DNA from: Streptomyces roseoverticillatus
Lineage (GTDB): Bacteria > Actinomycetota > Actinomycetes > Streptomycetales > Streptomycetaceae
DNA length: 64,000 nucleotides
Assembly: GCF_000719265.1 (NCBI RefSeq)
Contig: NZ_JOFL01000006.1
Coordinates: 310,001 to 374,000, forward strand
Direction of reading: 5' to 3'
Shown: one piece after another, positions 1 through 64,000 of the stretch
Layout: every line of letters starts with the position of its first letter
How positions within the stretch are numbered: the stretch's first letter is position 1
Notes under the pieces: model-generated
The model's input: only the letters and a program-made list of their open reading frames with translations
Told to the model about the DNA's origin: nothing
Database searches by the model: none
Translations under genes and position numbers: made by a program

Positions 1-762
1 GGCCGCGGGGGCGGTGAACGCGTAGCCGCGCGGTTCGTGGCCGACGATGTCGTGCACGAGCCGGGCCGGGGGGTAGTCGGCGAGGGGGCCGTGGCTGACG
101 ATGCGGCCGTCGCGCAGGACGGCGAAGGCGTCGGCGACCTTGAACACCTCGTCGATCCGGTGGGTGACGAAGACGACGGCGCGCCCGCGGTCGCGCAGGG
201 CGTGCAGGACGTCGAAGAGCCGGGCGCAGTCGGCGGCCGGGAGGCTGGCGGTCGGCTCGTCCAGGACGATGAGCCCGGCCCGGGTGCACAGGGCGCGGGC
301 GATGGCCACCAGGGAGCGTTCGGCGCGGGTGAGGCCGGAGACGACGGCGTCCGGGTCGAGGTGGGCGGCGACGATGCCCAGGGCCTCGGTGCACTGCCGG
401 CGGGTGCGCCGCCAGGACACCAGCCCCGCGCGGCGGGCGTATCCGGTGCCCAGCGCGATGTTCTCGGCGACGGTCATCCAGCCGACCAGCCCGAGGTCCT
501 GGTGGATGAACGACATGGCGCGGGAGGCCGCCTCGGTGCCGAGCGGGTGCCCGTCGACGGTCACCTCGCCCGCGTCCGCGCGGTGGACGCCCGCGAGCAC
601 CTTGATGAGGGTGGACTTCCCCGCGCCGTTGGGGCCGAGCAGGGCCAGGACGCTGCCGCGGCCGATGTCGAGGTCGACGGCGTCGAGCGCGAGCGTGCCG
701 CCGAACCGCTTGCCGAGCCCGCGGATGCGGACGAGGGGCTGGGAGTTCGGCACGTTCGTCAT
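1..762 (-). CDS. Sugar ABC transporter ATP-binding protein (RbsA/MglA type), 5' part only
   Basis: Energises import of a sugar through an ABC permease at the cytoplasmic membrane. The gene starts at ATG 762 (MTNVPNSQPL) and runs off the left edge, so only about 254 residues are present. This covers the first nucleotide-binding domain of a family that normally has two in tandem (about 500 residues). Visible motifs: Walker A GPNGAGKST near residue 40, a degenerate signature GLTRAERSLVAIARAL typical of the sugar (RbsA) subfamily rather than LSGGQ, Walker B LIVLDEPTAS, and a switch histidine in FVTHRIDEV. The last visible residues (HEPRGYAFTAPAA) are at the end of this domain. The permease and binding-protein genes would lie to the left. 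Family assignment is firm; the sugar is unknown. Confidence 0.88.
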   Translation of the reverse strand, partial: MTNVPNSQPLVRIRGLGKRFGGTLALDAVDLDIGRGSVLALLGPNGAGKSTLIKVLAGVHRADAGEVTVDGHPLGTEAASRAMSFIHQDLGLVGWMTVAENIALGTGYARRAGLVSWRRTRRQCTEALGIVAAHLDPDAVVSGLTRAERSLVAIARALCTRAGLIVLDEPTASLPAADCARLFDVLHALRDRGRAVVFVTHRIDEVFKVADAFAVLRDGRIVSHGPLADYPPARLVHDIVGHEPRGYAFTAPAA

Positions 763-799
763 GCTACGACCCCTTTCGCCTCGGGGCCCGGATGGGCCG

Positions 800-3679
800 T
801 CAGATGGCGGGGATGTCGTCGAGGTCGATCCGCAGCGCGGCGGGCCCGGCCTTGCCTCCCGGCACCTCCAGCGCGCACTCCGCCCAGATGACCTTGCCCT
901 CCGGGGTGTAGCGGGTCCCCCAGGACTGGGAGAGCTGGGCGACGAGGAACAGGCCGCGGCCGCCCTCGTCGGTGGCCGCCGCGTGGCGCAGGTGCGGGGA
1001 GGTGCTGCTGGTGTCGGCGACCTCGCAGGTCAGGGCGCGGTCGTAGAGCAGGCGCACCTGGATGGGGCCGGAGCCGTACCGGATCGCGTTGGTGACCAGC
1101 TCGCTGAGGAGCAACTCGGCGGCGAAGGCCGTCTCCTCCAGCCCCCAGTCGGCCAGCCGGCGGGTGACGGCGGCGCGCACGGAGGAGACCAGCGCCGGGT
1201 CGGCGGGCAGGTCCCAGGTGGCGATGCGGTCCGGGTCCAAGGCGTGGGTGCGGGCCACCAGCAGGGCGATGTCGTCATCCGGGTGGCTGGGAACCACGGC
1301 CTCCAGGACGGCCCGGCAGGTGTCCTCGGGCGGGCGGTTCGGGTGCGACAGCGCCCGGCGCAGGTCCTCCAGGGCCGTGTCGAAGTCACGCCGGCGGTCC
1401 TCGATCAGCCCGTCGGTGTAGAGGACCAGCTGGCTGCCCTCGGGCAGCAGGAACTCCGCGGTCTCGAAGGGGAGGCCGCCCAGCCCCAGCGGAGGACCGG
1501 CGGGCAGCTCGGGGAAGGTGACGATGCCGTCGGGACGCACCAGCGCGGGCGGCGGGTGCCCGGCCCGGGCCATGGTGCACTCCTGCGTGGTGGGGTCGTA
1601 GATGACGTACAGGCAGGTGGCGCCGATGATGCCCGGGATGCCGGCGCAGGGGTCGCCGCCGCCCTCCTCGCGGTCGAGGCGCCCGACGAGGTTGTCGAGG
1701 TGGGTGAGCACCTCGTCCGGGGGCAGGTCCAGCTCGGCGAAGTTGCGCGCGGCGGTGCGCAGCCGGCCCATGGTGGCGGCGGCGTGCAGCCCGTGGCCCA
1801 CGACGTCGCCGACCACGAGGGCGACGCGGGCGCTGGAGAGGGGGATGACGTCGAACCAGTCGCCGCCGACGCCGGACTCGGCCGGCATGTAGCGGTGCGC
1901 GACCTCCACGGCGTTCTGCTCGGGGAAGCCCTGCGGCAGCAGGCTGTGCTGCAGGGCGAGGACCATCGCGTGCTCGCGCGTGTAGCGGCGGGCGTTGTCG
2001 ATGCAGATGGCGGCCCGTGTGGCGAGCTCCTGCGCCAGCGACCGGTCGTCGTCCCCGAAGGGGGCGGGGTCACGCGCCCGGTAGAAGCTCGCGATGCCCA
2101 GGGCGATGCCGCGCGCGAGCAGCGGGACGGCGATGAGGGAGTGGACGTTGTGCGCGAGGATGCGCTGGGCGGCCACGGGGTCCTGGGAGACCCAGCCCGG
2201 GGCGTCCCGCAGGTCGGGCTCCAGGACGGTCTGCCTGCTGGTCAGGCAGCGGAGCTGAGGCGTGGTCGGCTGCAGGTGGACCGGCTCGCCGACCGGGTAG
2301 AAGGGGCAGTCCCCGCGGAAGCCGTGGACCACCGTGCGCTGGAGGCCCTTGGTGGGGTCGGACGGCTCGTCGCCGCGCAGCACCGCCTCGGGGAGGTCGA
2401 TGGTGACGAAGTCGGCCAGGCGCGGGACGGCCATCTCGGCGAGTTCGCGGGCGGTGCGGCTCACGTCCAGGGTGGTGCCGATCCGGGTGCTCGCCTCGGA
2501 CAGCAGCTCCAGGCGGCGCCGCGCCGCCACGGCGTGCCTGCCCACGCCCGGCTCCCCGACCAGCAGCAGACCGCCGGCCGCGGCGGCGGGGGAGCGGCCG
2601 GCGCCGGGGGGTGCCGCCGGGCCCGGCGCGCGGGCCGTCGCCGCGGGCCGGGCGGGCAGCGGGGCGAAGCGGGCGAGGGCCTGCTCGGCCAGGAGGCCGG
2701 GCGCGGCGGCCGCGGTTGCGGGGGAGGGGACGGCCGCGGTCCCGGTCCCGGCTTCGCGGGCGACCGTGAGGGGCTCCTGCCGTGTGCCGAGCACAGCCTC
2801 GACGACCACGCCCTCCACTCCGGAGGCGGTGGTCACCGGGCGGCTCAGCAGGGTGACCCGCCGGCCGCCGGGCAGCGACACCTCGGCGGCGGCCCGCTGG
2901 GCCGACGCGATCAGCTCGGTGGCCCGCTCCTCCAGGATCATCCGGTCCCGCCAGTCCAGGCCGCTCGTGAGCGGCTCGCCCAGCTGCCCGTTGACGGCCG
3001 TGGCCCCGGCGGGCGCGCGGTGCCTGGCGTCGAGGTAGGCCTGCAGCAGGGCGCGCTCGCGCGCCGAACTCTGCTCCAGCAGCCGCCGCTCGATGGCGCC
3101 GGCCGCCTTGCGGATCACGATGTCCAGCGACGCGTCAGCGTCGGTGCGGGGGAATCCGAAGCACAGGACTCCCTCTATACGGCCGTTGAGCAGGTCCCGG
3201 ATCGGAATGGCGGCACAGGCGTTCGACTGGGAGCGCTCGGCGAAGTGCTCGGCGCCGTAGACGTTGACCAGGCGCCGGTCCGCGAGGGCCAGGCCGATGC
3301 CGTTGGTCCCGGCGTACTTCTCGGCGAAGACGAAGCCGGGGACGCTCTGGATCGCGGCCAGCCGCCGGACCATGGAGGCGTCGCCGAAGCGGCGCTGCAG
3401 CACCGCCCCGCGCCCGTCGGCCAGGGCCACGTTCATGTTCCGGCCCGTGAACCGGGCCTGCAGGCGGTCCAGCACGGGAGCGGCGGCGCGGACGAGGCGG
3501 CCGTCGAGGTCGATGTCCTGGAGGTACGGGAGCTCGCAGCCGTCCGGAGAGAGCCCCAGGGACCGGCTCCGCTGCCACGAATCGATGATCGGGCTGCGCA
3601 CGGCACCCACGACCGGCGCGCCCGCGAAGAACTGCTCGCGGGCGAGTATGGGGCCGAGGTCGTCCGTCACGAGCCCCAT
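800..3679 (-). CDS. Multi-domain SpoIIE/PP2C phosphatase with GAF sensor domains and C-terminal anti-sigma-type ATPase
   Basis: Probable signalling phosphatase that dephosphorylates an anti-sigma antagonist or similar Ser-phosphoprotein. Domains in order: an N-terminal sensor resembling the GAF region of AcoR-type regulators (IIDSWQRSRSLGLSPD, FAEKYAGTNGIGLAL), a short linker, a second GAF domain (about residues 390-560), a SpoIIE/RsbU catalytic domain with GGDWFDVI, GDVVGHG and DDIALLV metal-binding motifs, and a C-terminal HATPase_c domain with ELVTNAIRYG and EGGRGLFLV. I prefer ATG 3679 (MGLVTDDLGP) because GGGGAAG lies 8 nt upstream; an in-frame GTG at 3715 adds 12 residues but has no clear ribosome site. 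Total about 959 residues, long for the family. The Ala/Pro/Gly-rich stretch around residues 320-380 looks disordered. Fusion of phosphatase and kinase-like ATPase suggests one protein acting as a switch. Target unknown. Confidence 0.88.
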   Translation of the reverse strand: MGLVTDDLGPILAREQFFAGAPVVGAVRSPIIDSWQRSRSLGLSPDGCELPYLQDIDLDGRLVRAAAPVLDRLQARFTGRNMNVALADGRGAVLQRRFGDASMVRRLAAIQSVPGFVFAEKYAGTNGIGLALADRRLVNVYGAEHFAERSQSNACAAIPIRDLLNGRIEGVLCFGFPRTDADASLDIVIRKAAGAIERRLLEQSSARERALLQAYLDARHRAPAGATAVNGQLGEPLTSGLDWRDRMILEERATELIASAQRAAAEVSLPGGRRVTLLSRPVTTASGVEGVVVEAVLGTRQEPLTVAREAGTGTAAVPSPATAAAAPGLLAEQALARFAPLPARPAATARAPGPAAPPGAGRSPAAAAGGLLLVGEPGVGRHAVAARRRLELLSEASTRIGTTLDVSRTARELAEMAVPRLADFVTIDLPEAVLRGDEPSDPTKGLQRTVVHGFRGDCPFYPVGEPVHLQPTTPQLRCLTSRQTVLEPDLRDAPGWVSQDPVAAQRILAHNVHSLIAVPLLARGIALGIASFYRARDPAPFGDDDRSLAQELATRAAICIDNARRYTREHAMVLALQHSLLPQGFPEQNAVEVAHRYMPAESGVGGDWFDVIPLSSARVALVVGDVVGHGLHAAATMGRLRTAARNFAELDLPPDEVLTHLDNLVGRLDREEGGGDPCAGIPGIIGATCLYVIYDPTTQECTMARAGHPPPALVRPDGIVTFPELPAGPPLGLGGLPFETAEFLLPEGSQLVLYTDGLIEDRRRDFDTALEDLRRALSHPNRPPEDTCRAVLEAVVPSHPDDDIALLVARTHALDPDRIATWDLPADPALVSSVRAAVTRRLADWGLEETAFAAELLLSELVTNAIRYGSGPIQVRLLYDRALTCEVADTSSTSPHLRHAAATDEGGRGLFLVAQLSQSWGTRYTPEGKVIWAECALEVPGGKAGPAALRIDLDDIPAI

Positions 3680-3758
3680 CCGGATCACTTCCCCGTACGC
3701 TCTGCGCGCCTGCACCGATGTTCCATTTTAGAACTTTGCGGACATAGGGGATCCCTGG

Positions 3759-4694
3759 TCACAGGACAGCGACCGGGTTGACGGGCGAGCCCGTACCGCC
3801 CGGGACGTTCAAGGGGGACACGAGGAGCAGGAACTCGTAACGGTCTGTGTCCGCGCAGGCGGCCGCGAGCTCCTCGACGTCGGCGTTGTCCAGCAGCGGC
3901 ACGCCCATCGCCGCGACGGCGAGCGTGTGGACCGGCGAGTGCACGCCCTCGACCGGCGACGGCCGCACGTCGCTGTCGCCGTCGCCGCCCAGCAGGGCGA
4001 TCCCGCGCCCGGCCAGCAGCGGCACGGCGTCCACGTGGAACCCCGCGCAAGCCGCGTCCGCGTCCCAGGGGCCCAGCTCCCGGCGGCGCCGGAAGCGGCC
4101 GGTCCGCAGCAGCACGGCGTCGCCCTCGCCGATCTCCACGCCCAGAGCCTCCTCCGCGGCGGCGACGTCCCCGGCGCGCACGGCCTGCCCCGGCTCCAGC
4201 CAGGTGACCCCCTGTACGGCGGGCAGGTCGAGGAGCACGCCCCTGGTCACCAGGGGGCCGAGCGCCCCGACGCCGCCGAAGCGGGCACCCCCGGCGCCGA
4301 CGAGCTCGCGCGCCGCGCCGCCGCCGTAGAGCCGGCCGCGATAGGCGACGTGGGACAGGGCGTCCAGATGAGTGATGCCCTTGCCGTGGAAGTCGGCGCC
4401 CACGAAGTCCTTGTGGGTGGAGGGCTCGGAGGGCTCGACGTCACCCAGGTCGGACATGTAGTGCAGGGCGGGCCTGCGGTTGTCCGGGCCGGCCGCCGTG
4501 TCCCACGGCCGGCCCAGCGGGACGACGGTCCCGGACCGCACCAGGGCGGCCGCCCGCCGGACGCGGTCCGCATCCACCCGGTTCCAGGCCCCGCGCTCGG
4601 CGGCCGCCCAGCGGCCCCACGTACGGACCCTCTCGAACAGCGCGTCGAACTCCCGCCGGGAGACGGCCGGGCCGTTGCTCGTCGCGCTGCTCAT
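3759..4694 (-). CDS. Cyclase family protein (kynurenine formamidase-like metal hydrolase)
   Basis: Predicted soluble metal-dependent hydrolase of the cyclase family (PF04199 type). The family metal-binding motif HxDxxxH is visible as THLDALSH near residue 115, followed by the usual downstream blocks (DAVLLRTGR, HVDAVPLLAGRGIALLGGD, VHTLAVAAMGVPLLDNAD). At 311 residues it is longer than bacterial KynB (about 210) because of an N-terminal extension, and matches the longer actinobacterial cyclase proteins. ATG 4694 is taken as the start; a run of six G precedes it directly. It is followed by an 80-nt gap from the phosphatase promoter side and is preceded by the oxidoreductase gene on the same strand. 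Substrate is not inferable from the neighbours. Confidence 0.85.
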   Translation of the reverse strand: MSSATSNGPAVSRREFDALFERVRTWGRWAAAERGAWNRVDADRVRRAAALVRSGTVVPLGRPWDTAAGPDNRRPALHYMSDLGDVEPSEPSTHKDFVGADFHGKGITHLDALSHVAYRGRLYGGGAARELVGAGGARFGGVGALGPLVTRGVLLDLPAVQGVTWLEPGQAVRAGDVAAAEEALGVEIGEGDAVLLRTGRFRRRRELGPWDADAACAGFHVDAVPLLAGRGIALLGGDGDSDVRPSPVEGVHSPVHTLAVAAMGVPLLDNADVEELAAACADTDRYEFLLLVSPLNVPGGTGSPVNPVAVL

Positions 4695-4765
4695 CCCCCC
4701 ATTCTTCGACGGCCCTGCCCGCGGCGCGCGCGGGCGGGAGGCGCCTCCCGGGCCTCTTCACGCCG

Positions 4766-5776
4766 TCATACGGTGACCACGATCTTGCCGGTGAACGTGC
4801 TGGAGTCCATCAGGCGGTGCGCGTCCGTGATGCGGTCCAGGCCGTCGAAGGTCTCGGCGATCACGGGCGCCAGCGCGCTGCTCGCCAGGCCCGAACCGAT
4901 GAAGGCGGCGGAGCGGCGGCGGTAGGCCGCGTCCCGGGAGTGGGCGCCGTTGGAGTACCCGTGGACGCTGAGCGGCCAGTTCATCGACAGCTGGACGGGG
5001 CGCCGGTCCAGCGTGCCGTAGATCACCGCCGTACCGCCGGGCACGAGGGCGTCACCGACGGCGGCGAAGCCGGGGCCGCCCACCGCGTCGAAGGCCAGCT
5101 CCGCGCCCCGGCCACCGGTGATCCGCTTGACCTCCTTCACGAGGTCCTCGGAGCCGGCGCTGATCACATGGGCGGCGCCGAGCTCCAGCAGCCGCTCCCG
5201 CTTGGCCTCACCGCGCGTGACGGCGATCGGGATCGCGCCGATCCGCAGGGCCGTCTGGATCGCGGCCGTGCCGACGCCGCTGGACGCGGCCGTGATCACC
5301 ACATGGTCGCCGGGGGCCAGGCCGCCGGTCTCCACCATGCCGCCGTACGCCGTCGAGTACGTCAGCCACATCGCCGCGGACGTCACCGCGTCCGCTCCCT
5401 CGGGCCGGCGCACCAGCGCCTCCTCGGGCAGGACGGCGCGCTCGCCGTACACCCCGTGGACGCCGAAGTCGAAGGCGGGAACGGACATCACCGCGTCGCC
5501 GGGCGAGAACCCGGTCACGCCCTCGCCGACCGCCTCGACCACCCCGGCCGCCTCGTAGCCGAGCCGGGACCCGGGCAGCGTCGGCTGGTAGTAGTAAGCG
5601 CCCGCACGGAAGAGGGCCTCGGCCCGGTTGAGGCCGATCGCCTCGACACGGAAGAGGACCTCGCCGGGCCCGGGCTGCGCCAGCGGCACCTCCTCGACCT
5701 TCAGGACCTCGGGACCGCCGAGCTCATGGAAGAGAACCGCCTTGGTGACTGCCTTGCCTGCAGAAGAAGTTGTCAT
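4766..5776 (-). CDS. Medium-chain dehydrogenase/reductase, quinone-oxidoreductase-like
   Basis: NAD(P)H-dependent oxidoreductase of the MDR superfamily, 336 residues. An N-terminal GroES-like fold (VEEVPLAQPGPGEVLFRVEA) is followed by a Rossmann domain with VITAASSGVGTAAIQTA. The GHE motif that holds catalytic zinc in alcohol dehydrogenases is replaced (GYEAAGVVEAVG), so a zinc-independent quinone reductase type is more likely than an alcohol dehydrogenase. The start is set at ATG 5776 (MTTSSAGKAVTKAVLF). An upstream in-frame extension to 5821 would read through the shared promoter region. It is divergent from the AraC regulator at 5873 across 96 nt with candidate operators, so that regulator probably controls it. 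Confidence 0.85.
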   Translation of the reverse strand: MTTSSAGKAVTKAVLFHELGGPEVLKVEEVPLAQPGPGEVLFRVEAIGLNRAEALFRAGAYYYQPTLPGSRLGYEAAGVVEAVGEGVTGFSPGDAVMSVPAFDFGVHGVYGERAVLPEEALVRRPEGADAVTSAAMWLTYSTAYGGMVETGGLAPGDHVVITAASSGVGTAAIQTALRIGAIPIAVTRGEAKRERLLELGAAHVISAGSEDLVKEVKRITGGRGAELAFDAVGGPGFAAVGDALVPGGTAVIYGTLDRRPVQLSMNWPLSVHGYSNGAHSRDAAYRRRSAAFIGSGLASSALAPVIAETFDGLDRITDAHRLMDSSTFTGKIVVTV

Positions 5777-5820
5777 GAGAACGACCGTACGGAGGCGGCG
5801 GGAGACGATCCATATCCACA

Positions 5821-5856
5821 AACCTCCTGGTTATGTCCCAGCGTCTCGTGATCACG
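5821..5856. promoter_or_regulatory. Candidate operators between oxidoreductase and AraC gene
   Basis: The 96-nt divergent gap holds two dyads: AACCTCCTGGTT at 5821-5832 (AACC arms around a 4-nt centre) and a perfect 10-bp palindrome CGTGATCACG at 5847-5856. Either could bind the AraC protein encoded from 5873. This is inferred from symmetry and position only. Confidence 0.35.
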
Positions 5857-5872
5857 ACGGTAGGGTGCCGCC

Positions 5873-6802
5873 ATGGACGTACTGAGCGACGCGATCGCCG
5901 CCATGCGCACCGGGCTTCCCCACTCCTCGCGCTCCGTCAAGCGCGCGCCCTGGGGCGTCCGCTTCCCGGCCTCCGACGGCGCCGGCTTCCACGTGGTCCT
6001 CCAGGGATCGGCCTGGCTGCTGCCGCCCGGCGGCGCCGAACCCGTCCGCCTCGGCCCGGGCGACGTCGTCTTCCTGGCCCACGGCTACGGGCACGGCCTC
6101 GCCGACCACCCCGGCACCCCGCTGGAGGACGCCCGGCTCAAGGCGGACGGCTCCTGGCCGTCGATCCGTGACCGAGGGCCCGTCAACGGCGACGACACCC
6201 TCATGCTCTGCGGCGCCTACCGGCTGAACAAGACGCGGGCGCACCCCCTCCTCGCCGACCTGCCGCCGTTCATCCACCTTCCGGCCCGCATCGGCGCCCA
6301 CGACCGGCTGCGCGCCGCCGTCGGCCTGCTCGGCGCCGAACTGGCCGACCCCCAGCCCGGATCCGACGCCGTCGTGCCCGCGCTCCTCGACACCCTGCTG
6401 CTCTACTTGCTGCGCACCTGGTGGCTGACCGAGCGCCCCGAGGAGACCTCCGGGTGGGCGGCGGCCCTGAGCGACCCGGCCGTCACGGCCGCGCTGCACG
6501 CCATCCACGACGATCCGGCGCGGCCCTGGACGGTCGGGGAACTCGCCGCCCGGGCGGCGCTCTCCCGCGCCGCCTTCGCCCGCCGCTTCACCGCGCTGGT
6601 CGGCCAGCCGCCGCTCGCCTACCTGACCTGGTGGCGCATGACGACGGCGGGCCGGCTGCTGCGCGGGGGCGACGCCCCGCTGCGCACCGTCGCCGAACGG
6701 TCGGGATACACCTCGGAGTTCGCCTTCGCCAAGGCGTTCAAGCGCGAGTACGGGGTGGCGCCGGGCCGCTACCGCAAGGAAGGGACCGCCCGCCCGGCCT
6801 GA
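5873..6802 (+). CDS. AraC-family transcriptional regulator with cupin sensor domain
   Basis: Transcription factor of 309 residues. The N-terminal half is a cupin-like ligand domain of the type found in many actinobacterial AraC proteins (FPASDGAGFHVVLQGSAWLLPPGG, LGPGDVVFLAHGYGHGLAD). The C-terminal 100 residues hold two helix-turn-helix motifs (TVGELAARAALSRAAFARRF and LRTVAERSGYTSEFAFAKAF) and the closing GVAPGRYRK signature. ATG 5873 has GTAGGGT 7 nt upstream. The gene is divergent from the MDR oxidoreductase, the usual arrangement for a local activator/repressor. Its 3' end is only 9 nt from the convergent permease stop. Confidence 0.93.
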   Translation: MDVLSDAIAAMRTGLPHSSRSVKRAPWGVRFPASDGAGFHVVLQGSAWLLPPGGAEPVRLGPGDVVFLAHGYGHGLADHPGTPLEDARLKADGSWPSIRDRGPVNGDDTLMLCGAYRLNKTRAHPLLADLPPFIHLPARIGAHDRLRAAVGLLGAELADPQPGSDAVVPALLDTLLLYLLRTWWLTERPEETSGWAAALSDPAVTAALHAIHDDPARPWTVGELAARAALSRAAFARRFTALVGQPPLAYLTWWRMTTAGRLLRGGDAPLRTVAERSGYTSEFAFAKAFKREYGVAPGRYRKEGTARPA

Positions 6803-6811
6803 GCCGCCTGG

Positions 6812-8242
6812 TCAGCCTGCCCTGCCGCGTCCCGTCCTCGCGCGCCCTCTCACCAGACCGCACACGATCAGCACCGCTGCCCAGGTCCCCGTGCACAGGA
6901 CCTGCGTACGGGAGTCCGGTTCGAGGGCCATCACCACCAGGACGGCGCCGATCCCGAGCAGCGCCAGCCGGGTGAGGTGGGGGAACAGCCACATGCGCAC
7001 CGGCGGTTCCGGATCCCCGCGCCGGGCGCGGCGGCGGCGCAGGCGCAGCTGGGACAGGCCGATGAGGAACCAGACGATCAGAATGGTGGCCCCCACGGCG
7101 TTGAGCAGGAAGCGGAAGACGCTGTCCGGCCAGACGACGCTGAGGACGACCGCCACGAAACCGAACGCGGAGGAGGCGAGGACGGCGCCCCGCGGAACGC
7201 CGCCCGGGGTGACGCGGCCGAGGGCGCGGGGCGCGTCGCCGCGGTGCACGAGGGAGTAGAGCATGCGGGACGAGCCGTAGATGTTGGCGTTCATCGCCGA
7301 CAGCAGGGCGACGAGGACCACGGCGTCCATGGCGCGCCCGGCGCCGGGGACCCCGATGCGCTCCAGGGCGCCGCTGTACGGGCCGGTGCGTGCGGAGTCG
7401 CTGTCCCAGGGCAGCAGGGTCACGATGACGGCCATGGAGCCGATGTAGAAGAGGCAGATGCGCCAGACGACCGTCCTGGCGGCGCGGCCCACCGCCCTGA
7501 CCGGGTCGGCGGATTCGGCCGCGGCGATCGTGACGGTCTCCAGCCCGCCGTACGCGAAGACCGCCGCGACGAGGCCGAGGGCGAGCCCGTGCCACCCGTG
7601 GGGCATGAAGCCGCCGTGGCCGGTGAGGTGCGCGGTGCCCGGCGCGGCGGTGCCCGGCAGGAGGCCCGCCACCGCGAGCGCCCCCAGCAGGAGGAAGACG
7701 CAGATGGCGGTGACCTTCAGCCCGGCGAACCAGAACTCGAGGTCGCCGAAGCGCCGGACGGCGGCCAGGTTGCTGCCGGTGAAGGCGGCCATGAAGACGG
7801 TCATCCACGTCCAGCCGGGTATGCCCGGGACCAGGCCCGTCATGATGTCCGCCGCCCCGATCGCCTCCGCGGCGACGCTGACCACCAGCAGCGACCAGTA
7901 CAGCCACCCCGCCGTCAGGCCGGCCCAGGGGCCGAGCGCCTTGGCCGCGTGCACGGAGAAGGAGCCCGTGGCCGGGTCGGCGGCGGACATCTCGGCCAGC
8001 ATCCGCATGACCAGCAGCACCAGGCCGCCGGCCAGGACGTAGGCGACGACGATCGCGGGCCCCGCGGCCCTGATCCCCACCCCGGAGCCGACGAACAGGC
8101 CCGCCCCGACGGCACCGCCCAGCGCGATCATGGACAGGTGACGCTGCTTGAGGCCGCGCGGGAGCGCGGCGGCCGGGCCGGCCGGCGCGGTGGTGGTGTC
8201 CGGGGCGGCCCGGGCGGTGCCGTCGGGGGAGGGCGCGAGCAT
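6812..8242 (-). CDS. Amino acid permease (APC superfamily, GabP/AnsP-like)
   Basis: Integral membrane amino-acid transporter with about 12 hydrophobic helices. The first helix carries the APC motif (HLSMIALGGAVGAGLFVGSG), followed by GWLYWSLLVVSVAAEAIGAA and the conserved EMSAADPATGSFSVHA loop of the GABA/aromatic/basic amino-acid permease group. I choose ATG 8242 (MLAPSPDGTA) because AGGA lies 8 nt upstream; in-frame ATG 8263 and GTG 8281 lack good ribosome sites. Predicted length is 476 residues, normal for the family. It lies immediately downstream of the TetR gene (8373-9071) on the same strand and may be co-transcribed. Substrate not determined. Confidence 0.9.
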   Translation of the reverse strand: MLAPSPDGTARAAPDTTTAPAGPAAALPRGLKQRHLSMIALGGAVGAGLFVGSGVGIRAAGPAIVVAYVLAGGLVLLVMRMLAEMSAADPATGSFSVHAAKALGPWAGLTAGWLYWSLLVVSVAAEAIGAADIMTGLVPGIPGWTWMTVFMAAFTGSNLAAVRRFGDLEFWFAGLKVTAICVFLLLGALAVAGLLPGTAAPGTAHLTGHGGFMPHGWHGLALGLVAAVFAYGGLETVTIAAAESADPVRAVGRAARTVVWRICLFYIGSMAVIVTLLPWDSDSARTGPYSGALERIGVPGAGRAMDAVVLVALLSAMNANIYGSSRMLYSLVHRGDAPRALGRVTPGGVPRGAVLASSAFGFVAVVLSVVWPDSVFRFLLNAVGATILIVWFLIGLSQLRLRRRRARRGDPEPPVRMWLFPHLTRLALLGIGAVLVVMALEPDSRTQVLCTGTWAAVLIVCGLVRGRARTGRGRAG

Positions 8243-8372
8243 GCTGACCGTCCTGTGGCTCATGGGGAGTGCACGGGGCACTGCCGTGGAACCACTTACC
8301 TACCGGCCGGCGGGGTGCGGCACCCCTGGACGCCGTCCGCTCTGTCAGGTCGGCTCGGTCAGTGCCGCTCCG

Positions 8373-9071
8373 TCAGGCCGGTGGCGCGAAGCGGTCGATG
8401 AGCGCGGTGACGCCGGCGGCGAGCTGCTCCTCGCCGCCGCGGGCGGCCAGCCCGGGCCCGAGGGCCCGGAGCCGTGGGAACTCCTTGACGGGCAGCCGGT
8501 GCAGCCCGAGCCGGAAGGCGGGATCGGACTCCTCCGGATTGTCCACGAACTCCCGGAGCTCGGTGACGATGTAGCCCAGCACCCAGGAGATCCACGCGCG
8601 GTACAGCTCCAGCGTGGCGCGCTCGCCCAGCTCGGCCCGCTCCAGCCGGGTCAGCAGCCGCTCGTGGGCGCGGAGCACCGCCGGCGGCCGCCGGGTCAGG
8701 GGGACGGTGAACGGCCGGAGCGCCATAAGGGGCACGACGTGCGGGTGGGCGAGCGCGACGCGGTACATCGCCCGGGCGACGCCGACGAGCGCCTCGCGCC
8801 ACGGAGGAGCGGTCTCGGCGTCCCCGGCGGTGAGGGCCGCCGGGCCGAACGGGGTGCTGCCCAGGCTCTGCTCCAGCTCGATGAACAGCCTCTCGACGAG
8901 GCCGTCGAGCAGCTCGTCCTTGCTCGGCGTGTACCGGTAGAGGGCCATCGTCTCGACGCCGAGCTCGTCGGCGACCCGGCGCATGCTCAGGCCGTCGAGC
9001 CCCTCGTCGTCCACGACGCGCAGTGCTGCGTCGATGACGCGGTCCCGGGTGAGGCGGGTGCGGGCAGCCAT
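8373..9071 (-). CDS. TetR-family regulator (TetR_C type)
   Basis: Repressor of 232 residues. The N-terminal helix-turn-helix reads RVIDAALRVVDDEGLDGLS, MRRVADELGVETMALYRYT, a TetR/AcrR recognition region. The C-terminal part resembles the tetracycline-repressor-type ligand domain. ATG 9071 is chosen because GGGGAGG lies 8 nt upstream; the frame stays open further upstream but only through the AT-rich promoter. It is divergent from the M6 metalloprotease gene at 9226, and a near-perfect 19-bp palindrome sits between them, so autoregulation and control of the protease are likely. Confidence 0.92.
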   Translation of the reverse strand: MAARTRLTRDRVIDAALRVVDDEGLDGLSMRRVADELGVETMALYRYTPSKDELLDGLVERLFIELEQSLGSTPFGPAALTAGDAETAPPWREALVGVARAMYRVALAHPHVVPLMALRPFTVPLTRRPPAVLRAHERLLTRLERAELGERATLELYRAWISWVLGYIVTELREFVDNPEESDPAFRLGLHRLPVKEFPRLRALGPGLAARGGEEQLAAGVTALIDRFAPPA

Positions 9072-9149
9072 GGCGACGGCCTCCCCTCGGCGGGGCGATC
9101 CCGCCCTTGACAAAGGGTGGGAACCGGGATGAGCTTGTACATATACAGC

Positions 9150-9168
9150 ATAAACGGAAACCGTATAT
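9150..9168. promoter_or_regulatory. TetR-type operator in divergent promoter region
   Basis: ATAAACGGAAACCGTATAT is an inverted repeat (ATAnACGG, 3-nt centre, CCGTnTAT) in an AT-rich island unlike its surroundings. It sits 79 nt upstream of the TetR start and 58 nt upstream of the protease start. Size and symmetry fit a TetR dimer site. Confidence 0.65.
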
Positions 9169-9225
9169 TTGCCTGATAAATATACGCACAATCGTGTGAT
9201 CGAACGACTCCGGTGAGTGATCGCC

Positions 9226-10656
9226 ATGCGACACGCCTGTATGACGCGGCCCTGCCCGGTGCCGCTTTCCCCCGACGCCCTGGCCCGGCTCTACACCCGC
9301 TACCTCGACCTGGTGGCACTGGGCCGGCTGCCGAAGGGCACCACCTTCGAGGACTACTACTCGGTCTGGCGCTCCTCCCGGCGCGGCGAGAAGCGCGTCG
9401 GCCTCGACGACGGCGCCGCCGGGGTCGGGCCGGCCTTCGCCGGCCGCGAGCTCATCGCGCGGCCCTCCAAGAAGCTGAAGGGGACCGTCCACACCTTGGT
9501 GCTCCTGGTGGACTTCCCCGACCACCCGCACGACGCGACCCACCGCCCGGGCCACTACGAGCAGTTGCTGTTCAGCACGAACGCCCTGCCGACCGGCAGC
9601 ATGCGCGACTACTACCGCACTGTGAGCGGGTTCCAGTCGTTCGGCGAGAACGGCATCGACGTCCAGGGCGAGGTCCACGGCTGGTTCCGCCTGCCGCAGC
9701 CGCTGTCCTTCTACGCGGACGGGAATTCCGGCCTGAACGAGAACACCTTCCCCCGCAATTCACAGGGAATGGCGCGGGACGCGGTCCGGATCGCCCTGGA
9801 GGAGGGCGTCGACTTCACGCCCTTCGACGTGCTGGGCGAGAAGACGGTCACCGCACTCTTCGTCGTCCACGCGAGCCGCGGAGCGGAGGAGATCGACGGC
9901 CCGGAGGGCCTCGACGAGCTCTGGAGCCTCAAGTGGGGCATCCCGGACGGCATGAAGGTCGCTCCCGGTCTGAAGGTGGAGACCTTCCTCACCGTGCCGG
10001 AGGACTGCGCCATGGGCGTCTGCGCCCACGAATGGGGCCACCTGGCCGCCGGCTTCGCGGACTACTACGACACGGGCCAGCTGGAGGCGACCAAGTCCAA
10101 CGGCCTCGGCAACTACTGCCTGATGGCCTCGGGCAACTGGGGAAACCACGGCCTCACACCGGCCCTCCCGAACGGCATGCTCCGCATGTTCCACAACTGG
10201 GTCGCGCCGCGGAGCATCTCCGCGACGACCAAGGACGTGGTGCTCCGCCCGGCGGCGGAGAGCGGTGACCTGCTCTTCGTCCAGAACCCCGACACCATGA
10301 CGGACCTGCAGTACCTCATCGTCGAGTACCGGCGCCGCCGCGGGCAGGACACGGCCCTCCCCGACGAGGGCATGGCCGTGTACGTCGTCGACGAGGCCAT
10401 CAAGGACGTCAACCGCGAGGACCGCCTGGCGATCGAGCTGATGCAGGCCGACGGCAGGCGCGACCTCGGCGCGATCTTCGGACGCGGCAACCGGGGCGAC
10501 TCCGACGACCTCTACCCCTCCCTGGGCAACGCGACCCTCGGCGAGTCGACGAAGCCCGCGCTCAACCTGCCGGGCGGGAAGTTCTCCGGCGTCACCATCG
10601 AGGTGCAGGGGAACCCCGGGGACAAGGAGATGGGCGTCGACATCCACATGGAGTGA
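9226..10656 (+). CDS. M6-type zinc metalloprotease domain protein without signal peptide
   Basis: Predicted zinc metallopeptidase of the immune-inhibitor-A-like (M6) group, 476 residues. The zinc motif HEWGH is at residues 268-272 and is followed by [10 protein letters not shown], which provides the third ligand region typical of metzincin-like M6 enzymes. [13 protein letters not shown] and [16 protein letters not shown] are further family blocks. No signal peptide or membrane helix is visible at the N-terminus, which is odd because most M6 peptidases are secreted. ATG 9226 is preferred (GGTGAG 8 nt upstream); GTG 9217 and ATG 9241 are alternatives. It is divergent from the TetR gene with an operator between them. 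Substrate unknown. Confidence 0.8.
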
Positions 10657-10756
10657 GGCCTGCCGGCATCCAGTGAGGCTTACCCGGCGCATCACGGGTA
10701 ACGCGGAGAAGTGAGGGAGGGGCCGCCCGACCGCGATCGAAGGGACTGACAGCCAC

Positions 10757-11101
10757 ATGGATCGCCACATGGACTGGCGACAGTACGCCGCGTGCCTCCA
10801 CGAGGATCCCGAACTCTTCTTCCCCGTCGGCAGCCGGGGCCCCGCCGTCGTCCAGACCGAGGACGCCAAGTCGGTCTGCCGCCGCTGCCCGGTGCGGGAG
10901 GACTGCCTGCGCTGGGCGCTGGAGTCCGGGCAGGAGAGCGGCGTGTGGGGCGGGACGAGCGAGGCCGAGCGGCGGACGCTGCGCCGGGCCGCGGGGACCC
11001 GGCGCGGAGCGTCACCCGCGGGGCGGGTCCGGCCGGCGGCTCAGCCGAAGAACTCCAGAAGGGCGCGCGTGACGGCCTCCGGCTGCTCCTCGACCAGGTA
11101 G
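10757..11101 (+). CDS. WhiB-family iron-sulfur regulator
   Basis: Small [4Fe-4S] cluster transcription factor of the actinobacterial Wbl family, 114 residues. Four cysteines are at 13, 41, 44 and 50 (CX27CX2CX5C), followed by the diagnostic turn GVWGG in SGVWGGTSEAERR. The basic C-terminal tail probably contacts DNA. AGGGA lies 11 nt before ATG 10757; an in-frame ATG at 10769 would give the common MDW start. The last 61 nt overlap, antisense, the 3' end of the hydrolase gene at 11041, so about 20 C-terminal residues are encoded opposite another gene. Which Wbl subclass it belongs to cannot be told here. Confidence 0.92.
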   Translation: MDRHMDWRQYAACLHEDPELFFPVGSRGPAVVQTEDAKSVCRRCPVREDCLRWALESGQESGVWGGTSEAERRTLRRAAGTRRGASPAGRVRPAAQPKNSRRARVTASGCSSTR

Positions 11102-11979
11102 TTGCGGCTGCCCTCGATCTCGGCCATGCGGACGTCGGTGCCCTGCTGGGGGAACACCCGGCTCATGTACTCGAAGAACGTCCCGTACGCGAGGCCGAGC
11201 ATCGGCACGGAGATCTTGTCGTACGACTCGAAGTCCGCGATGTCCTGCTGGTAGGACTGGAACCAGCCCTTGCTCGCCCGGATCGCCTCGGCCGACGAGT
11301 ACGCCTTGGCGTAGATGTCCCGGTCCCGGTCGGTGATGTTGTCCGGGTTCACCAGGCTGAGGCCGAACATGTAGTCGATGATGTGGCGGTAGCGGCCGGT
11401 GAGGATCTGCTCCGGGAAGTCGGCCACCTGGTTGAAGGCGAGCCACCAGCGGTGCGGGCCCTTGTCGCCGGACTTGGGCAGCATGGGGAACTCGTAGTAG
11501 CTCTGGTCCGCGTGCGTGGTGTTGAGGATGGCCACCTTCTCGGTGGCCTCCGGGTGGTTCGCGGCGTAGGCGAAGGCGACCATGGCGCCGATGCCGTGCC
11601 CGGCGATGCGGACCTTCTCGTGGCCGAGGTGGCGGACGAGCTCGAGGATGTCGCGGGCCATTGACTTCTTCTCGAAGCCGGACCGCGGCTTGCTGGAGCC
11701 GCCCATGCCGCGGATGTCGACGGTGATCACGCGGAAGCGGGCCGCGAGCGCGGGCATGACCTTGCGGTACTCCCACCACGTCTCGGGCCAGCCGGGCAGC
11801 AGCACCAGCGGATCGCCCTGACCGCCGGTCACGTAGTGCAGCCGGACGCCGTTGACATCGGCGTACTCGCTGGTGAAACCGCCTTCGAGGGACGCCGCGA
11901 GCTCCGCGTTCAGAGCCTTGAGCTCCTCGGCGTCCGTGACCGTCGCCGCGTTCTCTGCGTTCTCTGCGTATGCCGGCAC
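11041..11979 (-). CDS. Alpha/beta hydrolase fold protein of epoxide-hydrolase type lacking catalytic residues
   Basis: The 312-residue protein follows the epoxide hydrolase/haloalkane dehalogenase family closely (LVLLPGWPETWWEYRKVMPA, RFRVITVDIRGMGGSSKP, EEQPEAVTRALLEFFG). The nucleophile elbow, normally GHDxG, reads GHGIG with Gly at residue 129. The catalytic His near the C-terminus, normally in GAGHW, is Asn293 in GSRNYL. The usual DLRGLGDSS loop is also altered. It is therefore probably a non-catalytic member or has a new activity. GTG 11979 is chosen as the start: GGGGGAG lies directly upstream, and the frame upstream runs into an unrelated region. Its end overlaps whiB antisense by 61 nt. 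Confidence 0.85.
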   Translation of the reverse strand: MPAYAENAENAATVTDAEELKALNAELAASLEGGFTSEYADVNGVRLHYVTGGQGDPLVLLPGWPETWWEYRKVMPALAARFRVITVDIRGMGGSSKPRSGFEKKSMARDILELVRHLGHEKVRIAGHGIGAMVAFAYAANHPEATEKVAILNTTHADQSYYEFPMLPKSGDKGPHRWWLAFNQVADFPEQILTGRYRHIIDYMFGLSLVNPDNITDRDRDIYAKAYSSAEAIRASKGWFQSYQQDIADFESYDKISVPMLGLAYGTFFEYMSRVFPQQGTDVRMAEIEGSRNYLVEEQPEAVTRALLEFFG

Positions 11980-12097
11980 TTGCTCCCCCTTGTCGTCGGC
12001 CAGTGGCGCGCCGGGTGAGTTTGAACACCCAACTCTCTGGTGGCGTCGACGATAACAACATCCACTTCGCCGGGCCATGGGTTGTGGATCACACCGG

Positions 12098-12143
12098 CCC
12101 GGCCGGCTCCCCCGGCGCACAGCGCGTGGGGGAACCGGCCGGG
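12098..12143 (-). terminator. Hairpin terminator of the M4 protease gene
   Basis: Arms CCCGGCCGGCTCCCCC and GGGGGAACCGGCCGGG pair at 15 of 16 positions around a 14-nt loop, 19 nt past the protease stop codon. Confidence 0.6.
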
Positions 12144-12161
12144 CGGGGACGCTCGCCGCCG

Positions 12162-14015
12162 TCAGCGCTTGACGGCCGGCCCCTCCTTGGGGGTGTTGGC
12201 GGCGGTCACGTTCACCCCGGCCCAGGCGGCGTCGACCGCCTTGTACTCGGTGCTCTGCTCGCCGTACATGTCCGCGGCGGCCTGCAGCGTGGCGGTGCGG
12301 GCCTCGTGGAAGTCGGTGGTCGAGACCATGTAGCGGGTCAGCGCGCGGTAGAAGATCTGCTGCGCCTTCTCCCGGCCGATGCCGGTGACCGCCTTGCCGT
12401 CGTGCGTGGCGGAGTCGTACTCCACGCCGCCGATGGTCTTCTTGCCGCTGCCCTCGGCCAGCAGGTAGAAGGCGTGCGAGGAGACGCCGGAGCCGGCGTG
12501 CACCTCGCGGTCGTAGGAGCCCTCGTCCCAGTAGTCGACGGTGCCCTCGAGGACGTCCAGCGACGGCTTGTCCATGCGGCGCAGGAACTTCTGCTCCAGG
12601 CCGAGCTTCTCGCCGAGCAGGTAGTTCGGCGGGTTGCCGGCGTTGTTCGTGCGGAACTCCACGCCCGCGCCGAAGATGTCCGCGAGCGACTCGTTGAGCG
12701 AGCCCGCCTCGCCGAACTGGTTCTGGCGCGCGTCCACCCGCGTGGGCTGGAAGTCGGCGGTGGCCTCGATCACGCCGTGGCTGAGCTCGTGGCCGGTCAC
12801 GTCCAGGGCCACCAGCGGCTGCTTGAACGTTTCTCCGTCGCCGTCGCCGTAGAGCATGCAGCCGCACTCGGGCGACCAGAAGGCGTTGCCGACCTTGTCG
12901 CCGAAGTGCACGAGGGCGCGCGGGCCGGCGCCGTCGTTCTTGATGCCGTTCCGGCCGAACGTGGCCTTGTAGTAGTCGTACGTGCTGGTGATGCCGTACT
13001 GCGCGTCGACGGCGGCGGTGGCGGCGTCCGTGGTGGTGCCGTTGCCCCAGCGGTTGTCGGAGTCCGTGAGCACCTTGCCGGAGGCGAAGGAGTCGAGCTC
13101 CTTGGCCCCGGCGTCGCGGGTCTCGCCGCCGCCGCGGCTCGGGTCCTTGAGGGTGAAGGAGTCCTTGGCGGTCTGCGTCGTCGTCAGCGGGACGTCGCCG
13201 GCGAAGAACGAGGCGCCGGTGCCGCTCGCCTGGGCCGGGAACCCGGCGCCGGGCTGCGCCTTGGCCGGCGGCGCGGACTTCGTGTTCTTGCGCGGCTCCG
13301 CCTTCCGGCCCTGGTCGCGGAGAGTGGCCTTCAGGCGGGGGGAGATGAAGCCGTCGCTGAGCGGCGTGCTGCTGATGACCTTGCCGCTGCCGGCATCCAC
13401 GACGACGCTGTGGCTGACGCCCGTCTCGGCCTTGCCGCCGCCGGTGACGGTCACGCGGTAGGCGAGGACCGGCTCGGTGCTCCGCGCGTCGACCACGAGC
13501 TCGGTCTTCGCGGCCTTGCCGGACACGGACTGCGCGGCCTTGGCCGCGGCCTGCGGCGCGGTCAGCTTCGGGGCGACCGAGGGCACGGCGACCCGGTGCT
13601 TGATGGCCCGGGTGACGCCGAGGTAGTTCTTCTTGGCGTCGAGGTGGACGACGAGGTCGCCGCCGACCACGGGGACGCCCTGGTAGGCGCGGACGAAGCG
13701 GACGTGGCGCTTGCCCTCGGGGTCGACGAGGGTGTCCTTGACCCGGAGCGTCTCGTTCTTGCCGACGCCCGTGGCGTCCGCGTGGGCGAGCGCCGCGGCG
13801 GTGGCCGCCTTCACGGTCTCCGCGTTGGCGGCGAGGGCGGCCGCGTTGAAGGAGGAGTCGGCGGCCGACTCGCGGGCCCGGTCCCGGGTCGCGTCGCTGA
13901 CCTTGTCCACGGACTGGGACGGGGCGGCGGACGCGGTGCCCGCCATGGTGGCCGCGGCCACGACGGCCACGGCGACGGCGAGTATTCGGTTGTGGGTTGT
14001 GGGGGTTGTACGCAA
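12162..14015 (-). CDS. Secreted M4 (thermolysin-family) neutral metallopeptidase
   Basis: Extracellular zinc protease made as a pre-proprotein, 617 residues from TTG 14015. A signal peptide is clear: basic start, hydrophobic ILAVAVAVVAAATMAG, then TASA and AAPSQ cleavage context. An FTP/PepSY-type propeptide follows (VKDTLVDPEGKRHVRFVRAY). The catalytic domain has GHELSHG with HELSH at residues 409-413 and the downstream glutamate motif NESLADIFG. The C-terminal M4 helical domain ends with GIGREKAQQIFYRALTRYMV. TTG 14015 is preferred because AAAGGG lies 9 nt upstream; GTG 14072 would add 19 non-signal-like residues. A 16-bp palindrome lies about 160 nt upstream. Confidence 0.92.
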   Translation of the reverse strand: MRTTPTTHNRILAVAVAVVAAATMAGTASAAPSQSVDKVSDATRDRARESAADSSFNAAALAANAETVKAATAAALAHADATGVGKNETLRVKDTLVDPEGKRHVRFVRAYQGVPVVGGDLVVHLDAKKNYLGVTRAIKHRVAVPSVAPKLTAPQAAAKAAQSVSGKAAKTELVVDARSTEPVLAYRVTVTGGGKAETGVSHSVVVDAGSGKVISSTPLSDGFISPRLKATLRDQGRKAEPRKNTKSAPPAKAQPGAGFPAQASGTGASFFAGDVPLTTTQTAKDSFTLKDPSRGGGETRDAGAKELDSFASGKVLTDSDNRWGNGTTTDAATAAVDAQYGITSTYDYYKATFGRNGIKNDGAGPRALVHFGDKVGNAFWSPECGCMLYGDGDGETFKQPLVALDVTGHELSHGVIEATADFQPTRVDARQNQFGEAGSLNESLADIFGAGVEFRTNNAGNPPNYLLGEKLGLEQKFLRRMDKPSLDVLEGTVDYWDEGSYDREVHAGSGVSSHAFYLLAEGSGKKTIGGVEYDSATHDGKAVTGIGREKAQQIFYRALTRYMVSTTDFHEARTATLQAAADMYGEQSTEYKAVDAAWAGVNVTAANTPKEGPAVKR

Positions 14016-14172
14016 GTTCAGCGCCCTTTGCGTCGAGGGCGGTTCGGGGCGTGCCCGGCCGCCTGCATGCACGCGGTGCCGTCACTCGCGCACCGCGGGA
14101 ACCTGTGGTCCCGCGGAGGACTCTGCCCGCACTGGCATGGGCATGAAAAGATCAGATAGGCGTGATGTCCGG

Positions 14173-14188
14173 ACAGTTGATCAACTGT
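14173..14188. promoter_or_regulatory. Perfect 16-bp palindrome upstream of M4 protease gene
   Basis: ACAGTTGATCAACTGT is a perfect palindrome, followed at once by another short dyad (TGTTAACA). It sits in the 293-nt gap between the GGCT gene stop and the protease start, about 158 nt upstream of the latter. It is a candidate repressor site; no cognate regulator is adjacent. Confidence 0.45.
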
Positions 14189-14308
14189 TAACAATGACCG
14201 AACGGAAGGTACCTATGTGGTGACTTGGTGTCAGCTGCAGGTCAAGATGCGGGCCGCGGAGTGAAGGTTGCCGATGATCGTCGGCGTCCCGGAATGTGAG
14301 ACGCAGGG

Positions 14309-14737
14309 CTACTGCGCCCCGGGCCAGCTCCCGCCCGTCACCCGCGTCCCCGCCGCCCGCAGCCGCCGCGCCGTCCGCTCCGCCGCGAGGTACACCCAGG
14401 CGCGGACCGCGCCTTCCCCGCCCTCGGCCAGCACCGGCCGCACGACCCGTACGTACATCTCGCCCGTGCCGTCCGGAGCGCAGCCCTCCAGCTCGTCCAG
14501 GGACGCGAGCACCGCCGCGTAGACACCGGGCACCACCCGGACCAGCTCGCCGCGGACCTCGCCGCCCGGCTCCGCCACGGCGTACGGGTACCCGGGGCCC
14601 TCGAACAGCACAGCGCCCCGCAGCCGCGCCGGCTCCTCCGCCACCGTGCGGCCCCGCAGGAAGCGGCCGTGATTGGCCTGACCGGGCCGCAGCGTCCCGT
14701 AGACGAACACCGGTAGCCGCTCCTGCTCCGCCGCCAT
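14309..14737 (-). CDS. Gamma-glutamylcyclotransferase-like (AIG2) protein
   Basis: Small cytoplasmic protein of 142 residues with the gamma-glutamylcyclotransferase/AIG2 fold. The phosphate/substrate loop VYGTLRPGQANH is at the N-terminus, and the acidic LDELEG motif carrying the proposed catalytic glutamate is in the middle. The family cleaves gamma-glutamyl amines or peptides to 5-oxoproline, but many bacterial members are untested. It reads away from the FHA-ABC gene at 14835 and toward the M4 protease gene. Confidence 0.85.
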   Translation of the reverse strand: MAAEQERLPVFVYGTLRPGQANHGRFLRGRTVAEEPARLRGAVLFEGPGYPYAVAEPGGEVRGELVRVVPGVYAAVLASLDELEGCAPDGTGEMYVRVVRPVLAEGGEGAVRAWVYLAAERTARRLRAAGTRVTGGSWPGAQ

Positions 14738-14834
14738 CCCGGGCTCCCTCCGCCGTCCTCGCGCGCCCCAGCCGTCTCGGCCGCCCCACGCCGCCGGAAG
14801 GCGGGGGAGGGCGGCCCGCCGTAAAATTACCGGT

Positions 14835-17243
14835 ATGGGAGAGCGGCCCGTCGTGCCCTCCGCCCCCGAACTCGTGGTCGAGTCCGACGGCGGCTCGCAG
14901 ACGATGACTCCGAGCCGCGTCTACCAGGTGGGGCGCGACCCGCAGAGCGACATCGTGCTGCACGACGCCCGGGTCTCCTGGCACCACGCCGTGCTGCGCC
15001 CGGTCGCGGACCACTGGACCGTCGAGGACACCGGCAGCACCAACGGCACCTGGGCCGAAGGCCGGCGGGTGCAGCTCCTCGACATCGGCCCCGGCACCGT
15101 CCTGCGCTTCGGCAGCCCCTCCGACGGGCCCGCCGCCGTCCTCAAGAGCGCCCCGCCTCCGGCACCGCCGCCCCCTCCGCCCCCGGCGTCACTCGGGGAG
15201 CGCCCGACCTCCGTGTCGCAGCCCGCCGCCACCGGCACCTTCCGCCAGCCCACCTCCGTACGCCCTCTGCCCTCCCGCACCATCCGCATCGGCCGCGGGC
15301 CCGACAACGAGGTGACCGTCGACGACCTGGTGGTCTCCCGGCGTCACGCCGAACTGCGCGCGGGGCCCGGCGGCGACTACGAGATCGTCGACCTCGGCAG
15401 CCACAACGGCACCTTCCTCAACGGTCACCCCGTGCGCCGCGCCCCGGTGCTCCCCGGCGACATCATCGGCATCGGCCACTCCGCCTTCTGCCTCGTCGGC
15501 GACCAGCTCCAGGAGTACGTCGACAGCGGCGAGATCTCCCTCGACGTCCAGGACCTGTGCGTCCACGTCGACGCCGAACAGGGCCGCAAGCGGCTCCTCG
15601 ACGGCGTCTCCTTCCCCGTCGAGGAGAAGTCCCTGCTCGCCGTCGTCGGCCCCAGCGGCTCCGGCAAGTCCACCCTCCTCAACGCCCTCACCGGGCTGCG
15701 CCCCGCCGACCAGGGCGCGGTGCTCTACGACGGCCGCGACCTGTACCGCGACTACGCCGAACTACGCGCCCGCATCGGCCTCGTCCCCCAGGACGACATC
15801 CTGCACGTCCAGCTCACCGTGCGCCGCGCCCTGTCCTACGCCGCCGAACTGCGCTTCCCCGGCGACACCGCCAAGGCCGAACGCCTGGCCCGCGTCGAGG
15901 AGGTCATCCGCGAACTGGGCCTCGAACAGCGCGCCGACCAGCCCATCCACAGCCTCTCCGGAGGGCAGCGCAAGCGCGTCAGCGTCGCCCTGGAACTCCT
16001 GACGAAGCCCTCCCTGCTCTTCCTCGACGAGCCGACGTCCGGCCTCGACCCCGGCATGGACCGCTCCGTCATGAACACCCTGCGCACCCTCGCCGACGAC
16101 GGCCGCACCGTCATCGTCGTCACCCACAGCGTGCTCAGCCTGGACGTCTGCGACCGGCTGCTCGTCCTCGCCCCCGGCGGGCGGACCGCCTTCTACGGGC
16201 CGCCCGGGGACACGCTCGGCTTCTTCGGGTTCAAGGAGTGGCCCGAGGCGTTCGAGGCCTTCGAGAACGACAAGGACCGGGACTGGCCGGGGGAGTACCG
16301 CGCCTCGACCCAGTACCGGCAGTACGTCGAGACCGCCGCCGCGCAGCCGCGCCCCGCCGGGCCGTCCGCCGCGGAGGCGGAGCCCGCGTCCGCACCGCCC
16401 AAGCCCCAGAGCTGGGGCGCCCAGCTGTCGACCCTGATGCGCCGCTACGTGCGGGCGCTGAGCACCGACCGCACCTTCCTGATCATCATGATCGTGCTGC
16501 CGTTCGTCACCGGCGCGATGGCCCGGCTGTCCTCGGGCACCCGCTTCGCCTCCGCCGACAAGGCCAACACCGCCCTGCTGATCCTGTGCGTGGGAGGCGT
16601 GCTGACGGGCGCCGCCAACGCCGTGCGCGAACTCGTCAAGGAACGGGTCATCTACCGGCGCGAAAGAGCCGTGGGCCTGTCCAGGTCCGCCTACGTGATG
16701 TCGAAGGTCATCGTCCTGGGCGTGATCACGGTGACGCAGGCGATCGTCCTGGCCGTCGTCGGCCTCGGCGGGGTGGACACCCGCGCGCCCCACGGCCGGG
16801 GCGTCCTCATGCCGCCCCTCCTCGAGATGATCCTGGCCCTGGCGGTGCTGTCGTTCACGTCCATGCTGCTCGGCCTGCTCGTGTCGGCGATCGTCCGCAG
16901 GGAAGAGGTCACCATGCCGCTGCTGGTCCTCATCACCCTGGTCCAGGTCGTCTTCTGCGGCGGCATGATCGAGCTCAACAACAAGCTGGCGCTCGAACAG
17001 CTGTCCTGGCTGGTGCCTTCGCGATGGGCGCTGGCGGCCATGAGCTCCACGATCGACTTCACCCGCATCCCGCCGGCCGCCGGACAGCTCCCGCCGTCGG
17101 CAGGGGGAGGCGACCCGCTCTTCCGGCACGCCGCCGGCATCTGGCTGCTGGACATGGGCATGATGCTGGTCCTGGCCCTCGTGTACGCCCTCCTGGTGGC
17201 CCGCCTCCTGCGCCGCCACGAACCCGCGGTCATGCGGAAGTGA
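14835..17243 (+). CDS. FHA-FHA-ABC transporter fused ATPase/permease (Rv1747-like)
   Basis: Single-polypeptide ABC-2 exporter of 802 residues controlled by phosphothreonine-binding domains. In order: FHA1 (about residues 25-90; GRD, SWHHAVL, GSTNGTW), a Pro-rich linker (about 97-120), FHA2 (about 145-220; GRGPDNEV, SRRHAEL, GSHNGTF), an ABC ATPase with Walker A GPSGSGKST near 272, LSGGQRKR near 374 and Walker B LLFLDEPTSGLD, then six membrane helices of ABC-2 type from about 540. The order equals that of mycobacterial Rv1747, which is phosphorylated by its neighbour kinase PknF. Here a kinase gene lies two genes downstream in the same operon (13-nt gap, then stop/start overlap). Substrate unknown. 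Confidence 0.92.
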   Translation: MGERPVVPSAPELVVESDGGSQTMTPSRVYQVGRDPQSDIVLHDARVSWHHAVLRPVADHWTVEDTGSTNGTWAEGRRVQLLDIGPGTVLRFGSPSDGPAAVLKSAPPPAPPPPPPPASLGERPTSVSQPAATGTFRQPTSVRPLPSRTIRIGRGPDNEVTVDDLVVSRRHAELRAGPGGDYEIVDLGSHNGTFLNGHPVRRAPVLPGDIIGIGHSAFCLVGDQLQEYVDSGEISLDVQDLCVHVDAEQGRKRLLDGVSFPVEEKSLLAVVGPSGSGKSTLLNALTGLRPADQGAVLYDGRDLYRDYAELRARIGLVPQDDILHVQLTVRRALSYAAELRFPGDTAKAERLARVEEVIRELGLEQRADQPIHSLSGGQRKRVSVALELLTKPSLLFLDEPTSGLDPGMDRSVMNTLRTLADDGRTVIVVTHSVLSLDVCDRLLVLAPGGRTAFYGPPGDTLGFFGFKEWPEAFEAFENDKDRDWPGEYRASTQYRQYVETAAAQPRPAGPSAAEAEPASAPPKPQSWGAQLSTLMRRYVRALSTDRTFLIIMIVLPFVTGAMARLSSGTRFASADKANTALLILCVGGVLTGAANAVRELVKERVIYRRERAVGLSRSAYVMSKVIVLGVITVTQAIVLAVVGLGGVDTRAPHGRGVLMPPLLEMILALAVLSFTSMLLGLLVSAIVRREEVTMPLLVLITLVQVVFCGGMIELNNKLALEQLSWLVPSRWALAAMSSTIDFTRIPPAAGQLPPSAGGGDPLFRHAAGIWLLDMGMMLVLALVYALLVARLLRRHEPAVMRK

Positions 17244-17256
17244 CGGAGACGCAGCG

Positions 17257-17787
17257 ATGAGCACGGTCCCCATGGCGCCCGGCGGCGCGTCCGGCATCCC
17301 CGGCTTCCTGCCCACCCACGTCGTGCCCCCCGACGGGCTCGCCACCTGGACCGCCCCCGACGGGGCCGAGCCCACCGCACCGCTCGACCCGCTCCTGCCC
17401 GTACGGCTCGTGGAGCGGCGCGGCGACTGGGGCCAGGTGCTCTGCTCCAACGGCTGGGCCGCCTGGACCGACGCCCGGCTCCTCGTCGTCCTCCCCCAGG
17501 GCCCGCCCGCCGCCGGCGGCCCGCTCGTCCGGACGGAAGACGCCCGCACGCTCCTCACCCGCGTCCAGGAGACCCTCGGTCAGTACCGCCGGGCGATGGA
17601 GGACCTCGCCGCCGGCCGCACGGACACCGAGACCTTCGGCCGCACGACCCGGGGCCTGCGCGTCGGGGCCGTCGTCGACGGCGACGCCCTCTGGCTCTAC
17701 GACGCCGAACGCGACCTGTGGTGCTACTGCGACGGCACCGCCATGGCCGCGCTCGCGTCCACCGCCGGGCCCGGCGGTGACCGCTGA
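17257..17787 (+). CDS. SH3-like domain protein of the FHA-ABC/kinase operon
   Basis: A 176-residue cytoplasmic protein, no signal peptide or membrane segment. Residues about 45-75 (LPVRLVERRGDWGQVLCSNGWAAWTDARLL) look like a bacterial SH3-like barrel. The C-terminal half (TRGLRVGAVVDGDALWLYDAERDLWCYCDG) may be a second small beta domain. It starts 13 nt after the transporter gene and its TGA overlaps the ATG of the kinase gene, so translation is coupled. A scaffold or regulatory role between exporter and kinase is inferred from context only. Confidence 0.75.
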   Translation: MSTVPMAPGGASGIPGFLPTHVVPPDGLATWTAPDGAEPTAPLDPLLPVRLVERRGDWGQVLCSNGWAAWTDARLLVVLPQGPPAAGGPLVRTEDARTLLTRVQETLGQYRRAMEDLAAGRTDTETFGRTTRGLRVGAVVDGDALWLYDAERDLWCYCDGTAMAALASTAGPGGDR

Positions 17788-18722
17788 TGGCCCCGGCCGG
17801 GGACCCGCCCGCCGAGCCGGCCGGCCGCCGCATCGCCGGCTACGAGGTGGAGGACGAACTGGGCCGCGGCGGCATGGCCGTCGTCTACCGCGCCCGCGAC
17901 CTGCGGCTCGGCCGGATCGTCGCGCTCAAACTGCTCGCCCCCGAACTGGCCCGCAACGACACCTTCCGTCAGCGCTTCGGGCACGAGTCGCGCGTCGCCG
18001 CGGCCATCGACCACCCGCACATCGTCCCCGTGTTCGAGGCCGGGGAGGCCGACGGGGTGCTCTACATCGCCATGCGGTACGTGGCCGGGCTCGACCTGCG
18101 CGCCCTGCTCGACCGCGACGGGCCGCTGCCGCCCGTCGTGGTCTGCCGCATCGCCGGCCAGGTCGCCTCCGCGCTCGACGCGGCCCACGCGCACGACCTC
18201 GTCCACCGGGACGTCAAGCCCGGCAACATCCTCGTGGCGGAGGGCACCGACAGCGACCACCCCGAGCACGTGTACCTCACCGACTTCGGGCTGACGAAGA
18301 AATCCCTGTCCCTGACCGGGTACACCCGTGTGGGCCAGTTCGTCGGCACCCTGGACTACGTCGCGCCCGAACAGATCGCGGGGAAGCCGGTCGACGGGCG
18401 GTGCGACGTGTACAGCCTGGGGTGCGTCGTCTTCGAAATGCTCACGGGAGCGCCGCCGTTCCGGCGCGAGGACGACATGGCGCTGCTGTGGGCACACCAG
18501 TACGACGCGCCGCCGCGGCTGTCGGAACGCGTCCCGGGCCTGCCGGCCGCGGCCGACGACGTCCTGGCCAAGGCCTTGGCCAAAACCCCGGACGAACGTT
18601 TCGACAGCTGCCTGCGGTTCATCGCGGCGCTGAGAACGGCGACGGCGGCGCCACCGGGCGCAAGACGGGTCCCGGAGCCGCCGGGGTGGGCGGGGGTGGT
18701 GTTCCCGGAGCGGGGTGCCTGA
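17787..18722 (+). CDS. Serine/threonine protein kinase, soluble
   Basis: Hanks-type kinase of 311 residues. Visible elements: glycine loop LGRGGMAVVYRARD, VALKLL lysine, catalytic loop HRDVKPGNIL, DFG in LTDFGLTKKS, activation segment with several Thr/Ser (SLSLTGYTRVGQFVGTLDY), and APEQ. The catalytic domain ends near residue 275. Unlike the PknB type there is no transmembrane segment or extracellular PASTA domain, so it is cytoplasmic. Its ATG overlaps the upstream stop (TGATG). The likely substrate is the FHA-ABC exporter of the same operon, by analogy with PknF-Rv1747; this is inference. Confidence 0.93.
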   Translation: MAPAGDPPAEPAGRRIAGYEVEDELGRGGMAVVYRARDLRLGRIVALKLLAPELARNDTFRQRFGHESRVAAAIDHPHIVPVFEAGEADGVLYIAMRYVAGLDLRALLDRDGPLPPVVVCRIAGQVASALDAAHAHDLVHRDVKPGNILVAEGTDSDHPEHVYLTDFGLTKKSLSLTGYTRVGQFVGTLDYVAPEQIAGKPVDGRCDVYSLGCVVFEMLTGAPPFRREDDMALLWAHQYDAPPRLSERVPGLPAAADDVLAKALAKTPDERFDSCLRFIAALRTATAAPPGARRVPEPPGWAGVVFPERGA

Positions 18723-19216
18723 CGGCGGGTCGGCTGCCGCCGGGGCTGCGCTCTTGCTCCGGGGAACGGCCGGGCCGGCACGTGGGGCTGCGGCTCTTGC
18801 TTCGGGGAACGGCCGGTCCGGCACCGCCGGACAGCGGCGTCGTGGTTGCTCGCCGTCGCGGCGGGGGAACAGGTGGCCGGCCGCTTCAGCGGATGTGCCA
18901 CCCGACGCCGCCGCCGCGGCGCGTAACACCGCGGACCGTTCCGGCGGTGCCGTACCGAGGGCCCGGGGTGCCCTCGGCCTGAGTTCCGGGCCGCGCCCGT
19001 CTCACCCCGCCGCCGCGGCGCGCAACTACCGTGGACCGTTTCGGCGGTGCCGGGCCTGCCTCGGCCAAGGGCCCTGGCGCCCCTGGCTTGAGTTCCGGGC
19101 CGTGCCCATCCCACTCCGCCGCCGTGGTGAGCAACCACCGCCAACTGGTCCGGCGGTGCCGTGTTCACCTCGGGCGGGGATCCGGCGGGTGCCGCAGGCA
19201 AGCGGCGGTGCCGGAC
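18723..19216. repeat. 494-nt non-coding interval with tandem and dispersed repeats (cluster A)
   Basis: No convincing gene lies between the kinase and the convergent membrane-protein gene. The interval holds a direct duplication of about 41 nt (18742-18782 and 18784-18824; both contain CGGGGAACGGCCGG) and four copies of a 46-bp element: 18819-18864 (minus), 18908-18952, 19007-19052 and 19116-19161 (plus). The last three recur with a period of about 100-109 nt together with flanking sequence (TGAGTTCCGGGCCG twice). Each element runs CCGCCGCnnCGGCGA, KCARYCAC, a variable 9-10 nt, then TCCGGCGGTGCCG. CCGCCG can pair with CGGCGG. Confidence 0.8.
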
Positions 19217-20506
19217 TCAGCTCGGCTCAGGGCTCCCGGGCTCGCCGGCAGGGCCCCGGCGCCGGACCCGGCGGGACAGGACGCTTCCCGCCAAGCCCGC
19301 CACCGCGCCCCACAGCAAGCCCAGCCCCACCAGCGTCAACAGGTGCGGCCGCAAGGCGATCTCGCCGCCGAAGGCGGACATGTCGGTGATGCCGAGGATC
19401 GACAGGCCGAAGCGGGCCGAGATGCGGGTGAAGGTGCCGATGACGAACAGGGTGACCGCCAGCGCGGCACCCAGCTGCACCGCGTGCTCCCACGGCCGCG
19501 TCGTCGCCGGTGACCGCGCGGCCATCAGGAACGCCGCCGCGAGCAGGGCGATCGCGGCGACGGCCACGAGGAGCCACGCCCGCCCGTCGTGCTGGGCCAG
19601 CGAGGAGACGCTGAGCGTGGACGGCTGGTCGCCGCGCTCGCGGAGCACCGCCGTGAGCGGCTTGGGCATGGGCAGCCCGAGGGACGTGCCGGGCACGCGG
19701 CCGTCCCAGGACCCGCCGAGGCCGAGGCCGAACGCCGTCCAGGCCAGGTTGGGCAGGCCGAGCAGGAGCACGGCCATCGTCTCCCCGGGGTGTCCCCGGA
19801 CGGCGGCGGAGACGAGTCCGATGACGAGTCCGAGCAGCACGTAACCCAGCAGCAGCACGACCATGGCGAACGCCACGGGCCGCACGGGGTCCTGGAAGCG
19901 CAGCAGCCGCGACGGCAGGGGCGTCTTGCGGGAGGCCGCCACGGCGACGGCGAGCAGGACGAGCAGCCACAGCAGGCCGTAGCCGAGCGTGGGCCCGAGG
20001 GCCGCGCGGAAGCCGACGCGGGGGGCGACGTCGAGGGCTTCGCCGATGTCGCCGAGGAGCGAGTCGCCCAGGTCGATCCGGAAGTCGTGGCGCGCGCCGA
20101 GGGTGATGAGCAGCAGGGCGAGCAGCCACAGGACGGCCGTCCGGGCGACCCGGGCGAGCAGCCCGCGCCCGCTCGTCACGGCGTGGTGCCGCAGCGGGAG
20201 CAGGAAGACGACGGCGAGGGCGACCGCGCCGGCCAGGGTCACCGACAGCGGGACGACGGCGATGCCCGCCCCCGTACGGCCCAGGACGCCCGCGTCGCCG
20301 GACAGTTCCACCGTGCCGCCGACGGCGGTGACGACGGTGGCCGCCGTCACCGAGGGGAACGCTCCGCCCGGCAGCCCGCCGGCTCCGGCCGCCCACAGGC
20401 CGAGCGCGGCGACGGCGAACATCGCGGCGACCCCGGCGGCGACGGCGGCGAGGGCGTCCCCCCAGGCGCGGACGGAGGAGGGCGCGCCCCCGGGCGGCTG
20501 GCTCAC
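19217..20506 (-). CDS. Streptophobe-like multi-pass membrane protein
   Basis: A 429-residue, strongly hydrophobic protein with about 10 membrane helices (for example AAVAAGVAAMFAVAALGLWA, LLWLLVLLAVAVAA, AFAMVVLLLGYVLLGLVIGL). Features such as LPGGAFPSVTAATV, GGTVELSGDAGVLGRT and PLRHHAVTSGRGLLARVARTA fit the Streptomyces-restricted family that I recall being called streptophobe; its function is unknown. GTG 20506 is chosen (GGAGG 5 nt upstream); the frame upstream is open but low-complexity. It is divergent from the DUF6777-like gene, a pairing I believe recurs in streptomycetes. Confidence 0.78.
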   Translation of the reverse strand: MSQPPGGAPSSVRAWGDALAAVAAGVAAMFAVAALGLWAAGAGGLPGGAFPSVTAATVVTAVGGTVELSGDAGVLGRTGAGIAVVPLSVTLAGAVALAVVFLLPLRHHAVTSGRGLLARVARTAVLWLLALLLITLGARHDFRIDLGDSLLGDIGEALDVAPRVGFRAALGPTLGYGLLWLLVLLAVAVAASRKTPLPSRLLRFQDPVRPVAFAMVVLLLGYVLLGLVIGLVSAAVRGHPGETMAVLLLGLPNLAWTAFGLGLGGSWDGRVPGTSLGLPMPKPLTAVLRERGDQPSTLSVSSLAQHDGRAWLLVAVAAIALLAAAFLMAARSPATTRPWEHAVQLGAALAVTLFVIGTFTRISARFGLSILGITDMSAFGGEIALRPHLLTLVGLGLLWGAVAGLAGSVLSRRVRRRGPAGEPGSPEPS

Positions 20507-20747
20507 ACTGCCTCCGCGTGCGTCGTCGACGGTCGGACACCCGGCCTCCGGCGGGGAGGCCCGGAAGCCCAACGTACGCCCGTGCGGCCCGCCCCACCTG
20601 TCGAGGGCGAGCGCCGTGCGCCCGACCCGCGCCCGTCGCGAACCCCATCCTTCCCGGAGGGAACCCCGCTTGCGGGCCGCGCCGGTTTGCGGCACACAAT
20701 GAGCCCGTAAGCATGCTGATGAGGACAAAAGCGGAGGAGCAGGGCCC

Positions 20748-21956
20748 GTGTCGTCCGAACCACCGTCAGAAGACCGGCCCACCGGCCCGCCCTCCGGCCC
20801 CCTGTCCGGCGGCGGAGGGAGCGGGTCCGGCAGCCCCGGCCCGGCCGGACCGCCTGCCGAGCCCACCCGCCCCGACTGGCACTCGACCCCGTCGGGCGAG
20901 GGCTCCACCCGGATCAGCGGCCCCACGGGCGCGCAGCCGCCGGAGCCGCCCGGCCCGCCGGCCCCGCCGTCCGGCGCCCACGGCGCACCCCCTCCCGCGG
21001 GGGAGCCGGGCAGGGCCTGGTGGCGCTCCGCCCCCAAGGTCGCCCTCCTCGCGGGCGTCCTGGTCGCCGCGGCGGCGCTCGTGGTCTTCTTCCTCCGCCC
21101 GGAAGGCGGCGGGGAGGTCTTCCTGCAGGCCGCGTCGGCCCACGGCAACGACCCGTTCACCGCGTCCACGGCCAAGGACACGGGCACCAAGGAGACGACC
21201 GCCGCCCCCGCCACCCCCTCCGAGGGCGGCACCCGTACGTACCAGGGCTCGACACCGGGCCTCTACGGCGGCACGCAGAACGCGGCGAGCTGCGACGTCG
21301 AGCGCCAGATCCGCTACCTCGGCGACGACCAGGCCAAGTCCCGCGCCTTCGCGAGCGCCGCGGGCATCCAGCAGGGTGAGATCCCGCGCTACCTGCGCGG
21401 CCTGACGCCCCTGCAGCTGCGCTCCGACACCCGGGTCACCAACCACGGCTACAAGGACGGCGCGGCCACCACGTTCCAGTCCGTCCTGCAGGCCGGCACG
21501 GCCGTCCTGGTCGACAACCGGGGCATGCCGCGCGTGCGCTGCGCCTGCGGCAACCCGCTCGGCCCGCCCGTCGCGGCCAAGGGCAGCCCGAAGACCAAGG
21601 GCGAGGGCTGGGGCGCGTACAAGTCGTCGAACGTGGTCGCCGTCACCCAGGCCACGACCGTCGTCTACGTCATCGTGGTGTACGACCCCGTGACCGGCCG
21701 GTGGTTCGAGCGGCCGGTCGGCACCGACGGGGGGAGCGACCGCCCGGTCCCCAAGCCCGGCGGCGCCATGCCGTCCGGTCCGGCCTCGCAGGGGTCGGAG
21801 GAGCCGGGCAGCGGCGAGCCGTCGAAGCCGTCCTCGTCCGCCCCGCCGCCCCCCTCCACGGCCCCGCCGTCCCCGCAGAAGCCGCCGGCGACCGAGCCCG
21901 GCCCCGCCTACGGGCCGCAGAACCGCGGGCTCGCCGGACCCGGAGGGGCGGCATGA
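20748..21956 (+). CDS. Membrane-anchored protein, DUF6777-like
   Basis: 402-residue protein: a long Pro/Gly/Ser-rich cytoplasmic N-terminus (about 90 residues), one membrane helix (VALLAGVLVAAAALVVFFL, near residues 100-118), then an extracellular domain with PGLYGGTQNAASCDVERQI, RYLRGLTPLQLRSDTRVTNHG and VRCACGNPL, followed by a disordered Pro/Ser tail. The cysteines suggest disulfides outside the cell. The block around CDVERQI and RVTNHGYKDGAAT matches what I remember of DUF6777, a Streptomyces domain often found next to or fused to Ser/Thr kinases. GTG 20748 follows GGAGGAGCAGGG. Role unknown; possibly linked to the kinase operon nearby. Confidence 0.72.
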   Translation: MSSEPPSEDRPTGPPSGPLSGGGGSGSGSPGPAGPPAEPTRPDWHSTPSGEGSTRISGPTGAQPPEPPGPPAPPSGAHGAPPPAGEPGRAWWRSAPKVALLAGVLVAAAALVVFFLRPEGGGEVFLQAASAHGNDPFTASTAKDTGTKETTAAPATPSEGGTRTYQGSTPGLYGGTQNAASCDVERQIRYLGDDQAKSRAFASAAGIQQGEIPRYLRGLTPLQLRSDTRVTNHGYKDGAATTFQSVLQAGTAVLVDNRGMPRVRCACGNPLGPPVAAKGSPKTKGEGWGAYKSSNVVAVTQATTVVYVIVVYDPVTGRWFERPVGTDGGSDRPVPKPGGAMPSGPASQGSEEPGSGEPSKPSSSAPPPPSTAPPSPQKPPATEPGPAYGPQNRGLAGPGGAA

Positions 21957-21992
21957 GCGGAGCCGCCGCCCGGCGGGCCTGAGACGGCCCCG

Positions 21993-22724
21993 ATGAGCGG
22001 CGCGCCCACCGAGTCCCGGCCGGGGGAAGCAGTCCCCGGCCGGGTGACGGCCGCCGGCGTGCCCCCGGAGGACCCGGGCGGGGCCCGCCGGGCGGCGTGG
22101 CCCCTGGCCGTCGCGGCGGTGGCGTACAACGCGTGGGTGCTGGAGTTCCTGCTGCCCACCGGCCTGGACCCCCGGCACTCCTACGTCAGCGAGCTCTACG
22201 CCGCCGACCAGCCCTTCCACGTGCTCTTCGGCGTCGTCGAGGTCGTCACCGCCCTGCTCGTCGCCGCTGGCGCGGCCCCGCTTCCCCGCCGCCCGACCAG
22301 CGACCGCCGGTCCGTCGCCGGGCGGTGGTCGCTGGTCGCCTTCGCCGCGTCCTCCGTCGCGGACGTCGTCGTCCCGATGCGGTGCGCACCGTCGGTGAAC
22401 CGCGCCTGCGAGGCGGTCAACCCCTGGCACACCGCCACCAGCGCACTGGCCCACACCGCGCTGTTCGCCTCCATGGCCCTGATGGTGACCGCCGCGGCGC
22501 GCGGCACCCGGTGGCCGCTGATCCGCCGCTGGGGGCCGTGGGTCCTGGCGGCCGCGCTCGTGACGTCCGTGTGCACGGTCGGCGCGCTGCTCGGGCGGCC
22601 GGGCTGGCACGGCGTTCCGCAGCGGGCGCACCTGCTGCTCGTCGGCGCGTGGCTGGCCCTGCTCGCCGCCTCGCCGGGCAGCCGCCGCATCCGGGGGAAG
22701 GGCCGCCACCGCCGGGCCGAGTAG
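21993..22724 (+). CDS. DUF998 family membrane protein
   Basis: 243-residue integral membrane protein with about six helices. YNAWVLEFLLPTGLDPRHSYVSELYA is the N-terminal hallmark of DUF998, followed by PFHVLFGVVEVVTALLVA, and a conserved WHTATSALAHTALF segment. Function is not established for the family. It starts 36 nt after the DUF6777-like stop and is likely co-transcribed. The C-terminus is short and basic (RGKGRHRRAE). Confidence 0.82.
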   Translation: MSGAPTESRPGEAVPGRVTAAGVPPEDPGGARRAAWPLAVAAVAYNAWVLEFLLPTGLDPRHSYVSELYAADQPFHVLFGVVEVVTALLVAAGAAPLPRRPTSDRRSVAGRWSLVAFAASSVADVVVPMRCAPSVNRACEAVNPWHTATSALAHTALFASMALMVTAAARGTRWPLIRRWGPWVLAAALVTSVCTVGALLGRPGWHGVPQRAHLLLVGAWLALLAASPGSRRIRGKGRHRRAE

Positions 22725-22861
22725 TGAGCTTCCGGTGTCACGCGAGATTCCCCGGCGATCGAATCTGGTCGATTGCGCGGGAGACGGACCGGCTCCGGAC
22801 ATCGCCGACCGGTGAAATCCCTCCGCACTCATGAGGAAGGCCGCGCTGCTCAGCGCCCCCA

Positions 22862-22892
22862 TGAACAGAGTCTGTTCACTTCTGAACAGACT
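22862..22892. promoter_or_regulatory. Triple half-site operator upstream of encapsulin operon
   Basis: TGAACAGAGTCTGTTCA (22862-22878) is a perfect 17-bp palindrome. Four nucleotides further a third half-site TGAACAGA (22883-22890) creates a second inverted repeat with the middle one, whose arms extend to 10 bp (22869-22878 and 22883-22892). The three half-sites TGAACAGA alternate in orientation. They sit about 115-140 nt before the shell ATG in the 280-nt gap. As RNA it would also fold as a 10-bp stem with a CTTC loop. Confidence 0.6.
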
Positions 22893-23004
22893 GTCGCCGC
22901 GTCAACGATGAGTGTTTTAAGGCCATGACGTATTGCTGCAGTCTTGTGAACGCAATGTTGCCGACAAGACGATCACCCTCGTTACCCACACCGAGGAGGT
23001 CCTC

Positions 23005-24387
23005 ATGAACGATCGGCTGAGTCTCAGCCCGGACGCGGCACGGCAACTCGCGACCACCACCAAGACCACCCCGCAGATGCGCGGCATCACGCCCCGCTAC
23101 CTGCTGCGGGCCCTGCCGTGGGTGGACGTCGAGTCCGGCGTCTACCGCGTCAACCGCCGGCGGACCTTCATCCTCGGTGACGACCGGATATCCACCTTCA
23201 GGAACGACGACGCCCACCAGGTCGTCCCCGAGGACCTCCGGGAGATCCCCTTCCTGCGCGAGGCCGGCGAGGAGCTGCTGCGCGAACTGGCGTGCGCCTT
23301 CACCGAGGTCACCTTCGACGCCGGCCGGCAGCTCCTCCAGGAGGGCGAGGCCGCGGACAAGCTCTGGATCCTCGTCCAGGGCCGCGCCGAGAAGCGGACG
23401 ACCGGCCGCTACGGCGAGGACGCCCTCCTCGACATCATCGGCGACGGCCAGTTCTTCGACCTCGACGCCTGGGCCTGCGGCACGCCCGCCGCCTACCGCG
23501 TCAAGGCGCTGACCCCGGGCACCGCCCTGTGCGCCGACCGCGAGCACCTGACCCGGCTGGCCGGCCGCGACGAGGCGCTGCGCGCCGCCCTCACGGCCTT
23601 CACCTCCGGCGAACGCACCGTCCCCGGCGCCGAGGTGCCCGTGGACCTGAGCGCCGGGCACGTCGGCGAGCCGGACCTGCCGGGCACCTTCGTCGACTAC
23701 GAGGACACGCCGCGCGAGTACCACATGACGCTCGCCCAGACCGTGCTGCGCGTCCACTCCCGCGTCGCCGACCTCTACAACGAGCCCATCGACCAGACCC
23801 GCACCCAGGCCGACCTGACCGTCCAGGCGCTGCGCGAGCGCCAGGAGCGCTCGATGCTCCACCACCCCGAGTACGGCCTGTTCAACAACGTCGCCCCCGG
23901 CCAGCGCGTCCAGACCCGGACCGGCGCGCCGACCCCCGACGACCTGGACGAGCTGCTCAGCAAGGTCTGGAAGCAGCCCTCCTACTTCCTCGCCCACCCG
24001 CGCGCCATCGCCGCCTTCGGCCGCGAGTGCACCCGCCGCGGCGTGCCCCCGGTCATCGAGAACCGCTTCGGCAGCCCCTTGCTGACCTGGCGCGGCGTCC
24101 CCCTGCTGCCCTCCGACAAGGTGCGCATGACCGGCCCGAACGGCGCCGGCACCACCGAGATCCTGCTCATGCGCGTCGGCGAGGCCGAGCAGGGCGTCGT
24201 GGGCCTGCGGCCCGCGAAGGTGGCCGACGAGGTCGAGCCGGGCCTGTCCATGCGCAACATGGGCATGGACCAGAAGGGCATCACCCAGTACCTGATGACG
24301 GCGTACTTCAACGCCGCGGTGCTGGTCGAGGACGCCCTCGCCGTGCTCCAGAACGTCGAGGTGTCCAAGTACCATGACTACTCCTGA
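23005..24387 (+). CDS. Family 2 encapsulin shell protein with cyclic-nucleotide-binding-like insert
   Basis: Self-assembling HK97-fold nanocompartment shell, 460 residues from ATG 23005 (GAGGAGGT 4 nt upstream). The N-terminal arm (LSPDAARQLATTTKTTPQMR, ALPWVDVESGVYRVNRR) and C-terminal half (FNNVAPGQR, KVWKQPSYFLAHPRAIAAFG, MNMGMDQKG-like NMGMDQKGITQYLMTAYFNA) match family 2 shells. Residues about 88-200 form a cyclic-nucleotide-binding-type beta-roll (EVTFDAGRQLLQEGEAADKL, DGQFFDLDA) inserted in the shell, the feature used to define subfamily 2B. The Glu and Arg that bind cyclic-nucleotide phosphate in CRP look replaced (FFDLD, PAAYRV), so ligand is uncertain. The last 14 nt overlap the desulfurase gene, so shell and cargo are coupled. 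Confidence 0.9.
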   Translation: MNDRLSLSPDAARQLATTTKTTPQMRGITPRYLLRALPWVDVESGVYRVNRRRTFILGDDRISTFRNDDAHQVVPEDLREIPFLREAGEELLRELACAFTEVTFDAGRQLLQEGEAADKLWILVQGRAEKRTTGRYGEDALLDIIGDGQFFDLDAWACGTPAAYRVKALTPGTALCADREHLTRLAGRDEALRAALTAFTSGERTVPGAEVPVDLSAGHVGEPDLPGTFVDYEDTPREYHMTLAQTVLRVHSRVADLYNEPIDQTRTQADLTVQALRERQERSMLHHPEYGLFNNVAPGQRVQTRTGAPTPDDLDELLSKVWKQPSYFLAHPRAIAAFGRECTRRGVPPVIENRFGSPLLTWRGVPLLPSDKVRMTGPNGAGTTEILLMRVGEAEQGVVGLRPAKVADEVEPGLSMRNMGMDQKGITQYLMTAYFNAAVLVEDALAVLQNVEVSKYHDYS

Positions 24388-25807
24388 CATGCCGTGGGGC
24401 GCGTACGCCCCGGGCATGGCACAGCTCCCCGGCCCGCAGGTGCCCGGCACGGCGCTGCCCGGCATGATACCGCCGGGCGCGGCGCCGCCACCGGGCACGG
24501 CCGGCCTCCCGGCGCCCCAGCAGGCGCCCGGAGCCGTGGTCCCGCCCGGGCAGCCCACCGCCGGCAGCGCCGCCACCCGCAGCGGCCAGTTCACGCCCGA
24601 GGCCGCCCGGCGGGACGTCCCCGTCCTCCAGCGGCCCGTGGGCGGCCGCCCCGTCGTCTGGCTGGACAACGGCGCCACCACCCAGAAGCCCCGCCAGGTC
24701 ATCGAGACCCTGGCCTCCTACTACGCCACCGCCAACTCCAACATCCACCGCGGTGCGCACACCATGGCCCGCGAGGCCACCGAGATGTACGAGGGCGGAC
24801 GGGCCGCGGTCGCCGGATTCCTGGGCGCCCCGTCACCGGACACCATCGTCTTCACCCGCGGCACCACCGAGGCCGTCAACCTCGTCGCGCAGAGCTGGGG
24901 ACGCGCCAACCTCGGCCCCGGCGACGAGATCCTGGTCTCCACCCTGGAGCACCACTCCAACATCGTCCCCTGGCAGCTGATCGCCAAGGAACGGCGGGCC
25001 CGGGTCGTCCCGGTCCCCCTCCTGCCCGACGGCAGCATCGACCAGGACGCCTACGCCGACCTGCTCTCCTTCCGCACCCGGCTCGTCGCCGTCAGCCACG
25101 CCTCCAACGTGCTCGGCACCGTGCCGCCGGTGAAGGAAATGACGGCACTGGCCCACCGCTACGACGCCAAGGTGCTCGTGGACGGCGCCCAGGCCGTCGC
25201 CCACTTCCCCGTGGACGTCCAGGACCTGGACAGCGACTTCTACGTCTTCTCCGGGCACAAGCTCTACGCCCCCACGGGCATCGGCGCGCTGTACGCCAAG
25301 CCGGAGGTCCTGGCCGGCATGCCACCGTGGCAGGGCGGCGGCAACATGATCGACCAGGTGGAGTTCGGCCGCGTCACCTACGCGCCCGTGCCGCACCGCT
25401 TCGAAGCCGGCACCGGGCACATCTCCGGCGTCGTCGGACTCCGGTCCGCCATCGACTGGCTGAGCTCGTTCGGCCGCGAGGCGGTCGCCGCGTACGAGAC
25501 CGCCCTGCTCGGCCACGCCCAGCAGGCCCTCGCCGCGGTACCCGGCCTCACCGTCCTCGGCGACGCGCCCGAGAAGATCGCGGTCCTCACCTTCACGCTC
25601 GCCGGCCACGACCCGATGACCGTGGCCCGGTGGCTGGACCGGGCGGGCATCGCCGTCCGCGCCGGCCACCACTGCGCCCAGCCCTCACTGCGCCACTACG
25701 GGCTGGAGACCGCGACGCGGGCCTCCCTCGCCCTGTACAACACGGCCGAAGAAGTGGACCAGCTGGCCGCGTCGCTGACGCAGCTTCAGCTGCAGGGCGC
25801 CGGCTGA
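24374..25807 (+). CDS. Encapsulated cysteine desulfurase (SufS-like) cargo protein
   Basis: PLP enzyme that removes sulfur from L-cysteine giving alanine and enzyme-bound persulfide, 477 residues. Residues 1 to about 75 are Pro/Gly/Ala-rich and disordered (PGMAQLPGPQVPG, GMIPPGAAPPPG); in family 2 encapsulin systems such an extension targets the cargo inside the shell. The catalytic domain follows: WLDNGATTQKPRQV, NIHRGAHTMA, STLEHHSNIVPW, PLP lysine 296 in SGHKLYAPTG, and the persulfide cysteine 434 in RAGHHCAQP. The start overlaps the shell gene by 14 nt. A compartment that stores elemental sulfur has been described for related systems; here that is inference. Confidence 0.93.
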   Translation: MTTPDMPWGAYAPGMAQLPGPQVPGTALPGMIPPGAAPPPGTAGLPAPQQAPGAVVPPGQPTAGSAATRSGQFTPEAARRDVPVLQRPVGGRPVVWLDNGATTQKPRQVIETLASYYATANSNIHRGAHTMAREATEMYEGGRAAVAGFLGAPSPDTIVFTRGTTEAVNLVAQSWGRANLGPGDEILVSTLEHHSNIVPWQLIAKERRARVVPVPLLPDGSIDQDAYADLLSFRTRLVAVSHASNVLGTVPPVKEMTALAHRYDAKVLVDGAQAVAHFPVDVQDLDSDFYVFSGHKLYAPTGIGALYAKPEVLAGMPPWQGGGNMIDQVEFGRVTYAPVPHRFEAGTGHISGVVGLRSAIDWLSSFGREAVAAYETALLGHAQQALAAVPGLTVLGDAPEKIAVLTFTLAGHDPMTVARWLDRAGIAVRAGHHCAQPSLRHYGLETATRASLALYNTAEEVDQLAASLTQLQLQGAG

Positions 25808-25824
25808 CCACGGCGTGCCGTGGT
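25807..25824 (+). terminator. Short hairpin after encapsulin operon
   Basis: ACCACGGC and GCCGTGGT pair perfectly around GT directly at the desulfurase stop codon. Eight base pairs; no U tract. Confidence 0.45.
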
Positions 25825-26034
25825 GCTCACAGCGTGCCCCGGCGCACCCGCGCGGGGGCACGCCGCCGCATCCGGTCCTGCGGCATCCGGGGCGTCCCGC
25901 CGGACCCATGCGCGGCACAACTACGAGATTCCGCGGTATTTCCGGTGCCACAGGGAACCATCAGCTACGGAAGACAATCTCGTACGTCGGAGACGCACGA
26001 GTGTGCGTACGAACCCGGAAGCAGGGGGCGGTAC

Positions 26035-27111
26035 ATGTCACGAAGAGTCGCGCAGCGGCGGTCGCCGGCGGTGCGGGGCGTCATGGGACCGGTGGCCGCC
26101 CTCGCGGCCGGCCTGGTCCTCGTCGCGGGGACGGCCGGGACGGCCACCGCCATACCGGCCGACGGCGGCGCGCGAGCCGCCGCCGTGGGCTGCGGCGGTG
26201 TCCAGGATGCGAAACAGCCGTCCGCCGCCGCGGCCGCCGCGGCCCGCGGTGCCACGGCCGAGCCGCCGGCCGCCGCGACCGGCACCGCCGCGGAGAAGAT
26301 CTCCTACAGCCTGCCGTCCCAGCTGCCCATCGGCATGTGGTCGCGCTCCGGCGTCACGCTCCGCACGCCCGTCACCAAGGGCACCGTCCGGCTCGACGTC
26401 CGCAGCCGCGGCTTCGGCACCGACTCCCTCACCGTCCAGCGCTACGTGCCCAAGACGCACAAGTGGACGGACCTCAAGAGCCGCTCCACCGGCTCGGACA
26501 CCCACGGCGTCTTCACCTTCCCGGTCACGGGCGACGCGAGCGCGGCCCACCCGCACAGCGTGGCGCTGCGCATCCAGGACCTCGACCGGCCGGGCACCCT
26601 CACCGTCACCGCCTCCGTCGACGACGGCAAGGGCCGCACCTACCGCGCCCCCGCCCGCACCGCCACCACCACCCGGCCCGACGTCTCGGTCACCGGCTGG
26701 CGCAGCGGGGAACGGCTGGGCCGCGGCGGCGCGCCCAGCGCACCCTTCACGGTCACGGTCAAGAACACCACCGACCGGCCCTACCCCGCCCTGTACGCCT
26801 CCTACTTCGCCTACGGCGCCGGCAAGAGCCACGCCCTGGCCCCCAAGGACCTCGTCCTGCAGCAGTACCGGCCCGGCCACGGCTGGGAGCGCGTCCCGCT
26901 CGTCGCCGGCGGCTGCGACCCCGGCATGAGCGCGGCGCTCCTGCCGGTCATCAAGGGGCCGCTCGCGCCCGGCGCCACCGCCTCCTACCGGCTGCGGATC
27001 GCCGTCGCCGGATCAGCCCCCCGCGACGTGTCGCGGGCGGACGCCGGGGTGACGGTCGGCAACGGCGACCTGTCCTTCCACCACCAGGAACTGCCCTTCG
27101 CGATCCGCTAG
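26035..27111 (+). CDS. Secreted protein of unknown function with Ig-like beta domains
   Basis: 358-residue exported protein. The signal peptide is basic (MSRRVAQRR), then GPVAALAAGLVLVAGTAGTATA with likely cleavage after it, followed by an Ala-rich linker (to about residue 80). The rest is beta-rich with two probable Ig-like modules (TVRLDVRSRGFGTDSLTVQR and FTVTVKNTTDRPYPALYAS), reminiscent of cell-surface or DUF-type domains, with no catalytic motif seen. ATG 26035 has AGGGGG upstream; the frame is open far upstream but there it is a shadow of the desulfurase gene. It ends at a strong bidirectional hairpin. I do not recognise a specific family. Confidence 0.75.
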   Translation: MSRRVAQRRSPAVRGVMGPVAALAAGLVLVAGTAGTATAIPADGGARAAAVGCGGVQDAKQPSAAAAAAARGATAEPPAAATGTAAEKISYSLPSQLPIGMWSRSGVTLRTPVTKGTVRLDVRSRGFGTDSLTVQRYVPKTHKWTDLKSRSTGSDTHGVFTFPVTGDASAAHPHSVALRIQDLDRPGTLTVTASVDDGKGRTYRAPARTATTTRPDVSVTGWRSGERLGRGGAPSAPFTVTVKNTTDRPYPALYASYFAYGAGKSHALAPKDLVLQQYRPGHGWERVPLVAGGCDPGMSAALLPVIKGPLAPGATASYRLRIAVAGSAPRDVSRADAGVTVGNGDLSFHHQELPFAIR

Positions 27112-27131
27112 CGCGCGCAGTCCCGAAACCG

Positions 27132-27158
27132 CGGGCCGGCCCCTTCCGGGCCGGCCCG
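27132..27158. terminator. Bidirectional terminator hairpin
   Basis: CGGGCCGGCCC and GGGCCGGCCCG form a perfect 11-bp stem with loop CTTCC between the convergent genes ending at 27111 and 27179. Confidence 0.75.
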
Positions 27159-27178
27159 TCGGCGTACCGGGACACGGA

Positions 27179-28126
27179 TCAGGCCGGGCCCGGGTCCCCG
27201 TCCTTCGTACGGTCGAACGCCGCCCAGCGCGACAGGGCGAACTTGGAGCCCTCCCGGCGCACTTCGGCGGCCCCGTGACCCGGGAAGTGCGCCGGGAACA
27301 CCAGGGCGCGGGTGTCGGCGGCCTCCTCCAGGATCCGCCGCCGCGAGCGGGTCGCCTGCGCCTGGTCCTCGCTCAGGCACGTGTCGCAGTCCGGCTCGGC
27401 TATCTGCAGCGGGCTGTGCACCAGGTCACCGATGAACAGGGCGCGGTCCGCGCCCGACTCCAGCCGCACGACGGCCGAGCCCGGCGTGTGCCCGGGAGCG
27501 GCCTCCAGCGTCAGGCCCGCGTCGATGCGGTACGTGTCCCCCTCCCACAGCACCATCTGCCCCGCCCGGTGCACCGGGCGGACGCTGTCCTCGAACACCG
27601 TGCCGATGCCCTCGGCCAGGCTCAGGTCCCCGAGGACCCCGCGCGGCGTGTGCGGCCCGTCCGGATCCCAGTACGCGAAGTCGGCTCTCGCGACGAAGTA
27701 CGTCGCGTTCGGGAACGTCGGCACCCACGCACCGTCCTGCAGCCGGGTGTTCCAGCCGATGTGGTCCGAGTGCAGGTGGGTGTTGACGACGACGTCCACG
27801 TCCTCCGGGCGGACCCCGGCCGCGGCGAGCCGCTCCAGGTAGCCGGTCCTCAAATGCGACCAGTCCGGCATGTGCGGCCGGTCCTTGTCGTTGCCCAGCC
27901 CCGTGTCCACGAGCACGGTGCGGCCCTCGCTGCGCAGCACCCACGTCTGCACGTTGCACACCAGCTGGTCGGTCGCCGGCCGCCAGAAGTCCGGCGCCAG
28001 CCACGACTCGTTCTCCTTCCACATCCGCGGGGTGCTGGAGGGAAAGATCGCGGAGGTGGGGGCGACCGGGGAGTGCCATTCCACGACGCGGGTGACGTCC
28101 ACGCCACCTAAGGTGATCGTCTGCAT
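27179..28126 (-). CDS. MBL-fold metallo-hydrolase
   Basis: Zinc hydrolase of the metallo-beta-lactamase superfamily, 315 residues from ATG 28126 (MQTITLGGVDVTRVVEW). The signature HLHSDHIGW is present, with DTGLGNDK before it, the later metal ligands in APGHTPGSAVV and FIGDLVHSP, and the final His in VFPAHFPGHGA. This is the lactonase/quorum-quenching-like general group, but the substrate cannot be told. In-frame starts at 28144 (ATG) and 28162 (TTG) exist; none has a strong ribosome site. Its upstream region (28127-28493) carries the second repeat cluster. Confidence 0.87.
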   Translation of the reverse strand: MQTITLGGVDVTRVVEWHSPVAPTSAIFPSSTPRMWKENESWLAPDFWRPATDQLVCNVQTWVLRSEGRTVLVDTGLGNDKDRPHMPDWSHLRTGYLERLAAAGVRPEDVDVVVNTHLHSDHIGWNTRLQDGAWVPTFPNATYFVARADFAYWDPDGPHTPRGVLGDLSLAEGIGTVFEDSVRPVHRAGQMVLWEGDTYRIDAGLTLEAAPGHTPGSAVVRLESGADRALFIGDLVHSPLQIAEPDCDTCLSEDQAQATRSRRRILEEAADTRALVFPAHFPGHGAAEVRREGSKFALSRWAAFDRTKDGDPGPA

Positions 28127-28245
28127 GCCATTGACGCTATGCATCCCAGGCGGAACCGCCAAGAGGCAGATGGCACCGTTGCGTTGATACGGCGCCGCTG
28201 CCCCGACGTGCCTGCGCCGCTAGGACCGGGCCCACCCGTCTTCTT

Positions 28246-28474
28246 CCGCCGCGACGGCGATCAGTCACCGGCGAGGTGTCCGGCGGTGCCGTTCCGGCGC
28301 GCGGTGGGATCGGCACCGCCGGATTCCGCTGTGGTGGCTGATCGCCGCTGCGGCGGTCTCAAGGATGCGAGGCATCCTTGACCTGGGCGAACCGGGCCCG
28401 CGTTCCGGCGGCGGCCGGCATGCTTCCCCCGCCGCGGCGGCGATCAGCCACGGACGGCCTGTCCGGCGGTGCCG
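28246..28474. repeat. Intergenic repeat cluster B: three 46-bp elements
   Basis: Three more copies of the element described at 18.8-19.2 kb: 28246-28291 (plus), 28311-28356 (minus) and 28429-28474 (plus). All are exactly 46 nt and match CCGCCGCnnCGGCGA, TCAGYCAC, a variable 10-nt spacer and TCCGGCGGTGCCG. The 367-nt interval 28127-28493 has no convincing gene. It is the 3' end of the phosphatase gene and the upstream region of the MBL gene. Confidence 0.8.
28359..28381 (-). terminator. Perfect 10-bp hairpin downstream of phosphatase gene
   Basis: TCAAGGATGC and GCATCCTTGA form a perfect stem with a 3-nt loop (GAG), lying between repeat copies at 28311-28356 and 28429-28474, 113 nt past the phosphatase stop. 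Likely terminator on the minus strand. Confidence 0.55.
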
Positions 28475-28493
28475 GACCACCTCACCCCGTACG

Positions 28494-29597
28494 TCAATGT
28501 TCCCGCCGGACCGCGAGCAGCGCCGCGTCGTCCGAGAGCTCGCCCCCCGCGTACGCGAGGAGGTCGGCGACGACGCGGTCCAGGAGCGCGGCCGGGGACG
28601 CCTCCGGCATGGCGGCGAGCCGCTCCGCCAGAGGGTAGAAGCGGCCCGCCGCGTCCCGCGCCTCCGTCACCCCGTCGGTGTACAGCAGCAGGAGGTCGCC
28701 CCGCTCGAAGGCGAAGGGCCGCCCCCGGTACGCGCCGCCCGCCATGCCGAGGAGCGCCAGCGGCGGCTGGGGGTCGGGGGTGGGCACCTCGTCCACGTCC
28801 ATGCCTCCCGCCCGCCCCGGCCGGCACCGCAGGGGCGGCAGGTGGCCGCAGTTCACCAGTTCGGCCCGGCCCGGCCCGGTCACCTGCACGAGGGCCGCGG
28901 TCACGAACTCCTCGCCCGGCCGCCGCCGCCCCATCGCCGCGTCGAGGCGCCCCGCGACCGCCGCGAGCGAGGGCTCGACCTGCGCGGCCTCCCGGAACGT
29001 GCCCAGCACGGCCGCCGCCGTGTCGATCGCGGCGAGCCCCTTGCCCCGCACGTCGCCCATCAGCAGCCGCGTCCCGAAGGGCGTGACCAGCGTTTCGTAC
29101 AGGTCGCCGCCGACCCGCGCCTCGGCCGCTGCGGCCAGATAGCGCACCGCGACCCGCAGCCCGTCGAGCCGTTCGGGCGGCGGCCGCAGCAGCGTGTGCT
29201 GGGCGGCCTCGGCCACGGACCGCGACTCCAGCAGCTCCCGTTCGCGCGTGGCGACGAGCACCACGTTCGCGGTGCTGACGGACGTGATCGCCAGTACGGT
29301 GAACGCGGACGTCAGGTGGACGAGCAGGGGCACCTGGTCGTCGGCGAGCGCCAGCGGGGCGACGAGGACGAGCGCGCCCAGGCCGACGAGCAGCGGGACC
29401 CGGGGCCGCCGCGTGCCGATGCTGGCGAGCACCGGCGCGGTGGCCAGGACGGGGGACACCGTCCATTCCGGGCTCTGCGCCAGGTCCATCGCGACGGCGG
29501 CGGACAGCAGGACGTACGCCGCCACGACGAGGAGCCGCGCGCGGTGCGGCAGGCGCGGCGCCTGGGGCTGACCGTCCGGGCCGGTGGCGTGCGTCAT
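28494..29597 (-). CDS. Membrane-anchored RsbU/SpoIIE-type PP2C phosphatase
   Basis: 367-residue serine phosphatase. The N-terminal third holds four to five membrane helices (LLVVAAYVLLSAAVAMDLA, VPLLVGLGALVLVAPLALA, AFTVLAITSVSTANVVLVA). The SpoIIE domain begins near residue 130 with LRPPPERLDGLRVAVRYLAA, then VGGDLYETL, GDVRGKG, CGHLPPLR, LLLYTDGVTEARD and the final SDDAALLAV motif. The family relieves anti-sigma inhibition by dephosphorylating an antagonist. ATG 29597 is the start. No partner anti-sigma gene is adjacent; it lies just downstream of the carbamoyltransferase cluster on the same strand. Confidence 0.9.
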   Translation of the reverse strand: MTHATGPDGQPQAPRLPHRARLLVVAAYVLLSAAVAMDLAQSPEWTVSPVLATAPVLASIGTRRPRVPLLVGLGALVLVAPLALADDQVPLLVHLTSAFTVLAITSVSTANVVLVATRERELLESRSVAEAAQHTLLRPPPERLDGLRVAVRYLAAAAEARVGGDLYETLVTPFGTRLLMGDVRGKGLAAIDTAAAVLGTFREAAQVEPSLAAVAGRLDAAMGRRRPGEEFVTAALVQVTGPGRAELVNCGHLPPLRCRPGRAGGMDVDEVPTPDPQPPLALLGMAGGAYRGRPFAFERGDLLLLYTDGVTEARDAAGRFYPLAERLAAMPEASPAALLDRVVADLLAYAGGELSDDAALLAVRREH

Positions 29598-29645
29598 GAT
29601 TGATGTCCACCATCAGCCACACCCGCCCCGCCCGCAACCGCGGGC

Positions 29646-29801
29646 TCAGCGCTCCCCGGCCCCGCCGCCGGGCACGAAGTGCCAGTACGTCTCCGCCCGC
29701 GGCTGCCAGCGCCGCGCCAGCGGGTCGCGCACCCTGCGCCGGCACCACCCCCACGGGGTGACGGCCAGGTAGTACACCGCCGTCAGCAGGAACGTCCGCA
29801 C
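29646..29801 (-). CDS. Small protein (51 aa) at end of the carbamoyltransferase cluster
   Basis: The frame begins at GTG 29801 with a perfect AGGAGGT ribosome site 8 nt upstream and ends at 29646. The product starts VRTFLLTAVYYLAVTPWGWC, one likely membrane helix or amphipathic segment, and continues with RDPLARRWQPRAETYW. It lies 25 nt past the carbamoyltransferase stop. Similar very short proteins accompany NodU-type carbamoyltransferase and SGNH genes in other bacteria as I recall them, near SxtJ-type proteins; I cannot verify the match. Probable membrane-associated accessory peptide. Confidence 0.7.
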   Translation of the reverse strand: MRTFLLTAVYYLAVTPWGWCRRRVRDPLARRWQPRAETYWHFVPGGGAGER

Positions 29802-29826
29802 GGCGTCACACCTCCTTCCACGGCAG

Positions 29827-31662
29827 TCAGTCCATCGGGATCCCGGCACGCCAGTCCCGCTCCTCCTGCCACGGCGGCTGCTCCTGCTTGCGCAGCAGGA
29901 AGCCGCCCAGCGCCAGCAGATCGATGTTGGTCCGCATGAAGCAGGCGTACGCCTCGCCCGGCGTGTTCACGATCGGCTCGCCGCGGACGTTGAACGACGT
30001 GTTCACCAGCACCGGGCACCCGGTGCGCTCCTTGAAAGCGAGCAGCAGCCGCCGCAGCCGCGGATGCCGCCCGTCGACGGTCTGCACCCGCGCCGAGCCG
30101 TCGACGTGGGTGACGGCCGGGACCGTCGAGCGGGGCACGTGCAGCAGATCGAGCCCGCTCACCCCGCCGGGGACGTCGGCGGCGAGCCGCTGCGCTTCCG
30201 CGACCTTGCCGACGATCAGCATGTACGGGCTCTCCTGGCGCAAGGCGAACCAGTCCTTCGCGTCCTCGGCGAGCACCGCGGGCGCGAACGGCCGGAACGA
30301 CTCGCGGAACTTCGTCCGCAGGTTGAGCGCCGACTGCATGCCCGGGTCGCGCGGGTCGGCGAGGATGGACCGCGCCCCGAGCGCCCGCGGCCCGAACTCC
30401 ATCCGGCCCTGGAACCAGCCCACGATCGCCCCGTCCGCCAGCGCGCCCGCCACCCGCCGCGCCACGCCCTCGAACCCCGGGCGCTCGTACGGGATGCCGC
30501 GCGCGTCGAGATACGCGCCGATCTCGTCGTCCGAGTACTCCGGGCCCAGCAGCGCGCCCGCCATCGCGTCGTGCCCGGCGGCGGGGTGCGCCCGCGGGGC
30601 GCCCCGCTCGTACGCCTCGGCGAGCGCCGCTCCGAGGGCGCCCCCGGCGTCCCCGGCCGCGGGCTGCACCCACAGCTCCGTCAGGCCCGCGTCCTCCAGG
30701 AGCCTGCCGTTCGCGACGCAGTTGAGGGCGACGCCGCCGGCGAGGCACAGCCGCGGCTCCCCGGTCAGCCGCCGCGCGGTGCGCGCCAGCTTGACCATCA
30801 CCTCCTCGGTCACCTGCTGCACCGACGCCGCGAGGTCGAACTCCCGCTCGGTCAGGGGCCCTTCCGGCTGCCGCCGCGGACCGCCGAAGAGCTGCTCGAA
30901 GCCCGCGCCGGTCATCACCCGGCCCCGCAGGAACTCGAACCTGCGCAGGTCGAGCCGGAAGGAGCCGTCAGGCTTGACGTCGATCAGCCGCTCCTTGATC
31001 AGCGGAGCGAAGCGGGGAGTCCCGTACGGGGCGAGGCCCATCAGCTTGTACTCGCCCGAGTCGACCTTGAAGCCGCAGAAGTACGTGAACGCCGAGTACA
31101 GCAGCCCCAGCGAGTGCGGGAACCGCAGCTCGGCCAGGTAGCGCAGCCGGGTCCCCACGCCCTGCCACAGCGTGGTCGTCGCCCACTCGCCGACGCCGTC
31201 GACGCACAGCACGGCGGCCGACGGGTAGGGGCTCGCGAAGAACGCCGACGCCGCGTGGGACTCGTGGTGGCGCCGCGCCACCACCTCCGGCACCACCGCC
31301 CGCCCCCCGGGCCCGGCCAGGTGCTCGCGCACGGCCCGCGTGGCGGACCGCTTCCAGCCGAGCCAGGCCGGAAGCCCCTCGACGAAGGACGTGAGGCCGT
31401 GCGGCGCGGCCCCCGCGTACGTCGCGATCACCCGCCGGAACTTCAGCGCGGGATCCTCGTAGTACGCGATCGCGGACACGTCACCGAGCTCCGCGCCCGC
31501 CTCCCGCAGGCAGTAGCCGACCGCCCCGCGCGGGAACGACGGGTCGTGCCGTCTCCGGCTGAACCGCTCCTCCTGGGCGGCCGCGACCGGGACGCCGTCG
31601 GCGACCAGCGCGGCCGCACTGTCGTGGTAGAAGGCCGACAAACCCAGAACCAGCTGCGTCAC
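29827..31662 (-). CDS. NodU/CmcH-family O-carbamoyltransferase (first copy)
   Basis: Transfers a carbamoyl group from carbamoyl phosphate, via carbamoyl-adenylate, to a hydroxyl. 611 residues, full length. The N-terminal Kae1-like ATPase domain shows LGLSAFYHDSAAALVADG, EERFSRRRHD, RRHHESHAASAFFASP (metal histidines) and LCVDGVGEW. The C-terminal domain has LAGGVALNCVANG, GPRALGARSILADPRDP and VNTSFNVRGEPIVNTPGEA. GTG 31662 is the start. Its sequence is clearly different from the second carbamoyltransferase at 35966, so this is not a recent duplication. It sits in a tight minus-strand operon (15 nt after a 36-aa gene), within the proposed peptide cluster. Confidence 0.95.
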   Translation of the reverse strand: MTQLVLGLSAFYHDSAAALVADGVPVAAAQEERFSRRRHDPSFPRGAVGYCLREAGAELGDVSAIAYYEDPALKFRRVIATYAGAAPHGLTSFVEGLPAWLGWKRSATRAVREHLAGPGGRAVVPEVVARRHHESHAASAFFASPYPSAAVLCVDGVGEWATTTLWQGVGTRLRYLAELRFPHSLGLLYSAFTYFCGFKVDSGEYKLMGLAPYGTPRFAPLIKERLIDVKPDGSFRLDLRRFEFLRGRVMTGAGFEQLFGGPRRQPEGPLTEREFDLAASVQQVTEEVMVKLARTARRLTGEPRLCLAGGVALNCVANGRLLEDAGLTELWVQPAAGDAGGALGAALAEAYERGAPRAHPAAGHDAMAGALLGPEYSDDEIGAYLDARGIPYERPGFEGVARRVAGALADGAIVGWFQGRMEFGPRALGARSILADPRDPGMQSALNLRTKFRESFRPFAPAVLAEDAKDWFALRQESPYMLIVGKVAEAQRLAADVPGGVSGLDLLHVPRSTVPAVTHVDGSARVQTVDGRHPRLRRLLLAFKERTGCPVLVNTSFNVRGEPIVNTPGEAYACFMRTNIDLLALGGFLLRKQEQPPWQEERDWRAGIPMD

Positions 31663-31676
31663 GCGGCGCCCCCGGA

Positions 31677-31787
31677 TCAGAACATGGGATAGATGGACGC
31701 GTCGTCCGCCGGCTGCGGCTTCAGCGCCCGCTTGCGGCGCAGGCGCAGGCGCAGCAGCCGTGCCAGGACTCTGCGGAGCAGTGCCAT
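31677..31787 (-). CDS. Tiny basic protein (36 aa) preceding the carbamoyltransferase
   Basis: ATG 31787 follows GGGGAGGGG and the frame ends at 31677, 15 nt before the carbamoyltransferase start. The product is an arginine/leucine-rich helix (MALLRRVLARLLRLRLRRKR) followed by ALKPQPADDASIYPMF. The closing xIYPMF resembles the C-terminal PFIYTLF-type end of the small DUF5989/SxtK-like proteins seen with NodU carbamoyltransferases, as I recall them. Tight spacing on both sides supports a real gene. Function unknown; possibly a membrane-surface adaptor for the transferase. Confidence 0.65.
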   Translation of the reverse strand: MALLRRVLARLLRLRLRRKRALKPQPADDASIYPMF

Positions 31788-31809
31788 GCGACCCCTCCCC
31801 CCTCCGGTC

Positions 31810-32730
31810 TCAGGCGGTGCCGAGGCGGTCGGCGAGGACCCGGGCGACGGCGTCGTACCCGGCGTCGACGCAGTGCACCCGGTCCACGAACAGCCAGTCC
31901 CCGGGCCCGGTCGCCGCGCCGAGCTCCGCGTTCATGTCGACGAAGGGCACGCCCAGCGCCGCACAGCCCTCGCGCAGGGCGGCCGCGTAGGCGCGCCCGA
32001 CCTCCATCGAGGCGATGTCGTTGTGCAGCCGGCGCCAGTTGGAGACGTCGTCCAGCTCGTCGAACAGCGCCTTCTCCTGGGGCGCGGGCTGCTCCCGCAC
32101 CCAGGGCGCGAGCGGCTGCAGGACGAACGTCAGCCGCGCCCCGAGCGCCCGGGCCAGCAGCTGCCACCCGCCGAGGTGCCGCACCGTCAGCGCCGTGGCG
32201 TGCGCGATGCGCTCGGCCGGGGCCGGCACCGCGGACGGGTCCGGCGCGGGTCCGCACTCGAAGAAGGCGCCGTGCCGGCCGTGCTGCGCCGCCGGCAGCC
32301 GGCTGAGCACGAGGTTGTTGACGCCGGAGTACAGGACGATCTCCGCGACCTCGGGCAGCAGGTGCTGGAAGAGCGTCAGCAGCATCAGCTCCTGCGCCGA
32401 GTTCAGGCTCTGCCCCGAGAAGTTGAGCCAGGGCCGCCCGGGCGCGTGCCGGCTGCCCAGGCGCGAGGAGATCGTGGCGTGGTCCCCGCTCGCCCCCACG
32501 CCGAACACGGCGGAGCTGCCGGCCAGCAGCCGGACGGGCCCCGGCGGGCGCCCGTCGGCGACCGTCGCCGTGCCGTCCGTCGTGCGGGTGACCCGGAATC
32601 CGCACGAGTCGGTGGAGTACACCGGGGTGCGCTCGTTGCCGTACTGGAAGAAGCCGATGTACGGCTGGTCCTCCAGGACGAAGGTGTAGTGCTCCATGTG
32701 GGGGACGAGTTCGGCGCGCGGGGACTTCAT
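31810..32730 (-). CDS. SGNH/GDSL-type hydrolase family protein
   Basis: 306-residue protein with the four SGNH blocks in order: RLLAGSSAVFGVGAS (nucleophile serine), LNFSGQSLNSAQELM (glycine block), IVLYSGVNNLVLS (Asn block), and DRVHCVDAGYDAVARVLADRL (DxxH with the catalytic Asp and His). No signal peptide, so cytoplasmic or acting on an activated intermediate; such proteins can act as esterases or acyltransferases. ATG 32730 has GAGGAGAG about 9 nt upstream. Neighbours are the FAD oxidoreductase upstream and the 36-aa gene downstream. In this cluster it may remove or transfer an ester or carbamate; that is inference. Confidence 0.8.
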   Translation of the reverse strand: MKSPRAELVPHMEHYTFVLEDQPYIGFFQYGNERTPVYSTDSCGFRVTRTTDGTATVADGRPPGPVRLLAGSSAVFGVGASGDHATISSRLGSRHAPGRPWLNFSGQSLNSAQELMLLTLFQHLLPEVAEIVLYSGVNNLVLSRLPAAQHGRHGAFFECGPAPDPSAVPAPAERIAHATALTVRHLGGWQLLARALGARLTFVLQPLAPWVREQPAPQEKALFDELDDVSNWRRLHNDIASMEVGRAYAAALREGCAALGVPFVDMNAELGAATGPGDWLFVDRVHCVDAGYDAVARVLADRLGTA

Positions 32731-32776
32731 GGGGCAGGGCTCTCCTCGGGGATCCGGGCCGGCCGGTGGTGGCGGG

Positions 32777-33706
32777 TCAGTGGGCGGCGGGCGGCAGGTC
32801 GTAGAGCGCGCCGGGCCGGTCCTCGCGGATCAGGTCGGCGTTGACGGCCATGGCGGCGAGCCCGCCGCTGGCCGCGGCCATGGCCGCCTGCTGCATGTTC
32901 TTGCCCAGGTCACCGGCCACGTACAGGCGGGGGAGCGAGGTGCGGCCGCGCTCGTCGGTCTGGGCCTCCGTGAGGTCGGCGGCCTGGAGCCAGGGTCGCA
33001 GCGGCTCCACGCGCGGCTCGGTGTCCATGTGCAGGAACAGCGCCGTGAAGGTGAGCGAGCGACCGTCCGCCAGGTCGACGGCGACCCCGTCGGGGTGCGC
33101 CGACACGCTGGTGATCTTGTCGGGGACGGTGGCGACCCCGGAGGCGGCCAGGAAGCCCCGCTCCTCCTCGGGCAGCTCCCGCCGGTCCGACAGATAGGTG
33201 AGCGAGGACGTCCACGCGGTCAGGGTCGCGGCGAGGCACTCGCCGGGCACCGCACCGCCGTACACGCCGAAGTGCCCGTCCCGCACCTCGTAGGCGTGGC
33301 AGTACGGGCACTCGAACACGCCCTTGCCCCACAGCGCGGCGAGCCCCGGCACGTCCGGCACCTTCGAGCGCACGCCCGCCGCGTACACCACCGTCCGGCT
33401 CGTGTACGCCCCGGACTCCTTGGCCACGGTCACCAGGCAGTCGCCCTCGGGGGCCACGGAGATCACCTCGTCGTCCACGAACTCCACGCCGTAGCGGGCG
33501 ATCTCGGCGCGGGCGCGGGCGCGGAAGTCCGCGATGGTCACCCCGTCGTTGGTCAGCATGTTGTGCATGACGCCCGCCGCCATGTTCCGGGCGTCGCCCG
33601 AGTCGACGAGCGCGACGCGCCGGCGCGAACGACCCAGGTACAGCGCCGCGCCCAGGCCCGCCGGGCCGCCGCCGACGATCACGGTGTCATACAGTTCCGC
33701 GGTCAT
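32777..33706 (-). CDS. Thioredoxin-reductase-like FAD dithiol oxidoreductase
   Basis: 309-residue two-domain flavoprotein with GGGPAGLGAALYLGR (FAD) at the N-terminus, the redox pair CPYC at residues 133 and 136 (ECPYCHAYE), and the closing FAD motif LYVAGDLGKNMQQAAMAAASGG. The NADPH-binding part is degenerate (FGVYGGAVPGE), as in HlmI/GliT-type enzymes that use oxygen to close disulfides of natural products instead of reducing thioredoxin. ATG 33706 overlaps the transporter gene by 20 nt with GAGGAGAG inside it. The candidate precursor peptide has exactly two cysteines, so disulfide formation is an attractive but untested role. Confidence 0.85.
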   Translation of the reverse strand: MTAELYDTVIVGGGPAGLGAALYLGRSRRRVALVDSGDARNMAAGVMHNMLTNDGVTIADFRARARAEIARYGVEFVDDEVISVAPEGDCLVTVAKESGAYTSRTVVYAAGVRSKVPDVPGLAALWGKGVFECPYCHAYEVRDGHFGVYGGAVPGECLAATLTAWTSSLTYLSDRRELPEEERGFLAASGVATVPDKITSVSAHPDGVAVDLADGRSLTFTALFLHMDTEPRVEPLRPWLQAADLTEAQTDERGRTSLPRLYVAGDLGKNMQQAAMAAASGGLAAMAVNADLIREDRPGALYDLPPAAH

Positions 33707-35000
33707 GCTCTCCTCTTTCGGTGTCGGTGTGCTGCCGCGGCACGCGGGAGGCCTCCGGCTGTTCGCCGGTGAGCACGTCCTGGCGCAGCGGTGCGAGCAG
33801 GGCGACGGATCCCAGGATCAGGACGGCCCCGGACGCGACGAAGACGGTGGTGACGGACGTGGTGCGGGCGAGCAGCCCGCCGAGGGCCGCCCCGATCGGC
33901 ATCGTTCCCCACGAGCACAGGCGTGACACGCTCATCACGCGGCCCTGCAGCTCCGGCGGCGCGAACCGCTGGCGCAGGGACAGCACCGGGATGTTCCAGC
34001 TCATCATGAAGACGCCGTTGCAGAACATCGCGGCGCCGGCGGCCACGACGTGCCCCGCCAGGCCGAGCCCCACGTAGGCCGCGCCCGACAGGATCAGCGA
34101 CCACTGCGCCATGACGAGCGTGGGCAGCCGCCGGGAGAGCCGCGGCGCGAGCCACGTCCCGGCGATCGAGCCGACGGAGCCGACGGTCAGCAGCAGGCCG
34201 TAGCCGGTGGCGTGCAGGTGCAGGGTCCGGTAGGCCAGCAGCACCAGCATCGAGAACGTCGCCGAGTACACCAGGCCGTAGAGCGCGCTGGCGGCCAGCG
34301 TGCGGGTGAGCGCCGCCCGGGTGAGCACGAAGGAGACGCCCGTGCGCAGGTCCTGCCACATGGAGCGGGCCGCGGACGTGCCGGGCGGGGGAGCGGTGCG
34401 CGGGGCCGCCTTGACGCCGGCCAGCCCCAGCAGCAGCATCGCGGCCAGCCCGTACAGCGCGCCGCCGGTCGCCAGCGCCAGCGTCGCGCCGACGCCGACC
34501 AGGAGGCCGGCCAGCGGCGGGCCCGCCATCTCGTTGAGGATGACCTGCGGCGCGAAGAGCCGGCCGTTGGCGTGCTCCAGGTGCTCGGAGGCCACGATGT
34601 CGGGCAGCATCGCGGGCGCCGCGGTCTCCGCCAGCGTCTCGGCGATGCCGAGGACGAACGAGAGCGCGAACAGCACGGCCAGCGACGTGCCCGCGGCGAA
34701 CGCCCCGACGGCCGCCAGCAGCGCGGCCGCCCGCGTGAGATTGCTGAACAGCAGGATCCGCCGCCGGTCGTGACGGTCCGCCAGGACGCCCGCGGGTAGC
34801 GCGAACAGCAGCCACGGCAGCATGTTCACCGCCGTGAGCCCGGCCACCACCAGCGGCTGCGGGTGGCTCGCGACCACCAGCAGCGGCAGCAGGGTGCGGG
34901 TGACGCCGTCCCCGGCGTTGGACGCCACGGACGACGACCACAGCCAGCGGAAGCGGCTGCCCAGCACGGGTGTACGGGCAGGTGCGCCGGTCTCGGTCAA
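33687..35000 (-). CDS. MFS efflux transporter (EntS/MFS_3-like)
   Basis: 437-residue membrane protein with 12 predicted helices. The MFS signature between helices 2 and 3 is visible as GVLADRHDRRRIL, and FSNLTRAAALLAAVGAFAAG follows; MVMSVSRLCSWGTMP-like ELQGRVMSVSRLCSWGTMPI marks the C-terminal half. The type fits drug or siderophore exporters. Start is TTG 35000 (MTETGAPA), with GGAG about 9 nt upstream. Its last 20 nt overlap the oxidoreductase start. Likely exporter or self-resistance protein for the cluster product. Confidence 0.9.
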   Translation of the reverse strand: MTETGAPARTPVLGSRFRWLWSSSVASNAGDGVTRTLLPLLVVASHPQPLVVAGLTAVNMLPWLLFALPAGVLADRHDRRRILLFSNLTRAAALLAAVGAFAAGTSLAVLFALSFVLGIAETLAETAAPAMLPDIVASEHLEHANGRLFAPQVILNEMAGPPLAGLLVGVGATLALATGGALYGLAAMLLLGLAGVKAAPRTAPPPGTSAARSMWQDLRTGVSFVLTRAALTRTLAASALYGLVYSATFSMLVLLAYRTLHLHATGYGLLLTVGSVGSIAGTWLAPRLSRRLPTLVMAQWSLILSGAAYVGLGLAGHVVAAGAAMFCNGVFMMSWNIPVLSLRQRFAPPELQGRVMSVSRLCSWGTMPIGAALGGLLARTTSVTTVFVASGAVLILGSVALLAPLRQDVLTGEQPEASRVPRQHTDTERGEHDRGTV

Positions 35001-35052
35001 GGGACTTCACTCCGCGTCCGGCCGCGCACCGCCGCCCCGCCGCCCGGCCCGG

Positions 35053-35943
35053 TCACGACCAACTCGTGAGCCCCAGAAGCCGCTCGCCCAGCGGGGTGAG
35101 CTCGGCGCGCCCGTACAGCTCGCGCTCCTTCTTGCGAGGGCTTCCGTGGTGCTCGTGCTCGTGCGGCGGGATGCGGTCCCGCCAGAACCGTACGCGGCTG
35201 TCCCGGAGCGCGGCGTCGTCCTCCAGGGCGGGCGCCATGGAGATGTACTGTGCCATACGCACCCGGTCCGCGGAGCGGTTCGGACGCACTCCGTGCGGCA
35301 GCAGGCTGTTGAAGATGATCAGGTCGCCGGGGTCGACGCGCAACGTCTCGATCGCGTAGCCCGTGATGTCGGGCGTCATCGGGTCGCGGTCGGGAGGCTG
35401 TTCCTCCAGCCAGGCGTCCAGCTTCTCGAAGATGCCCGGCACGCACTGGAAGCCGCCGATCTCCTCGTTGCCCTCGCTGAGCGAGAGCACGCCCTGGCAG
35501 CTGATGGGCAGCGGCCGCCGGGAGGTGTCGACGTCCCAGTGGACGAACCCCTCGAACGCACGGGTGCCGCGGTTCGGCGGGTTGACGTTGGCGAAGTCGA
35601 TCACGACCCACAGGCCGGTGGTGTCCCAGATGTCGACGAAGGCGTCGTACACGCGCTGCGTCTGCCGGTTGTCCCACATGGCCTGGTGGTTGTAGATCTC
35701 CACCAGACCGCTGTGGCCCGGCAGCCGCTGGTTGTCGGTGCGGTCCGCGTACCAGGTCGCGGGGTCGCCGGGCACCATGTCCTCGAACTCCCACAGCGCC
35801 CGCGTCAGCCGCTCCACGTTGTCCGCGGAGACGGCCTGCCGGACGACGACGTATCCGCGGGTGGTCCAGTGCTCCCAGTCCTCGGGGGACAGCACGCGCA
35901 GCGGAAGCTTCTTGCGGATGTCCCTGAGCTGGGTCCTCGCCAT
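35053..35943 (-). CDS. Phytanoyl-CoA-dioxygenase family Fe(II)/2-oxoglutarate hydroxylase
   Basis: Non-heme iron enzyme of 296 residues. Iron ligands: His135 and Asp137 in VHWDVDTS, and His217 in LLPHGVRPN; the 2-oxoglutarate-binding arginine follows in ADRVRMAQY. GGFQCVPGIF and GDLIIFNSLLPHG are family blocks. Such enzymes hydroxylate small molecules or carrier- or peptide-bound amino acids. ATG 35943 starts MARTQLRDIRKKLPLRV. It lies 22 nt after the second carbamoyltransferase in the operon. A hydroxyl installed here could be the carbamoyl acceptor; inference from gene context. Confidence 0.9.
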   Translation of the reverse strand: MARTQLRDIRKKLPLRVLSPEDWEHWTTRGYVVVRQAVSADNVERLTRALWEFEDMVPGDPATWYADRTDNQRLPGHSGLVEIYNHQAMWDNRQTQRVYDAFVDIWDTTGLWVVIDFANVNPPNRGTRAFEGFVHWDVDTSRRPLPISCQGVLSLSEGNEEIGGFQCVPGIFEKLDAWLEEQPPDRDPMTPDITGYAIETLRVDPGDLIIFNSLLPHGVRPNRSADRVRMAQYISMAPALEDDAALRDSRVRFWRDRIPPHEHEHHGSPRKKERELYGRAELTPLGERLLGLTSWS

Positions 35944-35965
35944 GGTCGGTGCTCCTTGCTCCTGG

Positions 35966-37798
35966 TCAGGTGATGACGGTCCGCTCGTCGGCCAGGACGA
36001 CCGCGTCCAGAGCCGTGGTGTCCAGCAGCTCCAGAGCCTCCGCGAGGTCGTTGAGGATGGGCCGGCCGCCGGCGTTGGCGCTGGTGTTGATGAGGATCGG
36101 CAGCCCCGTGCGGCGGGCCACCGCGTGGCACACGCGGTGCAGCAGCGGATGCCGGCCGGCGTGCAGGGTCTGCAGCCGTGCCGTGCCGTCGATGTGCCGC
36201 ACCTCGGCGAGCAGCTCCGCGTGCTCCTCGCGGACGCGCACCGCGAACAGCATGGTGTCGGTGTGGTCGAGCGGACCGGCGAAGTACGTGCCGGCCACCT
36301 CCGCCGGGCACAGCGGCGCCACCGGCCGGAACCACTCGCGCCGTTTGATGGTCTGCGAGACGTGGCGCCGGGCGCCGGCCCAGTGCGGCGAGACGAGCAG
36401 CGACCGGTGCCCGAGGGCGCGCGGCCCGGTCTCCATCCCGCCGCCCAGCCAGGCCACGCACTTGCGCCCGGCGAGCATGCCGGCCACGTGCTCGGCCAGG
36501 GCGGCGTCGCTCGCGAGGGTCGTACGGGTGTGCCCGGTGCGCACCGGGCCGCGCGTCGTGAGCGTCGGACCGCCGTAGGCCAGATCCGCTCCCGGGTGCC
36601 GTCCTGCCGCCGGCCGGTCTTCCGGGGCGGCCACGGCCAGCGCCGCGCCCAGCGCGATCCCGGAGTCGTCGCAGCACGTGGGGATGTGCACCCGGGAGAA
36701 CAGCCCGCTCTCCGCGATCCGGGTGTTCGCCGTGATGTTCAGGGCGCAGCCCCCGGCGTAGCAGAGCACGGGGTGGCCGGGCCAGCGGGCGTGCAGCCCG
36801 GCGACGAGGTGGGTGAGGTCCTCCTCCACGGCCGCCTGGAGCGTCGCGGCCAGGTTCCGGCAGACCGGGTCGCCGGGGCTGTGCCCGACGAGGAACCGGT
36901 GCCCGCGCGGCGTGCGGATCTCGTCGGGGAACACCCCGCCGTAGGAGTGCACCACGTCGTCGTCGGTGGCGTCGCCCAGCAGGCCGTCCAGATAGCCGCC
37001 CGCGTCCTCGTCGTACGGGTACCAGGTGTCCTCGTAGCGCAGGGCGCTGCCGGCGGGCGCCTCGCCGCCGAGGGGAGCGAGCAGGTCGGGCGCGGCGCGC
37101 CGGGCCCGCTCCCCGGCGAGCATGGTGCGCAGCACGGGCAGGAGGCCGGCGTCGACGGTGCCGGTGGCGGCCAGGCCCAGCAGCTTGCCCGTGTCGAACT
37201 GGCCGCCGTGCACCCGGCGGGCCAGCGCCTCGTAGACCAGCCCGAAGCGCGGACCCGTGCGGTTGCTGAACGACAGGACGGGGGTCAGCGACGTGCCGTC
37301 GCCCAGGCACACCATGCCGCACTCGGCGTAGTTGCCCGTCCCGTCCAGGGCGAGGACGAGCGCCTTGTCCGCCCCGGAGGTGTAGTAGGCCAGGGCGGCG
37401 TGCGCGTAGTGGTGGCGCACGGCGATCACGGGCAGCGGGCCGGCCGGGCCGTCGGCGAGCGGCCAGTCCACGGACTTGACCGGGCGCAGGACGGAGGTGG
37501 CCAGCGCGTCGCCCGGGCGGCTCCACGTGATGTCCTCGGAGACGAGCTCCACGAGCCCGCCGGGCAGGATCCGGCACGCCGGCGTGTACCAGTCGGCGAC
37601 GGCGACCGCGGTGACCGGGCCGCGCGCCAGCGCGTGCAGCCGGTTCACCCAGTCGCCGACCGACGCCGCGAACCCGGCGTTGCCGCCGCACACGTGGCGC
37701 AGCCCCACCTGCCGCTCGCCCTCGATGACGTGGACGCCCGTCGGCTGGGCCAGGGCCGCGCCCCCGTCGTGCCCGAAGTTCAGACCGATCACCGGCAT
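35966..37798 (-). CDS. NodU-family O-carbamoyltransferase (second copy)
   Basis: 610-residue full-length carbamoyltransferase. N-terminal domain: IGLNFGHDGGAALAQPTGVH, metal-binding RHHYAHAALAYY, LVLALDGTGNYAECG, FDTGKLLGLAATG. C-terminal domain: YAGGCALNITANTRIAES, ETGPRALGHRSLLVSPH, DHTDTMLFAVRV and LPILINTSANAGGRPILND. The catalytic-dyad region is present. It differs widely from the copy at 29827, so the two probably use different acceptors. ATG 37798 is chosen (GGGG 9 nt upstream); the open frame further upstream is an antisense-frame artefact over the radical SAM gene. It begins 15 nt after the radical SAM stop, so the two are tightly linked. Confidence 0.93.
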   Translation of the reverse strand: MPVIGLNFGHDGGAALAQPTGVHVIEGERQVGLRHVCGGNAGFAASVGDWVNRLHALARGPVTAVAVADWYTPACRILPGGLVELVSEDITWSRPGDALATSVLRPVKSVDWPLADGPAGPLPVIAVRHHYAHAALAYYTSGADKALVLALDGTGNYAECGMVCLGDGTSLTPVLSFSNRTGPRFGLVYEALARRVHGGQFDTGKLLGLAATGTVDAGLLPVLRTMLAGERARRAAPDLLAPLGGEAPAGSALRYEDTWYPYDEDAGGYLDGLLGDATDDDVVHSYGGVFPDEIRTPRGHRFLVGHSPGDPVCRNLAATLQAAVEEDLTHLVAGLHARWPGHPVLCYAGGCALNITANTRIAESGLFSRVHIPTCCDDSGIALGAALAVAAPEDRPAAGRHPGADLAYGGPTLTTRGPVRTGHTRTTLASDAALAEHVAGMLAGRKCVAWLGGGMETGPRALGHRSLLVSPHWAGARRHVSQTIKRREWFRPVAPLCPAEVAGTYFAGPLDHTDTMLFAVRVREEHAELLAEVRHIDGTARLQTLHAGRHPLLHRVCHAVARRTGLPILINTSANAGGRPILNDLAEALELLDTTALDAVVLADERTVIT

Positions 37799-37812
37799 CT
37801 GCCCGGACCCCT

Positions 37813-39372
37813 TCAGACGCCCGTGCAGACCTGGGCGTGGTGGCGCTCCAGCAGCCCTTGCACGACCTCGCGCATGTACGCGCAGTAGCCCGGCGACATC
37901 ACCTGGATCGACCCGTTCTCCTCCTCCAGCGCGCCCGCGGATCCGCCCGAGCAGGTGCCCTGCAGCTCGCAGCCCTGGCAGCCGGGGCCGTTGGTGTAGG
38001 CGCGCATGCCGTAGTCGCGGTAGGCCGACGAGTTGAACACGCCCCGCCAGTCGTCGATCGTGCCGAGCTTGCGCGCCGTCGCCTTGCAGGCGAACACGCT
38101 GCCGTTGGGCTCGATGGACAGCTGCCGGCCCACGGCCGGGCACGTCTTGTAGTCCGCCTGGGCCGCCCATTTCGCCTCGTCGGCGATCATCTGGAACGTC
38201 TGGTACCAGTAGCCGCTGAGCTGCACCCCGCGCTCGCGCCCGTAGTCGACGGCGGACAGCAGCTTCTGCGCCACGTCGTGCGGGCTGTGCTGCTCGAAGA
38301 ACTCGCGGGCCTGGAAGGAGACGATCACGTCGAGGGAGTCCAGGCCGGCCTCGGCGACGAAGTCGATCAGGGGGGTGCCCCACTTGTCCCAGGTGTACTG
38401 CGACAGGACCGTGGTGATGCTGACGGGCACGCCCGCGGCCTTCATGTCGAGGATGGCCTTGCGGACCACGGGCCACGGCGTGCGCTGCTGCTGCCCGCCG
38501 CGGAACTCCCCGGTTTCGGGGACGAGGTAGTCGATCGAGACGGTGGTGGAGACGCGGTAGTCGGCGAGCGCCTTCAGCAGCTCGGCGTCGATGCGCGAGC
38601 CGTTGCTCGTCATGTCGTACGACAGCGTCACGCCGTCGTAGAAGTGCCCGAAGGTGCGCAGGATGTGCAGGATCGTGTTGCGGGCGAGCGTCGGCTCGCC
38701 GCCGAAGAACGACACGGTGAGCTCGCCGCCGCCGTTGGCCTTGCGCAGTGCCACCGCCTCCCGCAGCGTCTTCTCCGCGACCTGCGGGGACATGTGCATC
38801 GAGGGGTTGCGGGCGCCGTCGGTGCCCTCGTTCCAGTCGCCGCGGGCGAGCGTCGGCCCGCTGTCGCCGCGCGCCGTGCGCAGCTGGACGAGGACCGGGC
38901 CGGGCTTGACGGACTCCCCGGAGGTGTTGCGCTCCTCGACGCCGCCGTCGAAGTTGTAGGCGAAACAGCCCTGACAGGAGAAGTTGCAGGCGTTGGTCAG
39001 CACGAGCTGGATCGAGGAGTGGAAGACGCCGCTGCTGAGCGCCTCGCCGCGGGCGGCGAGGAGTTCGTCGATCTGCGCCGCCTCGTCGTGGCCGGCCTCC
39101 ACCAGGTACTGCGCCTCGATGAGGCTGTCCACGGTCTCGCTGCCCGCTCGCGCGCGCAGCGTGTCCAGCGGGATGCCGTCGGCCGCCTCGTGCAGCAGCG
39201 CGACCGTGTCGCGGTCCACCAGGCGGGCGTTGCCGAAGAGGGAGTGGAAGGCCACCGTGCGCTCGGTGCCGTCGTAGGCGTCGAGCCGGCCGCCGAACCG
39301 CGAGAAGTCGCGGTCCCGGGCGGTGCGCATCGTACGGACGTAGCGGGAGGACTGGTAAACCGGAGCTGACAT
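37813..39372 (-). CDS. Radical SAM/SPASM peptide-modifying enzyme
   Basis: 519-residue radical enzyme. The first 110 residues (FHSLFGNARLVDRDTVALLH, SLIEAQYLVEAGHDEAAQID) resemble the PqqD/RRE-like leader-binding region of RiPP maturases. The radical SAM cluster motif CNFSCQGC has Cys129, Cys133 and Cys136, followed by FFGGEPTL. A C-terminal SPASM domain (CPAVGRQLSIEPNGSVFACK, then CQGCELQGTC and GYCAYM) binds two auxiliary iron-sulfur clusters. ATG 39372 has AGGAGGAA 9 nt upstream. It lies directly downstream of the candidate precursor gene, beyond a 13-bp hairpin. Such enzymes make C-C, C-S or C-O crosslinks or epimers; which one is not predictable here. Confidence 0.93.
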   Translation of the reverse strand: MSAPVYQSSRYVRTMRTARDRDFSRFGGRLDAYDGTERTVAFHSLFGNARLVDRDTVALLHEAADGIPLDTLRARAGSETVDSLIEAQYLVEAGHDEAAQIDELLAARGEALSSGVFHSSIQLVLTNACNFSCQGCFAYNFDGGVEERNTSGESVKPGPVLVQLRTARGDSGPTLARGDWNEGTDGARNPSMHMSPQVAEKTLREAVALRKANGGGELTVSFFGGEPTLARNTILHILRTFGHFYDGVTLSYDMTSNGSRIDAELLKALADYRVSTTVSIDYLVPETGEFRGGQQQRTPWPVVRKAILDMKAAGVPVSITTVLSQYTWDKWGTPLIDFVAEAGLDSLDVIVSFQAREFFEQHSPHDVAQKLLSAVDYGRERGVQLSGYWYQTFQMIADEAKWAAQADYKTCPAVGRQLSIEPNGSVFACKATARKLGTIDDWRGVFNSSAYRDYGMRAYTNGPGCQGCELQGTCSGGSAGALEEENGSIQVMSPGYCAYMREVVQGLLERHHAQVCTGV

Positions 39373-39445
39373 CGGTGGACTTCCTCCTGGATCTGGTGCG
39401 GACCGAACGGGGCCGGGGCGCCGGCCGGGGGAGCGCGACCGTGGA

Positions 39446-39482
39446 ACGGGCCCGCCGCAGGCGTGGATCGCGGCGGGCCCGT
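39446..39482 (-). terminator. Attenuator-like hairpin between precursor and radical SAM genes
   Basis: ACGGGCCCGCCGC and GCGGCGGGCCCGT pair perfectly over 13 bp with an 11-nt loop. It begins 22 nt after the precursor stop and ends 73 nt before the radical SAM start. Partial termination here would keep precursor mRNA in excess over enzyme mRNA, or protect its 3' end. Confidence 0.75.
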
Positions 39483-39504
39483 CGGAACCGGTGCGCCGGG
39501 ACTG

Positions 39505-39672
39505 CTACGCAGGGGTGACCGTTTCCTTCGCCTCGGAGACGTCCGTGCAGACCGACTCCGCCTTCGGTACCGGCGTGATCGTCGGGGCGTTGCCCTTGTC
39601 GGGCGAGACGAACCCGCAAGGGCGGGACGACGCCGTGGGTGTCGGAGTGATCATCTTCTTGACTTCGGCCAT
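39505..39672 (-). CDS. Candidate RiPP precursor peptide (55 aa), Thr/Pro/Ser-rich, two cysteines
   Basis: ATG 39672 is preceded by GAGGAGAG with 6 nt spacing. The product begins MAEVKKMITPTPTASSRPCG and ends with TDVSEAKETVTPA. Of 55 residues 8 are Thr, 8 Pro and 5 Ser; TP dipeptides occur at 9-10, 11-12, 33-34 and 53-54, cysteines at 19 and 42, and the only aromatic residue is Phe21. It lies first in the radical SAM/SPASM operon, separated from the enzyme by a hairpin, the classic RiPP arrangement. It matches no class I know. The leader/core boundary is unclear; the N-terminal seven residues are the only leader-like part, so core residues may span most of the peptide. Confidence 0.72.
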   Translation of the reverse strand: MAEVKKMITPTPTASSRPCGFVSPDKGNAPTITPVPKAESVCTDVSEAKETVTPA

Positions 39673-40142
39673 CAGTCTCTCCTCGCCGTGGTCTGGCGGT
39701 ATGCGTGCATACGCGGTCAGCGAATCATGGCCGGGTCGGGCCGGGGGATATTCGTTCCGGCCACTTTTTTCGGAGCGTATTACTTGATCGGGACTGCTGG
39801 TATTAGCGCATGAACGGTATGGATTCCTGTTCGAGAACGAGGCGGCCGGCCTTGCGGGGATCGAGGGTTTCCGGCGCCACCAGGGAACATGCGGAAAATG
39901 CCGCCGCCGATGCCCCTTCCGGATATGCATGTGCATGGCATGGATCAATTGCCAGGACCTCACCGGCCGTTACGGACCGGGCCGGGAAGGGGCTCGGCGC
40001 GCCCGATGATCTGTGGCCCGCTCTTTTCCAGTGGCGCCCGGCACTCTTCCCGGACGGCGGCATTGCGGCCGGGCGTGTGCGCGAGGGAGCGCGCCGGAGG
40101 ACGGGAATGCGCCTCCCGGCCGCTCCGCGTGCCCGTGCGCGC
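39673..40142. promoter_or_regulatory. Promoter and unexplained region upstream of precursor gene
   Basis: About 470 nt with lower GC than neighbours and no convincing gene. GTATGCGTGCATAC (39699-39712) is a dyad with 6-bp arms 27 nt before the precursor start codon and could be an operator or 5' leader hairpin. Because the upstream oxygenase gene ends in a strong terminator (40143-40177), the precursor promoter must lie here. Short open frames of 45-50 codons exist on the minus strand but lack ribosome sites. No clear -35/-10 pair was identified. Confidence 0.5.
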
Positions 40143-40177
40143 GCCCTGCCGCAGGCTCGCGCGGCCTGCGGCAGGGC
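40143..40177 (-). terminator. Terminator of the second dioxygenase gene
   Basis: GCCCTGCCGCAGGC and GCCTGCGGCAGGGC form a perfect 14-bp stem with a 7-nt loop, 37 nt past the oxygenase stop. It isolates the precursor transcript from the upstream gene. Confidence 0.75.
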
Positions 40178-40214
40178 GGAGGGAATGCGGGGAGGGGCCG
40201 GGGAGCGGCAGCGG

Positions 40215-41174
40215 TCAGTGCAGGTCGTCCCAGGTGATGACCGGGCTCGCGGAACGCAGGCCGAAGTCCACGGCCGGGTTTCTTACGGGCCACTTCAGGC
40301 GCAGCCAGCAGGGCACGGTGGCGGCAATGCCGTCGTCGGCCGCGAGATGCCAGAACGTATTCGAATCCTGGCGGGCAAAATACGGGCAGAACAGTGAGAT
40401 CACCAGCGTCACCCGGTGGCCCTTCGTCACGGGCGTGACCGCGTGGAAGATTCGGCTGCCGTGGAGGAACAGCGTCGCGCCGCGCTCGCCGAGATCCGCC
40501 TCGCGGAACCGGGAATCATCCGCCACCGGCCCGGGGAATTCGTCGGTACGCCCCCGGAAGTAGGTGAAGCGACCGCCGTCGTAGTCGTCGTAGCCGCTGA
40601 GCTGAATCGTGAAGACGTAGTCCATGCCGTCGCGGTGCCAGCGGACGCCGCCCTGCCGGCCCCCGCCCTCGCCGTAATTGATCTGGGTCGTGGGAAGCCG
40701 CAGCGGATGGGGAATCAGCGGAATTCCGACCAGTCGCGAACAGGTGAGGAGGAATTCGCGGTCGCGGATCATGTTGGCGAGGAACGGCGAGAGGAGATCG
40801 GCGGCGCGCAGCCGCCGCGTCGCGGTGAACCCCGCGTCCTGCGCCGCCGCTTCGAGCTGCTCGCACACCGCGGTCAGCCGCTCCAGCCCCTCGTCCGTCA
40901 GGAGGCGCCACGGCCCCGCGACGGCCGTGTCGTCGACGCGCCCCTTCGCCCGCAGGAGTTCGCCGTCGTGATACCCGAACTCCCGCAGCGACACCCGCGG
41001 TACGGCCGCGCGGGGCGCGACGAACCGGCTGTGCCAGGGCGGCTCCGCGGGCAGCCGGGCGCTGCGCAGCGGAGGCCGGGCGCGCAGCGCCTTCATGACC
41101 TTCCGGAATCCGTCGGGGGCCTGGGGCAGATCGAGTGCGCTCGGTCTGCCGCTCACTTTCGGCGCTGTGGGCAC
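40215..41174 (-). CDS. Fe(II)/2-oxoglutarate-dependent oxygenase (second in cluster)
   Basis: 319-residue non-heme iron oxygenase. Iron ligands are His180 and Asp182 in WHRDGMDYVFT and His244 in GSRIFHAVTP; the 2-oxoglutarate arginine is in GHRVTLVIS. LPTTQINYGEGGGRQGGVRW precedes the metal site, a prolyl-hydroxylase-like layout, which is interesting next to a Pro-rich peptide. GTG 41174 is chosen because AAGGAGAT lies 5 nt upstream; the open frame continuing upstream overlaps the divergent esterase gene. It is transcribed toward the precursor gene but ends in its own terminator. Role as a peptide hydroxylase is inference from context. Confidence 0.85.
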   Translation of the reverse strand: MPTAPKVSGRPSALDLPQAPDGFRKVMKALRARPPLRSARLPAEPPWHSRFVAPRAAVPRVSLREFGYHDGELLRAKGRVDDTAVAGPWRLLTDEGLERLTAVCEQLEAAAQDAGFTATRRLRAADLLSPFLANMIRDREFLLTCSRLVGIPLIPHPLRLPTTQINYGEGGGRQGGVRWHRDGMDYVFTIQLSGYDDYDGGRFTYFRGRTDEFPGPVADDSRFREADLGERGATLFLHGSRIFHAVTPVTKGHRVTLVISLFCPYFARQDSNTFWHLAADDGIAATVPCWLRLKWPVRNPAVDFGLRSASPVITWDDLH

Positions 41175-41283
41175 GGGGCATCTCCTTTTCGGGAAACGCA
41201 TGCGGCGGAACCGGCCGACGGGCCATCCGAGAATCTCCCACCGGGCCGGGCCACTGGCAAGAGCCGTGGCACACCTTCCTGAG

Positions 41284-41311
41284 TTGCTGCATTTATGGAG
41301 ATATGTAGCAT
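41284..41311 (+). promoter_or_regulatory. Candidate promoter with overlapping dyad between dioxygenase and esterase genes
   Basis: TTGCTG (41284-41289), a 16-nt spacer and TAGCAT (41306-41311) form a plausible sigma-70-like promoter for the esterase operon. An imperfect inverted repeat with ends GCTGCAT and ATGTAGC (41286-41309, 8 of 12 paired positions) overlaps it. The 156-nt gap is AT-rich and serves both directions. Confidence 0.4.
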
Positions 41312-41330
41312 TTTCAGGGAGGTGCGATGG

Positions 41331-42647
41331 ATGCAGATCTCCGCAGGCCCGCTGGACTGGTCCCTGGTGAGCGGATGGATTCCGGTCGCCCTCCTGGCCG
41401 TGGGAGTGTGCGCCCTCGCGGCGCTCCTCTTTTCCCGCCGCCGCACCTGGTGGACCCGGTGGGCCCCGGCGGCCGTCCTGCTCGCCGCCGCCGCGACCTG
41501 GCTCCTGCGCACCGCCGTCGACGACTGGTGGCAGCCCTTCCCCGACCCCCTGCCCACCGGCGTGGTGGTCTGGGCCGGGATCGCCGTCCTCGGCGTGTGC
41601 CTCGCCGCCTTCCGCATCCCGCTGCTCCGCCCGCGGCACTGGGCCGGCGCCGTCCTCGCCGGCCTCCTCGTCGTCCTCCTCGGCGCCTCCGAGATCAACC
41701 GGCACTTCGACCAGTACCCCACCGCCCGCAGCGCCCTCAACTCCTGGCTCACCAAGACCACGAGCATCACCGAGGCCACCGGGCGCACCGAACCCGTCCT
41801 GCGCGTCCCCGCCGGCAGGACCGTCGCTGACGTCTGGCGCCCGCCCGCCGGCATGGCCGAGCGCGGCACCCTCTCCAAGTCGTCCGTCCCCGGCATCAGA
41901 TCCGGCTTCCACGCCCGCAGCGCCTACGTCTACCTGCCGCCCGCCTACCGGGCCACGCCGCGACCCCTCCTGCCGGTCGTCGTCCTCATGGCCGGCCAGC
42001 CGGGATCGCCCGACGACTGGATCAGCTCGGGCCGCCTCGTCGACATGATGAACGCCTTCGCCGCCGAGCACCGCGGCCTCGCGCCCGTGGTCGTCGTCGT
42101 GGACCCGCTCGGCTCCCAGTTCGCCAACACCCTCTGCCTCGACTCCCGGCTCGGCAACGTCCAGACCTACCTCGCCACCGACGTCCCCGACTGGATCCGC
42201 TCGCACCTCCAGGTCGCCCCCGCCCGCACCTCCTGGGTCATCTCCGGCATCTCCTTCGGCGGCACCTGCTCGATCCAGCTCGGCGTCAACGCCCCGCAGG
42301 TCTACGGCGTCGTCAACGACATCTCCGGCCAGGAGGCCCCCACCCTCGGCAGCCGGGAGAAGACCGTCGGCAAAGCTTTCGGTGGCGACACCGCGGCCTT
42401 CACCGCCGTCAATCCCCTCGACGTGATGGCCCGGCAGCGCTTCCCTGACACCAAGGCCGCCTTCGTCGCCGGCGGCAGCGACAGCACCTACCGCCCCCAG
42501 CAGCGCAAGGTCTACGACGCGGCCGTCAAGGCCGGCATGCGGGCCGAGTGGGTCCTGCTCCCCGGCGGCCACAGCTGGCAGGTCTGGCGGCCCGGCCTGG
42601 AGCGCCAGCTCCCCTGGATCTCCCGCGAGACGGGGCTGACCCGATGA
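41331..42647 (+). CDS. Membrane-anchored esterase-family alpha/beta hydrolase
   Basis: 438-residue protein: three to four membrane helices at the N-terminus (WIPVALLAVGVCALAALLFS, WAPAAVLLAAAATWLL, VVVWAGIAVLGVCLAAF, AVLAGLLVVLLGAS) and an extracellular esterase domain (esterase D/antigen 85-type) from about residue 185 (SAYVYLPPAYR, PVVVLMAGQPGSPDDWI). The nucleophile elbow is GISFGG and the C-terminal histidine lies in PGGHSWQVW. ATG 41331 is chosen, with GGGAGG 7 nt upstream. It is 28 nt before the aminoacyl-lipid synthase gene. In corynebacteria a paired exported hydrolase removes aminoacyl groups from lipids, a plausible parallel. Confidence 0.85.
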   Translation: MQISAGPLDWSLVSGWIPVALLAVGVCALAALLFSRRRTWWTRWAPAAVLLAAAATWLLRTAVDDWWQPFPDPLPTGVVVWAGIAVLGVCLAAFRIPLLRPRHWAGAVLAGLLVVLLGASEINRHFDQYPTARSALNSWLTKTTSITEATGRTEPVLRVPAGRTVADVWRPPAGMAERGTLSKSSVPGIRSGFHARSAYVYLPPAYRATPRPLLPVVVLMAGQPGSPDDWISSGRLVDMMNAFAAEHRGLAPVVVVVDPLGSQFANTLCLDSRLGNVQTYLATDVPDWIRSHLQVAPARTSWVISGISFGGTCSIQLGVNAPQVYGVVNDISGQEAPTLGSREKTVGKAFGGDTAAFTAVNPLDVMARQRFPDTKAAFVAGGSDSTYRPQQRKVYDAAVKAGMRAEWVLLPGGHSWQVWRPGLERQLPWISRETGLTR

Positions 42648-42675
42648 GCCACTCCCGTGAGGCAGGGCCGATCCG

Positions 42676-45198
42676 ATGAGCGAGACCACCGCCCCGCCGC
42701 CCGCGCCCACCCCCGGCGACAGCACCCACCCCTGGCGCGTCACCCTCGACCGGCTGCTCGCCCCCGTCCGGCACGCCCCCTTCACCCTCGGCTTCCTCGC
42801 CGTGCTGTGGATCGTCGGAGCGGTCACCGGAAGCCTCGGCAGCGGACCGAGCCGGCACCGCATGGAACACATCGGCGCCGGCGTCCCCGCCCTCGCCGAA
42901 GGCCGCTGGTGGACCCCCGTCAGCTCCCTGCTGTGGTGCCCCGGACTCGGCGGCTACCTCGGCGCCACCGCCATCGTCCTGCTGCTCGTCACCCCCTCGG
43001 AGCGGCGCCTGGGCGTCGCCCGCACCGCAGCCGTCCTCATCGGCGGCCAGATCCTCGGCACGCTGCTGGGCACCGGCATCGTCCAACTCGGCAACGTCGC
43101 GGGGGAGTGGTGGCTGGAAGAGCTCGCCGGTTACCTCGCCGTCTCCCCGACCGTCGGCGCGCTCGCCGTCGGCGGCGTCCTCAGCTACCGGCTCACCGCC
43201 CTGTGGCGGCGCCGCACCCGCCTCGGCATCGTCGCCTTCGCCCTCGTCATGACCCTCTACGTCGGCCATCTCCAGGGCGTCCTGCGCCTCGGCGGCGCCG
43301 CCGTCGGCCTCCTCCTTGGCGCCGTCCTGTACCGCCGGGCCGGGCCGCTGCGCCTGCGGCACTCCTCCCACACCGAGGCCCGCGTCCTCGTGGCGCTCGT
43401 CGTGGCCGCCGCCGCCATCGGCCCCATGGTCGCGATCCTCTACCGCGACGCCTACGGGCCGCTCAACTCCTTCCAGATCTACGTCTCCGTCCAGCCCACC
43501 GGCCAGGAGGTCGCCGATGCGTGCGCCGCCTCGGCCGAGGACTGCCACTTCGTGCACGCCCTGCGGAACTTCTACGACTCGCCCGCCGCCGTCATGGCCG
43601 TCCTCGTTCCCGCGCTGATGCTCGTCCTCGCGGAAGGGCTGCGCCGCGGGCTGCGGCTCGCCTGGACTCTGGCGGTGCTGGTCCACCTCGCCTGGATCGC
43701 CCTGTTCTCCTGGTGGCTGCACGACTTCCTCAGCCACCCCGCCGGCTGGGCCGAGCCCGCCGAGCGCTCGACGTACGCCCAGGCCTTCGCGGAACAGATG
43801 CTGCTGCCCGTCCTCATCGTGGCCCTCCTGATCGTCACCCGCGCCCGCTTCGGCCTGCGGCTCCCGCGCTCCGCGACCCGCGGCCTCGCGGCCGTCGCCG
43901 GCGGCTCCCTCGTGCTGGCCTGCGCCGCGTACGTGGGCATCGGCTACGCCGCACGCGACCAGTACGACCCCGCGGCCACGCCCTCGGTGCTCTTCTCCGG
44001 GCTGGCGTCGGAGTTCCTGCCGCCCACCCTGCTCGCCACCTTCACCGATTGGCCGGTCCCGGTCGGCGGCACGGCCCAGGCCCTGTTCCACTACTGCGGG
44101 CTGGCCTTCTGGCTCGTCACCCTCGTGGCGCTGCTCGTCACCTTCCGCCGCCCGCGCCTGCACACCGACGCCGACGCCGCCGTGCGCGCCCGCGAGCTCC
44201 TCACCGCACACGGCGGCTCGACGCTGTCGTTCCTGACGACCTGGGACGGCAACTACTACTGGTTCGACGCGGCCGGCCGCTCCGCCGTGGCCTACCGGGT
44301 GATCGCCACCGTGGCCCTGACCACCGGCGAGCCGTTCGGCGCGCCGGACGCGCGGGCGTCCGCCGTCGGCGGTTTCGCGCGCCACTGCGACGAGCGCGGC
44401 TGGACGCCGTGCTTCTACAGCGTGGGGGAGGAGGCCCGCGCCGCGGCGGAGGCGCTCGGCTGGCGCTCGGTGCAGGTCGCCGAGGACACCGTCGTCCCCC
44501 TGCCCGGCCTCGCCTTCACGGGCAAGAAGTGGCAGGACGTCCGGACCGCCCTCAACAAGGCCAAGAAGGAGGGCATCACCGCCGAGTGGTGGTCCTACCC
44601 CGAGGCGCCGGTCGCCCTCACCGACCAGATCCGGTCCATCTCCGAGGAGTGGGTCGCCGACAAGGGCCTGCCGGAGATGGGCTTCACCCTGGGCGGCCTG
44701 GAGGAGCTCGACGACCCGGCCGTGCGCTGCCTCATCGCCGTGGACGGCGACCGCACCGTGCACGGCATCACCAGCTGGATGCCGGTGTACGAAGCGGGCC
44801 GGCCGGCCGGCTGGACGCTGGACTTCATGCGGCGCCGGGCCGCCGGCTTCCGCGGCTCCATGGAGTTCCTCATCGCCTCGGCCGCGCTCGGCTTCCAGGA
44901 GGAGGGCGCCCGCTTCCTCAGCCTCTCGGGCGCCCCTCTCGCCCGCAAGGCCACCGAGGAACCCCCGGCGGCCCTGCAGCGCATCCTCGACTACGGGGGC
45001 AAGGTCCTCGAACCGGTCTACGGCTTCCGGTCGCTGCTGAACTTCAAGTCCAAGTTCCAGCCGCAGTACCACCCCATGTACATGGCCTACCCGGACCCGG
45101 CCGCCCTGCCCGCCATCACCCGCGCCATCGGCAAGGCGTACCTGCCGCACATGACGGCGGCCCAGGGCGTACGGCTGATGCGGCAGTTCTCCGCCTGA
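42676..45198 (+). CDS. MprF/LysX-like lipid aminoacyltransferase with integral membrane N-terminus
   Basis: 840-residue membrane protein. Residues 1 to about 490 hold roughly 10-12 helices; the first set looks rhomboid-like (WWTPVSSLLWCPGLGGYLGA, LGVARTAAVLIGGQILGTLL). The C-terminal 330 residues are the DUF2156/LPG-synthase catalytic domain (LTTWDGNYYWFDAAGRSAVA, CDERGWTPCFYSVGEEAR, GLAFTGKKWQDVRTALNKA, SLSGAPLARK, NFKSKFQPQYHPMYMAYPDP), which transfers an amino acid from aminoacyl-tRNA to a phospholipid head group. This lowers surface charge and helps resist cationic peptides. ATG 42676 follows the esterase by 28 nt. Amino acid and lipid specificity are unknown. It stands divergent to the peptide cluster. 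Confidence 0.88.
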   Translation: MSETTAPPPAPTPGDSTHPWRVTLDRLLAPVRHAPFTLGFLAVLWIVGAVTGSLGSGPSRHRMEHIGAGVPALAEGRWWTPVSSLLWCPGLGGYLGATAIVLLLVTPSERRLGVARTAAVLIGGQILGTLLGTGIVQLGNVAGEWWLEELAGYLAVSPTVGALAVGGVLSYRLTALWRRRTRLGIVAFALVMTLYVGHLQGVLRLGGAAVGLLLGAVLYRRAGPLRLRHSSHTEARVLVALVVAAAAIGPMVAILYRDAYGPLNSFQIYVSVQPTGQEVADACAASAEDCHFVHALRNFYDSPAAVMAVLVPALMLVLAEGLRRGLRLAWTLAVLVHLAWIALFSWWLHDFLSHPAGWAEPAERSTYAQAFAEQMLLPVLIVALLIVTRARFGLRLPRSATRGLAAVAGGSLVLACAAYVGIGYAARDQYDPAATPSVLFSGLASEFLPPTLLATFTDWPVPVGGTAQALFHYCGLAFWLVTLVALLVTFRRPRLHTDADAAVRARELLTAHGGSTLSFLTTWDGNYYWFDAAGRSAVAYRVIATVALTTGEPFGAPDARASAVGGFARHCDERGWTPCFYSVGEEARAAAEALGWRSVQVAEDTVVPLPGLAFTGKKWQDVRTALNKAKKEGITAEWWSYPEAPVALTDQIRSISEEWVADKGLPEMGFTLGGLEELDDPAVRCLIAVDGDRTVHGITSWMPVYEAGRPAGWTLDFMRRRAAGFRGSMEFLIASAALGFQEEGARFLSLSGAPLARKATEEPPAALQRILDYGGKVLEPVYGFRSLLNFKSKFQPQYHPMYMAYPDPAALPAITRAIGKAYLPHMTAAQGVRLMRQFSA

Positions 45199-45220
45199 GC
45201 CGGGCTGTCCAGGACGTGTC

Positions 45221-45988
45221 CTACGGCAGCGTCAGCACCCGCGGGCCGTCCTTGGTGATGGCGACCGAGTGCTCGATGTGCGCGGCGCGGCTGCCGTCGG
45301 CGGTGCGTATCGTCCACCCGTCGGCGTCCGTGCGGTAGGCGTTGCTGCCGCCCGCCATGAGCATCGGCTCCAGCGCGAGCACCAGGCCGTGCCGCAGCGT
45401 CATGCCCCGGCGCGGACGGCCCCGGTTGGGCACGTGCGGGTCCTCGTGCATCTCCCGGCCGATGCCGTGGCCGCCGAAGTCCGCGGGCATGCCGTAGCCC
45501 CCGGACCGCGCGACGGTGCCGACGGCGTGGGAGATGTCCCCGATGCGGTTGCCGGGGACGGCCGCTGCGATGGCGGCGTCCAGCGCCCGCTGCGTGGCGT
45601 CGATCAGGGCGGTGTCGGCCGGGCGTGCCGTGCCGACGACGAAGCTGATGGCGGCGTCGCCCGTCCAGCCGTCGAGCTTGGCACCGCAGTCGATGCTGAC
45701 CAGGTCGCCGTCGCGCAGCGCGTAGTCGCCCGGGATGCCGTGCACGATGACGTCGTTGACGGACGCGCAGATCACCCCCGGGAACGGCGTGGGGGCGAAG
45801 TCGGGCTTGTAGCCGAGGAAGGGGGAGCGGGCCCCCGCGTCCTTGATGACGGCGTGCGCCGCCTCGTCCAGCTCCCGCAGCGTCACGCCCGACTTCGCCG
45901 TGTCACGGACGGCGGCCAGCGCGTTGGCCACGATCCGGCCCGCCTCGCGCATGGCGTCCAGCTCGCCGTCGGTCTTGATCTCCACCAT
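45221..45988 (-). CDS. map: Type I methionine aminopeptidase
   Basis: Removes the initiator methionine from nascent proteins. 255 residues, normal family length. The five metal ligands are visible: Asp in SIDCGAKLDGWTGDAAISFVV (two), His in GHGIGREMHEDPHVPN, Glu in LALEPMLMAG and the C-terminal Glu/His region (HIEHSVAITKDG). The substrate histidine lies in NDVIVHGIPGDY. ATG 45988 (MVEIKTDGELDAM) is chosen with GGGGAG about 10 nt upstream. This is probably an accessory copy, since streptomycetes usually carry another map near the ribosomal protein genes. Divergent from a small XRE regulator. Confidence 0.94.
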   Translation of the reverse strand: MVEIKTDGELDAMREAGRIVANALAAVRDTAKSGVTLRELDEAAHAVIKDAGARSPFLGYKPDFAPTPFPGVICASVNDVIVHGIPGDYALRDGDLVSIDCGAKLDGWTGDAAISFVVGTARPADTALIDATQRALDAAIAAAVPGNRIGDISHAVGTVARSGGYGMPADFGGHGIGREMHEDPHVPNRGRPRRGMTLRHGLVLALEPMLMAGGSNAYRTDADGWTIRTADGSRAAHIEHSVAITKDGPRVLTLP

Positions 45989-46023
45989 GGTTCCGGAACT
46001 CCCCTGGCTCGTCACCAATTCTT

Positions 46024-46052
46024 ATACCGGTATTAGTATCACGGTCTAGAAT
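46024..46052. promoter_or_regulatory. Palindrome and -10 element between map and XRE gene
   Basis: ATACCGGTAT (46024-46033) is a perfect 10-bp palindrome in the 71-nt divergent gap. TAGAAT (46047-46052) lies 7 nt before the XRE ATG, so that gene is probably transcribed without a 5' leader; no ribosome site is present. Confidence 0.45.
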
Positions 46053-46059
46053 CCGCCCC

Positions 46060-46338
46060 ATGGTGAGGACCCCCTTGACCCCATGGGAGCGGCGGCGCGG
46101 CGAGCGGCTCGGCGCCCTGCTCCGCCAGGCGCGCGGCGACCGCAGCATGGTGGAGATCGCTGCCGCCGCGGGCCTGTCCGTGGAGACGCTCCGCAAGATC
46201 GAGACCGGCCGTGCGCCCACCCCCGCCTTCTTCACGATCGCGGCGCTGGCCTCCGTGCTGGGCCTGTCCATGGAAGAGCTGGCGGCCGCTGCCGCGGCGG
46301 GCGCCGACGCGGAGGAGCGTGACGCGCTGACGGCGTGA
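46060..46338 (+). CDS. Small XRE-family (helix-turn-helix) regulator
   Basis: 92-residue DNA-binding protein consisting almost only of an XRE/Cro-C1 helix-turn-helix domain (RLGALLRQARGDRSMVEIAA, AGLSVETLRKIETGRAPTP), with SMEELAAAAAAGADA at the end. No ligand domain. It is likely leaderless (see the -10 element 7 nt upstream). Divergence from map and the shared palindrome suggest it regulates map and itself. Confidence 0.9.
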   Translation: MVRTPLTPWERRRGERLGALLRQARGDRSMVEIAAAAGLSVETLRKIETGRAPTPAFFTIAALASVLGLSMEELAAAAAAGADAEERDALTA

Positions 46339-46393
46339 AAAGGGCCGGGCGGCCCCGTTCCTGACGGCTCTTCCGGCCCTCGCGCGACAACGA

Positions 46394-46429
46394 CTGACCG
46401 ATCGGTTAGATTACTGACCGATCGGTCAG
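46394..46429. promoter_or_regulatory. Twin TetR-type operators upstream of FAD monooxygenase
   Basis: CTGACCGATCGGTTAG (46394-46409, one mismatch) and CTGACCGATCGGTCAG (46414-46429, perfect 16-bp palindrome) are spaced 20 bp centre to centre, two helical turns, so two dimers would bind the same face. They end 27 nt before the monooxygenase ATG. The TetR gene at 47699-48322 is the obvious candidate ligand protein. Confidence 0.72.
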
Positions 46430-46456
46430 AGTCATGCTCGGCGAGAGGCGGAACGC

Positions 46457-47677
46457 ATGGAAAGCACGACGTGCTGCGTGGTGGGCGGAGGCCCCGCAGG
46501 GATGATGCTGGGGCTGCTGCTGGCCAGGGCCGGGATCCGCGTGACCGTCCTGGAGAAGCACCGCGACTTCCTGCGCGACTTCCGCGGCGACACGGTCCAC
46601 CCCTCCACCCTGCGCCTGCTCGACGAGCTCGGCCTCGGGGAGCGGTTCGCGGAGCTCCCCTTCCCCAAGCTGGAGGAGATGCGCATGGAGCTCGCCGGCA
46701 CCACCGTCGTCGCGGCCGACTTCCGCCGCATCCCCGGCCGCCACAAGTACATCGCCATGGTCCCCCAGTGGGACTTCCTCGACCTGCTGGCGAGCGCCGC
46801 CGCGGCCGAGCCTTCCTTCACCCTGCGCATGTGCACCGAGGTCACCGGCCTGCGCGGGGAAGGCGGCCGGGTGACCGGCGTCCGCTACACCGCCGAGGAC
46901 GGCACCCCCGGAGAGATCGCGGCGGACCTCACCGTCGGCTGCGACGGCCGCCGCTCCGTCGTCCGCAGGGAAGCCGGCCTGGTCCCGGACGAGTTCGACG
47001 TCCCCATGGACGTGTGGCAGGTCCGCGTGGACGCGCCCCGCGGCGGCATCAAGGACGGCCGCGTCTTCGCCCGCTTCCGCGACGGCCAGGCCGCCGTCAC
47101 CATGGACCGCGGCACGTACTTCCAGACCTCCTACCTCATCGCCAAGGGCCGCGACGCGGAACTGCGCTCCCACGACATCCAGTGGTTCCGCGACCGGCTC
47201 GGCGGCCTCTTCGGCTGGGACGCCGGCGTGACCGCCGCGATCGGCTCCTGGGACGACGTCAAACTGCTCGACGTGTCCATGGGGCGGCTCCCGCGCTGGC
47301 ACGGCAACGGCGTGCTCTGCATCGGCGACGCGGCCCACACCATGTCGCCCGTCGGCGGCGTCGGCGTCAACCTCGCCGTCCAGGACGCCGTCGCGGCCGC
47401 CCGCATCCTCGCCCGGCCGCTGCGCGAGGGCACGGTCCGCGGCCACGACCTCGCCCGCGTGCAGAAGCGCCGCGCGCTCCCCACGGCCCTCCTGCAGCAG
47501 TCGCAGCAGGGCGAACACCGGCTGATCCGCAGCGCCCTCGACGGCACCCTGCGCCCCGGCACCCTGCCCCTGCCGATGAGGCTGCTGCGCCGGGCCCGTC
47601 CCCTGCGCACCGCCACCGCGTTCCTCGGCGGGATCGGGATACGGCCCGAGCGCGCGCCCGCCTTCGCGCGGGCGTAG
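46457..47677 (+). CDS. FAD-dependent aromatic monooxygenase-like oxidoreductase
   Basis: 406-residue flavoprotein of the PHBH/TetX-like group (PF01494). Visible: CVVGGGPAGMMLGLLLARAG (Rossmann), TVGCDGRRSVVRREAGL (DG motif), and GDAAHTMSPVGGVGVNLAVQDA (second FAD motif). Family members hydroxylate aromatic compounds or antibiotics such as tetracycline and rifampicin using NAD(P)H and oxygen. ATG 46457 is the start. Twin TetR-type operators immediately upstream and a convergent TetR gene suggest induction by a xenobiotic or antibiotic; substrate unknown. Confidence 0.9.
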   Translation: MESTTCCVVGGGPAGMMLGLLLARAGIRVTVLEKHRDFLRDFRGDTVHPSTLRLLDELGLGERFAELPFPKLEEMRMELAGTTVVAADFRRIPGRHKYIAMVPQWDFLDLLASAAAAEPSFTLRMCTEVTGLRGEGGRVTGVRYTAEDGTPGEIAADLTVGCDGRRSVVRREAGLVPDEFDVPMDVWQVRVDAPRGGIKDGRVFARFRDGQAAVTMDRGTYFQTSYLIAKGRDAELRSHDIQWFRDRLGGLFGWDAGVTAAIGSWDDVKLLDVSMGRLPRWHGNGVLCIGDAAHTMSPVGGVGVNLAVQDAVAAARILARPLREGTVRGHDLARVQKRRALPTALLQQSQQGEHRLIRSALDGTLRPGTLPLPMRLLRRARPLRTATAFLGGIGIRPERAPAFARA

Positions 47678-47698
47678 GAACGCTCCCGGCGGACGGGC

Positions 47699-48322
47699 TC
47701 AGTCCTGGGCCCGCACCGCGTTCAGGGTGAACGTCACCAGCTCGTCGGCCGCGGCACCGAGATCGATCTCCGGGTCGGCGAGCCAGTGGGAGACCACCCC
47801 GTCGATCGCACCGCCGATCGCGAGCGCCGTCACCCGCGTGTCGAACGCGCGCAGCCGGCCCGCCGCCTGCCCCGCCGCCAGCAGCTCCACCAGGCCCTGC
47901 AGGCGGCCGCCGGTCCGGTGCCAGCCCGGCGTCTTCAGCCGCGTGCCGCCCTCGTCGTCGAGGAGCATCTCGGTGATCACGCGCACATGGCGCCGGTTGG
48001 CCTGCTGGTAGCCGACCATCGCCCGGACGTAGGCGACGAGCGCGTCCAGTGGGTCGGCCTCCCGCTCCACGCGCTCGGTGACGTACGCGGTGAACTGCTC
48101 CAGCACCTGCGTCAGCGCCGTGCGCGTGAGGTTGTCCTTCGACGAGAAGTGGTAGAGGACCGCGGCCTTGGAGATGCCCGCAGCCTCCGCGATCGCCGAC
48201 AGCGACGCCGCCGGGTACCCCCGCGTGGAGATCAGGTCGATCGTGCTCTCGACGATCTGCTGCCGGCGCGCTCGCTCCGTGAAGGTCGGCCCGCCGGGGG
48301 CGGCACTCCGGCGGGGACTCAT
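47699..48322 (-). CDS. TetR-family regulator, probable repressor of the FAD monooxygenase
   Basis: 207-residue repressor. The helix-turn-helix is RRQQIVESTIDLISTRGYPA, SLSAIAEAAGISKAAVLYHF, typical of TetR/AcrR. The C-terminal ligand domain is unassigned. ATG 48322 follows GAGGTGG with about 6 nt spacing. It converges on the monooxygenase gene with a 21-nt gap. The twin operators at 46394-46429 lie upstream of that gene, so regulation at a distance of about 1.9 kb is proposed; no similar palindrome was noticed at its own promoter. Confidence 0.92.
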   Translation of the reverse strand: MSPRRSAAPGGPTFTERARRQQIVESTIDLISTRGYPAASLSAIAEAAGISKAAVLYHFSSKDNLTRTALTQVLEQFTAYVTERVEREADPLDALVAYVRAMVGYQQANRRHVRVITEMLLDDEGGTRLKTPGWHRTGGRLQGLVELLAAGQAAGRLRAFDTRVTALAIGGAIDGVVSHWLADPEIDLGAAADELVTFTLNAVRAQD

Positions 48323-48446
48323 CGTGACGCCACCTCTGTTCTTCTCGCGCTCCGGCCCGGTCCGCCGTCCTCGCGGACGACACCCGACCGTACACCGCGC
48401 CGCCCGCGGCAGGGCCACCGGGAGGGGCCCGGATCCCGGCCCGGGA

Positions 48447-48947
48447 TCAGTCCCACCAGTTGAACAGGACGTCACCCAGGCACCCGGGCTTCCAGTAGCG
48501 GATCTCCGTGAGCTCGGCCGGCGACAGCTCCGAGACGTCGACCTCCTCCAAGGGGGTCATCAGCTCCTTGACCCCCATCACCCGCAGCCCCGCCGTCTCG
48601 AAGACCTGCGCCCACAGCGGCGGGTCCGCGAACCCGGGCACCGGCTCGCCCTCGCGGACCGCGTCCGTCGTGAAGGCGACCACCGGCAGATGGACGTGGC
48701 CCAGGGCGGTGAACACACGGCCGTACCCGTCGCTGAGCGTCGCCCGGCGGAACGTCTGCACCTCACCGGGGACCACCTCGCCGGCCCGCCCCCGGGCCTC
48801 CATGGCCGCGGTGAAACAGGCGGCCCGGAACAGCGCCGCCTCGGTCCGCGGTAGAGGGGCCTCGTGCGGCCCCCGGAATCCCGTAGCGCCCCGCGCCAGA
48901 CGGATCAACGTGCCTTCCTTCCCGTCCCACCCCTCGCCCGCAGTCAC
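48447..48947 (-). CDS. Conserved hypothetical protein, unknown function
   Basis: 166-residue soluble protein if begun at GTG 48947 (GGAAG 8 nt upstream). The frame stays open further upstream but the composition there looks non-coding. No signal peptide or membrane segment. Sequence blocks: EALFRAACFTAAMEARGRAG-like AALFRAACFTAAMEARGRAG, TLSDGYGRVFTALGHVHLPV, PLWAQVFETAGLRVMGVKEL and the end EIRYWKPGCLGDVLFNWWD, which suggest a globular alpha/beta protein. I do not recognise a family. Coding-like GC3 and a coherent product support it as real. Confidence 0.65.
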   Translation of the reverse strand: MTAGEGWDGKEGTLIRLARGATGFRGPHEAPLPRTEAALFRAACFTAAMEARGRAGEVVPGEVQTFRRATLSDGYGRVFTALGHVHLPVVAFTTDAVREGEPVPGFADPPLWAQVFETAGLRVMGVKELMTPLEEVDVSELSPAELTEIRYWKPGCLGDVLFNWWD

Positions 48948-49132
48948 GCCCGTGTCTTCCGTGACGTGCTGCTCCTCCCTACCCAGCACAACGCGCGAAC
49001 CGCTGCTCCGTACGCCCGTCCCGCAGTGCGCGCGGCCTGCCGCGCCACGGCACGCACCCCCCGGCGTGCGGGCGGCAGGCGCACCTCCCCCGGAAATTCG
49101 TTCGCCTGCCCGCAACCGGCCCCACTAGCGTC

Positions 49133-50008
49133 GTGCGAGTGACGACGACCGGCGAACGAGCGGACGGCGGGCGGGGCGGCCCCGCCGGGAACTGGCGCGA
49201 GGACAACCGCGCGCTGTGGGACGAGCGGGTCCCCCTCCACACGGAGAGCGCCTTCTACGACGTGGCGGGCTTCAAGGCCGGCCGCAACGACCTGCGCGGG
49301 TTCGAGGCGGACGAGGTCGGTGACGTCACCGGCAAGTGCCTGCTCCACCTGCAGTGCCACATCGGCACCGACACCCTGTCCTGGTCCCGCAAGGGCGCCG
49401 CGGTGACCGGCCTGGACTTCTCCGGCCCGGCGGTGGAGGCCGCGCGAGCGCTGGCGGCGGAGGTGGGCGAGGAGCGGGCCCGGTTCGTCGAGGCCGACGT
49501 GTACGACGCGCCGGCCGCGCTGCGGGGCGAGACCTTCGACATCGTCTACACCGGCTTCGGCGCCCTGTGCTGGCTGCCCGACCTGACGCGGTGGGCGCGC
49601 ACGGCGGCGCAGCTGGTGGCGCCGGGCGGCTTCCTGTACCTGGCGGAGTTCCATCCGGTGGCCATGTGCCTGGGCGAGGACGGCAGTGCCTTCGCCGAGG
49701 ACTACTTCACCCGGGGGCCGTTCACGTACGACGAGCCGGGCTCGTACGCCGACCTGGCCGCCCCGACGCGGCACAACCGCTCGGTGGAGTGGCAGCACCC
49801 CCTGGGCGACGTGGTCAGCGCGGTCGCCGCGGCGGGCCTGCGGCTGGAGTTCCTGCACGAGCACGACTTCACGCTGTTCGAGTACCTCGACGGCATGGTC
49901 CGGGCGCGGGACACGAGCGGCAGCCGGGGCGGCGAGGCCACCGTCTACCGGCTCCCGGAGGGCCGCCCGCGCTTCCCGATGGTCTACTCGCTGCGGGCCT
50001 CCAAATAG
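49133..50008 (+). CDS. Class I SAM-dependent methyltransferase
   Basis: 291-residue small-molecule methyltransferase. The SAM-binding motif I is LLHLQCHIGTDTLSWSRKGA, an LQCHFG-type variant of the GxGxG loop, followed by VTGLDFSGPAVEAARALA (motif II), FDIVYTGFGALCWLPDLTRW and LVAPGGFLYLAEFHPV. GTG 49133 is taken; GTG 49139 is equally possible. A strong bidirectional terminator follows. Substrate unknown. Confidence 0.88.
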   Translation: MRVTTTGERADGGRGGPAGNWREDNRALWDERVPLHTESAFYDVAGFKAGRNDLRGFEADEVGDVTGKCLLHLQCHIGTDTLSWSRKGAAVTGLDFSGPAVEAARALAAEVGEERARFVEADVYDAPAALRGETFDIVYTGFGALCWLPDLTRWARTAAQLVAPGGFLYLAEFHPVAMCLGEDGSAFAEDYFTRGPFTYDEPGSYADLAAPTRHNRSVEWQHPLGDVVSAVAAAGLRLEFLHEHDFTLFEYLDGMVRARDTSGSRGGEATVYRLPEGRPRFPMVYSLRASK

Positions 50009-50009
50009 C

Positions 50010-50053
50010 AGGGCACCGGTGCGCGCCGCGGAACGTGCGCGCACCGGTGCCCT
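50010..50053. terminator. 17-bp perfect bidirectional terminator hairpin
   Basis: AGGGCACCGGTGCGCGC and GCGCGCACCGGTGCCCT pair perfectly with a 10-nt loop, between the convergent methyltransferase and lipoprotein genes. Confidence 0.8.
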
Positions 50054-50071
50054 CACCCCGCGTGCGGGGAC

Positions 50072-51547
50072 CTACTTGCGGCGGGAGCCCGTCGAGACGG
50101 TGCCCTCGCCGCCCGCCAGCTTCCACTCCTTGTGGAGCGAACCCAGCGGGATCGGCTTCTCGAAGATCGGCGTGCCGAAGACCTGCAGTTGGAGCTGGAG
50201 GGCTCCCGCGAGGTCCAGCCCGCCGTAGGCGCCCCACTTGCCGGTGGCCGAGGCCTTGCCGTCGGCGGACGCCGTGGCACTGCCCTCCGCCTCGGCCCGC
50301 AGGTACGGGGCGACGTCGGCCTTCACCCCGACCGCGCCGTACAGACCGACGGACGCCTCGGCGCCGAGCGCCGCCTTCACCTTGCCGGCCGCGGTCACGG
50401 ACGCCTGCGGCGAAGTGGCCGAGAAGTCGGAGGTGTTGACCGGCGACCAGCCCTTGCCGCGGTTGTACGCGCCGCCGACGCGGAAGCCCCCCTTGAGGTC
50501 CTCCTTGACGTCGACGTTGGCGTGGCCGTCGGCGTCCACCTGCAGGTAGCAGGTGAGACCGAGGTTGACCACGACCGGCACCGGGCCGACCTGGATGACC
50601 GGCGAGGCGTGCAGCTTGGCGAACGGCACGCGCAGCGGCTTGCCGTCCGTCGAGGCGGCCGCCTGGCCCTTGAGCTCCCACTGGGAGGACCAGTCGCCCG
50701 ACAGCGAGACCGAGGCGCTGGCGGGCGTGCCGCCGAAGCCCGCGCCGCCGCCGTCGTAGGCGAAGTCGACCTCCGGAGCGAGCTGGACGAAGCCCGAGGC
50801 CGACGCCGCGGCGGACACCGGAGCGTCCTTGGCGGTGGCGATGGAGGTGCCGACGTCGAGCCGCAGGTTGCCCAGCGGCACCTTCGCGCCCTTGGGCCCG
50901 AAGTGCACGTTCCCGGTCTTCGTCCACGAGGCCTTGACGCCCTTGACGAGCGGCTCGACCTCGACCGTGGACGGGTCGACGGGCACCGATCCCTTGGCCT
51001 GGGAGTCGCCCAGCAGGGCGCCCAGGGTGGCGGGAGAGGTGTTGACCTCGGTGCCCTGCTCGGTCTTGCCGAGCACCTTGGTGACCTTGGCGAGGACACC
51101 GTCGGGGGCACCGGGGGCGGGTGCGCTGGCGATGATGTCGCCGACGGCCACCTGGTTGCTCTTCTCGGGGGAGGCGCTGCTTCCGGCCCCTGCCGAGCCG
51201 GACGGCGCGGGGGTGCGGCCGGGGGCCACGCCCTTGGGGGGCTTCGCCGCGCCGGAGATGACGGCGCGTCCGCTGCTCTTGTCGAAGGAGGCGACCTTCA
51301 GCGCGGACTTCTGCGCCGTCTTACCGGAGCCGGAGGGGCGGGCCACGGCGCTCGGGGCGCCCGCGCCCTCGGGCGCGGCCCGGACGGCGAGCTGGGGTTC
51401 CGCGGCGGGCGGACGGGCTGCTGCCGCCTTCTCGGTGCCGGCGCCGGGGTCACTGCCGGACGGCCCGGAGGCCGCGGAGCACCCGGTGGCGAGCAGGGAG
51501 GCAGCGGTGATGGCGGGTAAAGCCATGAATCGTGCGGACTTGCGCAA
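50072..51547 (-). CDS. Lipoprotein of unknown function
   Basis: 491-residue exported lipoprotein. The signal peptide MRKSARFMALPAITAASLLA ends in the lipobox LATGC, so Cys23 would be lipidated. An Ala/Pro/Ser-rich linker of about 90 residues follows. The mature part has beta-rich, repetitive character (KVTKVLGKTEQGTEVNTSPA, FDYDGGGAGFGGTPASASVSL-like blocks, VDVKEDLKGGF) but no motif I recognise. TTG 51547 is the start, with GAGGAT 6 nt upstream. It stands alone between strong terminators. Confidence 0.75.
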   Translation of the reverse strand: MRKSARFMALPAITAASLLATGCSAASGPSGSDPGAGTEKAAAARPPAAEPQLAVRAAPEGAGAPSAVARPSGSGKTAQKSALKVASFDKSSGRAVISGAAKPPKGVAPGRTPAPSGSAGAGSSASPEKSNQVAVGDIIASAPAPGAPDGVLAKVTKVLGKTEQGTEVNTSPATLGALLGDSQAKGSVPVDPSTVEVEPLVKGVKASWTKTGNVHFGPKGAKVPLGNLRLDVGTSIATAKDAPVSAAASASGFVQLAPEVDFAYDGGGAGFGGTPASASVSLSGDWSSQWELKGQAAASTDGKPLRVPFAKLHASPVIQVGPVPVVVNLGLTCYLQVDADGHANVDVKEDLKGGFRVGGAYNRGKGWSPVNTSDFSATSPQASVTAAGKVKAALGAEASVGLYGAVGVKADVAPYLRAEAEGSATASADGKASATGKWGAYGGLDLAGALQLQLQVFGTPIFEKPIPLGSLHKEWKLAGGEGTVSTGSRRK

Positions 51548-51695
51548 ATTCGATCCTCGGGAGCGTGAGGTGGGGGCGGGCCGAAGGGGTCGACACCTCG
51601 GCCCGCATCACACGGCATGGGCGGGAAACCGGATGGCTACCCGCCGGTAACAGCATGATCATGCCATGGCCGCAGGGGCCCTCAGAAGTCCTAAA

Positions 51696-51735
51696 CCACT
51701 GGCGGGCAGTGATCTGGATCACTGCCCGCCAGTGG
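51696..51735 (-). terminator. 18-bp perfect intrinsic terminator with U-rich tail
   Basis: CCACTGGCGGGCAGTGAT and ATCACTGCCCGCCAGTGG pair perfectly with a 4-nt loop, 21 nt past the stop of the gene at 51757. On the minus strand it is followed by TTTAGGACTT, unusual for this genome and close to a canonical intrinsic terminator. Confidence 0.85.
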
Positions 51736-51756
51736 GGTCGCCCGGCTCCAAGTCGT

Positions 51757-52926
51757 TTAGTTTTTGACCGCCTTGAGGATGACGAACTTCGCGTCGCTCG
51801 CCACGATCTCGCAGTTGCCGAAGAGCCGGCGCAGCTTCACGTGGTAGCCCAGGTGCCGGTTGCCGATGACCCACAGCTCGCCGCCGCGGCGCAGCGCGGC
51901 GCGCGACCCGGTGAACATGCGCCAGGCCGTCGCGTCGGTGGTCGACTGGTGGGAGTGGAAGGGCGGGTTGTTCAGCACCAGGTCCACGGACTCGGCGGGC
52001 ACGCCCGCCAGGCCGTCGCCCACCCGGAACTCGGCCTTCGCCCGCGGGCCCGCGTTCTCCCGGAACGTGGCCTCGGCGGACGCCACCGCCTGGTAGGACT
52101 CGTCGACGAACATCACCTCGGCCTGCGGGTTGGCCAGCGCCGCGGCCGTCCCGACGATGCCGTTGCCGCAGCCGAGGTCCACGACGCGCTCCGGGCCGCG
52201 CCGCCGCGGCAGGTTGCGCAGGAAGAACCGGGTGCCGATGTCGAGGCGGTCGGCGCAGAAGATCCCGGCGTGGTTGGCGACCGTCAGCCCGGACGCCGGC
52301 CCGATGCCCAGGGGCAGGGCGTAGTGGTGTGGCCAAGGGCTCCTGGACCGCGGGATCGCGGGGTCCGGCGAACAGAAGATGAGCCGGGCCTTCTTCACGG
52401 CCAGCGAGGTGCGGGTGGGGCCGGCGATCCGCTCGAACAGCTTGAGCGTCGAGGTGTGGATCTCCGTCACCTTGCCCGCACCGGCGACGACGCTCCCGGC
52501 GTGCAGCCGGGGCGCGAGCCGGTGCAGCTGGTCCTCCAGGAGCGCGAGGCTCTTGGGCACGCGGACCAGCAGGACGTCGATGCGGTCCGGCGGGGTGTCC
52601 CGGGTCGACAGGAGCGTGACGGCTCCGGCGTCGACGCCGTTGCGCTCCAGGTTCCGCAGCGTGGCCTGCCGGGCCAGGAACGAGTCGGTGATCTGCACGG
52701 GCCGGGCGCCCTGCCGGGCGAGGGCGGTGGTCAGCGCGCCCCACCGGTCGCCCAGCACGGCCACGGTGCCGGACAGGTCCGTGGGGCCGTCGGCGCTCTC
52801 CGCGCTCCCCGCCAGGTGCTGGAGCAGGTATTCATCGGCGGCGTCCCAGGCACGGAGCTGGTCGCGGGGGTCCTCGGGGGAACGGGTCAGGACCAGCTCG
52901 CCCCACGGCGTCATCAAACGGTTCAT
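51757..52926 (-). CDS. RlmG/RsmC-type rRNA (guanine-N2) methyltransferase
   Basis: 389-residue, two-lobed methyltransferase of the small-subunit/large-subunit guanine-N2 family. The N-terminal lobe is a degenerate copy of the catalytic fold (VAVLGDRWGALTTALARQGA). The C-terminal lobe carries SAM motif I VVDLGCGNGIVGTAAALANP and the catalytic NPPF in LVLNNPPFHSHQSTTDATAW. Length and order match E. coli RlmG (about 378 residues) better than RsmC. ATG 52926 is taken; there is no clear ribosome site and TAGCCT lies 9 nt upstream, so it may be leaderless. GTG 52935 is an alternative. Confidence 0.87.
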   Translation of the reverse strand: MNRLMTPWGELVLTRSPEDPRDQLRAWDAADEYLLQHLAGSAESADGPTDLSGTVAVLGDRWGALTTALARQGARPVQITDSFLARQATLRNLERNGVDAGAVTLLSTRDTPPDRIDVLLVRVPKSLALLEDQLHRLAPRLHAGSVVAGAGKVTEIHTSTLKLFERIAGPTRTSLAVKKARLIFCSPDPAIPRSRSPWPHHYALPLGIGPASGLTVANHAGIFCADRLDIGTRFFLRNLPRRRGPERVVDLGCGNGIVGTAAALANPQAEVMFVDESYQAVASAEATFRENAGPRAKAEFRVGDGLAGVPAESVDLVLNNPPFHSHQSTTDATAWRMFTGSRAALRRGGELWVIGNRHLGYHVKLRRLFGNCEIVASDAKFVILKAVKN

Positions 52927-53038
52927 TGTGCCCACAGGCTAGTCGAGACCCCTGGTGCAGGTGAGCACGGCCGCCCCGTAGCGCGGGTCCGTACGTGCCC
53001 CGCCCCGCGGACCTGGTCCACCGGACCCTGCCCCCGGG

Positions 53039-53076
53039 CACTGGGTAACCTGCCCCCCGAACACTGGGTAAAGTGT
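53039..53076 (+). promoter_or_regulatory. Direct repeats upstream of 53118 gene
   Basis: CACTGGGTAA occurs at 53039-53048 and 53062-53071, spaced 23 bp; the second copy sits inside a dyad with 5-bp arms ACACT and AGTGT (53061-53076). Candidate regulator site in the 191-nt gap divergent from the RlmG-like gene. Confidence 0.4.
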
Positions 53077-53117
53077 CGCCGCCGTACGAAACATCGCAGG
53101 TGAAACGGGGTCAGGGC

Positions 53118-53939
53118 ATGGGCATACTCAACCGGGTGAAGAACCTGGGCGACCAGGTGGGAACGGCGGCGACCGTCTTCGGCAAGGACGTCGCCCACGC
53201 CGTGCAGCGCGGCGTCGACGCCGGGCGCACGGGCACGAACGCCTCCGGCGACTGGGTCCTCTCCGTCCTGCGCTCCCTGCCCGCCCCCGCCGCGCCCGCC
53301 CCCGCGGAGTGGGAGTTCTCCCTCGGCGCCCTCATCTGCCGCCACCCCAGGGTCCCCGCCGTCACCGCGAAGGCACTGCGCTCGCTGGACGGCATCGGCG
53401 CCCTGCGCTTCGGGCCCGACACGGTCGGCTTCGACGGCGAGGACATCCCCTGGGACAAGGTCGTCCACCTCCAGCTGCACGACGCGTTCAGCGCCATGAC
53501 CACGGAGGCGCTCGACGCCGAGATCGACCGGATCCGGGACCTGCTGCCCATGCTCCCCGGGCGCAAGTGGGTCGTCACCAAGGTCGTGGAAGGCCTCGCC
53601 TCCGTCATGCTCGCGGCGCTGGAACAGGCCGGCGAACAGCGGCTGGAGACCGTCGACGTCGCCTGCGAGATCACCTACCGAGGCGCGCTCGGCATGAAGA
53701 AGACGCTGCGCGCCAACATGTTCAGCACGGCCCTGCTGGCCCAGCAGGCCGAGGTCATGCACAGCCTCGTCGTCACCGCACAGGCCAAGGGCGTCCCCGT
53801 CCTCCCCGCCGAGCCCCCGCTGCACGGCACGAAGACCGGCGAGCGGGTGCTCGCACTGCGGGCCCGGACGGACGCGGTGGCCGCCCAGCTGCGGGCCGAG
53901 CAGGGCGCGGATGCGCCGGCGCTGGACCCTGCGCCGTAG
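53118..53939 (+). CDS. Hypothetical protein with N-terminal amphipathic segment
   Basis: 273-residue protein from ATG 53118 (CAGGG just upstream). The N-terminus MGILNRVKNLGDQVGTAATV looks amphipathic. The body contains FSLGALICRHPRVPAVTAKA, FGPDTVGFDGEDIPWDKVVH (a beta-strand-rich, PH-like pattern) and LDAEIDRIRDLLPMLPGRKW, and the C-terminus is a helix with charged residues (LRARTDAVAAQLRAEQGADA). No membrane helix or catalytic motif. I do not recognise the family; a membrane-associated PH-like protein is possible. Confidence 0.72.
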   Translation: MGILNRVKNLGDQVGTAATVFGKDVAHAVQRGVDAGRTGTNASGDWVLSVLRSLPAPAAPAPAEWEFSLGALICRHPRVPAVTAKALRSLDGIGALRFGPDTVGFDGEDIPWDKVVHLQLHDAFSAMTTEALDAEIDRIRDLLPMLPGRKWVVTKVVEGLASVMLAALEQAGEQRLETVDVACEITYRGALGMKKTLRANMFSTALLAQQAEVMHSLVVTAQAKGVPVLPAEPPLHGTKTGERVLALRARTDAVAAQLRAEQGADAPALDPAP

Positions 53940-54136
53940 GCGCGCTCCTGCTGCCGGCTCAGCCGTCGGCTCCCGCGCACGGTGGCGCTGCTCCGGACTC
54001 CGGAAGGTGACGCGGGCGACGACATCGGTTGGCTGGAACCGCACGGGTGTGAAGTGCGGCTTTCCGGGTGATGGTCGAAGCTGATCCCTGGTCAGGGGAC
54101 TGTTGCTCACAAGGAGCAATACGACCGATTGTTTGT

Positions 54137-54176
54137 GCAAGGGGGCCGGCAACGGCCCGCGAGCCGGCCCCCTTGC
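54137..54176 (-). terminator. Terminator of acyl-CoA ligase gene
   Basis: GCAAGGGGGCCGGC and GCCGGCCCCCTTGC pair perfectly over 14 bp with a 12-nt loop, 21 nt past the ligase stop codon. Confidence 0.75.
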
Positions 54177-54197
54177 GGCACTCCGTCCGCCGAGCGG

Positions 54198-55763
54198 TCA
54201 GCGCGTCGCCGCCGCGGCCTCCGCCTCGCGGCGGAGGAACTTCTTGTCCGGCTTGCCGGCGTCCGTCAGGGGCAGCGCGTCGATGAAGGAGATGTGCGCG
54301 GGCTCGTACATCGCGCCGCGCTCGTCGCGGACCAGCTCGCGGAGCTCCTTCTCGTCGAGTTCGCTGCCGGGGGCGCGCACGACGGCCGCGTAAACCTGCT
54401 CCATGCGGTTGGCGTCCGGGACGCCGAAGACGGCGCTCTGCAGCACCTGCGGGTGGGTGTTGAGCAGGTCCTCCAGCTCGGTGGTGTACACGTGGCCGCC
54501 GACCACGACGATCATGTCCTTGATCCGGTCGACGATGGTCAGGTACCCCTCGTCGTCGAGGAAGCCGATGTCACCCGTGTGCAGCCAGCCGTCCCGCAGG
54601 ACCTCGGCGGTCAGTTCGGGCTGCTTCCAGTACCCGGTCATGATGTGCTCCGAGCGCACGCAGACCTCGCCGTGCTCGCCGGCGGGCAGGTCGCGGCCGG
54701 ACTCGTCGCGGATCGCGATCTCGACGCCGTTCATGGCCTTGCCCGCGGTGCGCAGCCGGGCCGGGTTCTCCGGGTCGTGGTCCTCCGGGCTGAGCACGCT
54801 GATGCCGCCGGCCTCGTTCTGCCCGTAGAACTGGGTCAGCACGTGTCCGAAGCGCCGCACGGCCGAGGCGAGGCGGGCCGGGGAGGACTGGCAGCCGCCG
54901 TAGGTGACGTTGCGGAGGCTGGAGGTGTCGGTGCCGTCCACGTCCGGGTGGTCCATCAGCTGGTACAGCAGGGGCGGCAGCAGGAACATGTGGGTGATGC
55001 GCTCGCGCTCGATGGTCGCGAGCGCCTCCGCCGCGTCGAAGTCGTCGAGGAGGACGACCGTGCCGCCGTCCGTGCGGAGGGTGACGTCGGCCAGCAGACC
55101 GGCGGCGTGGGCGAGCGTCGTGCACACCAGCTGCCGCATCCCGTCGTCGCTCTGTCCCTCCGGCTCCAGGATCTCGTCGACGTCGTCCTGGAAGCCGGGC
55201 AGCCGCTCGAAGGCGGTGCAGATGGCCTTGGGGTGGCCCGTGGTGCCGCCGGTGTGGCGGATCATGCAGATGTCCTCGGGGCGGGCGAGGCCCGAGAGCG
55301 GCTCGGCCGGCTGCCCGGCGGACAGCTCCAGCAGGTCGGTGCCCACACTGCCCGGACCGAGCAGGAACACGTCCTGGACGCCGGTCAGCTCCGCCAGCTC
55401 GGCCGCGCGCCCGGCGTAGGCGGGGTCGGCTATGAGGGCGCGCGTCTCGACGTCGCGCATGATGGTGGCCTGCACGTCGGCCGACAGCTTGTTGTAGAGG
55501 TGGTTGACCGCGCAGCCGATCAGATTGGCCGCGTAGCGGGCGGCGATCGTCTCCGGCAGGTTGCCGCTGAGCAGGGTGACGACCTGTCCGCGCTCCACGC
55601 CCCGGGCGCGCAGCGCGCGTGCCATCCGGTGGACGAGGTCGCGGAGTTCACCGGCGGTGACGCGACGGTCGTGGTGGACGACGGCTGTCCTGGCGGGGTC
55701 GGCTTCCAGGATGTCGAGGTTCCGCTCCACGTATGTGCGGAACTGCTGCGCCGTGGCGGTCAT
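54198..55763 (-). CDS. Acyl-CoA synthetase / AMP-dependent ligase
   Basis: 521-residue adenylate-forming enzyme that activates a carboxylic acid to the acyl-AMP and loads it on CoA (or a carrier). Core motifs: A3 IRHTGGTTGHPKA, A5 TQFYGQNEAGGISVL, A7 GWLHTGDIGFLDDEGYLTIV, A8 DRIKDMIVVVGGHVYTTELE and A10 lysine in DAGKPDKKFLR. ATG 55763 (MTATAQQFRTYVERN) has AGGAGGAA with 7 nt spacing; earlier in-frame codons are excluded. It stands alone between terminators. The acid substrate is not predictable; the group includes fatty- and aromatic-acid ligases. Confidence 0.92.
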   Translation of the reverse strand: MTATAQQFRTYVERNLDILEADPARTAVVHHDRRVTAGELRDLVHRMARALRARGVERGQVVTLLSGNLPETIAARYAANLIGCAVNHLYNKLSADVQATIMRDVETRALIADPAYAGRAAELAELTGVQDVFLLGPGSVGTDLLELSAGQPAEPLSGLARPEDICMIRHTGGTTGHPKAICTAFERLPGFQDDVDEILEPEGQSDDGMRQLVCTTLAHAAGLLADVTLRTDGGTVVLLDDFDAAEALATIERERITHMFLLPPLLYQLMDHPDVDGTDTSSLRNVTYGGCQSSPARLASAVRRFGHVLTQFYGQNEAGGISVLSPEDHDPENPARLRTAGKAMNGVEIAIRDESGRDLPAGEHGEVCVRSEHIMTGYWKQPELTAEVLRDGWLHTGDIGFLDDEGYLTIVDRIKDMIVVVGGHVYTTELEDLLNTHPQVLQSAVFGVPDANRMEQVYAAVVRAPGSELDEKELRELVRDERGAMYEPAHISFIDALPLTDAGKPDKKFLRREAEAAAATR

Positions 55764-55903
55764 GCGTGATTCCTCCTGATGCGGCAAGGCGATTGCCAGC
55801 AGTTGACTTAGGCAACCAGTTCGATGCTAGTGCCATTGATCAACAGCTCCAAGTCGGGAGGGGCCCCGGGCGGGGCATGCCGGGCCGAAACGTCGATATT
55901 CGG

Positions 55904-56239
55904 TCAACGGGCGGTCGGGGTGCCCACCCGCAGCCGGTTGCCGTCGGGGTCCCGCAGCTCGATCTCCCGCGCCCAGGGGGCGGTTTGCGGGGGAACGCCG
56001 AACTCGGCGGCGACCGCGTCGACATCGCGCACCCGCAGATAAACCAGCGTGCCGGGCCGGGCGTCGCCCTCGTGCTCCGACAGGAACAGCCGCACCGGCC
56101 CGCGGGCCACCTCGACGAAGGCCGGAAGGCCCGGTTCGAAGCGGTGCTCCCACTGCTCGGCAAATCCGAGGCGCGCATACCAAGCGACCGCCGTCCTCGC
56201 GTCCTCGACATAAAGCACCGGGATGACTTCTTCGTCCAC
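55904..56239 (-). CDS. Glyoxalase/bleomycin-resistance (VOC) family protein
   Basis: 111-residue VOC fold protein: IPVLYVEDARTAVAWYARLG, the bleomycin-resistance hallmark FEPGLPAFVEVARGPVRLFL, and EIELRDPDGNRLRVG with the terminal metal glutamate region. GTG 56239 is the start (VDEEVIPVLYVED); the frame extends upstream without a ribosome site. It could sequester or modify a bleomycin-like drug, or be a dioxygenase-like enzyme of unknown substrate. Confidence 0.85.
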   Translation of the reverse strand: MDEEVIPVLYVEDARTAVAWYARLGFAEQWEHRFEPGLPAFVEVARGPVRLFLSEHEGDARPGTLVYLRVRDVDAVAAEFGVPPQTAPWAREIELRDPDGNRLRVGTPTAR

Positions 56240-56508
56240 GGGTCCATCATTCCAGAACCCCGGGAGGGCCCGGTTGTTGTGCTTTGCCGACGAATTGCTC
56301 TCTTCGGGGGCTCTGCCGGCCCGCCGCTTCACCGGCCCGAATTCCCGCGATCTTGGTTCACTCGCCGGGAACCTCCCGCTAATGTGGGCGGGCCTAGGCA
56401 GTTCCCCCCACGTGTCGGCAGCGAACTGCGTGCCCGCGAGAAAGCGGAGTCACGGATTTCGAAGTGCGGCTTCCTTCCTGCCCGTTCCGATCGTGGAGTT
56501 GCCCGAGC

Positions 56509-56994
56509 ATGTCTTCCCGTATATCCCTCCCGGCCTTTCGCCGCCGCCGGGCCGCCGCCTGTGCCATCGCCCTCGCGGGTGTCCTCGCACTGGCCGGCTG
56601 CACCGGGGGCGACGAGGACGCCTCACCGGCGAAGAAGCCCTCGCCCTCCGTCTCCGCACCGGCGTCCGCGGCCCCCTCCTCGCCGTCGCAGGCGCCTTCG
56701 GCCTCCCCGGCCGCGCTGCCGTCCCGCAGTGTCACGCCGGCGCCGGTCCTGCCGAAGCCGTCCCGCAAGCCCGCGACGCCGCCGGCCGCCGGGCACACGA
56801 GCGCGGCCGGCTCCTCGGAGCGCACGCAGGCCCCGCGCGAGGCCGGTACGACGTGCGAGCTCCGCTCCAGCGCGGGCAACTGCTACAAGGCGGGCCAGTA
56901 CTGCCGCACGGCCGACGTGGGGGCGAGCACGCACGACGCCCAGGGACGGCTCATGAGCTGCGGCGGCAGCGGCAAGCCGCGCTGGCACTACTAG
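56509..56994 (+). CDS. Small secreted lipoprotein with four-cysteine C-terminal domain
   Basis: 161-residue exported lipoprotein. The signal peptide (FRRRRAAACAIALAGVLALA) ends at lipobox LALAGC. A disordered Ser/Pro/Ala linker of about 80 residues follows, then a compact domain with TTCELRSSAGNCYKAGQYCR and MSCGGSG, whose cysteines probably form two disulfides. ATG 56509 is 11 nt after GGAG. The cysteine pattern resembles small extracellular DUFs in actinomycetes, unassigned. Stands alone. Confidence 0.72.
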   Translation: MSSRISLPAFRRRRAAACAIALAGVLALAGCTGGDEDASPAKKPSPSVSAPASAAPSSPSQAPSASPAALPSRSVTPAPVLPKPSRKPATPPAAGHTSAAGSSERTQAPREAGTTCELRSSAGNCYKAGQYCRTADVGASTHDAQGRLMSCGGSGKPRWHY

Positions 56995-57174
56995 CCCGTC
57001 CGGCGACGGCCCTGGCCCGTTCCGCCCGGGCCGCCGGGCGTCCCGGATCACCCGTCAGGGCGGGGCACCTCGCATAGGGGAGGTTGACCTCGCCGGTGAC
57101 CTCGTCGAACGCCGCCTGGGCGTCCGCCGGCATCTCGCGGCCGGCCCGGCGGCCGGGAGGGGCCGGTCGGTCAC

Positions 57175-58890
57175 TTACCCGTGATCCGGCTTCACGGAGC
57201 GGCCGTCAGGCGGGTCCACGGGCAGCCCGGCGGGTGGAGCGGCAGGTGTGGGCCCACCGTCCGGCGCACTGCCCGGCGCACTGCCCGGCCCGGATGGCGG
57301 CGCGGCGGTCGGCGGGGCCGGCACTGGAGCCGGGGGCACGGGAGCGGGAGCCACGGGCGCGGGCGCCGTCGCGGGGCCGGAAGCAGCAGGGGGCGCCGAG
57401 GCGTCGCCGGCGGGCGGGCGCCCGGGAGCGGTCCCGGGAGGCGCGGCCGGCGGCGGGACCGGCACTTCCGGCTCCCCGGGCTCCAGCGACGGGCGCGTGG
57501 GCCGCCCCGGTGCGGCACGGGCGAGTTCGAGCGCGTACTCCGCCCACCAGCGGCCGGCCGGCGGCGCGCCGCGGCAGGCGCCGTCGGACTCCCCGGGCCG
57601 TTTGATCCACAGGAACGCGTCGACGCGCGGGTCCCCGGTGGCGGTCGTGGGGGGCGCGCCGAGGGCCCGCCCGGGCGGGTTGCACCAGGACTCGGGCTCG
57701 TGCTCGCCCTCCTGCTCGTGCTGGGGCTCGGCCTCGTGCACGTCCCCGTGCCCGGCCTCCTGCTCGTGCTCGCCCTCGCGCTCGGGCCCCTGCTCGACTT
57801 CGTCCCCTTCCGTCCCGCCGGCTTCCATCTCCTCGGCCTCGTCCAGTTCCTCCAGCTCCTGGAGGACGTCCAGCTCCTCCGGCTCCCCGGGGTCCCCCCT
57901 CCCCGCCGCGCGCCGGGCTTCGGCCGCGGCCGCGGGAGCGTGAGGCCGGCTCTTGGGCGGCCGCTTCTTGGACAGGCCGCTCTTCGGCCGGCCTTGCTTC
58001 TTCTTCCCCTTGTCCTTGCGGGGCGGTTCGGGCAGCGGCCCGTTGCCGTTGCGGCTCGTGTCGATGACGTAATGAGCGCCGCCGAGCAGCGCCGAGAGGT
58101 GGTCGCCGTAGGCGCGTGTGACGGGCGTCGTGTGGAAGTTGGAGACGTTGAGCGCGAAGCCGTCCGCCTCCGCGATCCCCGCTTCGGTGAGCGCCGTCAC
58201 CATCAGGTTCTGGTCCTTGATCCAGCCGGGGTTGCCGGCGTCGATGTAGACCGAGACCCCGGGCCGGGCCTTGAAGGTCCGCACCGCCCGGGCGATGAGC
58301 GCCGTCCGCTGCTTGGCCGCCGCGGCGGGCACGCAGCCGGACGCCCACTGGGCGAGCGCGTCCGGTTCGAGGACGATCCAGGCCCGGCGCGCGCCGATCC
58401 CGGCCGCTGCCCGCGAGGCCCACGTGCGGTAGTGGGCGGCGTCGGGGGCGCCGCCCGAGGAGTACTGGCCGCAGTCGCGCTGCGGGATGTTGTAGGCGAC
58501 CAGGACGGGGATGACCCCGGCGCGCTCGGCCTGACGGGTGACGTTCTCGGCCTGCGCCTTGGGGTCGTCGCCGGTCAGCCAGACCGCCACCGGCTCGCGC
58601 GCGATGCGCTGCAGGACCCGCGCGTCGTCCTCGCGCCCCCGCTCCCGCCACACCTCCACCTGGCGGGCGGCGGGCCCCCGCGGCTCGACCCAGAACGGGG
58701 ACGCGGCGTCGAGGCTCTCCTCGCCGTCCGTCAGCGCCCCTTTGGCCGGCCAGGCCAGGGACATCGCACCGGCGCACGCGCAGGCGGCCGCCACGAGGGC
58801 CGCACCGCACCGCAGCGTCTTCTTCCTTCCGGCCGCGGGCGCCCGGCCCCGGTGGGGCCGGGCGCGTCGCCGCCGAGCGTCGTATGGCAT
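57175..58890 (-). CDS. GH6 cellulase/cellobiohydrolase with a long charged insertion
   Basis: 571-residue exported glycoside hydrolase family 6 protein that cleaves beta-1,4-glucan. The signal region is RKKTLRCGAALVAAACACAG. Conserved GH6 blocks are VAYNIPQRDCGQYSSGG, RAWIVLEPDALAQWASGC, YIDAGNPGWIKDQN, FALNVSNFHTT, VIDTSRNGNGP, SWCNPPGRALG, and FLWIKRPGESDGACRG. Between VIDTSRNGNGP (about 284) and SWCNPPGRALG (about 400) lies an in-frame insert of about 115 residues, first Lys/Arg-rich (KDKGKKKQGRPKSG) then Glu-rich (LQELEELDEAEEMEAGG); most family members have only a few residues here. The C-terminal 95 residues are Pro/Ala/Gly-rich with no carbohydrate-binding module. ATG 58890 follows GGGGGAT. 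Confidence 0.88.
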   Translation of the reverse strand: MPYDARRRRARPHRGRAPAAGRKKTLRCGAALVAAACACAGAMSLAWPAKGALTDGEESLDAASPFWVEPRGPAARQVEVWRERGREDDARVLQRIAREPVAVWLTGDDPKAQAENVTRQAERAGVIPVLVAYNIPQRDCGQYSSGGAPDAAHYRTWASRAAAGIGARRAWIVLEPDALAQWASGCVPAAAAKQRTALIARAVRTFKARPGVSVYIDAGNPGWIKDQNLMVTALTEAGIAEADGFALNVSNFHTTPVTRAYGDHLSALLGGAHYVIDTSRNGNGPLPEPPRKDKGKKKQGRPKSGLSKKRPPKSRPHAPAAAAEARRAAGRGDPGEPEELDVLQELEELDEAEEMEAGGTEGDEVEQGPEREGEHEQEAGHGDVHEAEPQHEQEGEHEPESWCNPPGRALGAPPTTATGDPRVDAFLWIKRPGESDGACRGAPPAGRWWAEYALELARAAPGRPTRPSLEPGEPEVPVPPPAAPPGTAPGRPPAGDASAPPAASGPATAPAPVAPAPVPPAPVPAPPTAAPPSGPGSAPGSAPDGGPTPAAPPAGLPVDPPDGRSVKPDHG

Positions 58891-59049
58891 CGATCCCCCG
58901 CACTTCATATTGGCTGATCGGTCCATTTCAGACACGGTGACAGGTGCCGACCCGTCAGACACGTCGGGTTACGCCGAACGGGACGCGGTGAATCGCTCTG
59001 TCGACACATCGTCAGTTACGCGCGTGCGGTCGCCGGGAAGCCGAGCCGC

Positions 59050-60015
59050 ATGGTGCAGATCGGCTACACGATGATGACCGAGCAGGCAGGCCCCCGGGAC
59101 CTGGTCGCGCACGTGGTGGGCGCGGAGGAGGCCGGGTTCGACTTCTCCGTCACCTCCGACCACTACTTCCCCTGGCTCGCCTCGCAGGGCCATTCGCCCA
59201 ATGCGTGGGCCGTCCTGGGCGCCGCGGCGCAGGCGACGTCCCGGATCCCGCTCATGACCTACGTCACCTGTCCCACGACGCGCTATCACCCGGTGCTCGT
59301 CGCCCAGCAGGCGGCCACCCTCCAGCTGCTGTCCCAGGGGCGGTTCCGGCTCGGGCTCGGCTCCGGCGAGAACCTCAACGAGCACGTCGTGGGTCACGGC
59401 TGGCCCGGCGTCAGCGTCCGCCAGGAGATGCTCGAAGAGGCCGTGTTCATCATCCGGGCCCTCTTCGCGGGAGACCTCGTCAACCACCACGGCACGCACT
59501 ACGACGTCGACCACGCCAGGTTGTGGGACGTGGCCGTGCCCGCCCCGCCCATCGGGATCGCCGTCTCGGGCGAGCGCTCCTGCCGGCTGGCCGGGAGCGC
59601 GGCCGACCTGGTCATCGCGACGGAACCCAAGCGCGAGCTGCTGGAGGCCTTCGACCGCCACGGCGGCGCCGAGAAGCCCCGTATCGGGCAGCTTCCCGTC
59701 TGCTACGACACCGACCACGGCGCGGCGGTCGAGCGGGCCCACGAGCAGTTCCGCTGGTTCGGGCTGGGCTGGAAGGTCAACGCCGAGCTGCCGCACGACG
59801 CCTCTTTCGCCTCCGCGTCCGCCTCCGTCACCAAGGAGCAGGTCGCCGAGGGGATCCCCTGCGGCCCGAACGTGGACCGCTTCGTGGAGGCCGTACGGGC
59901 GTTCACCGACGCGGGGTTCACCGAGGTCGCGCTCGTGCAGATCGGCGGCGGACATCAGGAGCCCTACCTGGAGTGGGCCAGGAGGGAGCTGCTCCCCGCC
60001 CTGCGCACGCTCTGA
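59050..60015 (+). CDS. F420-dependent LLM-class oxidoreductase (TIGR03557-type)
   Basis: 321-residue luciferase-like flavin/F420 oxidoreductase. Visible: IGYTMMTEQAGPRDLVAHVV, the substrate/F420 region FDFSVTSDHYFPWLASQGHS, GRFRLGLGSGENLNEHVVG and PPIGIAVSGERSCRLAG. This is the actinobacterial group related to F420-dependent glucose-6-phosphate dehydrogenase. ATG 59050 is the start. Reaction and substrate unknown. It ends at a hairpin shared with the convergent ligase gene. Confidence 0.88.
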   Translation: MVQIGYTMMTEQAGPRDLVAHVVGAEEAGFDFSVTSDHYFPWLASQGHSPNAWAVLGAAAQATSRIPLMTYVTCPTTRYHPVLVAQQAATLQLLSQGRFRLGLGSGENLNEHVVGHGWPGVSVRQEMLEEAVFIIRALFAGDLVNHHGTHYDVDHARLWDVAVPAPPIGIAVSGERSCRLAGSAADLVIATEPKRELLEAFDRHGGAEKPRIGQLPVCYDTDHGAAVERAHEQFRWFGLGWKVNAELPHDASFASASASVTKEQVAEGIPCGPNVDRFVEAVRAFTDAGFTEVALVQIGGGHQEPYLEWARRELLPALRTL

Positions 60016-60020
60016 GCGCG

Positions 60021-60040
60021 GGCCGCCCGGCGGGGCGGCC
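60021..60040. terminator. Bidirectional terminator between LLM oxidoreductase and ligase genes
   Basis: GGCCGCCC and GGGCGGCC form an 8-bp stem with a GGCG loop between the convergent stops at 60015 and 60046. Confidence 0.55.
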
Positions 60041-60045
60041 GTCCG

Positions 60046-61107
60046 TCACAGCGCGAGGATGTCGGCGAGCTTGTAGTCCGCCGGCTCCTCCAGCTGGGCG
60101 TACGTGCACTGGTGCGGTTCGCGGTCGGGGCGCCAGCGGCGGAACTGCGTGGTGTGGCGGAAGCGGTCGCCCTGCAGGTGGTCGTAGGCGACCTCGCACA
60201 CCCGCTCGGGACGCAGCGGCACCCAGGACAGGTCCTTGGTGCCGGTCCACCGGCTGGGTCCGCCCGGCAGCCGGCCGGCCGCCTGCGCCTCCTCGCTGGT
60301 CCACTCCTGCCACGGGTGCCCCTCGGCCGTGGGCATCCGCAGCGGCTCCAGCTCGGTCATGAGCTCCTGGCGGCGGCGCATGGGGAACGAGGCGCAGACG
60401 CCGACGTGCTGCAGGCGCCCGGCCGGGTCGTAGAGGCCGAGCAGCAGCGAGCCCACGACGGGCCCGCTCTTGTGCGGGCGCAGCCCGGCGACGACGCAGT
60501 CGGCCGTCCGCTCGTGCTTGACCTTGGCCATGGCCCGCTCGCCGGGCCGGTACGGGGAACCGGGCGGCTTGGCGACGACCCCGTCGAGCCCGGCCCCCTC
60601 GAACTGCTCGAACCACGCGTGCGCCGTCTCCAGGTCGTACGTGGCCGGTGCGACGTACACCGGGGCGGAGACTCCTCGCAGCGCCGTGGTCAGGGCGTCG
60701 CGCCGGTCCCGCTGCGGGGTGGCGAGCAGGGACTCCTCGCCGAGGGCGAGCAGGTCGAAGGCGATGAAGCTCGCCGGGGTGACCTCGGCCAGATGGCGGA
60801 CGCGGGAGGCGGCGGGGTGGATGCGTTCGAGCAGGGCGTCGAAGTCCAGGCGCCCGCCGCGGGTGATGACGATCTCCCCGTCGAGCACGCAGCGGGGCGG
60901 CAGCTGTGCGCGGAAGACCTCGACGAGCTCCGGGAAGTAGCGGGTCAGGGGCTTGCTGGAGCGGCTGCCCAGCTCGACGTCGTCGCCGTCGCGGAAGACG
61001 ATCGCCCGGAAGCCGTCCCACTTCGCCTCGTACAGCATGCCGGGCGGGATGGCCGCGACGGACTTCGCGAGCATCGGCTGCAGCGGCGGCATCACGGGGA
61101 GATCCAT
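60046..61107 (-). CDS. ligC: ATP-dependent DNA ligase (LigC-type)
   Basis: Seals DNA nicks; 353 residues, the same size as mycobacterial LigC. The adenylation motif is EAKWDGFRA with Lys29 as the AMP-accepting lysine. Further nucleotidyltransferase motifs are SRSSKPLTRYFPEL, VLDGEIVI, FIAFDLLALG, GLDGVVAKPPGSPYRPGERAMAKVK, and a C-terminal OB domain (ADCVVAGLRPHKSG, LLLGLYDPAGRLQHVG). ATG 61107 (MDLPVMPPLQPMLAKSV) is the start. Divergent from a LigD-type polymerase gene at 61196, so both probably serve non-homologous end joining or gap repair. Ku is not in the window. Confidence 0.9.
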   Translation of the reverse strand: MDLPVMPPLQPMLAKSVAAIPPGMLYEAKWDGFRAIVFRDGDDVELGSRSSKPLTRYFPELVEVFRAQLPPRCVLDGEIVITRGGRLDFDALLERIHPAASRVRHLAEVTPASFIAFDLLALGEESLLATPQRDRRDALTTALRGVSAPVYVAPATYDLETAHAWFEQFEGAGLDGVVAKPPGSPYRPGERAMAKVKHERTADCVVAGLRPHKSGPVVGSLLLGLYDPAGRLQHVGVCASFPMRRRQELMTELEPLRMPTAEGHPWQEWTSEEAQAAGRLPGGPSRWTGTKDLSWVPLRPERVCEVAYDHLQGDRFRHTTQFRRWRPDREPHQCTYAQLEEPADYKLADILAL

Positions 61108-61195
61108 GACCGCGATTGTGCGGGCCCCGGGCCCCGGCCGCCTCTCCGCGAGCCGTCCGCAGGCGCGGCCCGGCGCCGCCCTCTAGCGTGAGGGC

Positions 61196-62239
61196 ATGGC
61201 ACAGGAGGCGCTGGAGCTCACCGTGGGGGAGCGGACGGTGCGGCTGTCGCACCCGGACAAGGTCTACTTTCCCGAGCGCGGCTACACCAAGTACGACCTC
61301 GCCCGTTACTACCTCGCCGTCGCCGACGGCATCGTCCGGGCCCTGAAGGACCGCCCGACCACGATGGAGCGCTACCCGGACGGGGTGCAGGGGGAGTCCT
61401 TCTTCCAGAAGAGGGCGCCGAAGAACCTCCCCGAGTGGATCCCGACCGGGCGCATCGCCTTCCCCAGCGGCCGCTACGCCGACGAGATCTGCCCGGGCGA
61501 GGCGGCGGCCGTGGTGTGGGCCGCGAACCTCGGCTGCGTGACCTTCCACCCCTGGCCGGTGCGCCGGACGGACACCGAGCACCCTGACGAGCTGCGCATC
61601 GACCTCGACCCGCAGCCGGGCACCGGGTACGCCGACGCGGTCCGGGCCGCCGTCGAACTCCGCGACGTCCTCGACGGCCTGGGGCTGACCGGCTGGCCCA
61701 AGACGTCCGGGGGCCGCGGGCTGCACGTCTTCGTGCCCATCGCGCCGCGGTGGACCTTCGTCCAGGTCCGCAGGGCCGCCATCGCCGTCGCCCGGGAGCT
61801 GGAGCGGCGGATGCCGCGGGAGGTCACCACGGCGTGGTGGAAGGAGGAGCGCGGCGCCAAGGTGTTCGTCGACTACAACCAGACGGCCCGTGACCGCACC
61901 ATCGCCAGCGCCTACTCGGTGCGGCCCCGCCCGCACGCTCCGGTGTCCGCGCCGCTGACGTGGGACGAGGTGACCGGCGGCGCGGTGCCCGAGGACTTCG
62001 ACCTGGCGACCATGCCGGCCCGGTTCGAGGCCGTGGGCGACGTGCACGCGGGCATGGAGGAGGGGCCGTGCGGCCTGGAGTACGCCCTGGAGCTGGCCGA
62101 CCGGGACGAGCGCGAGCACGGCCTGGGCGATCTGCCGTACCCGCCGGAGCACCCGAAGATGAAGGGCGAGCCGAAGCGCGTCCAGCCGAGCCGGGCCCGG
62201 AAGGGGCCGGACGAGGGATCATCAGACACGAAAGAGTGA
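61196..62239 (+). CDS. LigD-type polymerase/primase domain protein (free-standing PolDom)
   Basis: 347-residue archaeo-eukaryotic primase-type polymerase used in bacterial end joining to fill and extend DNA ends. Conserved: VRLSHPDKVYFPERGYTKYD, GVQGESFFQKRAPKNLPEWI, the two catalytic Asp in RIDLDPQPGTGY, and TSGGRGLHVFVPI, followed by RDRTIASAYSVRPRPHAPVS. It lacks the ligase and phosphoesterase domains of full LigD; the neighbour gene supplies a ligase. ATG 61196 is the start. The C-terminal tail is basic (KRVQPSRARKG). Confidence 0.9.
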   Translation: MAQEALELTVGERTVRLSHPDKVYFPERGYTKYDLARYYLAVADGIVRALKDRPTTMERYPDGVQGESFFQKRAPKNLPEWIPTGRIAFPSGRYADEICPGEAAAVVWAANLGCVTFHPWPVRRTDTEHPDELRIDLDPQPGTGYADAVRAAVELRDVLDGLGLTGWPKTSGGRGLHVFVPIAPRWTFVQVRRAAIAVARELERRMPREVTTAWWKEERGAKVFVDYNQTARDRTIASAYSVRPRPHAPVSAPLTWDEVTGGAVPEDFDLATMPARFEAVGDVHAGMEEGPCGLEYALELADRDEREHGLGDLPYPPEHPKMKGEPKRVQPSRARKGPDEGSSDTKE

Positions 62240-62322
62240 GGGGGAATTGCCCTGGTTTATCGAAGATTGCGGCGTGGTACGTCGGCATTGCGTCATCCAC
62301 TCCGCAGACCAGGGAGCCCCCC

Positions 62323-62748
62323 ATGCCCAGGACATTCGCAGTCCGCAGCAAGAAGTTCTCGACGGATGCCATCGCTGCGGCCGCCTTGGCGGGCTCGCTG
62401 CTGGTCGCCGGCTCGGCCCAGGCGGCCTCGGGCCCCGGCGTCCCACCCGTCCCCCAGCAGCCCGCCGGCAAGATCATCAGCGCCTCGGGCGTCAACGAGC
62501 GCATGTACCCCAGCACGGACTCGGCGGTGCGCGGCACCGTGGCCCGCGGCGCCAAGATCACCCTGCGGTGCAAGGTCCGTGCCCAGACCGTCGGCGGCAA
62601 CAACATCTGGTACCTGCTCCGCAACCGCAACACCTGGGTCGCGGCGGCCTTCGTCGGCAACGCCGGCGCCGGCGCCGTCCCGCTGTGCAGAGACGTCGAC
62701 CGCACCCCTCTGGACAACGCCCCCGCCACCCGGGCCGCGATGGGCTGA
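62323..62748 (+). CDS. Secreted SH3-like domain protein
   Basis: 141-residue exported protein with a signal peptide (AIAAAALAGSLLVAGSAQA, cleavage after AQA) and one bacterial SH3-like domain (VNERMYPSTDSAVRGTVARG, AKITLRCKVRAQTVGGNNIWYLL, RNTWVAAAFVGN). Such domains bind peptidoglycan or proteins at the cell surface. AGGGAG lies 6 nt before ATG 62323. A long hairpin follows the gene. Confidence 0.82.
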   Translation: MPRTFAVRSKKFSTDAIAAAALAGSLLVAGSAQAASGPGVPPVPQQPAGKIISASGVNERMYPSTDSAVRGTVARGAKITLRCKVRAQTVGGNNIWYLLRNRNTWVAAAFVGNAGAGAVPLCRDVDRTPLDNAPATRAAMG

Positions 62749-62759
62749 GTCACCGTAAC

Positions 62760-62799
62760 CGACGAAGAGGGCAGCCTCTGCCGGCTGTCCTCTTCGTCG
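62760..62799 (+). terminator. Terminator after SH3-like gene
   Basis: A 17-bp stem (62760-62776 with 62783-62799, one G-U pair, left arm begins CGACGAAGAGG) closes a 6-nt loop and is followed by a pyrimidine-rich TATCTTCCCC. Starts 12 nt past the stop. Confidence 0.8.
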
Positions 62800-62875
62800 T
62801 ATCTTCCCCGCGCCGATTACTCCGGGTGGCTGAAGGTAACGGATTGTGCCGCCATCTCGGGTGGCGGGCGGAATA

Positions 62876-63115
62876 ATGGGCCATGTCGTTGTTTCCCGGC
62901 CGAATGCTGTCGTGATGCTGTGTAAGGACTGTCTGAATCCGGTTATCGAGGGCCCCGAAGGCGGCTACGTCTGCGGTCAGTGCTTCCACGTCGTGGAGCC
63001 CAACGGCTACGCGGAGCGCCGGGCCGAGGGGGTGCGGCGGGCCGCGGAGGAGCGCCGCATCCGCACCGAGGAGCGCCGCGCCCGCGCCCAGGCCCGTAAC
63101 CGTGCCTGGCCCTGA
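62876..63115 (+). CDS. Small zinc-ribbon protein
   Basis: 79-residue protein from ATG 62876 (GGCGGA just upstream); ATG 62915 is an alternative giving 66 residues. A zinc ribbon is formed by CKDCLNPVIEGPEGGYVCGQC (two CxxC pairs), followed by a highly charged helix (RRAAEERRIRTEERRARAQA). No catalytic domain. Probably a nucleic-acid or protein-binding accessory protein; function unknown. Confidence 0.72.
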   Translation: MGHVVVSRPNAVVMLCKDCLNPVIEGPEGGYVCGQCFHVVEPNGYAERRAEGVRRAAEERRIRTEERRARAQARNRAWP

Positions 63116-63147
63116 GAGCGCCCTGAGCGTCCCGGACGCCCCGGGCC

Positions 63148-63609
63148 TCAGCGGCCCGCGGGCGCCGTGCCCCCGGCGGGCGCGGCGGCGGGCGGCTGGT
63201 CGCTGCCGCAGTGCAGGCACTTGACCGCCGCCGCGGGGAGGCCCTCCGACAGGCACGCCGGGCAGGTCTTGAGCGGGCCCGGCTCCCCGAAGACGACCAC
63301 CCCGCGCCGCGCCTGCACATGCTTGTACGGGACGACGATCAGGAAGTACACCACGGCCATGAAGATGAGGAAGTAGACGGCCGCCGAGAGGAACGAACCC
63401 AGGTCCAGGTAGGTGTTCTTGTTGCCCGCCCGGCCCAGCTGCCACCCCAGCCCCATCGAATGGCCGCCCTGGAACCGGGCGATGACCGGGTTGATGACGA
63501 AGTCGGTGAACGCCTTGATGAGCGTGCTGAGTGCCAGTGCGATGATCAGGCCGACGGCGACGGTGACGATGTCGCCGCGCATGACGAAGTTCTTGAATCC
63601 TTTGAGCAT
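63148..63609 (-). CDS. mscL: Large-conductance mechanosensitive channel MscL with C-terminal zinc ribbon
   Basis: Stretch-activated channel that releases solutes on hypo-osmotic shock, 153 residues. The N-terminal MLKGFKNFVMRGDIVTVAVG and the first helix AVGLIIALALSTLIKAFTDF are typical, with the second helix FLIFMAVVYFLIVVPYKH. The periplasmic loop is longer than in E. coli. The C-terminus carries CPACLSEGLPAAAVKCLHC, two CxxC pairs forming a zinc ribbon seen in a subset of actinobacterial MscL. ATG 63609 has GGAGG 6 nt upstream. Confidence 0.93.
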   Translation of the reverse strand: MLKGFKNFVMRGDIVTVAVGLIIALALSTLIKAFTDFVINPVIARFQGGHSMGLGWQLGRAGNKNTYLDLGSFLSAAVYFLIFMAVVYFLIVVPYKHVQARRGVVVFGEPGPLKTCPACLSEGLPAAAVKCLHCGSDQPPAAAPAGGTAPAGR

Positions 63610-63681
63610 GACCGTCCTCCGCACAGCACGCTACATTCCGTCAAGCGGTCCTCAGCGGTACGGCACGCGCAAGGGCCGCTC

Positions 63682-64000
63682 TCAGGCGGCGGAGCCGCCG
63701 AATTCCCGCACGGCGTCCTCGACGATCGCCTCCAGCCGGGCGTGGTGCGCCCCGCGCCAGTACACGCGCCCGCAGGCGGTGCACTGCGCGAACACGTCGT
63801 ACGTGCGCCGCGTCCCGTGCTCCAGCCGCTCCGCGACCGTGTCCTTCTCGGCGTCCGCGAGCCGCCCGTTGCAGGCGGTGCAGCGCGTCCACGGAGCCAG
63901 CACGGGGGCGAACCTGCCGAGGACGTCCCGCAGTTGCTCGTCGGGCCGGTCGCTGTAGACGTAGGCGCCGGCCCATATCTCGCGCCGCCGCAGCAGCCCG
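63682..64000 (-). CDS. Mut7-C RNAse domain protein, 3' part only
   Basis: The gene enters from the right edge and ends at 63682, so only the C-terminal 106 residues are present. They begin GLLRRREIWAGAYVYSDRPDEQLRDV, the end of a Mut7-C (PIN-like nuclease) fold, and carry the family's terminal zinc-binding region with CTACNGRL and CTACGRVYW. Mut7-C proteins often have an N-terminal ubiquitin-like domain, which would lie outside the window. Substrate RNA unknown. Confidence 0.8.
   Translation of the reverse strand, partial: GLLRRREIWAGAYVYSDRPDEQLRDVLGRFAPVLAPWTRCTACNGRLADAEKDTVAERLEHGTRRTYDVFAQCTACGRVYWRGAHHARLEAIVEDAVREFGGSAA

Follow-up and report, generated by a model that had tools for sequence, protein, structure and literature searches.

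The cyclopropyl synthases TigE and TvgB use the tyrosine of a GYW motif as a ligand. TigE reportedly installs a cyclopropane on Ile or Val residues, and TigB is said to carry these residues at a repeated T-[IV]-G type site. As for pathway context, the tvg cluster includes TvgC, an Fe/2OG enzyme (PMC11002830). A 2026 preprint names crocagin as the only well-characterised RiPP with a carbamoyl transferase in its pathway and StdF, a NodU-like enzyme that transfers the carbamoyl group to a Lys amine in a RiPP precursor, as the second case (PMC13174530); predicted RRE-carbamoyltransferase fusions are mentioned in PMC12710340. The core of the gvg-like clusters is gvgA, gvgB, gvgC, and gvgF (PMC8064604). 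The cluster analyzed here appears to combine two modules for peptide modification, and each of them has a tiny peptide and a carbamoyl-adding enzyme of its own.

The locus lies in a 64,000-nucleotide stretch of Streptomyces roseoverticillatus (GCF_000719265.1, NZ_JOFL01000006.1), hereafter the window. ORF calling recovered all eleven minus-strand genes that a sequence-only reading had described at 29646–41174, as well as the 20-nt overlap between the exporter and oxidoreductase genes (33687–35000 and 32777–33706). All features given below are on the minus strand. Pfam and NCBIfam scans, which covered ten of the eleven proteins (all but peptide B), matched radical SAM and SPASM, PhyH, MFS, and Pyr_redox_2 families and Carbam_trans for both carbamoyltransferases, in agreement with the predicted SPASM radical SAM enzyme, two NodU carbamoyltransferases, and MFS exporter; peptide A and tiny1 had no family match in these scans. 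Ten genes form a compact unit (29646–39672), and their order is kept among relatives in the 24 loci compared, the window included. Peptide A was found in 24/24 loci, CT2 in 23, and CT1 in 21, the missing transferases falling at contig ends. These genes therefore do travel together as a genuine cluster. Its radical SAM enzyme, true precursor, and two distinct carbamoyltransferases are inherited as a set across these loci, as expected from the proposed RiPP-type cluster, and homologous radical SAM genes did not regularly lack the precursor and the transferases. No Rfam element was found in 27000–43000, and promoter and terminator scans returned 0 (0.3 expected) and 2 (2.1 expected) hits, respectively.

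Two 2-oxoglutarate oxygenases had been listed as cluster genes on a par with the others, which held for one of them. OG2 (35053–35943) belongs to the PhyH family (PF05721, E 1.5e-11) and was present in 21/24 loci; L010 and L015 stop at a contig end, and L017 has no OG2. OG1 (40215–41174) is a weak 2OG-Fe(II) oxygenase-like protein, with a PF10014 match below cutoff (E 0.0052) and H180-R-D182, H244, and R254 invariant in five aligned rows. Its AlphaFold model reached a pLDDT of 31.5, so the family assignment is drawn from the motif. Because OG1 lies 542 nt upstream of peptide A and was found in 5/24 loci (window counted; of the 19 loci without a match, at least L018 extends just 1,197 bases beyond peptide A on its upstream side), it is probably accessory, and it was dropped as a core gene.

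Peptide A (39505–39672) is a 55-aa precursor. Over codons 1–34, differences at codon positions 1, 2, and 3 numbered 699, 678, and 2376, a third-position excess, and the median dN/dS was 0.163 (226 pairs with dS > 0.05). An encoded precursor under selection thus stands beside modifying enzymes, one of the two marks of a RiPP cluster, the other being a modified peptide-derived product. Alignment of 23 precursors revealed a constant block around TASSRPC..VSPD.GNAPTITP and a variable C-terminal tail. Cys19 is invariant and the sole conserved Cys, and Ile32 (codon 39577–39579), the putative cyclopropanation site, is invariant in 23/23 precursors as a single site in the context PTITP. A profile search with peptide A gave 40 database matches, among which Lys6 and the Cys-x12-Ile spacing were each kept in 39; the match without this spacing is a divergent 45-aa type. 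In S. harbinensis, module 1 (peptide A, radical SAM enzyme, CT2, flavoprotein, and MFS protein) occurs without SGNH or CT1. A second precursor in that species shows borderline homology to peptide A: against three references, its score was reached by 159, 4, and 141 of 5000 shuffles. Its profile match is circular because the sequence is part of the profile's own alignment.

The radical SAM/SPASM enzyme (37813–39372), which has an RRE-like N-terminal segment, matches TigE along nearly its whole length, and TigE is far closer to it than CteB by both sequence and fold. Its GYW motif (residues 387–389; 38206–38214) aligned with the GYW of TigE and the GNW of CteB. The motif was present in 14/14 aligned rows and was later checked and found in all 33 homologues collected. 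The profile of the enzyme was built from the window protein and 13 of 32 listed proteins picked by hand. As a control, three other SPASM frames in the same genome (379, 344, and 434 aa, recognised by strand and frame length) were without GYW; among these, only L051 has CxxxCxxC. In the structure model of the radical SAM enzyme, confidence is low around the CxxxCxxC loop (pLDDT < 50 at 129–135 and 171–191). At E 1e-60, its profile was found in 9/392 genomes of the genus, 3/394 of the class, and 2/396 of the phylum; at 1e-90, it was found in 7/394 of the family, and at 1e-20 in 2/396 of the phylum, with the own genome included each time and the samples overlapping. The protein was found on plasmids in one record, and 36 stretches of viral contigs with the profile fit a pattern, none of which was confirmed. 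Relatives of the enzyme include Chromobacterium (P0028) and Zixibacteria (P0027) proteins.

Next to it, CT2 (35966–37798) is a NodU/TobZ-family carbamoyltransferase (PF16861, 3.2e-47; PF02543, partial; TobZ, 3.6e-51), and the exporter is assigned by family (PF05977, 2.4e-36; PF07690). The anticipated CPYC flavoprotein is indeed a TrxR-like protein with a CPYC pair (PF07992), near dithiol oxidases such as DepH (4ntd, 6e-41; DepH 4nte, 5.7e-40; GliT 4ntc, 2.9e-19). It shares the CPYC pair with the DepH/GliT-type oxidases, whereas the precursor here has just one conserved Cys. By tblastn, OG2 did not match the PhyH gene found in the Pantoea module, so placing it in module 2 is a guess.

Module 2 includes an SGNH hydrolase (31810–32730). 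The predicted family scored below the Pfam cutoff (29.8 vs. 32.9 bits), and the protein was instead placed in the CgnD family by homology (8a2n, E 7.5e-54) and by the kept catalytic Ser and Asp-x-x-His regions (GSS..FGVGA and FVDRVH aligned). Its counterpart in L022 is annotated 'Inducer of phenazine A', making it GvgA/IopA-like by annotation name. Both of the 'two tiny proteins' noted earlier are encoded, and one proved to be a second conserved peptide, which had not been foreseen. This peptide B (31677–31787; 36 aa, GvgB-like by position) has a basic, helix-like N-terminus, a variable linker, and the tail DDASIYPMF; start codons are uncertain in several loci, with L007 and L016 lacking a ribosome-site match. 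The tail DDAS[IV]YP[LM]F occurs in 21/21 loci reaching CT1, and S[IT]YP[LM][FR] tails were found at the end of the SGNH gene in four proteobacterial plasmid records. The same tail pattern at the C-termini of TrxR genes in L004 and L005 was taken as chance. CT1 (29827–31662), a GvgF-like carbamoyltransferase of the NodU/NovN family (PF02543, 2.1e-84; PF16861, 9e-69), is 57% identical to that of a gvg-type Photobacterium cluster. Tiny1 (29646–29849; 67 aa, hydrophobic start, basic end) is GvgG-like by position only and was found in 18/24 loci, with no Pfam match and no tblastn match in L056–L058.

Two modules with one transferase each best account for the transferase pair, since SGNH, peptide B, CT1, and tiny1 resemble gvgA-B-F-G (PMC8064604, PMC8067088). 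Gene content, conservation, homologies, and invariant tails form the observed basis of this reading, and the product is probably a small secreted compound. Overall, we lean slightly toward a two-peptide-module, secreted-metabolite cluster as the best explanation. Every chemical step is inferred, as is whether the two modules meet in one molecule. The RRE-like part of the radical SAM enzyme would bind peptide A, the enzyme would most likely join two side-chain carbons of Ile32 to give methyl-cyclopropylglycine, and CT2 may carbamoylate a residue of the same peptide. That the two transferases act on oxygen, as the sequence-only reading had it, is a prediction, given that the NodU-like StdF modifies an amine. 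The TrxR-like oxidase might act on Cys19, e.g., by forming a disulfide-linked dimer. Peptide B, with its basic leader and S-[IV]-Y-P-[LM]-F tail, would serve both CT1 and the CgnD-like hydrolase as substrate, and the hydrolase could release the modified tail. A hydroxyl for carbamoylation may come from the PhyH oxygenase, and the MFS protein would export the product.

Cyclopropanation leaves the invariant Cys19 and the oxidase unexplained, and both would find a place if the radical SAM enzyme were a thioether (ranthipeptide or sactipeptide) synthase that bonds Cys19 to a residue close by, for instance Asp25, with the TrxR-like enzyme handling the thiol. This reading lost its place as the lead because the enzyme is far closer to TigE than to CteB and carries GYW rather than the GNW of CteB. 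The best NCBIfam match of the enzyme is a thioether maturase, PapB (NF047865), which speaks against cyclopropanation, but its 77.2 bits lie far below the cutoff of 340, so the family of ranthipeptide enzymes was not recognised by this model. Furthermore, one relative's precursor (L034) has PAIGT/Ile repeats, found only there, and no Cys, and Asp25 falls in a gap in the divergent L035 precursor. Thioether formation is thus unlikely.

A single product from a single precursor, with all enzymes including SGNH and CT1 acting on peptide A and with peptide B and tiny1 as small subunits that assist SGNH-CT1 or anchor the pair in the membrane, is a tentative alternative to which we give appreciable weight, though short of an even chance. 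It agrees with the single compact, co-inherited gene unit, with the basic, helix-like start and variable linker of peptide B, and with the need for gvgB and gvgG in making FVG, a free amino acid (PMC8067088); the SGNH-CT1-B set, however, occurs without a peptide A match in four proteobacterial plasmid stretches, and the invariant end of peptide B is its extreme C-terminus, like many core peptides. The invariance of that tail would also suit a pearlin-like carrier, with a free amino acid assembled at its C-terminus and then released by SGNH, but no amino-acid-loading ligase was recognised in the cluster and, of the loci inspected, just the Pantoea one showed ATP-grasp genes, making this rather improbable. 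The two-module explanation has its own difficulties: CgnD turnover is slow in vitro, and a released peptide tail would appear to fit poorly with complete gvg clusters, whose product is free FVG. We regard as doubtful the more far-reaching proposal that GvgB-type micropeptides are ribosomal precursors or scaffolds, that gvg-like clusters and perhaps FVG are peptide-derived, and that one is joined here to a cyclopropyl-synthase RiPP module to give a doubly carbamoylated, cyclopropane-bearing hybrid.

Among known systems, the TigE/TvgB pathways share the radical SAM/SPASM enzyme, the GYW motif, and a small adjoining precursor, whereas peptide A offers a single Ile site without repeats, in contrast to the repeated T-[IV]-G type site of TvgA, and a transferase, a flavoprotein, and a CgnD-like hydrolase are added here. 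The std cluster of S. thermodiastaticus likewise modifies a ribosomal peptide with a NodU-like carbamoyltransferase, but this is a single fused transferase-peptidase accompanied by YcaO and MNIO enzymes, and 'radical SAM' does not occur in the text of PMC13174530. The crocagin cluster (PMC10070186) resembles this one in its CgnD-family hydrolase, carbamoyltransferase, and 2OG oxygenase, and in a short basic-leader peptide with a C-terminal core starting Ile-Tyr, a likeness seen at the level of description of CgnA/CgnI. It differs in the tail (IYW vs. IYPMF here), in that no methyltransferase is present here, and in the radical SAM enzyme found here. Peptide B ends in SIYPMF and peptide A is variable at its end, so neither has a C-terminal Tyr-Trp core; no CgnB/CgnE homologue was recognised among the larger genes, all of which were assigned otherwise by family rather than by direct CgnB/CgnE search. 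Similarity to the gvg and gvg-like clusters (PMC8067088, PMC8064604) extends from SGNH (GvgA, through the IopA name) and CT1 (GvgF) to tiny1 and peptide B (GvgG and GvgB, by position), and a B-type tail stands at the peptide B position of the gvg-type cluster in Photobacterium, the likeness to P. fluorescens WH6 GvgB being positional. A-, B-, and F-like genes are thus present, and the ten proteins scanned had no match to Haem_oxygenas_2 (GvgC) or to the GvgH aminotransferase and GvgI formyltransferase families of a complete FVG cluster. Unlike in gvg, the SGNH-B-CT1-tiny1 set is joined here to a radical SAM module; 'radical SAM' does not occur in the main text of PMC8064604, and term searches found no mutual mention in the three papers checked on the linked systems. 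The cluster would add two carbamoyltransferases, next to a radical SAM enzyme predicted to form a cyclopropane, and it brings together GvgA/IopA (the FVG/phenazine-inducer proteins), CgnD (the hydrolase of crocagin), and GvgB, a micropeptide that is required but unexplained, making the role of GvgB directly testable through its six-residue tail. If GvgB-type peptides are precursors or scaffolds, the herbicidal amino acid FVG would perhaps belong among the peptide-derived natural products.

The sequence-only reading had placed eleven minus-strand genes at 29646-41174, and all of them were found there. Ten, from peptide A (the 55-aa candidate precursor) to the 67-aa tiny1 (39672 down to 29646), form a near-gapless run in the window, with 132 nt between peptide A and the radical SAM gene and 14 to 52 nt at the remaining gaps. 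The short gaps and 20-nt overlap described earlier were confirmed, the overlap lying between the MFS and thioredoxin reductase-like (TrxR) genes; the carbamoyltransferase gene CT1 and tiny1 also overlap, by 23 nt. The oxygenase-like gene OG1 is separated from this run, 542 nt upstream. Domain searches identified a radical SAM protein with SPASM, two Carbam_trans proteins, PhyH, MFS and Pyr_redox_2. Next to the cluster, at 42676-46018, are the gene of an LPG_synthase_C protein and, transcribed in the other direction, that of an M24 metallopeptidase; each has a match in 4 of 21 other loci compared.

Whether the set travels together was evaluated across 24 loci, comprising 20 distinct loci from a genome-contig scan with the radical SAM protein, a Streptomyces sp. 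NBC_01431 plasmid locus, L037 and L045 from genome searches, and the window. Peptide A and the radical SAM gene were present in all 24, CT2 in 23, the MFS, TrxR and SGNH hydrolase genes in 22 each, OG2 and CT1 in 21 each, tiny1 in 18 and OG1 in 5. Three loci (L006, L010 and L015) run out at contig ends, and the sequence examined for L037 also stops short; the other absences were OG2 in L017, tiny1 in L012 and L020 (below threshold), and OG1, which was not found in 19 of the 24 loci, including L018 with its little upstream sequence. The set from peptide A to tiny1 travels together (18-24 of 24 loci for each gene counted); OG1 is probably accessory. Among the loci compared, few genes outside this set were common beyond near kin, and the distances of five proteins correlated at 0.84-0.90 across 21 loci. 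Within the genus the cluster is uncommon, occurring in 9 of 392 sampled genomes (its own included). The NBC_01431 copy lies whole on a 737-kb linear plasmid (L022; PLSDB type, non-mobilizable). Another copy (L002), 94-98% identical per protein to that of the window, is in a record titled Streptosporangium nondiastaticum, the matched protein's organism being named Streptomyces nondiastaticus.

In an alignment of 23 peptide A precursors, the start is constant (MA, Lys6), residues T13 to P34 form a nearly constant block that includes the invariant Cys19 and Ile32, and the C-terminal stretch is free to vary. In the wider set of database matches, Cys-x12-Ile and Lys6 were each kept in 39 of 40. Differences in codons 1-34 fell mainly at third positions, with a median dN/dS of 0.163 (226 pairs). 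A disulfide, the sole account we offer for Cys19 and the oxidase, is a guess.

The two carbamoyltransferases are best assigned one to each of two modules. Module 1 (peptide A, radical SAM, CT2, flavoprotein and MFS) recurs as a second unit in S. harbinensis (L035, 4538-10461), about 3.6 kb from the main-cluster peptide A and in opposite orientation. This unit encodes another radical SAM protein (64% identity) and another CT2-type transferase (53% identity), together with an MFS protein, a 45-aa precursor and, from the opposite strand, a CPFC flavoprotein; in 19.9 kb of sequence no SGNH match was found and the CT1 search matched only CT2-type transferases. The 45-aa precursor aligns with peptide A at Cys19 and Ile32, although its homology is only suggestive because 4, 141 and 159 of 5000 shuffles reached its score with three peptide A references. 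In a distant genome (L034, 11715-13335), a GYW radical SAM gene is paired with a PAIGT-repeat peptide directly ahead of a gene that, by eye, resembles leucyl-tRNA synthetase. Module 1 would most likely cyclopropanate and carbamoylate peptide A.

Module 2 (SGNH, peptide B, CT1 and tiny1) most likely carbamoylates and cuts peptide B. Its SGNH protein is, by sequence comparison, a relative of the crocagin hydrolase CgnD, which slowly releases the crocagin core in vitro (PMC10070186), and one record labels this SGNH protein 'Inducer of phenazine A' (IopA); GvgA of the FVG cluster is reported as the IopA counterpart (PMC8067088). In the plasmid collection, a CT1-type transferase lay near the SGNH match in all five records with such a match (Streptomyces, Photobacterium, Acinetobacter, Pantoea and Agrobacterium). 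The set at the Photobacterium locus is of gvg type, with a haem-oxygenase-like protein, a class III aminotransferase, a formyltransferase and LysE. In the Pantoea locus a PhyH gene adjoins the transferase gene; OG2 as query gave no match to it.

Peptide B came from a search for a GvgB counterpart. Plasmid loci carry small basic ORFs at or just behind the SGNH gene end (tails SIYPMF, SIYPLR, SIYPLR and STYPLR), and the window has a 36-aa ORF between SGNH and CT1 whose tail, SIYPMF, is that of Photobacterium. Peptide B was found in all 21 of the 24 loci that reach CT1; its very C-terminus reads D-D-A-S-[IV]-Y-P-[LM]-F, and its N-terminal part is variable (32 to 119 aa by chosen start, the start being uncertain in several loci). 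Over its final 14 codons, variation affects 13 third positions versus 5 first and 5 second positions. A looser tail pattern gave only two other matches in 618,427 bases, both in TrxR genes. The SGNH-carbamoyltransferase pairs of four proteobacterial plasmid records (L056, L057, L058 and L059) are accompanied by Lys-rich micropeptides with S[IT]YP[LM][FR] tails, which are missing from the gene tables of the annotated loci L056 and L057.

Titles and abstract openings of the 30 listed among 50 papers pairing a carbamoyltransferase with a RiPP held no account of this gene set, which is weak evidence because they were open-licence PMC papers only; passages of PMC13174530, PMC12710340 and PMC10070186 do not describe it. 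According to PMC8064604, gvgA, B, C and F are the core genes shared by at least eight variants of the cluster, some in Streptomyces and mostly uncharacterised; its main text gave 0 matches each for 'radical SAM' and 'crocagin'. The same paper reports that the aldgamycin/chalcomycin cluster of Streptomyces sp. HK2006-1 includes homologues of gvgA, C, F and G. The crocagin precursor CgnA is, like peptide B, short with a basic leader, and its C-terminal core is Ile-Tyr-Trp (PMC10070186).
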